A program made the translations under genes and the position numbers. This document shows, in pieces, positions 1-32,558 of a DNA stretch of 32,558 nt. The stretch's first letter is position 1, and every line of letters starts with the position of its first letter. Source of the stretch: Pseudomonadota bacterium (lineage in GTDB: Bacteria > Pseudomonadota > Gammaproteobacteria > Burkholderiales > Burkholderiaceae_C); assembly GCA_021846965.1 (NCBI GenBank), contig JAJZWA010000043.1:1-32558 (forward strand), in the 5' to 3' direction. The notes beneath the pieces are model-generated. The model saw nothing but the letters and a program-made list of their open reading frames with translations. It had not been told where the DNA came from and did not search any database.

Positions 1-441
1 GATGTGCACTTCTCGGTGATGAGCAACAAGAACGCCAGCACCGAGGCGGAGAACGGCATCGGGCTGCTGCGCAGCGTGGAACTGGCCCAGCGCGACGCGG
101 GGCTGCTGGGGATTTTCGGGGGCTACCCCTACACCTTCCTGCGCCGTGGCAAGCGCACGCTGCACGGGCTGTGGGAAGGCGAGGAGGTGCTGAGCAAGTC
201 CACGGACGACCAGGCGCTGCGCTTCGAGTGGCAGCTGGTGGGCCAGGGCGGCAACGTGGCGCGCCCGGCGCACCTGGACGTCAGTCTTTCGACGCGGGTG
301 GAGAACAACCGCGTGGGCGCGGCGCGCTACAGCGCGATCAGCGACGAGCAGGCGGTGGCGCTGTGGGATCGGCTGCTGGAGAACCTGAAGTTCCGCGTCG
401 CGGTGCCCGGCGCCACGGCGCAATCGGTGGCGTTGGGCTGA
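1..441 (+). CDS. C-terminal part of a Tli4-type type VI secretion immunity protein (5' end outside window)
   Basis: The frame is open from base 1 and ends with TGA at 439-441, so only the last 146 residues are present. The fragment resembles the C-terminal domain of Tli4, the immunity proteins that neutralise type VI secretion lipase effectors of the Tle4 group. Supporting features are a 'GLWEGEEVL' segment (the family usually has Gly-x-x-Gly-Glu-Glu), a following 'FEWQLVG' strand, a 'PAHLDVSLST' strand, and a closing 'DEQAVALWDRLLENLKFR' helix. Family assignment is from remembered consensus, not a search. The partner effector would be expected upstream, outside the window. The next gene converges on it with only 7 bases between the stops. 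If the assignment is wrong, this is simply a conserved soluble protein fragment of unknown role. Confidence 0.6.
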   Translation, partial: DVHFSVMSNKNASTEAENGIGLLRSVELAQRDAGLLGIFGGYPYTFLRRGKRTLHGLWEGEEVLSKSTDDQALRFEWQLVGQGGNVARPAHLDVSLSTRVENNRVGAARYSAISDEQAVALWDRLLENLKFRVAVPGATAQSVALG

Positions 442-448
442 GCGGCGA

Positions 449-1093
449 TTATTCGTGCAGCAGCGCCATCGCGGCGCCGAAGCCCACGAACAGCCCGCCG
501 GTGACCCGTGCGAAGGTCCGGGCCACCTGGGCGCGGCGCAGCCAGCGCCCGAGTTGGGCGCCGCTGCCGGCGTAGACCAGGTACCAGCTCAGCTCGATCA
601 CCGCGAAGCTGCCCAGCAAGGTGGCGAATTGCGGCAGCGCGCGGGCTGTCGGGTCGATGAACTGGGGCAGCAGCGCCGCGGCGAACAGGATGGCCTTGGG
701 GTTGCTGCTGGCCACCGCGAAACCGTTACGGAACAGCGCCCAGCGGCTGCGGGTCGGGAAGGCGAGGGCCTGGGGCTCGGATTCGCCCGTCGGTTGCTCG
801 CCGGCATGCCGGGCGCTGCGCCAGGTGCGCACGCCCAGCCAGACCAGATAGGCCGCACCCGACAGGCGCAGCGTGTCGAACAACGCGGGCCAGGCCTTCA
901 GGAACACCCCCAGCCCGGCGGCCGATACGCTCATCATGAGCAGCAGCGCGCACAGGCAGCCTGCCATGGTCGCCGTGGAGCGGCGCAGGCCATGGCGTGC
1001 GCCATGGCTCATCACCAGGAGCATGTTCGGGCCCGGAATCGCGGAGATCACGCAAACGGTGACGACGTACAGCAACCAGGTGTGCAGGGTCAT
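449..1093 (-). CDS. LysE/RhtB family amino-acid exporter
   Basis: This is a 214-residue inner-membrane protein, the usual length for the LysE/RhtB family, which exports amino acids or their derivatives. It opens with a hydrophobic helix carrying the family hallmark 'SAIPGPNMLLV', followed by 'GARHGLRRS', several further hydrophobic helices and 'ASSNPKAILF', a second family landmark in the middle of the protein. The reading frame extends 29 residues further upstream, but that segment is rich in Arg and Pro with no membrane character. The ATG at 1093 places the first helix at the N terminus as in relatives, although no clear Shine-Dalgarno precedes it. The substrate cannot be read from sequence. 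It diverges from the MerR-type regulator at 1217; the shared 123-bp gap holds a dyad that could also affect this gene, but a role in metal response is not implied by the family. Confidence 0.88.
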   Translation of the reverse strand: MTLHTWLLYVVTVCVISAIPGPNMLLVMSHGARHGLRRSTATMAGCLCALLLMMSVSAAGLGVFLKAWPALFDTLRLSGAAYLVWLGVRTWRSARHAGEQPTGESEPQALAFPTRSRWALFRNGFAVASSNPKAILFAAALLPQFIDPTARALPQFATLLGSFAVIELSWYLVYAGSGAQLGRWLRRAQVARTFARVTGGLFVGFGAAMALLHE

Positions 1094-1187
1094 GGGGGAG
1101 GGTCGGAGTCGATGGGGGCGGCGGAGGCAGCCCACGGACGGAGTATGCCACGCAAGCTGAAGGGATTTGCCCCAGCTCAAGGATTCA

Positions 1188-1209
1188 AGCTTACAACTGG
1201 CTGTAAGCT
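1188..1209. promoter_or_regulatory. Perfect dyad, probable MerR/CueR-family operator
   Basis: Arms AGCTTACA (1188-1195) and TGTAAGCT (1202-1209) are exact inverted repeats separated by the 6-base centre ACTGGC. The dyad lies 7 bases upstream of the MerR-family start codon and in the divergent gap to the LysE gene. MerR proteins bind such dyads between the -35 and -10 elements of an over-long promoter spacer. I could not fix an unambiguous -35/-10 pair; TAAGCT (1204-1209) is a possible -10 for rightward transcription, and if TTACAA were the -35 the transcript would be nearly leaderless. The dyad itself is seen directly; its use by the adjacent regulator is inferred. Confidence 0.7.
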
Positions 1210-1216
1210 AGGGCCC

Positions 1217-1639
1217 ATGGATGCGACCCCTGACCTCACCATCGGCCAGTTGGCTCAGCGAGCCGAGCTGGCCACCGAAACCCTGCGGCATTACGAACGC
1301 CTGGGCTTGATCGAGCCCAGCCGACGAAGCGCGTCGAACTATCGCCTGTACGACGCGCAGGCCCTGGAGCGTCTGCGCTTCATCCGGCGCGCGCAGGCGC
1401 TGGGGTTCTCCCTGCCCGATATCCGTCAATTGCTGGATCTGCATCGCGCGGGCGAAGGCGACATGGGGCAGGTACGCGCCATCGTCGAGCAACGGCTGCG
1501 GCAGATCGAGCAGCGCATGGCGGACCTGCAACGCCTGCGCGATGGGCTGGAGCAAATGGCGCGGGCCTGCCCGGGGCATGGCGCGATGGCGAAGTGCCCC
1601 ATCCTGGCCGCGCTGTGTTCCGAGGAGCATGCACCATGA
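1217..1639 (+). CDS. cueR: MerR-family metal-responsive regulator, CueR-like
   Basis: This 140-residue transcription factor has an N-terminal winged helix ('[25 protein letters not shown]' region, residues 8-32), a second DNA-contact segment '[16 protein letters not shown]', a long dimerisation helix (about residues 84-115) and a C-terminal metal loop with C118 and C127 in '[11 protein letters not shown]'. The position matching the divalent-metal Cys of ZntR-type sensors appears to be Met83 rather than Cys, which fits a monovalent (copper or silver) sensor. The metal loop has eight residues between its cysteines, one more than E. coli CueR. The stop codon overlaps the copA start (ATGA, 1636-1639), so the two are translationally coupled, and a perfect dyad sits just upstream. 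The start at 1217 gives the standard family N terminus; the frame stays open far upstream only because of high GC. Copper is inferred from the neighbour; a lead or cadmium sensor is less likely. Confidence 0.85.
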
Positions 1640-4479
1640 ATTCCGTCAGCAACCCCAGCGGCGCGAGCTCCATCGACGCGCCGCCGGCATCCGCGGACCC
1701 CGCCCGCTGCGAGCTCGCGCTGGACGTCGACGGCATGAGCTGCGCCTCGTGCAGTTCCCGCGTGGAGTCCGCCCTGAACGCCTTGCCGGGGGTGCAGGCC
1801 AGCGTGAACCTGGCGACCGAGCGCGCGCAGGTGCGCTTCGATCCCTCGCGCCTGGACGCCACGGCCCTGGTCCGGGCCGTGGATGCCAGCGGCTACTCGG
1901 CGCGCACCGCCGAGCTCGTGCTGGATGTGCAGGGCATGACCTGCGCCTCCTGCGTGGGCCGGGTCGAGCGCGCGCTGCGCGCCGTGCCGGGGGTGCTGGG
2001 CGCCGAGGTCAACCTGGCCGCGGAAACCGCCGCGGTGCGCTACCTGCCCGCCAGCGTGGAGCCCCAGGCGCTGCTCGACGCCGTGGCCCAGGCCGGCTAC
2101 TCCGCGCGGGTGCGCGATGCCGATGCCGCGCGCGCCGCCGCCGATGCGCAGGCGCACAAGCAGGTGCAGCTGCGCTCCATGCGGCGCGACGCCTGGCTGG
2201 CGGCCGCGCTGGGCGCCGCCGTGGCGCTGATCGCCATGGGAGGCATGCTGTTCCCCCCCTTCACGCAGGCGCTGGACCGCCTGCTTCCCCTGCCGGCGGG
2301 AAGGTCGGCCAGCGACTGGCTGCAGGCCGTTCTGGCCACGGCCGTGGTGTTCGGCCCCGGGCGGCGGTTTTTCCGCAGTGGCTGGACCGCGTGGCGTCAC
2401 CTGGCGCCGGACATGAATTCCCTGGTTTCCACAGGGGCTGGCGTGTCCTGGCTGTACAGCCTGGTGGTGCTGCTGGTGCCGGGCTGGTTCCCGCCCCATT
2501 CGCGGCATGTGTATTTCGACTCGGCGGCGGTGGTGATCGCGGCGGTGTTGTTCGGCAAGTACCTGGAGGAACTGGCCAAGGGGCGCGCCTCCCAGGCCAT
2601 CCGGTCCCTGGCGCGCCTGCAGGCGCGCGATGCGAGGGTGCGCGTGGGTGGCGAGCAACGCGACGTTCCGATCGGCCAGGTACGCCCCGGCGACGAGGTC
2701 GTGGTGCGTCCCGGAGAGCGTCTGCCCGTGGATGGCGAGGTTCTGGAGGGGGCCTCGCATGTCGACGAATCGATGCTCAGCGGCGAGCCCATGCCGGTGG
2801 ACAAGCAGCCTGGCGGCATGGTGCGCGCGGGCACCGTGAACCAGCAGGGGCTGCTGGTGGTGCGGGCGACCTCCGTGGGCGCCGACACCATGCTGGCGCA
2901 GATCATCCGCCTGGTCGAGCAGGCGCAGGGCGGCAAGCTGCCCATCCAGGGTCTGGCCGACCGGGTGGTGCGGGTGTTCACGCCGGCCGTGCTGCTGGTG
3001 GCCCTGGCGAGCTTCGCCGCGTGGATGCTGCTGGCGCCGGCACCGGCCCTGAGCCACGCGCTGCTCGCAGCGGTGGCGGTGTTGGTGGTGGCCTGCCCCT
3101 GTGCGATGGGTCTGGCGACCCCGGCCGCCATCATGGTGGGCACCGGTCGCGCCGCCGAGCTCGGCGTGCTGTTCCGCAAGGGCGAGGCGCTGGAGGCGCT
3201 GTCGCATGTCGATACCGTGCTGCTGGACAAGACCGGCACGCTCACGCGCGGCCAGCCACGCCTGAGCGCGCTGCATGCCGGCGAGGGCGTCGACGAGGCC
3301 GAGTTGCTGGGCCTGGCGGCCGCGGTGGAAGCCGGTTCCGAACACCCGCTGGGCCTGGCCGTGGTCGCGGCTGCCCGCGAGCGCGGCCTGGCATGGCCCG
3401 AGGCCACGCAGTTCGAGGCGCGCGCCGGCTTCGGCGCGCGTGCCCGCGTGAACGGCGCCATGATCGCGCTGGGCACGCGTCGCTACCTGGAACAGCTGGG
3501 AGTGGACCCGGGCAGGCTGGACGCCGCCGCCGCGGGCCTGCTGCAGCAGGGCGCCACCGTGGTGTACGCGGCGCGCGATGCGCAGGCGCTGGGCGTGCTC
3601 GCGGTGTCGGATCCGCCGCGCCCCGAGTCGGCCGCAGTGGTGGCCCGCTTGCGCGAACTGGGCATGGCCGTGCACATGGTCAGCGGGGATTCGAGCCGTG
3701 CCGCGCAGTCGCTGGCGCGCGTGCTGGGCATCGAGTCCGTGCATGCCGAGGTGCTGCCCCAGGGAAAGGCCGAGGTGGTGCGCGGGCTGCAACAGCAGGG
3801 CAGGCGGGTGCTGTTCGTCGGCGACGGCATCAACGACGCGCCGGCGCTGGCCCAGGCCGACGTCGGCATGGCGCTGGCCAGCGGAACCGATATCGCCATG
3901 CAGGCCGCCGACGTCACGCTCACCCGCGGCGACCTGGGGGCGCTGGTGTCCGCGCTGCGAGCGGCTTCGCGCACCATGTCCACGATCCGCGGCAACCTGT
4001 TCTGGGCCTTCGGCTACAACGTGCTGCTGATTCCGGTGGCCGCGGGGGTCGGTGCGCCGTGGGGGCTGTTCATGAGCCCGATGCTGGCCGGCATCGCGAT
4101 GGGCCTTTCGTCGGTGTTCGTGCTGGGCAACAGCCTGCGCCTGCGGGGTCTGCGTGCCTGGGTCCCGCCGGTGTCGAATCCGGTTTCCGAGTCTTCGCGG
4201 CCCGCGGGCGGGCCGCTGTCCTTCCCATCGTCCACCAGGAGTTCCACCATGAGCGCATCCACCACCAGTCCCTCGACCACCCTGAGCATCGAGGGCATGA
4301 GCTGCCAGCATTGCGTGGGCAGCGTGACCAAGGCATTGCTGGCGGTGCCCGGGGTCGAGTCGGCGCAGGTCAGCCTGGAAGCGGCGAGCGCCGAGGTGCG
4401 GGGCAGCGCGGCGCGCGATGCCCTGGTCGATGCGGTGCGCCGTGCCGGCTATGTCGCCACCGCCCAGCCTGGCGCCTGA
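1636..4479 (+). CDS. copA: Copper-exporting P1B-type ATPase with a C-terminal CopZ-like domain
   Basis: This 947-residue inner-membrane pump would move Cu(I) out of the cytoplasm using ATP. It has two N-terminal metal-binding domains with 'GMSCASC' (C36, C39) and 'GMTCASC' (C103, C106), transmembrane helices, the actuator motif 'LSGEP', the metal-path '[11 protein letters not shown]' (C487, C489), the phosphorylation site 'DKTGT' (D531), 'GSEHPLG' and the hinge '[11 protein letters not shown]'. The late helices carry 'AFGYN' and 'MGLSSVFV', as expected for the copper subgroup. Unusually, the frame does not stop after the last helix. It runs through a Pro/Ser-rich linker (about residues 844-871) into a third heavy-metal domain with 'GMSCQHC' (C890, C893). 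That last part has its own start signals at 4237-4251 and may also be made separately. The gene begins inside the regulator's stop codon (ATGA). Confidence 0.93.
4237..4251 (+). promoter_or_regulatory. Internal ribosome binding site and start codon within copA
   Basis: AGGAG at 4237-4241 is followed after 7 bases by ATG at 4249, an ideal Shine-Dalgarno arrangement inside the open copA frame. It lies in the region encoding the low-complexity linker between the last membrane helix and the C-terminal heavy-metal domain. This is exactly where a separate chaperone gene would start, so independent initiation is likely. Confidence 0.7.
4249..4479 (+). CDS. copZ: CopZ-like copper chaperone, in frame with copA
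   Basis: From the internal ATG the product would be a 76-residue soluble protein consisting of a Thr/Ser-rich leader and one heavy-metal-associated domain with the Cu-binding 'GMSCQHC' motif (C19 and C22 of the short form). The later '[11 protein letters not shown]' and 'RRAGYVA' segments are normal for the ferredoxin-like fold. Copper chaperones of this size deliver Cu(I) to CopA's N-terminal domains. A strong ribosome binding site precedes the ATG. No stop codon separates it from copA, so the same sequence is also predicted as the tail of the ATPase. Whether the cell makes the fusion, the free chaperone or both cannot be decided here. A sequencing error masking a copA stop is possible. Confidence 0.7.
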
Positions 4480-4507
4480 GCGAGCCGCGTTGCGGCCAGG
4501 GCGGGGT

Positions 4508-4523
4508 GCGCGCCGCGGCGCGC
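4508..4523. other. 16-nt GC palindrome between convergent genes
   Basis: GCGCGCCGCGGCGCGC is a perfect palindrome in the 48-bp gap where copA/copZ and the SDR gene converge. It could fold as a short stem on either transcript and contribute to bidirectional termination, but there is no T tract on either side, so a classical intrinsic terminator is not supported. Confidence 0.3.
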
Positions 4524-4527
4524 GACT

Positions 4528-5277
4528 TCAGCCGGGCGTGCCCGGCAGGCTGCGCAGATCGGCCACCGCTTCCTGGCCGAAGGCCTCGCTCAACAGGTAG
4601 TCCACCAGGCGGCGCGCGCAGTCGGCGGGGCTGGCCAGCTGGCCTTCGCGCTGCAGCTTCTGGAATCGCTCGCGCAGGGGAAAGCGCGCGGGGTCCACGC
4701 TGCGCAGCGCGGCCTGCATCGAGGTGTCGACCACGCCGGGGGCCAGGGAACAGATGCGCAGCCCGGGCGTGCGATCCAGCGCCACGGCGCGGGCGTGCTG
4801 GTCCAGCGCTGCCTTGGTGGCGCAGTAGATGCTCCATCCGGGGTAGGGGTTGCGCGCCGCGCCGCTGGATACATGCACGATGCGTCGCTCCTGCCCTGCG
4901 TCCTCCACCGCGCACAGCGCGGCGCTGAGCATCAGTGGCGCGCCCACGTTCAGGTTCACCGCATCGGCCACGGCCGCCAGGTCCTGCGTGGGCAGCGGCC
5001 CCATGGGTTCCAGGGTTCCCGCGTTGTTCACCAGGAGCACGCGCTGGCGCCCGAGCATCCAGTTCGCCAGTTGCGGCCCGGCCAACCAGGAGCGCAGTGC
5101 CGCGGGATCGCTCAGGTCCAGCGTACGTTCCTCGAACAATCCCGGCGCGGACTCGACGGGCGTGCGCAAGGCACCGCGCGAGACCCCCAGCGTGGCGATG
5201 CCACGGCTCAGCAGCTCGTGCAGGATCGCGGCCCCCAGGCCGCGGGAGTGTCCGGTGACGATGGCGCAAGTCTGCAT
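4528..5277 (-). CDS. Short-chain dehydrogenase/reductase, benzil/sepiapterin-reductase-like
   Basis: This 249-residue cytosolic oxidoreductase has the classical SDR layout: the NAD(P) glycine motif 'VTGHSRGLGAAI' at the N terminus, 'NNAG', the catalytic Ser in 'VHVSSGAA', and 'YCATK' supplying the Tyr and Lys. The C-terminal half has 'PGVVDTSMQ', seen in the group that includes sepiapterin and benzil reductases. The substrate is not known. The start at 5277 is supported by AAGGAG 9 bases upstream on the coding strand; the longer frame to 5319 lacks support. It begins 4 bases after the stop of the GGDEF-EAL gene, so the two are probably co-transcribed, although no functional link is obvious. 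Confidence 0.85.
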   Translation of the reverse strand: MQTCAIVTGHSRGLGAAILHELLSRGIATLGVSRGALRTPVESAPGLFEERTLDLSDPAALRSWLAGPQLANWMLGRQRVLLVNNAGTLEPMGPLPTQDLAAVADAVNLNVGAPLMLSAALCAVEDAGQERRIVHVSSGAARNPYPGWSIYCATKAALDQHARAVALDRTPGLRICSLAPGVVDTSMQAALRSVDPARFPLRERFQKLQREGQLASPADCARRLVDYLLSEAFGQEAVADLRSLPGTPG

Positions 5278-5281
5278 GCGT

Positions 5282-8200
5282 TCAGGCTCCTTCGGGCGGG
5301 GTGGTGGGATGCAGGACAAACACGCCGCCGGGAGAGCCTTGCAGGGTCAGCGCCCAGAAGCGCTCGCGCAGCTCGTCGCTGGCCATGTGCAGTTCCAGCT
5401 CCAGGGCCGGGCGGGCCAGGGGCTCGTCCAGCCAGCGCCGCATCAGGCCGTACAGCTCGGTCTGGCGCTGCACGAGGTCCTCGAAGCGCGCCTGGTGGCG
5501 CCAGCGCCCGGCATGATGCTGGCACCACTGGCCGATGGGGCAGCGCAACGCGGCGTCCGGTTGGCGCAGCAGGGCCTCGGACTCGGCGTCCAGCGCACCT
5601 TGGGTGAGCTGGCGAAGCATGGTGCCGACCGAGACGATGGCCTCGATGCCGTCGGGCCCGAGGCCGCCGGGCTTGCCGAGATCCGCGCTCCACGCCAGGC
5701 GCTGCGGCCAGTCGGCCATCCATTCCAGCAACTGCGCGGCGGGCATCGGGCGCGCGACCGCGTAACCCTGCAGGTGCAGGCAGCCCATGGCCACCAGCAC
5801 GCGCGCCAGCTCGGGGGTTTCCACGCCTTCGGCCACCACGCGCACGCCCATGAGCTGCGCCGTGCGCAGGATGCCGTAGGCGATGCTCAGGTCCCGCGCG
5901 TCGTGCAGCAGGTCCTTCACGAAACGGCGCTCGATTTTCAGGGTGGAGACGGCCAGGGCCTGCAGGTGGGTCAGCGAGGCGCTGCCGGTGCCGAAGTCGT
6001 CCAGGCTGACCTGCACGCCCAGGGCGTGGCATTCCTCCACCCGACGCCGGGTGGCGTCGCCGTCCAGCAGCGCGCCGTGCTCGGTGAGTTCCAGGGTCAG
6101 GTTGCCCGGGCGCATGCGCGGGTGACGGCCCAGCAGCTCCCGCAGATCGTCGAGGAACTGCGGCCCCAGGAAATGCCGCGGACTGATGTTCACGCTCATG
6201 CCGAGATCGAGATCGCGGGAGCGCCAGCGCTCGATCCACAGCGCGGCCTGTTCCAGCACCCAGCGTCCCACCGGAACCGCCAGGCGCGGCTCGTCCAGCA
6301 CATGCTCGAACTTGCCGGCGGTATGCAGGCGCCCCTGCTCGTCGAGCAGGCGCAGCAGACCCTCCACCTGGATCACGTTCGGCAGGCCGCTGCGCTGGCG
6401 CGGCACGCTCAGGATGGGCTGCACGTGCATCTGCAGCCGCCCCTGCTCCAGGGCATGCTCGATGGCGCTGAGCCAGCCCTGGCGAGCCTCCACCTCGGCC
6501 TGCATGTTCTGGTCGAACAGGCAGGCCTGGTTGCGTCCGCGGGCCTTCGCCGCGTACAGCGCGATGTCGGCCTGGCGCATCAGGGTCTGCGCGTCCTCGT
6601 TGCCCGTGCGCAGCGCCAGCCCCAGCGACAGCCGGGCCGACAGCACCTGGCCTTCGATCTCGATGGGGGGGCGCAGCGCGGCCATGACGCGCTCGGCGAT
6701 GCGCTGGGCGCGCCGCGGGTCCTTGCCCACCGGGAGCAGCAGGGCGAATTCGTCGCCGCCGATGCGGGCCAGGATGTCGCTGTCGCGTCCCTGGCGTGAC
6801 TGCTGGGACAGGCGCAGCGCCCCGCGCAGGCGCGCCGCGACCTCCACCAGCAACGCATCGCCGGCCGCGTGCCCGAAGCGATCGTTGATGGTCTTGAAAT
6901 CATCCAGGTCCGCGATGCCCAGCGCGACGTCGTCGCGTCGCGCCAGGGTCTCGGCCAGGAGTTTCTCGAAGGCGCCGCGATTGCTCAGGCCGGTCAGCGA
7001 ATCGCGTTCGGCCAGCTCGCGGATCTGCTGTTCCTGCAATTTGCGCTCGGTGACGTCCTGGATGGTCCACAGCGCGCCGGCCGATTCATGGTTCGCGCCT
7101 TCCAGGGGGGTGTAATGCCGCAGGAAGATGCGCCCGTCGTTGAGCCAGACCTCGTCCACCGCCGGCTGGTGTTCGTTGAACAGGATCTTCACCTGGTTCA
7201 GCGATTCGCGCCCGCCGGCATGCATGTGTTCGATCAGCGCCCACACGGCCCGCCAGGGCTTGCCCAGAAGCTCGCGCGGTGGCTGGGGGATGCCGATCAT
7301 GCGGGTGAAACCCTCGCTGCAGTACTGCACCAGTCCGGCGGGGTTGAACACGATCAGACCGCCAGGAAGGTTGTCCAGGATCTGCTCGAACAGGCTGGCG
7401 TCCTTGCGCTGCGCGTCTCGCGCCTGCTCGCTGCTGGCCAGCGACAGCCGCAGCCGGTCCAGCCATTCGCGCTGAAGAAGAAGATCGCGGCGCAGCAGCA
7501 CCCCCACCATCAGCCCCAGCACCAGCGCTCCCGCCAGCGGCAGGCGCACCCGGCTCCACCAGTCCGCCACCACCGCGCTGCGCGGCGTGACCACGAAGGC
7601 GGTGAGGGCGTAGCCGTCCAGGCGATGCCGCGCTCCCACGTAGATGCGGCCGCTGGGGTCGGCGTCGGCAGCACCCTCGGCGGACATCGTGCTGCGGCCG
7701 GGGTTGTGCAGCATGGCCTGCATGATCAGCCCGTCATGGCGCTGCGTGTAGTAGGCCTTGGGGTCTGCGGTCCGCGGCGCGGGCCAGCGCCCCAGCAGAT
7801 AGCCGGTCTGTTCGAGCACGCCGAACACCAGCTGGGGGTCGGCTCCCTGCTGCGCCAGCGATCGGTACAGCATGCTTTCGGCGTCCTGGTCCAGCGCACC
7901 CAGTACCACGAAGCCCTTGTGGGAGCCCGCCGCAGCCTGGCCCCAGGCGATGGGGAGCAACACGCGGCGCTGCGGGCCGCGCAGGACGGGGCGGCCGATC
8001 TGCAGCGAGCCCGGATGGGCGCGTGCCAGGGCTTGCACCTGCCGCAGGTCCGCAGGTCCGGTGCCATCCCATTCCACCACGCTCAATTGGGCGACGTGGG
8101 GTTCCGTGGTGCGGAAGTCCTGCAGCGCCTGCGCCAGGCCGTCGTCCGGATGCTCCAGCCAGCCGCGGGAACGGATCTGCGCGGCGAGGAAGGCCAGGCC

Positions 8201-8419
8201 CCGCGAATAGCGGTTCAGGTGGTTCTGCACGGCGACCTGCACGATTTGTGCGGTTTCCGCGAGTTCGGCGCGCCGATTGCGCATCTGCTCGGTCCACGAC
8301 GCCACCAGGAACCAGCCGGTGATCAATACCAGCGTGGCCAGGACCGCGGCGAAAGGCAGCAGGCTGTGCCGGCGGATGGGGCCGTCGTCGAGCGGGGGCC
8401 GGGGGTCGGGCGTGGTCAT
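5282..8419 (-). CDS. Membrane-anchored PAS-GGDEF-EAL cyclic-di-GMP protein with CZB-like tail
   Basis: This 1045-residue inner-membrane signalling protein makes and/or degrades cyclic-di-GMP. An N-terminal helix (about residues 20-42) and a second one (about 293-310) enclose a roughly 245-residue periplasmic sensor. A PAS domain follows (about 343-455, with 'IQDVTERK' at its end), then a GGDEF domain with an intact 'GGDEF' (554-558) and an inhibitory-site 'RDSD' (545-548) exactly five residues before it. The EAL domain follows (about 650-900): its signature is 'VEGLLR' (EGL instead of EAL), but the catalytic 'LDDFGTG' (D807, D808), 'LTE' (E780) and K828 are present. The last 130 residues contain 'CPIGQW' (960-965), like the Cys motif of zinc-binding CZB domains, without the expected following histidines. 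The ATG at 8419 is chosen because it precedes the first helix closely. Confidence 0.92.
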   Translation of the reverse strand: MTTPDPRPPLDDGPIRRHSLLPFAAVLATLVLITGWFLVASWTEQMRNRRAELAETAQIVQVAVQNHLNRYSRGLAFLAAQIRSRGWLEHPDDGLAQALQDFRTTEPHVAQLSVVEWDGTGPADLRQVQALARAHPGSLQIGRPVLRGPQRRVLLPIAWGQAAAGSHKGFVVLGALDQDAESMLYRSLAQQGADPQLVFGVLEQTGYLLGRWPAPRTADPKAYYTQRHDGLIMQAMLHNPGRSTMSAEGAADADPSGRIYVGARHRLDGYALTAFVVTPRSAVVADWWSRVRLPLAGALVLGLMVGVLLRRDLLLQREWLDRLRLSLASSEQARDAQRKDASLFEQILDNLPGGLIVFNPAGLVQYCSEGFTRMIGIPQPPRELLGKPWRAVWALIEHMHAGGRESLNQVKILFNEHQPAVDEVWLNDGRIFLRHYTPLEGANHESAGALWTIQDVTERKLQEQQIRELAERDSLTGLSNRGAFEKLLAETLARRDDVALGIADLDDFKTINDRFGHAAGDALLVEVAARLRGALRLSQQSRQGRDSDILARIGGDEFALLLPVGKDPRRAQRIAERVMAALRPPIEIEGQVLSARLSLGLALRTGNEDAQTLMRQADIALYAAKARGRNQACLFDQNMQAEVEARQGWLSAIEHALEQGRLQMHVQPILSVPRQRSGLPNVIQVEGLLRLLDEQGRLHTAGKFEHVLDEPRLAVPVGRWVLEQAALWIERWRSRDLDLGMSVNISPRHFLGPQFLDDLRELLGRHPRMRPGNLTLELTEHGALLDGDATRRRVEECHALGVQVSLDDFGTGSASLTHLQALAVSTLKIERRFVKDLLHDARDLSIAYGILRTAQLMGVRVVAEGVETPELARVLVAMGCLHLQGYAVARPMPAAQLLEWMADWPQRLAWSADLGKPGGLGPDGIEAIVSVGTMLRQLTQGALDAESEALLRQPDAALRCPIGQWCQHHAGRWRHQARFEDLVQRQTELYGLMRRWLDEPLARPALELELHMASDELRERFWALTLQGSPGGVFVLHPTTPPEGA

Positions 8420-8586
8420 GGCCGTAGAGCGTACCCGACCCGAGGCCTGGGCTGCGAGGGGGCGGGCGCAGGCCGGCACTGGCGGCGATTTCGAGGTCGA
8501 TCGTGAAATCCATCACGTGTGCGCTCGAGGGGGACATTTACACTCGGTTTCTCGCCGGTCGTCCCTTCGGTCCCTCGATCTTCGCC

Positions 8587-9858
8587 ATGTCCAGCCCCGA
8601 GCAAAAGCCCGCCATGCTGCCTGCCCAGGCCGCCTGGATCGATGCGCTCGCCGCGCCGGTGCTGGTGGTCGTGGCCGAGCGTCTGCGCTATGTGAACAGG
8701 GCGGCGATCGGGCTGCTCGGCGCGGACTCGGCGCAGGAACTGCTGGGGCGCAGCGTGCAGGACTTCGTCCACCCCCTGGACAGCCACCGCGTGCTCGCGC
8801 GCCTGCGGCGCGCGGAGGCGGGCGAGGGGGTCAACCCACCGACCAGCGTGCGCGTGTTCGATTGCAAGGGCCGAGAGCTCACCCTGGTGATGACCAGTGC
8901 GCCCATCGATTGCGGCGCGGAGCATGGTGCCCTGACCACCTGCCTGGACATGACCGAGCGCGCCGCCATGGAGCAGCGCCTGCGCCGCACCGACGAGGAC
9001 TTCCGGCGCATCATGGACACGATGCAGGACGTGTTCTACCGCACCGACGCCCAGGGCATCACGCGCTACGTCTGCCCTGCCGTGAAGAAGGTGCTGGGCT
9101 ACAGCGCCGAGGAAATCATCGGCCTGCCGGCGGCGGCCTTCTATCCCGACCCCGCGGAGCGCGACGCCCTGGTGGCGGCGATTCGCGAGCACGGTCTGGT
9201 GCGGGACTTTCCCGGCCGCATGCGCCGCAAGGACGGCGTGATCATCGACATTTCCATCAGCACGCAGGCCCTGCGCGACGAGCAGGGGCAGTACGCCGGC
9301 GTGGAAGGCATCTGGCGCGACATCTCCGAGCGCAAGGCGATGGAGCGCGAACTGGAGCGCCTGGCCACGCGGGACCACCTCACGGGTCTCTACGGCCGCC
9401 GGCGCATCCTGGAATTGCTGGACGAGGAACTCGAGCGCAGGCGCGACCGGCGCAGCCGATCCTCGCTGGCGGTGCTGCTGCTGGACCTGGACCATTTCAA
9501 GCAGGTCAACGACACCCACGGCCACGCGGCCGGCGACCAGGTGCTGCGTCAGTTCGTGGCCACCGTGCACGGCTCGCGGCGCGGAGAGGACGCCTTCGGC
9601 CGGCTCGGAGGCGAGGAGTTCCTGCTCATGCTCAACGGCTCCGACGCCGGCGGCGCGCGCCATCTGGCCGAGCGCATCCGCCAGGCCGTCGAGGCCACCG
9701 AGTTTCGCATTCATGCAGAATCGAGCCTGCGACTGACGGTGAGCATCGGCTGTGCCCATGCCCTGCCCGAGGACCGGCGCAGTGCCGATCTGCTGGAGCG
9801 TGCCGACCGCGCGCTGTACGAGGCCAAGCGCGGCGGCCGCAATCGGGTGTCACCGTGA
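8587..9858 (+). CDS. PAS-PAS-GGDEF diguanylate cyclase
   Basis: This 423-residue soluble protein has no membrane helix. Two PAS-like sensor modules (about residues 15-125 and 136-252, each closing with 'DMTERAAM' or 'DISERKAM') precede a GGDEF domain that starts at 'DHLTGLYGRRRI'. The active site is 'GGEEF' (341-345) and an inhibitory-site 'RGED' (332-335) lies five residues upstream, so it should make cyclic-di-GMP with product feedback. ATG 8587 is preferred; a GTG at 8503 would add 28 residues of non-domain sequence but has a weak GAGG upstream, so it is not excluded. The gene is divergent from the GGDEF-EAL gene across a 167-bp gap in which I find no convincing promoter pair. Confidence 0.92.
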   Translation: MSSPEQKPAMLPAQAAWIDALAAPVLVVVAERLRYVNRAAIGLLGADSAQELLGRSVQDFVHPLDSHRVLARLRRAEAGEGVNPPTSVRVFDCKGRELTLVMTSAPIDCGAEHGALTTCLDMTERAAMEQRLRRTDEDFRRIMDTMQDVFYRTDAQGITRYVCPAVKKVLGYSAEEIIGLPAAAFYPDPAERDALVAAIREHGLVRDFPGRMRRKDGVIIDISISTQALRDEQGQYAGVEGIWRDISERKAMERELERLATRDHLTGLYGRRRILELLDEELERRRDRRSRSSLAVLLLDLDHFKQVNDTHGHAAGDQVLRQFVATVHGSRRGEDAFGRLGGEEFLLMLNGSDAGGARHLAERIRQAVEATEFRIHAESSLRLTVSIGCAHALPEDRRSADLLERADRALYEAKRGGRNRVSP

Positions 9859-9870
9859 GGCCAAGGGGGA

Positions 9871-9890
9871 GCGCCGCCGCGAGGCGGCGC
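9871..9890 (+). terminator. Stem-loop after the diguanylate cyclase gene (no T tract)
   Basis: Arms GCGCCGCC (9871-9878) and GGCGGCGC (9883-9890) pair perfectly around a GCGA tetraloop of the stable GNRA class. It begins 13 bases after the stop codon. The missing T run argues against a strict intrinsic terminator; it may protect the 3' end or act with Rho. Confidence 0.45.
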
Positions 9891-9936
9891 GCGCGATGAA
9901 CCATCCAGGATCCAACGAGCCAAGGGCCGCTGGGCG

Positions 9937-10404
9937 ATGAAACACGACTCCATGCGGAAGCCGGCTGCAAGCGCGGGCGTGGCCTCGGGTGGGATGCTGC
10001 CCGGGCGCGACGCGCTGAGCCTGCGCATCCAGATCGAGGCCTTGCTGCTCGATCCGCGCGGCGCCTTCCGGCCGCGTCCGGTGACCCTGCGCCCGGCGGG
10101 CGCGGCCGGCGCCGACGATCTGCTGGTCATGCAGGTCGCCGAGCAGGCCGACGGCAGCATCAGCGTGATCACGTCCGAGGCCCTGGAGCCGGGCCGGCGC
10201 TTCCTCGTCGGCGGCGACGGCGCGCGCCAGGAGCCTGCGCAGCACGGGCACGAATACCTGCTGCTGTCCTGTCGCCCGGGCGCCCGCCCCGAGGACGGAG
10301 GCCAGGCCTGCTGGATCAGCGTGCTGCGCCCGCATCCCTCCGAGACGGCCCCGGCAGGGGCCGGCAAGGCCATGGGGCCCGCGTCCCCCGCCGAAGGAGC
10401 CTGA
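9937..10404 (+). CDS. Hypothetical protein (155 aa)
   Basis: I do not recognise this family. The product is soluble, rich in Ala, Gly and Pro, with a central stretch of alternating hydrophobic residues (about 28-95, including 'LRIQIEALLLD', 'DDLLVMQVAE' and 'SISVITSEALEPGRRFLVGG') that suggests a small beta-rich domain; the N and C termini look disordered. There is no signal peptide, membrane helix or cysteine pair. It lies between a diguanylate cyclase and the FHA protein, whose start is 5 bases past its stop, so the pair is probably one operon. A PilZ-like fold was considered because of the neighbours, but the Arg motif and D/N-x-S-x-x-G signature are not visible. The start could be ATG 9937 or ATG 9952. 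Confidence 0.6.
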   Translation: MKHDSMRKPAASAGVASGGMLPGRDALSLRIQIEALLLDPRGAFRPRPVTLRPAGAAGADDLLVMQVAEQADGSISVITSEALEPGRRFLVGGDGARQEPAQHGHEYLLLSCRPGARPEDGGQACWISVLRPHPSETAPAGAGKAMGPASPAEGA

Positions 10405-10408
10405 GGTC

Positions 10409-11332
10409 ATGCTGCGACGTTGGCTCGGCCTGCAGCCCGCTTCGAACCTGGTGGCCCTGCATGCGGCCCTGGCGGGCACCCAGGAACTGTTCGTCAGCCT
10501 CGGGGAATCCCGTGCGCGTCAGTTCCTGGAGCACACCATCAACCGGCTTTCCCACCGCGCCTGCGCCCGAGGCGGGCTGGTGGTGCGTTCGGACAGCACC
10601 TCCCTGCTGGCCCTGTTCGAGAAGCCCGAACAGGCCCTGGAAGCGGCCTCCGCGCTGCGCCAGGAGTTGCGTACCTGGTGCCTGGACGTGGACCCCGGCT
10701 TTCAGCTCCCCATGGACATGGGCCTGAGCAGCGGCGCCGTGCTGTGCCGACCGCCTCACTTCGAGGGCGAGACCCTGCTGCGCGCCTCCTCGCTGGCAGC
10801 CGCGGCGCAAGGCGGCGAAACCCTGCTGGACCAGGGTGTCGTCGCCGCGCTGCCCCCGGAATTGGCGTTGCGCGCGCGTGCGACCCTGCCCCCCATCGGG
10901 TTTTCGCATGTGGGCAAGGCCTGGGCCTTCGAGCAGGAGCAGCCGGCGCAGCAGCCCGAAGTCGCGCCGCCGCTGTGGCTCAACCTGCGCAGTCCCGACG
11001 GAAGCCTGCACCTGAGCTTCACGCCCGACCGGCCGATTCGCCTGGGCCGCGATGCCCACGCAGATATCGCGGTCGATAATCCGGCGATCTCGCGCCAGCA
11101 TGCCGTCATCGTGTGGCGAAACGGCAGCTACATGATCGCCGACATCAGCCGCAACGGCACCTGGGTGCGCCAGCGCGCCAGCCCCGAGCCCTTGTTCGTG
11201 CGTCAGGGCGTGTGCCTGCTGGGCCACTCGGGCTCGCTGAGCCTGGGGCGTCCGCCCAGGGGCTGGAGGGCGCCGGACCTGTTGTTCAGCGTCACGCCGC
11301 CGCCGTGGACGGCGCCGGCAGCACCCGCCTGA
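10409..11332 (+). CDS. Degenerate class III cyclase-like domain fused to an FHA domain
   Basis: This 307-residue soluble protein has residues 1-175 resembling class III adenylate/guanylate cyclases: 'RGGLVVRSDSTSLLALFEKPEQALEAA', 'MGLSSGAVL' and a following helix 'ASSLAAAAQGGETLL'. At the first metal-binding Asp position it appears to have Ser30 ('ELFVSLG'), while the second may survive as D62, so catalysis is doubtful. Residues about 205-255 are a forkhead-associated domain with 'IRLGRD', 'SRQHA' and 'DISRNGTWV', the normal phosphothreonine-binding residues. A good ribosome binding site (GAAGGAG, 10393-10399) precedes ATG 10409. The likely role is phospho-dependent docking in a signalling pathway. 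No Ser/Thr kinase is in the window. Confidence 0.8.
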   Translation: MLRRWLGLQPASNLVALHAALAGTQELFVSLGESRARQFLEHTINRLSHRACARGGLVVRSDSTSLLALFEKPEQALEAASALRQELRTWCLDVDPGFQLPMDMGLSSGAVLCRPPHFEGETLLRASSLAAAAQGGETLLDQGVVAALPPELALRARATLPPIGFSHVGKAWAFEQEQPAQQPEVAPPLWLNLRSPDGSLHLSFTPDRPIRLGRDAHADIAVDNPAISRQHAVIVWRNGSYMIADISRNGTWVRQRASPEPLFVRQGVCLLGHSGSLSLGRPPRGWRAPDLLFSVTPPPWTAPAAPA

Positions 11333-11438
11333 GGGCGGAAGGGGGACTGGGCGACGCTATGCTTGCGGTTTGCCAGAACGCGCATGCGCGCGGGGGTGTC
11401 CCCACGCCCCGTCCCGGCGCGACACCGCAGCCCACCCG

Positions 11439-12845
11439 ATGCCCTTCCAACGTGGACGCCTGAAGGAGTTCTCCAGCGAATTCGCGCTGCTGCAACGCGT
11501 GGCGGATGCGCTGCTCATCGTGGCGTCCGGCCTGGGCGCCGCGTGGATCCGCTTCGGCCAGCCCCAACTGGACACGGAGCAGGCGACGAGCGTGGTCATC
11601 GCGCTCCTGCTGGCCTACTTCGCCTTTTCCGAACTCGGGGTCTACCGCTCCTGGCGCGCGGGCGATATCGTGCGCGAGATCGGGCTGCTGTGGCTGGGAT
11701 GGGGCATGAGCTTCCTGGTGCTCAGCGGTTTGCTGTTCGCACTCAAGCTGGGTGCGCAGTATTCGCGCCTGTGGGTCGGGACCTGGTTCGTGCTGGCCGC
11801 CGTGCTCCTGGCCCTGGCGCACGCCGCGCTGCGCATGGGGCTGCGCTGGTTGCGCAGGCGGGGCTACAACATCCGGACCGTGTGCCTGGTGGGCGACGGA
11901 GAAGCCGCAGCGCGACTTCGTGAACTCACCGCCGGCGCGGAAGGCCTGGGCTTTCGCATCGTGGCCTGGTTCGGCGTGCGCGAACTTCCCGAGGCCTCCG
12001 GTCTGCAGCACGCGGGCATGCTGCAGGATCTCGAACACTATGTCGAGGCGGCCCAGGTGGACGAAGTCTGGGTGGCCGTGCCCCTGCGCGACGAGGCCTA
12101 CCTGCGCGCCACCTTCGACGCCCTGCGCCACAGCACGGCCAATGTGCGCTACGCGCCCGACCTGTACGGTTACGAACTGCTGAACCACGCGGTGACGGAA
12201 ATCGGTGGCGTGACCCTGATGGACCTTTCCGTCTCTCCGATGGAGGGGGTGAACCGCCTGCTCAAGCGAGCCGAGGACCTGTTGCTGGGCAGCCTGTTCC
12301 TGCTGCTGGCCAGTCCCCTGATGGCCTGCATCGCGCTGGCCGTGAAACTGGATTCGCCGGGACCGGTGCTGTTCCGGCAGCGGCGGATCGGCTGGTCCGG
12401 CCGCGAATTCGTGATCTACAAGTTCCGCACCATGCGCCTGCACCAGGAGCCCGTGGAGGGGCAGCTCGCGCAGGCCACGCGTGACGATCCGCGCATCACG
12501 CGCCTCGGCCGCTTCCTGCGGCGCACCAGCCTGGACGAACTGCCGCAACTCCTCAACGTCGTGCAAGGGCGCATGTCCCTGGTGGGGCCCCGTCCGCACG
12601 CCGTCGAGCACCATCATCTCTACATCGATCAGGTGCCGAGCTACGCCGCGCGCCACATGGTCAAGCCGGGCATCACCGGTTATGCCCAGGTGTCGGGTTA
12701 CCGCGGCGAGACCGACACTCCCGAGAAGATGCGCCGACGCGTCGAGTACGACATGCTGTACATCCAGCGCTGGTCGCTGGCGCTGGACCTGAAGATCATC
12801 GCGCTGACCCTGTTCAAGGGCCTGCTGCACAAGAACGCCTACTGA
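11439..12845 (+). CDS. WcaJ-type undecaprenyl-phosphate sugar-1-phosphate transferase
   Basis: This 468-residue inner-membrane enzyme starts glycan synthesis by moving a hexose-1-phosphate (glucose in the best-known members) from a nucleotide sugar to undecaprenyl phosphate. Four hydrophobic helices fill about the first 145 residues, then comes a Rossmann-like cytosolic domain ('[14 protein letters not shown]'). A further hydrophobic helix ('[20 protein letters not shown]') leads into the PglC-type catalytic core with '[11 protein letters not shown]', 'KFRTM', '[14 protein letters not shown]', 'MSLVGPRP' and '[10 protein letters not shown]'. The length and C-terminal 'KNAY' are typical. ATG 11439 is chosen over an upstream TTG frame of basic, non-membrane sequence. 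It begins the polysaccharide locus and is followed 3 bases later by a glycosyltransferase. The exact sugar cannot be told. Confidence 0.92.
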
Positions 12846-12848
12846 GCC

Positions 12849-13787
12849 GTGTCCGAGTCCGAAACCAGCCTGCGTGTCGCGATCGTCGTTCCGGTGCGCA
12901 ACGGAGGCGAGGTCTGGCGTCGCGCCGCCGAGGCCATCCTGCAGCAGATCCGCCGGCCCGATCGCGTGCTGGTGGTGGACTCGGAGTCTTCCGACGGAAG
13001 CGACGCGCTCGCGCTGCGCTGCGGCTTCGAGCTCAGGCGCATCCTGGTGCGGGATTTCGACCACGGGGGCACGCGGCGCCTGGCGGCCGAGCAATGTGCC
13101 GATTGCGATGTGCTGGTCTACCTCACCCATGACGCGGTGCTGGCCGATGCGGGAGCGCTGGGCCGCCTGCTGCGCGCCTTCGACGACCCGCGGGTGGCGG
13201 TGGCCTACGGACGCCAGCTCCCGCGGCCGGGCGCGGGGCCCATCGAGGCGCATGCGCGCTTGTTCAATTACCCGCCGGCCTCCGCCCGGCGCAGCCTGGC
13301 GGATGCCGCCCGCCTGGGCATGAAGGCGGCTTTCAGCTCCGATTCCTTCTGCGCCTACCGCCGCAGCGCGCTCGAGATGGTGGGGAATTTCCCGGCGCGC
13401 GCGATCGGCTCCGAGGACATGGTGGTGGCGGCTCGCGTGCTGCAGCATGGCCTGACCGTCGCCTATGTGGCCGATGCCTGTGTGTTCCATTCCCATGCCT
13501 ACACGGCCCTGCAGGAGTTGCGGCGCTATTTCGACATTGGCGTGCTGCATGCCCAGGAGTCCTGGCTGCTGCGCGAGCTGGGAGCTCCGGAAGGCGAGGG
13601 GCTGCGCTTCGTGCTGTCGGAGGCGCGCTACCTGCTGGCCCGCGCCCCCTGTCTGCTCCCGGTGGCGGCCCTGCGCACGGCGGGCAAGCTCCTCGGCTAC
13701 CGCCTGGGGCGGCGCCACGCCGACCTGTCCGAGGCCTGGCGCCTGCGCCTGAGCATGCACCGGGGCTTCTGGAGTCGGGGCCGGTAG
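12849..13787 (+). CDS. GT2 glycosyltransferase, rhamnosyltransferase-like
   Basis: This 312-residue GT-A enzyme begins 'VAIVVPVRNGGEVW', then 'VVDSESSDGS' for nucleotide binding and 'FDHGGTRRLAAE' followed by 'YLTHDAVLADAGAL'; the last two are characteristic of bacterial rhamnosyltransferases. 'SSDSFCAYRRSAL', 'GSEDMVVAARVL' and 'FHSHAYTALQELRRYFDIGV' continue the match and include the probable catalytic 'SED'. It would add a sugar (L- or D-rhamnose is the usual guess) to the lipid-linked glycan at the inner face of the membrane. The start is GTG, 3 bases after the preceding stop, implying coupled translation with the initiating transferase. Donor specificity is not proven, and no dTDP- or GDP-rhamnose pathway is in the window apart from manC. 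Confidence 0.87.
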   Translation: MSESETSLRVAIVVPVRNGGEVWRRAAEAILQQIRRPDRVLVVDSESSDGSDALALRCGFELRRILVRDFDHGGTRRLAAEQCADCDVLVYLTHDAVLADAGALGRLLRAFDDPRVAVAYGRQLPRPGAGPIEAHARLFNYPPASARRSLADAARLGMKAAFSSDSFCAYRRSALEMVGNFPARAIGSEDMVVAARVLQHGLTVAYVADACVFHSHAYTALQELRRYFDIGVLHAQESWLLRELGAPEGEGLRFVLSEARYLLARAPCLLPVAALRTAGKLLGYRLGRRHADLSEAWRLRLSMHRGFWSRGR

Positions 13788-13833
13788 CAGGCGCTTGACG
13801 TACCCTTCACCTTCTTTGGACTGGAGCCCACCC

Positions 13834-15102
13834 TTGGCGCAACTGGAACCCCTGAGCGCGGACGCAAGGACCGGCGCATGCGGCGAGCGGCCGCCGCGCC
13901 AGAACCTGGTGGGTCCGGCCTTCGTGCTGCTGGCCTTCACCCTCAGCCTTCCCACCGCGACCGGATCGATCGCCTCGGTGCTGGCGCTGCTCGCCTGGGT
14001 CACCTCGGGAGGCTGGCGCTGCCAGTGGCAGCGTTGGCGCGCCAGTCCGAGCGCGATGTGGGCCGTCGCGCTGCTGGCCATGTTCCTGCTCGCCACCGCC
14101 TACGGCGAGGCGCCCCGCGCGGACGCCTGGGGCGTGATGGGCAAGTACGCCAAGCTGCTGTTCCTGCCGCTGACCCTGATGAGCCTGAGCGACCCGCGCT
14201 GGCGCGCTCGCGCGCTGCGCGCCTTCCTGGCGGGGGCGGTGCTGGCCTCGCTGCTTTCCTACGCGCGCTTCTTCGGGCTCGTGCCCGCGCGCCTGGCGCA
14301 GGGCATCGTGCAGGGCCACATCCACTTCGGCACCATCGAGGCCTTCGCCGCCTATGCCTTTGCGCGCATGGCCTTCGAGGCCGGGCGGCGGCGCTGGCTG
14401 TACGCGCTGCTGGCGGCGCTGCTGTGCGTGGACGTGATCTACGTGGGCATCGCGCGCACGGGCTATGTCGCGGTGCTCGCGCTGATCGTGCTGCTCGGTG
14501 CCCAGCGCCTGGGGGCGAAGGGCCTGTTGGCGGGGGCGGGCACGGCCTTGCTGCTCGCGGCCATCGCCTTCACCGCATTCCCCGTCGCGCGCATGCGCAT
14601 GGAGGAGGGCCTGCAGAACCTGCGTCAGTATCAACGCGTGGAGGCCACGCACCAGGGCTCGCTGCGCGAGAACTCCTGGGGCCTGCGCCTGCAATTCTGG
14701 CGCAACACCCTGCACATCATCGCGCGCCATCCCATCATCGGCAATGGAACGGGCAGCATGGTCGTGGAATACGCCCGCATCGCCCCGCACGACGTGGACA
14801 CCTCGAATCCCCACAATGAATACCTCAACACCACCGAGCAGACCGGTCTGATCGGCCTGTTCCTGCTGTTGGGGCTGGCGGCGGCGGCCTGGCGCGACGG
14901 CCTGCGCCTGGGCGCGCTCGACCGCGACTTCGCGCATGGCGTGCTGGTGACCATCGGCGTGGGCAGCCTGTTCAACTCCCTGCTGATGGACGTGAACGAG
15001 GGCAGGTTCTTCGTGGTGATGCTGGGTCTGTTGCTGTCGGCGGGCCTGCAGGCGGGTCGCCAGACGCCCGGCGGCGCCGGCCGGGCGCTCCCGCGGGCCT
15101 GA
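13834..15102 (+). CDS. O-antigen ligase family membrane protein (WaaL-like)
   Basis: This roughly 422-residue protein has about ten or more hydrophobic helices and one large periplasmic loop containing 'LQFWRNTLHIIARHPIIGNGTGSM' and 'SNPHNEYLNTTEQTGLIGL', the hallmark region of the Wzy_C/O-antigen ligase fold with its conserved His. It would join the finished polysaccharide to lipid A-core at the periplasmic face. There is no ATG at the beginning: TTG 13834 is chosen because GGAG (13823-13826) lies 7 bases upstream, and TTG 13795 would add 13 residues. The stop is 8 bases from the convergent manC stop. Polymerases share this fold, but the ABC exporter downstream makes a ligase more sensible than a Wzy polymerase. 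Confidence 0.87.
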   Translation: MAQLEPLSADARTGACGERPPRQNLVGPAFVLLAFTLSLPTATGSIASVLALLAWVTSGGWRCQWQRWRASPSAMWAVALLAMFLLATAYGEAPRADAWGVMGKYAKLLFLPLTLMSLSDPRWRARALRAFLAGAVLASLLSYARFFGLVPARLAQGIVQGHIHFGTIEAFAAYAFARMAFEAGRRRWLYALLAALLCVDVIYVGIARTGYVAVLALIVLLGAQRLGAKGLLAGAGTALLLAAIAFTAFPVARMRMEEGLQNLRQYQRVEATHQGSLRENSWGLRLQFWRNTLHIIARHPIIGNGTGSMVVEYARIAPHDVDTSNPHNEYLNTTEQTGLIGLFLLLGLAAAAWRDGLRLGALDRDFAHGVLVTIGVGSLFNSLLMDVNEGRFFVVMLGLLLSAGLQAGRQTPGGAGRALPRA

Positions 15103-15110
15103 TCAGGACA

Positions 15111-16592
15111 CTAGCTCGGCTCGGCCGGGCGCGCTGGCCGCACCTGCGGGTCCGCGTGGGGGGCCGCCTGCGCCTGGGTCGGGCGGCCGTAGAGATCCTC
15201 CAGGCGCAGGATGTCGTCCTCGCCCAGGTACTGCCCGGTCTGCACCTCGATCAGCACCAGGTCCAGCATGCCGGGATTCCTCAGGCGGTGCGGGGTGCAG
15301 GGCGCTATGAAGGTGGACTCGTTGCTCTGCACGAAGCGGTGGGATTCGCCGTTCACCACCTCCGCCGTGCCGAACACCACGACCCAGTGCTCGCTGCGGT
15401 GATGGTGGAGTTGCAGCGAAAGGCTGGCTCCAGGTTTGACCACGATGCGCTTGATCTTGAAATTCCTGCCTTCCTCCAGCACCGTGTAGGTGCCCCAGGG
15501 CCGGTGCACGGTGCGGTGCGTCTTGTGCGCGGGGTGGGCTCGCTGCTTCAGCGACTCGTACAGGCCCCGGACTTCCTGGACCCGGTCGCGCGAGGCCAGC
15601 AGCAGGGCGTCGGGCGTGTCGACCACGACCAGGTCCCGGATGCCCACGGCGCCGACCAGGCGCCCCTCGCCGACGTGGATCGCGCAGCCCTGCACGTCGT
15701 GCAGCAGGGCCTCGCCGTGCACGCGGTTGCCATGCTCGTCGGCGCCCAGCAGCTGGCTGAGAGCATTCCAGGAGCCGATGTCGCTCCAGCCTATGGAGCA
15801 TGGAACCACGGACACCCGGCGGGACTTTTCCATCACCGCGTAGTCGATCGAATCCTCCCGCACCCGGGCGAATGCCTCGGGGTCGAGTTCCACCTGCTCG
15901 TAGCCTTCGCCCTGGGCGACACGCGCCCGTTCCAGCGCCTCGTGCACGGCGTCGAGGATGTCCGGCGCGTGTTCGCGCAACTCCTGCAGCAGCACGTCCG
16001 CGCGGAAGCAGAACATGCCGGAATTCCAGTAGAAATTCCCCGATTCCAAGAGGGCCTTCGCGGTGGGGGCGTCGGGTTTCTCGATGAAACGAGCCACCTC
16101 GCTGCCCTTGGCTTCGATATAGCCATACGCCGTCTCCGGGGCGTCGGGCGTGATGCCGAAGGTCACCAGGCGACCAGCAGCCGCCAGTTCGCCGGCTCGC
16201 TCCGCCGCCTGCGCGAAGGCGGCCTGGTCGAGCACCAGATGGTCGGCGGGCAGGACCAGCAGCAGGGTCTGCGGGTCGCGCGCGGCGGCGTGCAGGGCCG
16301 CCGCCGTGATGGCCGCCGCGGTATTGCGTGCGATGGGCTCGAGCAGGTAGCAGGTGCTCAGTGCGGCGCAGTGGAGCTCCCGGTAGTCGTCCTCGGTCTT
16401 GAACAGGAATTCACGGTTGGTCACCGTGACGATGCGCTCCACCCCGGGCAGGCCCGCTGCGCGCAGGAAGGCCTTCTGCAGCAGGCTCTGGCCGTCCGGC
16501 AGGCGGATGAAGGGCTTGGGGTGGCTCTGGCGGGATACCGGCCAGAGTCGGGAGCCTGCGCCGCCGGAGAGGATCACGGGAACAAGGTGCAT
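15111..16592 (-). CDS. manC: Mannose-1-phosphate guanylyltransferase / mannose-6-phosphate isomerase
   Basis: This 493-residue bifunctional cytosolic enzyme makes GDP-mannose. The N-terminal nucleotidyltransferase carries 'ILSGGAGSRLWPVSR' with 'HPKPF', 'LPADHLV', 'FIEKPD' and 'FYWNSGMF'. The C-terminal cupin domain (isomerase) has 'RPWGTYTVLEEG', 'LQLHHHRSEHW' with metal-binding His residues, and 'TPHRLRNPG'. The length fits the ManC/AlgA/XanB type. The frame continues 46 residues upstream, but ATG 16592 gives the exact family N terminus. It is transcribed toward the O-antigen ligase and away from the sugar operon at 16926. No GDP-mannose dehydratase, epimerase or clear mannosyltransferase lies in the window, so the consumers are elsewhere or are among the unassigned transferases. 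Confidence 0.95.
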   Translation of the reverse strand: MHLVPVILSGGAGSRLWPVSRQSHPKPFIRLPDGQSLLQKAFLRAAGLPGVERIVTVTNREFLFKTEDDYRELHCAALSTCYLLEPIARNTAAAITAAALHAAARDPQTLLLVLPADHLVLDQAAFAQAAERAGELAAAGRLVTFGITPDAPETAYGYIEAKGSEVARFIEKPDAPTAKALLESGNFYWNSGMFCFRADVLLQELREHAPDILDAVHEALERARVAQGEGYEQVELDPEAFARVREDSIDYAVMEKSRRVSVVPCSIGWSDIGSWNALSQLLGADEHGNRVHGEALLHDVQGCAIHVGEGRLVGAVGIRDLVVVDTPDALLLASRDRVQEVRGLYESLKQRAHPAHKTHRTVHRPWGTYTVLEEGRNFKIKRIVVKPGASLSLQLHHHRSEHWVVVFGTAEVVNGESHRFVQSNESTFIAPCTPHRLRNPGMLDLVLIEVQTGQYLGEDDILRLEDLYGRPTQAQAAPHADPQVRPARPAEPS

Positions 16593-16925
16593 GGAGGTTT
16601 CCGAAAGCTGTCTGGCGGCACTGTAGCGGAGCTCGCGGGAGGAACCGTCGGCGATCCGGCCCGGATGTCGACTCCGGGCGGGATCAGGCCGGAGGATTGC
16701 TCCGCGAGGCTCGGGGGGGCTGCTCAGCACCCTGGATGGCCGGACTATGCGTGTACCATTCCAGCGGTTACAGAATAGGACAGATCGCCACGTGTTCCGA
16801 GACGCGCCCGAGACGCGCGATGGGGTCGTCGGCAGGAACTGTCGCTCTTTTTCCGAGTTCCACCGTTATGAGGCGCGAAGGATCGACCGGATGCCATTGG
16901 AATGCAGTTTGAGGGACCTGAATTC
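16593..16925. other. Divergent intergenic region between manC and the novel sugar operon
   Basis: These 333 bases separate the divergent starts of manC and the SDR gene and should hold promoters for both. The part around 16741-16890 is visibly less GC-rich than the genes around it. I found no convincing -35/-10 pair, no strong inverted repeat and no credible small gene; open frames here look like shadows. GAGGGA at 16911-16916 is the probable ribosome binding site of the SDR gene. Confidence 0.55.
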
Positions 16926-17636
16926 GTGAGCACCATGCCGCACACACCAGCCTTGCTGCTGTTCGGCGGCACGGGCGCGATCGGCGGCGCGATCGCGCGA
17001 GCCTTCGACGCCTGGAACTGGCGCGTCGTGGTGGTCAGCCGCCGCGCGGACGCCGGGCACCTGGCCTGGGATCCGCTGGATGCGAGCGACCAGGCCGGTC
17101 GCGAGGCCGCCGCGGCCCAGGGTCCCTTCGATGCCGTATGCTGGGCGCAGGGCATGAACGCCAACGACAGCGTCTACGATGTCGATCTCGAGCTGCACGA
17201 GCGCATGTACCGCGCGAATTGTTCGTTCGTGCTGGCTTCGTTGCGCTTCCTGCTGGATCGAGGCCTGCTGTCCAAGCCGTCTCGCCTGTGCGTGATCAGC
17301 TCGATCTGGCAGGACATGGCCAGGCAGAACAAGCTTTCCTACTCCATGACCAAGGCCGCGCTGCGCGGCCTGGTCCTTTCGGCGGCGAACGACCTGGGGC
17401 GCGAGGGCCATCTGATCAACGCGGTGTTGCCGGGGGTGCTCGAAACGCCCATGACCCGCGCGAATCTCTCCCACGTCCAGATCGACAAGGTGACGTCGGG
17501 AACCCAGTTCGGCAGGCTGGCCGAGCTCGACGACGTGGCGCGCACCGTGCGCTTTCTCTGCTCGCCCGAGAACACCGGAGTGACCGGGCAATTCATCAAG
17601 GTCGACCTGGGTTTTTCCGATGTCCGAATCCTTTGA
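16926..17636 (+). CDS. SDR-family oxidoreductase, first gene of the unusual-sugar operon
   Basis: This 236-residue cytosolic NAD(P)-dependent enzyme has a nucleotide-binding motif 'LLFGGTGAIGGAIARAF', 'WAQGMN' in place of the usual NNAG, catalytic Ser in 'CVISSIW', 'YSMTK' (Tyr and Lys) and 'NAVLPGVLETPMTR'. The tail 'TGQFIKVDLGFSDVRIL' is the usual SDR C-terminal cofactor loop. GTG 16926 has GAGGGA 9 bases upstream; ATG 16902 and ATG 16935 are alternatives. It overlaps the cyclase-like gene by 17 bases. Its substrate is unknown; the position suggests oxidation or reduction of an intermediate made or used by the neighbouring cyclase homologue. Confidence 0.85.
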   Translation: MSTMPHTPALLLFGGTGAIGGAIARAFDAWNWRVVVVSRRADAGHLAWDPLDASDQAGREAAAAQGPFDAVCWAQGMNANDSVYDVDLELHERMYRANCSFVLASLRFLLDRGLLSKPSRLCVISSIWQDMARQNKLSYSMTKAALRGLVLSAANDLGREGHLINAVLPGVLETPMTRANLSHVQIDKVTSGTQFGRLAELDDVARTVRFLCSPENTGVTGQFIKVDLGFSDVRIL

Positions 17637-18708
17637 GGTGCACTCGTCGCTGCGGGACTACACGGTCGACGTGGGGGCCGGGCTGCTGGATGCGCTGCTG
17701 CGCGCCGAGCCCGCGCTGCATGTGGTGTGCGACCAGCAGATGCTCGCGCACTGGCCGAGCCTGGCGCGGCGGGCCGGCGTGATTCCCGTGCTCGCCGAAG
17801 AGGCGCGCAAGGATCTGGGCAGCGTGGCGCAGATCGTGGAGTCGCTGCGGCGGGCGGGAGCCACGCGTGGCAGCCGCATGCTGGCGGTCGGAGGCGGCGT
17901 GGTGCAGGACCTGGCCACGATGGCCTCGTCGATCTACATGCGGGGCATCGACTGGGTGTATTGTCCGACCACGCTTCTGGGGATGGTCGACTCGTGCCTG
18001 GGGGGCAAGTCCTCGATCAATGTCGGGGAATTCAAGAATATCGCGGGGAATTTCTACCCGCCGTCCCGGATTCTGATCGATCCGGTGTTTTGCCGGACCC
18101 TCCCCCGGGTGCAGCGCATCGCGGGCCTGTGCGAGGCGGCGAAGATCTGTTTCTGTTCGCCCGACGAGGCCTTCGAGGATTATCTGCGCCTGATGGCCGG
18201 CGTGGATGTGTTCGACGACCCGTCGGCCCTGGTCAGCCTGGTCTCCCTGAGCCTGCGGACCAAGAAGGTCTTTATCGAACAGGATGAGTTCGACCAGGGA
18301 ATTCGCCTGCTGCTCAATTTCGGCCACACCTTCGGCCACGCGCTGGAAGGGGCCAGCGGATTCGCCCTGAGCCACGGCGTTGCCGTGGGCGTGGGCATGC
18401 TGGCCGCCATCGATTTCGCCAGGCGCATCGGCCTGGCCGACGGCAGCGCCGGGCGCACGCTTGCGCTGCAGAGTCATGTGCGCGAACTGCTCGCGGGCGT
18501 TCCCGACCTGTCCCGCGTGCTCGGGGATGTCGATCCGGAGCAGGCCCTGCGCCGGTTCCAGTCGGACAAGAAGCACCAGCAGGGACGGTATGCTGTCATC
18601 GTGGTGAATCGCGAGGGTTTCGTGGAGCGCATCCAGTTGCCCGCGGACTCTGAAACCGCGGCGCATATACGTGGGACTTTTGGCGCAGTGAAAGAGCTTG
18701 TTGCATGA
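17620..18708 (+). CDS. 3-dehydroquinate-synthase-like sugar phosphate cyclase
   Basis: This 362-residue member of the AroB superfamily belongs to enzymes that use NAD and a metal to turn a phosphorylated sugar into a carbocycle. Motifs are 'GGGVVQDLA' (91-99), 'CPTTLLGMVDSCLGGKSSIN' (115-134), 'KNIAGNFY', the metal Glu in 'GLCEAAK' (E172), 'LNFGHTFGHALE' (H236) and 'SHGVAVGVGM' (H252), with 'SDKKHQQGRYAV' near the end. The Glu after HG in standard AroB is Val here (V254). Together with the gene context this argues against a shikimate-pathway role. The start lies 17 bases inside the SDR gene and the end overlaps the next gene (ATGA). The product could be a ring sugar or an acyclic rearranged intermediate; I know no characterised close relative. 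Confidence 0.88.
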   Translation: MSESFEVHSSLRDYTVDVGAGLLDALLRAEPALHVVCDQQMLAHWPSLARRAGVIPVLAEEARKDLGSVAQIVESLRRAGATRGSRMLAVGGGVVQDLATMASSIYMRGIDWVYCPTTLLGMVDSCLGGKSSINVGEFKNIAGNFYPPSRILIDPVFCRTLPRVQRIAGLCEAAKICFCSPDEAFEDYLRLMAGVDVFDDPSALVSLVSLSLRTKKVFIEQDEFDQGIRLLLNFGHTFGHALEGASGFALSHGVAVGVGMLAAIDFARRIGLADGSAGRTLALQSHVRELLAGVPDLSRVLGDVDPEQALRRFQSDKKHQQGRYAVIVVNREGFVERIQLPADSETAAHIRGTFGAVKELVA

Positions 18709-20465
18709 AATATAGCGATAAAATTGCAGACTGGTTGGTGGAGCTTGGTTATACCGACTGTTTTTTCGTGGGGGGCGGCAATATCATGCACCTCATTGAA
18801 AGTCTCAGCCGCCGCCTGCGCTGCCATGCGGTGATCCACGAGGTGGCGGCCGGCATCGCAGCCGAATACTTCAACGAGAGCTCCACGGGTCGCAAGGCGC
18901 TGGCCATGGTCACCGCCGGCCCGGGCCTGACCAATATCGTGACCGCGCTGGCGGGCGCCTACCTGGAAAGCCGCGAGCTGCTGGTGCTGGGCGGGCAGGT
19001 CAAGACCGCCGATCTGGCGCGCGGAGCCCTGCGCCAGCGTGGCATCCAGGAAATCGACGGCGTGAGCATCGCGCGCCCGGTCACGGTGGTGTCCCATCTG
19101 ATGGATGAACCCCTCGATGCCCAGGCCTTCTCGGCACTGGTGCGGCGAGGCAGCCAGGCGCGCAAGGGACCGGTGTTCCTGGAGATACCCCTGGACATCC
19201 AGGCTCGCGACGTGGATTTCGGCGATCTCGGGCCGCAATCCCCTCCCGCGGGGCGCGTGCACGTGGGTGCCGAGCAACTGGCACGCCTGGCCGGCATGAT
19301 CCGCGAGGCCGAGCGCCCCTTGCTGCTGCTGGGAGGAGGGGTCTCGCGAGAGGCCGCCGCGCAGATCCACGCCCGCCTCGACGCGATGGGCATTCCGGTG
19401 GCCACCACCTGGAACGGCGCCGATCGCGTGGACGCGGCGCACCCTTTGTACATGGGGCGCCCCAACACCTGGGGCCAGCGCAGCGCGAACCTGATCCTGC
19501 AGCAATCGGACCTGCTGGTCGCGCTGGGCACCCGCCTGGGCATGCAGCAGACGGGCTTCAACTGGCAGGCCTTCGTGCCCTCGGGCAAGGTCGTGCAGGT
19601 CGACATCGATGCGGCGGAGCTCTCCAAGGGCCATCCGCGGGTGGATCTGGCCCTGCATGGCGATGCCGACGAGGTGCTTCGCTACCTTGCGGCGCAGGAC
19701 CTGGGGCGGCATGAGGCCTGGCAGGGCTACGCGCGGGGCGTGCGCGAGGCCGTGCCCTTGATCGAATCCGTCAACAAGACCCGGCCCGGCTATTTTTCAC
19801 CCTACGCCTTCGTCGATCGGCTGGCCGCGCTGTGCCGGGACGACGACGTCGTGATTCCCTGCAGCAGCGGGGGAGCCTTCACGGTGATGATGCAGGTGTT
19901 CTCGCAGAAGCGGGGGCAGATCCTGGTGACCGACAAGGGCCTGGCCGCGATGGGCTATGGACTGTCGGGCGCCATCGGAGCGGCCTTCGCGCATCCCGAT
20001 CGACGCGTGGTGCTGGTCGAGGGCGATGGCGGCTTCGCGCAGAATCTGCAGGAGATCGGGACTGCCGCGATCAATGGCCTGCGCGTGAAGATGTTCGTGT
20101 TCGACGATTCCGGCTACGCGTCGATCCGCATGACCCAGCGCAGCTATTTCGGGGGTCGCTATGTCGGATGCGATCGCTCGACGGGCCTGGGGCTTCCGGA
20201 CTGGGAGAAGCTGTTCCCGGTCTGGGGGGTTCCGGTGATGCGCCTGGTCCCCGGGGCCGAGCAGACCGCGGAGTTCCAGCAATTGTTCGAATCCGACGGG
20301 CCCGCTGCCTTCGTGGTGTCCATCGATCCCGAGCAGACCTATTTCCCCAAGATCAGCAGCCGGGTCACCGAGAGCGGAGCGATGGAGTCCAACCCTCTGC
20401 ATCGCATGAGTCCAGACCTGGACCCGGAACTCGCCGAGCGAGTGTCCGCCTACCTGCGGCCCTGA
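18705..20465 (+). CDS. Thiamine-diphosphate enzyme of the acetolactate-synthase/YerE type
   Basis: This 586-residue three-domain ThDP enzyme has the catalytic Glu in 'VIHEVAAGIAAEYF' (E46), a central Rossmann domain ('LLLLGGGVSREAA'), and the cofactor site 'VEGDGGFAQNLQEIGTAA' (GDG 440-442) with 'VFDDSGYASIRMTQRSYFGG' where most relatives have NN. Enzymes of this family decarboxylate a 2-keto acid, often pyruvate, and pass the two-carbon unit to an acceptor; YerE does this on a CDP-4-keto-3,6-dideoxyhexose in yersiniose synthesis. The CDP-deoxyhexose genes at 28.9-32.1 kb make a similar use plausible. The start overlaps the preceding stop (ATGA). Housekeeping acetolactate synthase is unlikely: there is no small subunit, and the gene lies in a sugar operon. 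The first 100 bases are distinctly AT-rich. Confidence 0.88.
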   Translation: MKYSDKIADWLVELGYTDCFFVGGGNIMHLIESLSRRLRCHAVIHEVAAGIAAEYFNESSTGRKALAMVTAGPGLTNIVTALAGAYLESRELLVLGGQVKTADLARGALRQRGIQEIDGVSIARPVTVVSHLMDEPLDAQAFSALVRRGSQARKGPVFLEIPLDIQARDVDFGDLGPQSPPAGRVHVGAEQLARLAGMIREAERPLLLLGGGVSREAAAQIHARLDAMGIPVATTWNGADRVDAAHPLYMGRPNTWGQRSANLILQQSDLLVALGTRLGMQQTGFNWQAFVPSGKVVQVDIDAAELSKGHPRVDLALHGDADEVLRYLAAQDLGRHEAWQGYARGVREAVPLIESVNKTRPGYFSPYAFVDRLAALCRDDDVVIPCSSGGAFTVMMQVFSQKRGQILVTDKGLAAMGYGLSGAIGAAFAHPDRRVVLVEGDGGFAQNLQEIGTAAINGLRVKMFVFDDSGYASIRMTQRSYFGGRYVGCDRSTGLGLPDWEKLFPVWGVPVMRLVPGAEQTAEFQQLFESDGPAAFVVSIDPEQTYFPKISSRVTESGAMESNPLHRMSPDLDPELAERVSAYLRP

Positions 20466-20507
20466 TCCAGAGCCTGCCACTTCCGACCTACTCCAAGGAG
20501 CAAGAAC

Positions 20508-21311
20508 ATGAATTCTCATGAGCGCAAGATGCTCGAGATTCTCAAGCGCGGCCGCGATGAATTCGGCTATGTGGCTGTGAAGGCTGAATTCGAGGCCGAG
20601 GGCACGCGTACCGACGAACTGCTGCGCCTGATCGAGATCGCGCGCCGCGCCGATCTCAAGATCGGCCTGAAGATCGGCGGCTGCGAGGCCATGCGCGACC
20701 TGATCGAGAGCAAGCAGATCGGTGTCGACTACATCATCGCGCCGATGATCGAGACGCCCTATGCGCTGAGCAAGTTCATCGACGCCAAGAACAAGATCTA
20801 CACCCGCGAGGAACAGGAGGACACGCAGTTCCTGTTCAACCTGGAGACCCTCGCGGCCTTCCATCATCTGCAGGAGATGGCCGATGCCGCGAAGGCGCCG
20901 GAAGGCCTGGCGGGCCTGGTGTTCGGGCGGGTCGACTTCTCGCTGTCCCACGGCTGGTCGCGCGACGCGATCAACAGCCCCGAGGTGACGGACTACTGCG
21001 TCAAGGCCGCGCAGGCCTGCAAGGACAAGGGGCTGGACCTGGTGGTCGGTGGCGGCGTCTCCATGGACGCGCTGCCCGCGCTGCGCAGCATCGCCCAGGT
21101 GCACCTGACCCGCTTCGAGACCCGCAAGGTCATCTTCTCCGCGAATGCGCTGCGCGGCAGCGACGCCGAGAAGGGCCTGCTGCAGGCGGTGCATTTCGAA
21201 CTTCTGTGGCTGCTCAACAAGCGCGAGTACTACGGCGCCATCCAGCGCGAGGACGCCAAGCGCATCGAGATGCTGGAAAGCCGCTGGCACGTGCTGTCGG
21301 ACAAGCAGTAA
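20508..21311 (+). CDS. HpcH/HpaI (citrate-lyase-beta-like) family aldolase
   Basis: This 267-residue cytosolic TIM-barrel protein of the pyruvate-aldolase family adds or removes pyruvate, oxaloacetate or acetyl units. Visible landmarks are '[20 protein letters not shown]', '[19 protein letters not shown]', the likely metal ligands E113 ('FNLETLAAF') and D143 ('FGRVDFS'), and '[15 protein letters not shown]'. It has the strongest ribosome binding site in the operon (AAGGAG, 20495-20500, 7 bases before ATG). A class II-type aldolase beside an AroB homologue is notable, since AroB acts on a 2-keto-3-deoxy acid of the kind such aldolases form. Its true substrate is unknown. Confidence 0.85.
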
Positions 21312-21314
21312 CTC

Positions 21315-22349
21315 GTGGTCACCCGACGCGACCCCGCCTTGCCCGAGCCCGCACTCGGCCCCGACGCCAGGATCCTGATCACCGGAGGCACGGGGTTTTT
21401 CGGGCGCGCGCTGCTGCGCCACTGGCAGGCAGGCGAGATCGCGGGCGACGCGCCCCCCAGGGTGCTGTTGCTCAGCCGGGAGCCGGAGCGTTTTCGCGAG
21501 GCCTATCCCGACCTGGCGCAACGGCCCTGGGTCCAGTGCTGGCGTGGGGACATCCTGTCCCCCGGATCGCTTCCGCAGGAAGGCGACTTCACCCATGTAC
21601 TGCACGCCGCGGCCGACTCGACCCTGGGCCCCAGTCTGCCCGCGCTGCTGCGCCATGATCAGATCGTGCAGGGCACGCGCAACCTGCTCGACTGGGCGTT
21701 GGCCCGCGCGGTGCCGCGGTTCCTGCTGACCAGTTCCGGGGGCGCCTACGGGCCGCAGCCCGAGACCATGCCCTTCCTCGAGGAAGACTACACGGGAATG
21801 CCCGATCCGATGCGCGCGGCCAATGTCTATGGCGTGGCCAAGCGTGCCGCGGAGCATCTGTGCGCCCTGTACCAGGATCGCTGGGGACTGGAGGTGGTGG
21901 TCGCGCGCTGCTTCGCCTTCGTGGGCGAGGACCTTCCGCTGGACGTGCACTTCGCCATTGGCAATTTCGTGCGGGACGCGCTGTTCGGCGACAGCATCGA
22001 GGTGGCCGGCGACGGCAGCGCGCTTCGTTCCTACCTGGATCAGCGCGACCTCGCGCATTGGCTGGTCACCCTCATGGTGCAAGGTCGGGCGGGTCGGGCC
22101 TACAACGTGGGGTCGGATCAGGCCCTGTCGATCGGCGAACTCGCGCATCTCGTACGCGATCTGCTGGCCCCCGGCAAGGCCGTGAACATCCACGGTCGCG
22201 CCCCGGCTGCCGGAGCGAAGAGCCGATACGTGCCCTCGATCCGGCGGGCCGCGGAAGAACTCGGGCTGGGCGTGACGGTGCCGCTGGACCAGGCGATTCG
22301 TGACATGGGTGCGCGGCTGCGCGCCAAGGCCGCGCGCGCGCCCGGCTGA
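21315..22349 (+). CDS. NAD-dependent epimerase/dehydratase family protein, possible CDP-sugar 4-ketoreductase
   Basis: This 344-residue extended-SDR sugar-nucleotide enzyme has the cofactor motif 'ILITGGTGFFGRALL' (20-34), catalytic Ser in 'LLTSSGGAYG' (S140/S141) and 'YGVAK' (Y172, K176). 'FVGEDLPLDVHFAIGNFVRDAL', 'RSYLDQRDLAHWL' and 'AYNVGSDQALSIGELA' are common in the generic epimerase group of O-antigen clusters. Related proteins reduce or epimerise 4-keto sugars, as in abequose or yersiniose synthesis, and this one could finish the sugar. The start is GTG 21315, 3 bases after the aldolase stop, with no good ribosome binding site, so coupling is likely. Dehydratase activity is less likely since RfbG supplies that step. 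Confidence 0.87.
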   Translation: MVTRRDPALPEPALGPDARILITGGTGFFGRALLRHWQAGEIAGDAPPRVLLLSREPERFREAYPDLAQRPWVQCWRGDILSPGSLPQEGDFTHVLHAAADSTLGPSLPALLRHDQIVQGTRNLLDWALARAVPRFLLTSSGGAYGPQPETMPFLEEDYTGMPDPMRAANVYGVAKRAAEHLCALYQDRWGLEVVVARCFAFVGEDLPLDVHFAIGNFVRDALFGDSIEVAGDGSALRSYLDQRDLAHWLVTLMVQGRAGRAYNVGSDQALSIGELAHLVRDLLAPGKAVNIHGRAPAAGAKSRYVPSIRRAAEELGLGVTVPLDQAIRDMGARLRAKAARAPG

Positions 22350-22413
22350 ATTCCGGGGCAGGGTGCAGCAACGGGCGGCGACGCGTCGGCGCTGCCAGCC
22401 CCCATTTCCATCG

Positions 22414-23562
22414 ATGTCCATGAACCACACCACACGCTGCGAAGACGCCGGCGCCGCGCAACCGCCATGGCCGGGGGCCGAGGGCCTGGCCGCGTCCACC
22501 GCGCTGCTGCTGCCACGCAAGCGCCACCCCTACTACATCGTGGCACCCACCTACGTGCGCACGTCGGCGGGAATCCGGGTCCTGCACCTGTTGTGCAACG
22601 CGCTGAACCGACTCGGCGAGAATGCCTACCTGGTGATCCATCCCTACATGGGGGACCCGCACAAGGGGGTGCATCCCTATCTGGACACCCCCTTGCTGGA
22701 TGCGCAGCGCATGCTGCAGCACCACGAGGACGGCCTCTGTCCGATCACGATCTACCCCGAGACGGTGCGTGGCAACCCCTTCGAGGCACCCCTGGTGGTG
22801 CGCTATCTGCTGAACTTTCCCGGGCTGCTCGGAGGTGACGAGCATTACCCCGCGGACGAAGTGATGTGGGCCTACAGCGAAGCCATCGCGCAGGAGGTGG
22901 ATGCGAGCTGCGAGATCCTGTTCTTCCCGGTGTCCGACCCGGAGCAGTTCACCCCCTTTCCCGCTCAGCCGCGCAAGGGCAGCTGCTTCTATGGGGCGAA
23001 GTACCAGGCGGTACATGGGGGCGAGTTGTTCGAGGTCACCCGCGACAGCGTGGAGATCACGCGGGACCTGCCGGACTCCCCGACACCGGCGCAGATCGCC
23101 GATCTGTTCCGGCGCTCGGAAGTGTTCTATTGCTACGAGAATTCGGCGCTGGCGATCGAGGCTCTGTTGTGTGAATGCCCGGTGGTCTTTCTCCCCAATC
23201 CCTACCTCGAGCGAATGATCGGCTTCGGGGAACTGGGAACGGATGGCATTGCCTGGGGCACCGATCCGGATCAACTGGAGCGGGCGCGGGCCACCGTGCG
23301 CCAGGCGCGCCGCAACTATCTGCGTCTCTACGATGTGCTGGAACAGCGCCTGCACGCCCTGATCGCGCAGACCCAGGCGCTGGCAGCCGCCAGAAGCTAC
23401 CCGAGGCTCATGCACATCGAGTCGATCCAGGAGCCGGGAATGGCCATGCGCCTGGCCAGCAACTGGGAGGTGCTGCGACATGCGGCGCAAGACCAGGGCG
23501 TGTCGCGGACCTTGCTGAGGGTGCTGAGCTATGTGCGTCGCAAGGGCCTGAAACTGAAATGA
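22414..23562 (+). CDS. Putative GT-B glycosyltransferase
   Basis: This 382-residue protein has no signal peptide. An N-terminal half with 'YYIVAPTYVRTSAGIRVLHLLCNALNRLGENAYLV' looks like the acceptor domain of GT-B enzymes. The C-terminal half has 'CYENSALAIEALLCECPVVFLPNPYL', which matches the donor-sugar motif E-x7-E of retaining GT-B transferases. The sequence does not match a named family that I know. ATG 22414 (or ATG 22420) is chosen because the upstream frame overlaps the epimerase gene and is basic and low in complexity; no clear ribosome binding site is seen. It probably adds one residue to the glycan. Confidence 0.75.
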   Translation: MSMNHTTRCEDAGAAQPPWPGAEGLAASTALLLPRKRHPYYIVAPTYVRTSAGIRVLHLLCNALNRLGENAYLVIHPYMGDPHKGVHPYLDTPLLDAQRMLQHHEDGLCPITIYPETVRGNPFEAPLVVRYLLNFPGLLGGDEHYPADEVMWAYSEAIAQEVDASCEILFFPVSDPEQFTPFPAQPRKGSCFYGAKYQAVHGGELFEVTRDSVEITRDLPDSPTPAQIADLFRRSEVFYCYENSALAIEALLCECPVVFLPNPYLERMIGFGELGTDGIAWGTDPDQLERARATVRQARRNYLRLYDVLEQRLHALIAQTQALAAARSYPRLMHIESIQEPGMAMRLASNWEVLRHAAQDQGVSRTLLRVLSYVRRKGLKLK

Positions 23563-23617
23563 TGCCCGATCCACGACCGGCGCGGACGCATGGCATCGCG
23601 CATCAGGAGACTTCGAC

Positions 23618-26221
23618 ATGACCACCTTGACCATCGTGATCCCGACCCGGAATCGGGCGGACCTCCTCAAGCGTGCGGTCGAATCCCTGGTGGACTCCGC
23701 CTCGAGGGTGCCCGACGACATCGAGATCCTGGTGTGCGACAACCAGTCGACCGATGCCACGCCGGAGCTATGCGCCCAGCTGATGGCGAGCCACCCTCAG
23801 GTGCGCTATGCCCGCCATGCGCAGGCGGCCACCAGTGCCGAGCAGAGTGCCTACATGGGTCTGCGCACCCTGATGCAGCAGGGGCGAAGCGAGTATTTCT
23901 GGATTTTCGGCGACGACGATCTGGCCTATCCGGACGCCTGCGCGGAGATTCTCCGGGCCCTGCGGGACGGTCACGACTTCGTGCTCGCGGGGCTGGAAGT
24001 TGGCGATCCCTTCGCTCCCGGCGATGCCGACACGAGTTCCGGGGGCGCGCCCGCCCGCGGGTACTACCGCGTGACCGCGCCCTATGTGCGTTATCCGAGC
24101 GGCGCGGAACTGTTCGCCGATTTCGGGCTGGTGACCGCCACGACCACGCTGTCCTGCCTTTGCGGCAGGCTTGCGCAGCTCGATTTCGAGGCATGGGCCC
24201 AGTTGCTGGACATCTCCCCGATCTACAGCCATTCGGCAGCGATGCTGCTGAGCTATCGGGATCGGCACGCGGCGGTCCTGGCCGGGGCCCAATTGCGCTA
24301 CACCCTCAACTCGGTGGCCAATGAGCTTTCCCGGCTGCGCGAGGCGGGCCTGACGTCTGCGAGGCCGAGCTACTGGCCCTACACGACGGGTCTGGTGCGC
24401 CAGCTTCGGTACCTGCTGGCGCGCATGCCGCGTGCGGCAGCCTTCTTCGACTCGGTGGAGGAGATCCACCTGTCCAAGGACAGCCTGAATCTCAAGCTCG
24501 GCACCCTGGCGGGCTTTCTGGTCGAAATGCACATGCGTCAGGCCAGGCTTCACGCGCAATCCGGCGAGAAGCTCGAAAGCCTGAGCCCGGAGATGATGGC
24601 CGAGCTGCGCGAGTTCCTGGGCGAATACCTGGAAGGCCATCGGCAGGCCGTGCTGCTCGAGCTGTGCTCCCGGCTCGAGCAGCATGCGCAGGCCTCCACG
24701 CAGGAGCTCGACGAACTCCTGCTCAGCCTCGACGAGCTGGAGATGGAAGAATTGCGCGGGCGCTTCGAGCGCTGTCTAGGGCCCGTGCTGACGGAGGCCT
24801 CGGGGCCGCTTGCGCACAAGCGCCTGCGCGGCATACGCGTGCCCGACCGCCCCGCGCGCCTGACGGTGGCCATCCCCACCTACAACCGCAGGGCCTCGGT
24901 GTTGCGCCAGTTGCGCGCGCTGGCCTCGCTGGGGGCGCTGGAGGACTCCGAGGTCGAGGTGCTGGTGGGTGACAATGCCAGCGACGACGGCACGCGCGAG
25001 GCCCTGGACGATTTCGCGCGGGACCATCCCCATGGCCTGCGCGTCGTGCACTACGCCGAGCATGTGGGCAGCGCGGAGGAGAACTGCGCACGACTGGTCC
25101 GCGACGCGGGCGGCTGCTACGTCTGGCTGCTCAGCGACGACGACGTGATCGTGCGACCCGCCTATGCGCGCCTGCGCGCATTGGTGGCTCCGGGCGAGGG
25201 CGAGTCCATGGCCGGCTTCGTGTTCGATACCGCGGCCGAGAAGGATGGCGAGCGCCTGGTGAATCCGCAGACCCACACCATGGACCAGGATCTGCACGGC
25301 GTGCTCGACGGCATCGAATCCGAGGGTAGGGTGGACTTTTCCGGCTTCATCGAGCGTCACGGTCTGTCGCAGTACGGGGCATTGATCTCCCGCTACGTGG
25401 TTCGCCGGGACCTGATCATCGGCGCCATCGACCCCTACCTGCCGATATCGTCCATCTACAGCCATGTATTCGGGCTGCTGGAGCGGTTGCGGGAAGAACC
25501 CGTCATGTTCGTGGCCGAAGCGCTGGTGTGGCGCCGCAGTTCAGCCGTCCTGGACCGCTTCGCGCGCATGGCGAAAGAGCGAGGCTGGTATTTCTACCGC
25601 CCCTGGACCCGGGGTCTCGTGGACCTCGCGCAGGCCTTCGAGCGACGCAGCGGAATGTCGCCGGGCTGGCTGCGCCATGTGCGGGAACGCGGGAACGACG
25701 GGGTGACCTACGGCCTGGTGGAGGACATGGTTCACCAGCTCGGCCGGCAACTGGGCTACGCCTTGCTGCAACATGATCCGGCCGAGCTCCTGCCGGCCGA
25801 GGATCGCGAACGGATCCTGCGCTATCTTCGTGCCTGCGGCTTGCACGAGGAGGGCCTGGCGAGATTCGAGCAGGTCGCGACCCTGGTTGCCGAGGCCGTG
25901 GAAAAGGCCCGGGGCGTCGGGGACTATCGCGTCGACGTGGAGGAATTCGCGGAATTGTGGCTTCAGGTGCGGGCGCTGCCCTCCCGGATGCTTGTCGCGG
26001 TGAGTCCGACGCCCTCGGCTGCGCCGCAGCTCGCGCAGGGAGTGCTCGAGCCCGCGCCTTCCTCGAAGTGGCTGCTGCTGCCGGCCAGGTACATCGCGGC
26101 CCGCCTCGACCGCATGCAGGTGGAGCATCCCGAGCGTCACCAACGCTTCGTGGCCTGGAAAAACCGCCATGCCGTGTTGCGCGTGCTTTCGCGCCAGATC
26201 ATGAGGATGGGGCGCGGGTAG
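23618..26221 (+). CDS. Two-domain GT2 glycosyltransferase
   Basis: This 867-residue cytosolic protein has two complete GT-A modules. The first (about residues 1-250) has 'TIVIPTRNRADLL', 'VCDNQSTDAT' and 'FGDDDL' (D99-D101). The second (about 410-640) has 'TVAIPTYNRRASVL', 'VGDNASDDGT' and 'LSDDDV' (D507-D509). Between them lies a helical, Glu- and Leu-rich linker (about 290-400). Both modules have the metal-binding DDD and both resemble the abequosyltransferase-like GT2 at 27907. A good ribosome binding site (AGGAGA, 7 bases before ATG 23618) supports the start. Two active centres in one chain could make a repeating disaccharide or add two different sugars; which is not known. Confidence 0.88.
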   Translation: MTTLTIVIPTRNRADLLKRAVESLVDSASRVPDDIEILVCDNQSTDATPELCAQLMASHPQVRYARHAQAATSAEQSAYMGLRTLMQQGRSEYFWIFGDDDLAYPDACAEILRALRDGHDFVLAGLEVGDPFAPGDADTSSGGAPARGYYRVTAPYVRYPSGAELFADFGLVTATTTLSCLCGRLAQLDFEAWAQLLDISPIYSHSAAMLLSYRDRHAAVLAGAQLRYTLNSVANELSRLREAGLTSARPSYWPYTTGLVRQLRYLLARMPRAAAFFDSVEEIHLSKDSLNLKLGTLAGFLVEMHMRQARLHAQSGEKLESLSPEMMAELREFLGEYLEGHRQAVLLELCSRLEQHAQASTQELDELLLSLDELEMEELRGRFERCLGPVLTEASGPLAHKRLRGIRVPDRPARLTVAIPTYNRRASVLRQLRALASLGALEDSEVEVLVGDNASDDGTREALDDFARDHPHGLRVVHYAEHVGSAEENCARLVRDAGGCYVWLLSDDDVIVRPAYARLRALVAPGEGESMAGFVFDTAAEKDGERLVNPQTHTMDQDLHGVLDGIESEGRVDFSGFIERHGLSQYGALISRYVVRRDLIIGAIDPYLPISSIYSHVFGLLERLREEPVMFVAEALVWRRSSAVLDRFARMAKERGWYFYRPWTRGLVDLAQAFERRSGMSPGWLRHVRERGNDGVTYGLVEDMVHQLGRQLGYALLQHDPAELLPAEDRERILRYLRACGLHEEGLARFEQVATLVAEAVEKARGVGDYRVDVEEFAELWLQVRALPSRMLVAVSPTPSAAPQLAQGVLEPAPSSKWLLLPARYIAARLDRMQVEHPERHQRFVAWKNRHAVLRVLSRQIMRMGRG

Positions 26222-26271
26222 GCCTCGCCATCCAGGCTAACATCCTTCATTTTCCTGTTTTCAATAGACCC

Positions 26272-27063
26272 ATGAGCGCACTCGGTACGGCCATCGGCGA
26301 TCTGCTCGACAGTCTGGGCGCATGGCGTCTGTGGAGCCTGCTGGGCTGGCTGGAGATCCGGCAGCGCTATGCCCGTTCCAAGATCGGCCCCTTCTGGCTC
26401 ACCATCAGCATGGGCGTGCTGGTGGGGACGATGGGCGTGGTGTATGGCGCGCTGTTCGCGCAGAAACTCGCGGACTATCTTCCCATGGTCGCGATCGGCC
26501 TGGTGTCCTGGGGCCTGTTCTCGGGCACCGTGAGCGAGGGCTGCAATGCCTACATCGCCAGCGCCAACTACATTCGCCAGGTGGCCACCCCGCGACTGGT
26601 GTACATGCTGCAGGTGGCGTGGCGCAATCTCGTGATCTTCGCCCACAATTTCTGCATCGTCATCGTCGTGCTCATCGTCTTCGGCGTGCACGACTGGACG
26701 ACCTTGCCGCTGTTCCTGCCCGGCCTTGCGCTGTTCGTGCTCAACGCAACCTGGATCGCCGTGCTGACGGGCCTGCTCGCGGCGCGCTTCCGGGACCTGC
26801 CGCAGATCGTCAATGCCCTGTTGCAGGTGGCGTTCTACGTCACGCCGATTCTGTTCCATGGGGAGATGCTCAGTGCCAGGCATCGCTGGATTGTCGAGTT
26901 CAATCCCCTGGCCTATCTGATCGACGTCGTGCGCCAGCCCCTGATGGGGGTGGCGACGCCGCTATCCACCTGGGCGCTGGTCTGTGTCATGACCGTGGTC
27001 GGTTGGCTGCTTGCGCTGGCCCTGACCGGGCGTTACCACAAGCGCATTCCCTACTGGATCTGA
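26272..27063 (+). CDS. wzm: O-antigen/polysaccharide ABC transporter permease
   Basis: This 263-residue inner-membrane permease has six hydrophobic helices and the ABC-2 type fold. The N-terminal 'WLEIRQRYARSKIGPFWLTIS' and C-terminal 'VTPILF', 'FNPLAYLIDVVRQPLMG' and 'RYHKRIPYWI' are standard for Wzm-type exporters. With Wzt it moves the completed lipid-linked glycan to the periplasmic face. ATG 26272 gives the family length; the longer open frame overlapping the previous gene is a shadow. The preceding 50 bases are AT-rich ('TTCATTTTCCTG') and lack a Shine-Dalgarno, so a separate promoter is possible. Confidence 0.94.
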   Translation: MSALGTAIGDLLDSLGAWRLWSLLGWLEIRQRYARSKIGPFWLTISMGVLVGTMGVVYGALFAQKLADYLPMVAIGLVSWGLFSGTVSEGCNAYIASANYIRQVATPRLVYMLQVAWRNLVIFAHNFCIVIVVLIVFGVHDWTTLPLFLPGLALFVLNATWIAVLTGLLAARFRDLPQIVNALLQVAFYVTPILFHGEMLSARHRWIVEFNPLAYLIDVVRQPLMGVATPLSTWALVCVMTVVGWLLALALTGRYHKRIPYWI

Positions 27064-27114
27064 AGCATCCGAAGCTCGCGCACGCCGTCTTCGATTTCCT
27101 CGACCCATTCCGCC

Positions 27115-27876
27115 ATGGCCGCAAGCGTCTCGCTTCACGATGTCCACCTCGACCTGCCGATCTTCGACATCTCGGCCCAGTCGCTCAAGAAGCGGGTCAT
27201 GCGCATGGGCCGGCGCAACAGCATCGCGGAGGACAACGCGGGGGTCATCGTCGTCCGCGCCATCGACGGTCTGGACCTGGAACTGCGCAGCGGGGATCGC
27301 CTGGGCCTCATCGGGCACAACGGCGCCGGCAAGAGCACCCTGCTGCGGGTGATGGCGGGCATCTATCCTCCGACGGCAGGGGAGGTGCGCGTGAGCGGGC
27401 GCAGCGTGCCCCTGCTCGACATCGCCCTCGGCATGGACGACCTCTCGACGGGACGCCAGAACATCCGGCTTCGCGGGCTGCTGCTGGGCATGGGCAGCGC
27501 CGAGATCAAGCGCAAGACCGAGGAGATCGCCGAGTTCACCGAACTGGGCGATTACCTGGATCTGCCGCTGCGAACCTACTCGAACGGCATGCGCCTGCGC
27601 CTGGCCTTCGCGATATCCACCGCGGTGGACGCCGATATCCTGCTGCTCGACGAGGTGCTGGGCGTGGGCGACGCCAGTTTCCAGGAAAAGGCCAACCAGC
27701 GCCTGCGCGAGTTGCATGATCGGGCCGACATCGTCGTGCTCGCGATCCACTCGGACGACACCATCCGCGCCAGCTGCAACAAGGTGCTGTGGATGGAATC
27801 GGGCAGGGCGCGCATGCTGGGCCCGGTGGACGAGGTGCTGGAGGCCTACGCGCAGCGCATGGCGGCGCCGGCCTGA
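27115..27876 (+). CDS. wzt: O-antigen/polysaccharide ABC transporter ATPase (short form without glycan-binding domain)
   Basis: This 253-residue ATPase pairs with Wzm. Walker A is 'GHNGAGKST', the family version of the signature is 'YSNGMRLRLAFA', and Walker B is 'ILLLDEVLGVGD'; the protein ends soon after 'VLEAYAQRM'. The N-terminal 'VSLHDVHLDLPIF' is typical of the family. The C-terminal carbohydrate-binding domain that some Wzt proteins use to recognise a capped chain end is absent, so export probably does not depend on terminal modification. It is the last + strand gene before convergence with the GT2 gene, with stops 30 bases apart. Confidence 0.94.
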   Translation: MAASVSLHDVHLDLPIFDISAQSLKKRVMRMGRRNSIAEDNAGVIVVRAIDGLDLELRSGDRLGLIGHNGAGKSTLLRVMAGIYPPTAGEVRVSGRSVPLLDIALGMDDLSTGRQNIRLRGLLLGMGSAEIKRKTEEIAEFTELGDYLDLPLRTYSNGMRLRLAFAISTAVDADILLLDEVLGVGDASFQEKANQRLRELHDRADIVVLAIHSDDTIRASCNKVLWMESGRARMLGPVDEVLEAYAQRMAAPA

Positions 27877-27906
27877 ACCAGGCCTCGGCCGCCGTACGGC
27901 TGCGCT

Positions 27907-28935
27907 TCAGCGGCCCAGCAGCTTGTCCCGCAGGAAATACAGGCCTCGCATCAGGTCTCCCGATGCGATGCGCCCGACGGCGGTGGCGGCCATGCCCCAC
28001 GCGATGCCCGCGGGGCGGGGCAGCGTGAAGATCGGATCCACCAGGGCCCAGTAGCGCAGGCGCCCGCGGTAGGCGCTGCGAAAGCGCTCGCGCGCGGCCT
28101 GGAGGTCGACGCTCGGACGCATGCGCTGGAGCAGCACCTGCTGCGGCAGGTACTGGGTCAGCATGCGCCGCTCCAGTGCGCTGCGCACGGCGGGATCCAG
28201 TCCCTGGCGTTCGTGCTCCTCGAGGATCGCGCGCAGGTTGCTCACGAAGACCTTGGAGAAGTCGTAACCGCCCCCGTTGTTCTTGCGGTAGGCCAGCCCG
28301 TAGCGCCGGTCCCGGATCAGCCGCCCGGGCCGGCGAGCGGCCAGCAGGTACAGATTCACGTGCACCAGGTTGCTGCCGCAAAAGCTCTCGGCGTCCACCC
28401 CGGCGCAGGCCTCGCGGTCGTAGACGATGGCCGAAAGCAGCGTGATCTGGGCTCCCACGTGGCGCAGGAAATCGCGGGCCGTGGCGTCGACCCGCCAGGT
28501 GTCGCGGCTGTAGGGAAGCTCGGCTCGCGGATCCTTCAGGAACCCGAAGGGTCGCAGGTGCAGCAGCACGACATCGCGCGGCTCGAGGAAGTCCAGCAGG
28601 CGGCGCAGGCAGCCGTGCAGCGGCAGATCGTCATCGCCCAGGATCCAGACATAACGCCCGCGTGCCAGGTTGTGGCAGGCGGCCACGTTGCGGTCCGATC
28701 CGAGGTTCTCGGCGTGGCGCACATGGCGGATCGGCAAGCCGGGGCGCTGCGCGGCGGCCACGACCTGCGGGGTGTCGTCCTCGGCGTGGTTGTCGCACAC
28801 CAGAAGCTCGATGGCCTCCGGCGGCAGTTCGGCGCGTTGCCGCTGCAGTTCCTGCAGCAGTTCCTCGAGGAAACGTGCGCGATTCCACGTGGGAATCGCG
28901 ATGGTCAGCAGCGGCGCAGGCGCAGGCTCACTCAA
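27907..28935 (-). CDS. GT2 glycosyltransferase, abequosyltransferase (RfbV)-like
   Basis: This 342-residue GT-A enzyme has 'TIAIPTWNRARFL', 'VCDNHAEDDT', 'NLGSDRN' and 'WILGDDDLPLHG' (D101-D103). The overall pattern resembles the Salmonella RfbV/WbaV family, which transfers a 3,6-dideoxyhexose from its CDP form. It is the last gene of the rfbF-rfbG-rfbH operon, which fits a transferase for the CDP-sugar made there. No ATG is near the start: TTG 28935 begins the recognisable domain and lies 9 bases after the rfbH stop. The C-terminal 80 residues are basic with a hydrophobic stretch ('IAWGMAATAVG'), consistent with membrane association. Confidence 0.88.
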   Translation of the reverse strand: MSEPAPAPLLTIAIPTWNRARFLEELLQELQRQRAELPPEAIELLVCDNHAEDDTPQVVAAAQRPGLPIRHVRHAENLGSDRNVAACHNLARGRYVWILGDDDLPLHGCLRRLLDFLEPRDVVLLHLRPFGFLKDPRAELPYSRDTWRVDATARDFLRHVGAQITLLSAIVYDREACAGVDAESFCGSNLVHVNLYLLAARRPGRLIRDRRYGLAYRKNNGGGYDFSKVFVSNLRAILEEHERQGLDPAVRSALERRMLTQYLPQQVLLQRMRPSVDLQAARERFRSAYRGRLRYWALVDPIFTLPRPAGIAWGMAATAVGRIASGDLMRGLYFLRDKLLGR

Positions 28936-28944
28936 AGCGCAGGC

Positions 28945-30294
28945 TCAGTCGAAGCGCAGGCCGAGGAAGGTCTCGATGCTGGCGGCCACATGTTCCAGCA
29001 TCGGCTCGGTGAGTCCGGGGTACACGCCGACCCAGAAGGTCTGGTTCATGATGGTGTCGGTGTTGTCCAGCGGCGAGGCCACGCGCACGTTGCGGCCCGC
29101 CATGTAGGGCTGGCGCAGCAGGTTGCCGGCGAACAGCAGGCGCGTGCCCACCTTCTGCTGGTCCAGGTAGGTCAGCAGGTCCACGCGCGACACCGGCGCG
29201 TTGTCGCGCAGGGTCATGGGGAAGCCGAACCACGAGGGCTCCGAGCCCGGTGTCGCGTGCGGCAGGATCAGGAACTCCTCGCAGGAGCGCAGGCGCTCGT
29301 GCAGCCAGCGGAAATTGGCGCGTCGGGCGGCGATGAACTCCTCCACGCGATCCATCTGCGCCAGCGCGCAGGCGGCCTGCATGTCGGTGATCTTGAGGTT
29401 GTAGCCCAGGTGCGAGTAGGTGTACTTGTGGTCGTAGCCGTAGGGCAGGTCGCCCAGCTTCCAGCAAAAGCGCTTGCCGCAGGTGTTGTCCTTGCCCGGC
29501 TGGCAATAGCAGTCGCGCCCCCAGTCGCGGAACGAGTCCATGATCAGCTTGAGCTCGTCGTTGTTGGTGAACACCGCGCCGCCTTCGCCCATCGTGATGT
29601 GGTGGGCGGGGTAGAAGCTCAGGGTCCCGATGTCCCCGAAGGTGCCCACCTTGCGGCCCTGGAAGGTCGCTCCCAGGGCGTCGCAGCAATCCTCGATCAG
29701 CCACAGCCCATGCTTGCGGCACAGCGCGGTGACCACCTCCAGGTTGTAGGGGTTGCCCAGGGTATGGGCCAGCATGATGGCCTTGGTCCTGGGCGAGATC
29801 GCGGCCTCGATCAACTCGGCGCGCACGTTGTAGGTGCCCAGCTCCACGTCCACCAGCACCGGCACCGCGCCGAATTGCAGGATGGGGTTCACCGTGGTGG
29901 GAAAGCCCGCCGCCACGCCGATCACCTCGTCGCCCGGGCGGATCGCCCGATCGCCCAGCTTGGGGGAGGTCAGCGCCGAGAAGGCCACCAGGTTGGCGGA
30001 GGAGCCGGAGTTCACGGTGGAGACGTGGCGCACGCCCAGGAACTCGGCCAGGCGCGCCTCGAACAGGTCGTTGAAGCGCCCCGTGGTCAGCCAGCCGTCC
30101 AGCGAGGCCTCGACCATGTTGCGCAGCTCGGCGGCCCCGATCACCTTGCCCGAGGGCGGGACCACCGCCTGGCCCGGCGTGAAGCTGCGCGGCGCGAATT
30201 CCAGCTCGGCGTAGCGGTCGACCAGTTGCAGGATTTCCTTGCGCAGGCGCTGCTTGTCGCCTTGCACGATCTCGACCGGACTCAGCTTGTCCAT
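28945..30294 (-). CDS. rfbH: CDP-4-dehydro-6-deoxyglucose 3-dehydrase (E1)
   Basis: This 449-residue pyridoxamine-phosphate and iron-sulfur enzyme removes the C3 hydroxyl of CDP-4-keto-6-deoxyglucose. The fold is the DegT aminotransferase type, but the PLP-binding Lys is replaced by His in '[14 protein letters not shown]' (H231 by my alignment), the hallmark of E1. The four cysteines C204, C262, C264 and C272 give exactly the C-X57-C-X1-C-X7-C spacing of the E1 [2Fe-2S] site. ATG 30294 is supported by GAGGAA 8 bases upstream and the gene overlaps rfbG by 13 bases. The electron-transfer reductase E3 that completes this reaction is not in the window. The product leads to 3,6-dideoxyhexoses or branched sugars such as yersiniose. 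Confidence 0.95.
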
Positions 30295-31370
30295 GTTTGG
30301 TATTCCTCGATTTGTCGTAGCGTGAACGCACGCATGTCGGTGCCGCGGGCCTGCTCGGCGTGCCATTGCACGATGCGGTCCAGCGCGGTGCCCAGATCCC
30401 AGCGCGGGCGCCAGCCCAGGCGGGCCCGGGCCTTGGAGCAGTCGAGCTTCAGCGACGCCGCCTCGTGCTGCTGGGCCTGGGCGTCGAGTTCCCAGGTCGC
30501 CCCGCCGGGCCATTTCGCGGCCAGTTGTTCCACCAGCCAGGCCACCGGGCGGGCATCGTCGTCGGCAGGGCCGAAATTCCAGCCCTCGGCAAGAGCCTCG
30601 CCACGCTCGAGCAGGCCGCGCGCCAGCACCAGGTACCCCGACAGCGGCTCCAGCACATGCTGCCACGGCCGCACGGCATGGGGGTGTCGGATGCGCACGG
30701 CGCGGCGCTCGCCGAAGGCGCGGATCATGTCGGGGATCAGGCGGTCCATCGCCCAGTCCCCGCCGCCGATCACGTTGCCCGCACGGGCCGAGGCCAGCGC
30801 CACCGCGCCTCCTTGCGCCGCGGGGCGGCTGAAGAAGGAACGGCGGTAGGCGGAGGTCACCAGCTCGGCGCAGCCCTTGCTGTTGCTGTAGGGGTCGAAG
30901 CCTCCCATGGGCTCGTTCTCACGATAGCCCCAGAGCCATTCCTGGTTCTCGTAGCACTTGTCGCTGGTGACCACCACGACCGCGCGCACCGAGGGGCAGT
31001 TGCGCACGGCTTCCAGCAGGTGCACCGTGCCCATCACGTTGGTCGAGTAGGTCTCCACCGGATGGGTGTACGAATACAGCACCAGCGGCTGCGCGGCCAT
31101 GTGGATCACCACCTCGGGCTCGTCGAGCCGCATCTGCGCCTGCAGGGTCGCGAGGTCGCGGATGTCCCCGATGGTCGAGCGCATTCCCCGGGCCACGCCG
31201 GCCTGCTCGAACAGGCTCGGGTGCGTGGGCGCCTCCAGCGCATAGCCGGAGACCTCCGCACCCAGCGCCTGCAGCCACAGGCTGAGCCAGGAACCCTTGA
31301 AACCGGTGTGCCCCGTGACGAAGACCTTGCGGCCTCGCCAGAACTCCGGGCTTACTTCCAGACTTTCCAC
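30282..31370 (-). CDS. rfbG: CDP-glucose 4,6-dehydratase
   Basis: This 362-residue NAD-dependent enzyme converts CDP-glucose to CDP-4-keto-6-deoxyglucose. It has the cofactor motif '[14 protein letters not shown]' (17-30), '[13 protein letters not shown]' (T135-K138) and 'YSNSK' (Y161, K165), plus the subfamily segments '[13 protein letters not shown]' and '[14 protein letters not shown]'. The Lys after Gly-Phe in the first motif distinguishes this family from dTDP-glucose dehydratases. The start is GTG 31370, 19 bases inside the end of rfbF, and the end overlaps rfbH, so the three genes are translationally coupled. Confidence 0.96.
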
Positions 31371-32122
31371 GGCGCGTTGCCGCTCGACCAGAGCGACTCC
31401 AGGTGGTTCTTGTCCCGCAGCGTGTCCATGGGCTGCCAGAAACCATGGTGGAAAAAGGCCTGCAACTTGCGCTCGATGGCCAGTTGCTCCAGGGGCGCGC
31501 GCTCCCAGGGCATGTCGTCGCCTTCGATGTAGTCGATCACCTTGGGCGACAGCACGAAAAATCCGCCGTTGATCCAGCCTGCCTCGCCATGGGGCTTTTC
31601 CAGGAAGCGCTGGACGGTGTTGCCCTGCAGATCGAGGGCGCCGAAGCGACCGGGCGGCTGGGTCGCCGTCATCGTGGCCAGGCCGCCGTGGCTGCGGTGG
31701 AAGGCGATGGAGGCGCTGATGTCGATGTCGCCCACGCCGTCGCCGTAGGTCATGCAGAAGTCCTCGTCCTTCACGTAGTCGGCCACGCGCTTGAGGCGTC
31801 CGCCGGTCTGCGTGGACTCGCCGGTGTCGACCAGGGTGACGCGCCAGGGCTCGGCCTTGCGCTGGTGCACCTCCATGCTGTTGCTGGCCATGTCGAAGGT
31901 CACGTCGGACATGTGCAGGAAGTAGTTGGCGAAATATTCCTTGATCACATATCCCTTGTAGCCACAGCAGATCACGAAATCATTCACGCCGTGGGCGGAA
32001 TAGATCTTCATGATGTGCCAGAGAATGGGCTTGCCCCCGATCTCGATCATGGGCTTGGGGCGTTGACTGGTTTCCTCGGAAATACGGGTTCCGAGGCCTC
32101 CGGCAAGTATGACCGCTTTCAT
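31352..32122 (-). CDS. rfbF: Glucose-1-phosphate cytidylyltransferase
   Basis: This 256-residue cytosolic enzyme makes CDP-glucose from CTP and glucose-1-phosphate. It begins '[18 protein letters not shown]' followed by '[18 protein letters not shown]', continues with '[13 protein letters not shown]' and 'YGDGVGDID' (metal-binding Asp) and ends '[20 protein letters not shown]', all typical, at the usual length of about 257 residues. ATG 32122 is the family start. It is the first gene of the - strand CDP-sugar operon. The 182 bases upstream hold two hairpins after the reductase gene and an AT-rich patch (about 32176-32206) where its promoter probably lies, though no firm -35/-10 pair could be set. 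Confidence 0.96.
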
Positions 32123-32214
32123 GTGTCGCTTCGGCTGGTTGAGGCAGTCGCGGCCTGGGATCAGCGCGCTGCAGCAAATTTTTTCACTGTAGCACAGGGG
32201 TTTTCGATTCCGCG

Positions 32215-32238
32215 CTCCCCGCGGCATGGGGCGGGGAG
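32215..32238 (-). terminator. Perfect 8-bp stem-loop between ferredoxin reductase and rfbF
   Basis: CTCCCCGC (32215-32222) and GCGGGGAG (32231-32238) pair perfectly around an 8-base loop. It is downstream of the reductase gene and upstream of rfbF on the - strand. No T tract follows, so it may be a weak or Rho-assisted terminator, or a structure near the rfbF promoter. Confidence 0.4.
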
Positions 32239-32272
32239 TATCCGGACGGCGCCTGCGGGCAGGGTGCCCCGC

Positions 32273-32290
32273 GGAGCGCAAACGCGCTCC
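32273..32290 (-). terminator. Stem-loop 14 bases after the ferredoxin reductase stop
   Basis: GGAGCGC (32273-32279) and GCGCTCC (32284-32290) pair around the 4-base loop AAAC (GTTT on the - strand transcript). Its closeness to the stop codon fits a terminator for the reductase gene. A run of T is missing, so strength is uncertain; it may work together with the hairpin at 32215-32238. Confidence 0.45.
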
Positions 32291-32304
32291 ATGGGGTCGC
32301 TTTC

Positions 32305-32558
<254 letters not shown>

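Follow-up and report, generated by a model that had tools for sequence, protein, structure and literature searches.

A five-gene operon in a polysaccharide locus of a Pseudomonadota bacterium, analysed here within a stretch of 32,558 nucleotides (the window), probably encodes one pathway, and with moderate confidence we propose that the locus makes a CDP-3,6-dideoxy-hexose carrying a long branch at C4, most likely caryophyllose or a stereoisomer of it. Caryophyllose is 3,6-dideoxy-4-C-[1,3,4,5-tetrahydroxyhexyl]-hexose. Contrary to what a sequence-only reading of the operon had suggested it may be, the product is probably neither carbocyclic nor undescribed; caryophyllose is itself a described sugar. 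Gene content, protein families, co-occurrence, the mutual exclusivity of two phosphate-handling functions and residue conservation were observed directly, and all substrates and reactions given below are proposed on their basis.

Reading of the ORFs confirmed five genes on the plus strand: an SDR reductase (16902-17636, with alternative starts at GTG 16926 or ATG 16935; Pfam adh_short_C2, 97.7 bits), an AroB-like putative phospholyase (17620-18708; DHQ_synthase, 114.9, and DHQS_C, 88.5 bits), a predicted YerE-like ThDP carboligase (18705-20465; TPP_enzyme_N/M/C, 92/117/100 bits), a predicted HpcH/HpaI-like class II pyruvate aldolase (20508-21311; HpcH_HpaI, 36.6 bits) and Epi, an NAD-dependent epimerase/dehydratase-fold protein (21315-22349; Epimerase, 120.9 bits), with all Pfam domain scores above the cut-off. 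The sequence-only reading had placed the same genes there, and the spacing it gave (17- and 4-base overlaps, then gaps measuring 42 and 3 bases) is exact; its assignment of the five to one pathway in a polysaccharide locus is likewise supported. The grouping exceeds chance, since the SDR-AroB-ThDP-HpcH order is kept at 92-98% protein identity up to the contig end in a Thiomonas MAG (a near relative of the window genome and hence not independent) and the same enzyme families are grouped in loci from several phyla. The HpcH subfamily is rare, occurring in 8/398 genomes of a phylum sample, the window's own counted. An Rfam scan of the window at the gathering score returned no matches.

Missed by the earlier reading, ddhA, ddhB and ddhC lie in the same window on the minus strand (28945-32122). 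They comprise ddhC/rfbH, a CDP-4-keto-6-deoxyglucose 3-dehydrase (28945-30294; NF011936, 743.5 bits, cut-off 423; start set to the Met of [10 protein letters not shown]), ddhB/rfbG, a CDP-glucose 4,6-dehydratase (30282-31370; TIGR02622, 497.5 bits, cut-off 278), and ddhA/rfbF, a glucose-1-phosphate cytidylyltransferase (31352-32122; TIGR02623, 475.8 bits, cut-off 300). Their predicted product is CDP-4-keto-3,6-dideoxyglucose, the acceptor of YerE. A family-2 glycosyltransferase adjoining ddhC (27907-28935, minus strand; Pfam Glycos_transf_2, 70.1 bits) might transfer the finished sugar, and a protein of no Pfam family (22300-23562, plus strand; cluster 26), common to 9 other loci of the set, may conceivably be another glycosyltransferase.

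In the proposed route, DdhA, DdhB and DdhC would supply CDP-4-keto-3,6-dideoxyglucose, while HpcH would condense pyruvate with a tetrose 4-phosphate, probably D-erythrose 4-phosphate, to a DAHP-like 3-deoxy-2-heptulosonate 7-phosphate; for the chain to be D-altro as published, this acid would have to be D-ribo, which makes it epimeric with DAHP at C4. The AroB-like enzyme would then carry out the first half of dehydroquinate-synthase (DHQS) chemistry, in which C5 is oxidised, the C7 phosphate is eliminated and C5 is reduced, and the enolate would be protonated instead of attacking C2, giving a 6-keto-7-deoxy acid and no ring. Reduction of the C6 ketone by the SDR would yield 3,7-dideoxy-2-heptulosonate, which the YerE-like ThDP enzyme would decarboxylate, attaching the remaining six carbons at C4 of CDP-4-keto-3,6-dideoxyglucose. 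The new branch ketone would be reduced by Epi, presumably in a YerF-like role.

Two known pathways resemble this scheme. The yersiniose A pathway, which includes ddhABC and YerF, shares the CDP-4-keto-3,6-dideoxyglucose acceptor and a ThDP carboligase (YerE); unlike the proposed product, yersiniose A has a two-carbon branch from a pyruvate donor, and its pathway is not known to contain HpcH or the SDR-AroB pair. In the erwiniose pathway (ErwE, Pectobacterium), a YerE-like ThDP enzyme uses 4-hydroxy-2-oxo acids, the product type of HpcH aldolases, and the branch, given its structure, would need no phosphate removal. By PDB sequence scores, the ThDP protein of the window is nearer to the YerE-like enzyme JanthE (8rph, 284 bits) than to acetolactate synthases (runner-up, 227 bits). 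With ddhABC in the window, this supports the earlier suggestion of YerE-type coupling to a CDP-4-keto-3,6-dideoxyhexose. The accessible parts of two reports state that JanthE also accepts 4-hydroxy-2-oxovalerate with benzaldehyde (PMC12188165), and that YerE couples to CDP-3,6-dideoxy-4-keto-glucose, that ErwE and MMAR_2332 prefer longer hydroxylated 2-keto acids and that MMAR_2332 is the caryophyllose enzyme (PMC12247030).

The aldolase is predicted with high model confidence (AF2, pLDDT 93.9), and by fold comparison with the PDB it most resembles class II pyruvate aldolases along with pyruvate kinases (TM ~0.6); a sequence search of the PDB with HpcH gave no matches. E113 and D143, assigned as metal ligands by eye, are invariant in the alignment (34/34). 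Pfam family, modelled fold and this metal-binding Glu/Asp fit a class II pyruvate aldolase, in agreement with the pyruvate-type aldolase proposed earlier. By eye, a Lys appears to occupy the position of the pyruvate-binding Arg of HpaI, and no pair of catalytic His is evident. The SDR translation contains the motifs YSMTK and VISS. This gene adjoins the AroB-like gene on the same strand in 38/38 pair loci, and contig ends lie near the unpaired exceptions (L068 and L093 with SDR only, L082 with AroB only). The family of Epi or a different one, Epi2, is present in 35/38 of the loci holding SDR, AroB and HpcH.

Neighbourhood comparison revealed that the families co-occur well beyond the window, as the sequence-only reading would lead one to expect: the 85 HpcH loci include a ThDP gene in 75 (part of these matches at just 27-37% identity), any ddh gene in 64 and the SDR-AroB pair in 38. 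A HAD phosphatase stands within 1.5 kb of HpcH or ThDP, a limit chosen after inspection of the HAD matches, in 0/38 pair loci versus 23/47 pairless ones; in L066, which has the pair, a weak HAD match lies 2.6 kb from ThDP. Among named carriers, Sphingomonas vulcanisoli, Pararobbsia silviterrae and Granulicella sp. dw_53 have the pair, and Novosphingobium rosa the HAD. Thirteen well-flanked pairless loci appeared at first to have neither the pair nor a near HAD. Among them, the pair is located farther along the contig in L059, a NagD-like HAD is nearby in L045 and L081, and a HAD lies ~3 kb away in L073 and L107; the others fit neither arrangement. The HAD label, carried by 27 rows of the HpcH tree (4 of them with a NagD-like HAD), requires at least nine gains or losses there, and the Prochlorococcus loci L098 (pair) and L108 (HAD) are sisters with support 100/71. 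From this pattern we infer that SDR-AroB and the HAD phosphatase are two alternative ways to handle one phosphate. Some loci depart from the full set: L065, L069 and L118 have the pair and no ThDP in the stretch examined, L158 has the pair and ThDP without HpcH, and NeuB stands beside ThDP where HpcH would be in L160 and L161.

The link to caryophyllose comes from mycobacteria. A ThDP protein at 54-57% identity occurs in 11/346 Mycobacterium genomes, and ddh, GT, ThDP, HpcH, SDR and AroB genes are found together in five loci (L152-L155 and L162), while in a sixth (L157) SDR-AroB-FGGY lies ~18 kb away. In one genome (G1074) the pks, AMP-binding, MmpL and condensation-domain genes are ordered as MMAR_2340-2343; this likeness to M. 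marinum rests on gene order, which fits the published LOS numbering with the ThDP gene as MMAR_2332, and by position MMAR_2331 would be HpcH. The accessible part of one report links MMAR_2331 to making or transferring caryophyllose, and in it the chain is given as an acyclic 1,3,4,5-tetrahydroxyhexyl with a CH3 end (PMC5706390). We infer that the ThDP donor needed for such a chain is 3,7-dideoxy-heptulosonate. The M. marinum LOS caryophyllose pathway (MMAR_2332 ThDP, MMAR_2333 glycosyltransferase and MMAR_2331) is among the closest known systems. In the portions available of the M. marinum and M. kansasii LOS literature, MMAR_2329-2331 carry no annotation beyond the 2331 mutant, in those on M. 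marinum HpcH, SDR and AroB are not assigned to the caryophyllose side chain, and a described route to that side chain was not found in the accessible literature.

The mycobacterial loci share ddhABC, the YerE-like ThDP enzyme, HpcH, SDR and AroB-like proteins with the window and differ by an added FGGY kinase, located after AroB in 7/7 copies, and by AroB-like proteins that fall outside the main clade of the window's in the tree; because the clades differ, function is transferred by gene context. The separate clades, an HpcH identity of ~60% between window and mycobacteria and the two levels of ThDP identity found with the pair (33-36% and 48-100%) would also suit a related new long-branched sugar of other chain length or stereochemistry, made with the same SDR, AroB and HpcH roles and distinct from caryophyllose itself. 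This is unlikely, in view of enzyme families and a ddhABC start that are the same as in the caryophyllose loci.

The AroB-like protein scores below cut-off against both TIGR04425, an AroB-related putative phospholyase family (262.3 bits, cut-off 400), and the aroB profile TIGR01357 (233.8 bits, cut-off 305). In the tree it stands apart from DHQS and from sedoheptulose 7-phosphate (SH7P) cyclases, and with midpoint rooting a deep TIGR04425 clade takes it in. It shares with TIGR04425 an SDR neighbour and the Q96/C126 and HG-aliphatic signatures, whereas the neighbours of that family are otherwise different. A TIGR04425 search matched 281/299 genomes, because aroB matches too, and passed the cut-off in 4/299; the window genome itself carries another, separate aroB-type gene (contig C110). 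Of the DHQS active-site residues tested, 15/15 are kept in 39/39 module copies, a likeness to 3-dehydroquinate synthase AroB that contrasts with the separate clade, the SDR pairing and the loss of the HGE motif. The Glu of HGE, kept in 14/14 aroB rows, is the sole tested difference, and the module copies read HG-I/V/L/A. K250, R264, N268, H275 and K356 are all retained in the AroB-like protein and, with the exception of a single K356, changed in the three proteins compared, one DDGS-like and two annotated as SH7P cyclases. The protein does not fit an SH7P cyclase, as it has K, R, N and H at 250/264/268/275, where the two annotated cyclases carry M, K or S, D and P. K250 and R264 are the carboxylate ligands of DHQS, and their retention suggests that a carboxylate may still be present when the AroB-like enzyme acts.

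Ring closure in DHQS chemistry is regarded as almost spontaneous, so a non-cyclising relative must block ring closure; the sole hint of such a block, from sequence, would be the change of HGE to HG-aliphatic shared with TIGR04425. A cyclised branch, in the form of a quinate-like ring borne by the hexose at C4, would arise if ThDP coupled a phosphorylated C7 donor to the CDP-sugar before AroB closed the cyclohexane and SDR reduced it. Functionally characterised AroB homologues do cyclise, the SDR fits equally because the same ketone remains, and the HAD/AroB exclusivity is compatible. Nevertheless, we consider this order distinctly unlikely: the presumed carboxylate ligands are kept in 39/39 copies, unlike in the tested SH7P cyclases, and the loci matching the caryophyllose gene order, with its acyclic, CH3-ended chain, carry SDR-AroB. 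The carbocyclic option raised earlier is disfavoured more generally, because the AroB-like protein retains all 15 tested DHQS residues, a cyclised acid could no longer be the ThDP donor, and the nearest loci with an inferable product form an acyclic branch. Two separate products, a free quinate-like carbocyclic acid from HpcH-AroB-SDR serving another residue and a yersiniose-like short branch made from pyruvate by ThDP and ddhABC, would agree with the kept DHQS residues and with the SDR-AroB pair occurring without HpcH or ThDP in the stretch examined of L048-L051 (those scanned have SIS, Gfo/Idh or cytidylyltransferase genes beside it), but are very improbable, as ThDP accompanies HpcH in 40/47 pairless loci, so that HpcH serves ThDP and not AroB alone, and next to HpcH/ThDP a nearby HAD phosphatase and the SDR-AroB pair are mutually exclusive.

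The caryophyllose-type reading supplies a full and testable path to such side chains, along with a reason for the presence of a ring-forming enzyme family in polysaccharide loci. By a narrow preference, we take the AroB-like protein to be a DHQS relative that has turned into a phosphate lyase without cyclising activity; paired with the SDR, it would deoxygenate a sugar acid at its end, and the two would form an exchangeable cassette with HpcH and the YerE-like enzyme. If so, SDR-AroB would give a CH3 and a HAD phosphatase a CH2OH end, NeuB could stand for HpcH, and long-branched surface sugars would be tailored in this manner in at least five bacterial phyla. The branch end would then be predictable from gene content, SDR-AroB or HAD, across Pseudomonadota, Acidobacteriota, Actinomycetota, Cyanobacteriota including Prochlorococcus, and Eremiobacterota. 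The biochemical question raised is phosphate elimination without ring closure by the AroB family.

Two carbocyclic sugars were considered as candidates. Bradyrhizose is disfavoured by the HpcH search, with HpcH in 0/24 pufLM-bearing Bradyrhizobium genomes; among 24 others it occurs in B. canariense, picked as a carrier, and in one at E 1.6e-4. Caryose was considered on paper and rejected, since its ring carbons seem to carry oxygen, contrary to AroB chemistry. The name caryose is found in the accessible part of PMC9671505. In a plasmid collection, HpcH occurs in three records, including two of Novosphingobium humi, one of which lacks SDR, AroB and ThDP by tblastn; in an Ilyobacter plasmid record, HpcH stands in an acid-catabolism setting.

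Five plus-strand ORFs of the window, encoding an SDR (16902-17636), an AroB-like protein (17620-18708), a ThDP enzyme (18705-20465), an HpcH/HpaI aldolase (20508-21311) and an epimerase (21315-22349), stand in the order that the sequence-only reading gave, with overlaps of exactly 17 and 4 bases and gaps of exactly 42 and 3 bases, and a Pfam search bore out the five family names. That reading saw this one set of sugar genes but overlooked ddhC, ddhB and ddhA on the minus strand at the window's end (28945-32122), each of which scores above its curated cut-off; ORF clustering across related loci placed these three in families common to 55-57 loci. Their predicted product is CDP-4-keto-3,6-dideoxyglucose, described in the available text of PMC12247030 as the acceptor of YerE, which builds the yersiniose A branch. 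The closest PDB sequence to the window ThDP protein is 8rph, which is JanthE, a YerE-like enzyme coupling an aldehyde with a ketone (PMC12188165, available text).

A long-branched sugar, caryophyllose or a stereoisomer, is the product that we moderately favor. The caryophyllose branch is D-altro-1,3,4,5-tetrahydroxyhexyl, with hydroxyl groups at C1′ and C3′-C5′, CH2 at C2′ and CH3 at C6′ (available text of PMC5706390). In the proposed route, HpcH would join pyruvate and a tetrose phosphate to a 3-deoxy acid, and the C7 oxygen would be lost by dehydroquinate-synthase-type phosphate chemistry, the enolate being protonated instead of closing on C2. Since a ketone would remain at C6 after elimination, a reductase would be required, and the SDR would fill this role; the acid before ThDP decarboxylation would be 3,7-dideoxy-2-heptulosonate. 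Such a route would give all five enzymes a role. By the same reasoning from the D-altro branch, the route would require the D-ribo isomer, which differs from DAHP at C4 as its epimer, so a dedicated aldolase and lyase would make sense.

Less probably, the AroB-like enzymes of the window's clade close a ring. Among the openly accessible papers searched, no assignment of an AroB-like enzyme to a branched sugar was seen. All 15 dehydroquinate-synthase residues tested, including K250, R264, N268, H275 and K356, are kept in 39/39 module copies (the AroB-like proteins of loci like the window's), with numbering and active-site roles, that of the zinc His included, as for dehydroquinate synthase. Two proteins annotated as SH7P cyclases, and one from Nostoc, have changes at these five residues, except for K356 in one cyclase; the Nostoc protein, annotated as 3-dehydroquinate synthase, is termed DDGS-like here because a methyltransferase gene adjoins. 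Four of the five are altered in a Gloeothece homologue, which keeps H275. The Glu following the zinc His is kept in 14/14 aroB rows, and its place is taken by I, V, L or A among the module proteins.

The nearest NCBIfam model to the window's AroB-like protein, scoring under that model's cut-off, is TIGR04425, an uncharacterised family of AroB-related putative phospholyases; a second aroB-type gene lies elsewhere in the genome. In a midpoint-rooted tree, 37 of the 39 module copies form one clade, six mycobacterial copies group with that of locus L086, and L069 falls among TIGR04425 members, with module, mycobacterial and L069 proteins separate from 14 aroB and four SH7P-cyclase-type proteins (99/96). 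As the copies are spread over several places of this tree, HpcH clusters have probably acquired the SDR-AroB pair on more than one occasion. TIGR04425 genes at L048-L051 are also accompanied by an SDR, and the genes scanned there variously encode a SIS isomerase, Gfo/Idh oxidoreductases, a 2-hydroxyacid dehydrogenase and a CTP_transf_3 cytidylyltransferase, suggesting another sugar pathway that uses the same pair.

HpcH of the window type occurs in 8/398 genomes of a phylum sample, the window's own included. Only the best 80 loci from a scan of named genomes were kept, hence a lower bound; together with 6 from another search and the window, minus two duplicates, they make 85 tabulated loci. 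A ThDP gene was found in 75/85, some matches having just 27-37% identity, and any ddh gene in 64/85. Genome neighborhoods upheld the expected co-occurrence of the families: SDR, AroB-like and HpcH genes stand together in 38/85 loci, where ThDP and a member of either of two epimerase-fold families are present in 35 each, some ddh gene in 31 and all three ddh genes in 21. SDR and AroB are adjacent on the same strand in 38/38; L054, a near copy of the window, is non-independent in these counts. A distinct group of HpcH loci (L044, L045, L046, L076, L079, L080, L091, L105, L107, L110) shares clusters 25 and 27, an epimerase-like protein and one resembling a radical-SAM enzyme by eye. L090 and L094, from MAGs labelled Bifidobacterium breve, carry HpcH that groups with Solirubrobacterales loci, and these labels are probably wrong.

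A gene for a HAD phosphatase (cluster 14 or a homologue) is found no more than 1.5 kb from HpcH or ThDP in 0/38 loci with the pair versus 23/47 pairless loci (Fisher p 5e-8, relatedness uncorrected, the limit picked after hits were seen), and in 0/27 versus 20/33 when at least 4.5 kb of sequence is present on both sides. Disregarding distance, pair loci contain a single HAD match, a weak one (L066, 2.6 kb from ThDP), and four further pairless loci (L044, L045, L046, L081) hold a NagD-like HAD. Well-supported branches of the HpcH tree force a minimum of 9 changes in the HAD label, which 27 rows carry; in Prochlorococcus, L098 with the pair and L108 with a HAD are sisters at 100/71, and Acidobacteria L067 (HAD) sits beside pair loci. 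Whole-genome search of 22 pairless-locus genomes found the AroB-like gene at a greater distance on the locus's own contig in two (L059, L157), a single aroB-like match, presumably the housekeeping gene, in 19, and zero matches in one small genome. The exclusion and the repeated switches between close relatives thus point to two fates of one phosphate: on the natural reading, HpcH yields a phosphorylated acid whose phosphate is removed by either hydrolysis or elimination.

An AF2 model of HpcH (34 sequences, pLDDT 93.9) resembles class II pyruvate aldolases and pyruvate kinases of the PDB at a TM of about 0.6, and a sequence search of the PDB with HpcH gave zero matches. The Glu and Asp that are likely metal ligands are invariant across the alignment, and by eye a Lys seems to occupy what we take to be the Arg position of HpaI.

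The link to caryophyllose comes from mycobacteria; genome G732 is rich in PPE genes, and on that ground its genus is presumed to be Mycobacterium. There, the ThDP gene occurs at 54-57% identity in 11/346 genomes, with a 36-38% relative in 5 more, and ddhA, ddhC and a glycosyltransferase accompany it in 11/11 neighborhoods, ddhB in 10/11. HpcH-SDR-AroB is present at L152-L155 and L162; L158 has SDR-AroB without HpcH, whereas L156, L157 and L159 have HpcH without the pair nearby, a HAD phosphatase following HpcH at L156. At L160 and L161, HpcH and SDR-AroB give way to genes of the NeuB synthase and Methyltransf_23 families, and the product might be a methylated branch like that which we take gastriose to carry. 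An FGGY kinase follows AroB in 7/7 mycobacterial copies, one of them about 18 kb from L157. The ThDP match of L162 stops early and its FGGY match is in two pieces; these genes may be broken or misassembled. A 29% identical FGGY relative lies directly upstream of ddhA at L083 (6696-8027, minus strand), a Bradyrhizobium canariense pair locus.

On one side of the locus in genome G1074 lies a DegT aminotransferase gene, whose position we presume to match MMAR_2320. On the opposite side, the next genes are pks, AMP-binding, MmpL and condensation (PapA-like), the order of MMAR_2340 to 2343 in the available text of PMC4403928 and PMC13354803. From this gene order we infer that the locus corresponds to the M. 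marinum cluster. As MMAR_2332 is the ThDP gene and MMAR_2333 the glycosyltransferase (PMC12247030, PMC4403928, available text), HpcH, SDR and AroB-like would by position be MMAR_2331, 2330 and 2329. An MMAR_2331 mutant builds up a LOS-II intermediate missing the terminal caryophyllose, according to the available text of PMC5706390.

Elsewhere in the window, the regions 11370-15102 and 25957-27876 encode a WcaJ-type initiating transferase (above cut-off), a Wzy_C protein and an ABC-2 permease with an ABC ATPase, so both export types may be present in one polysaccharide locus. Ahead of this locus, a PAS-GGDEF-EAL gene (5282-8479, minus strand) stands back to back with a PAS-GGDEF gene (8503-9858, plus strand). 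A P-type ATPase for heavy metals, containing three HMA stretches (1594-4479, plus strand), adjoins a MerR regulator (455-1639, plus strand), the long N-terminal extension of which probably reflects a wrong start.
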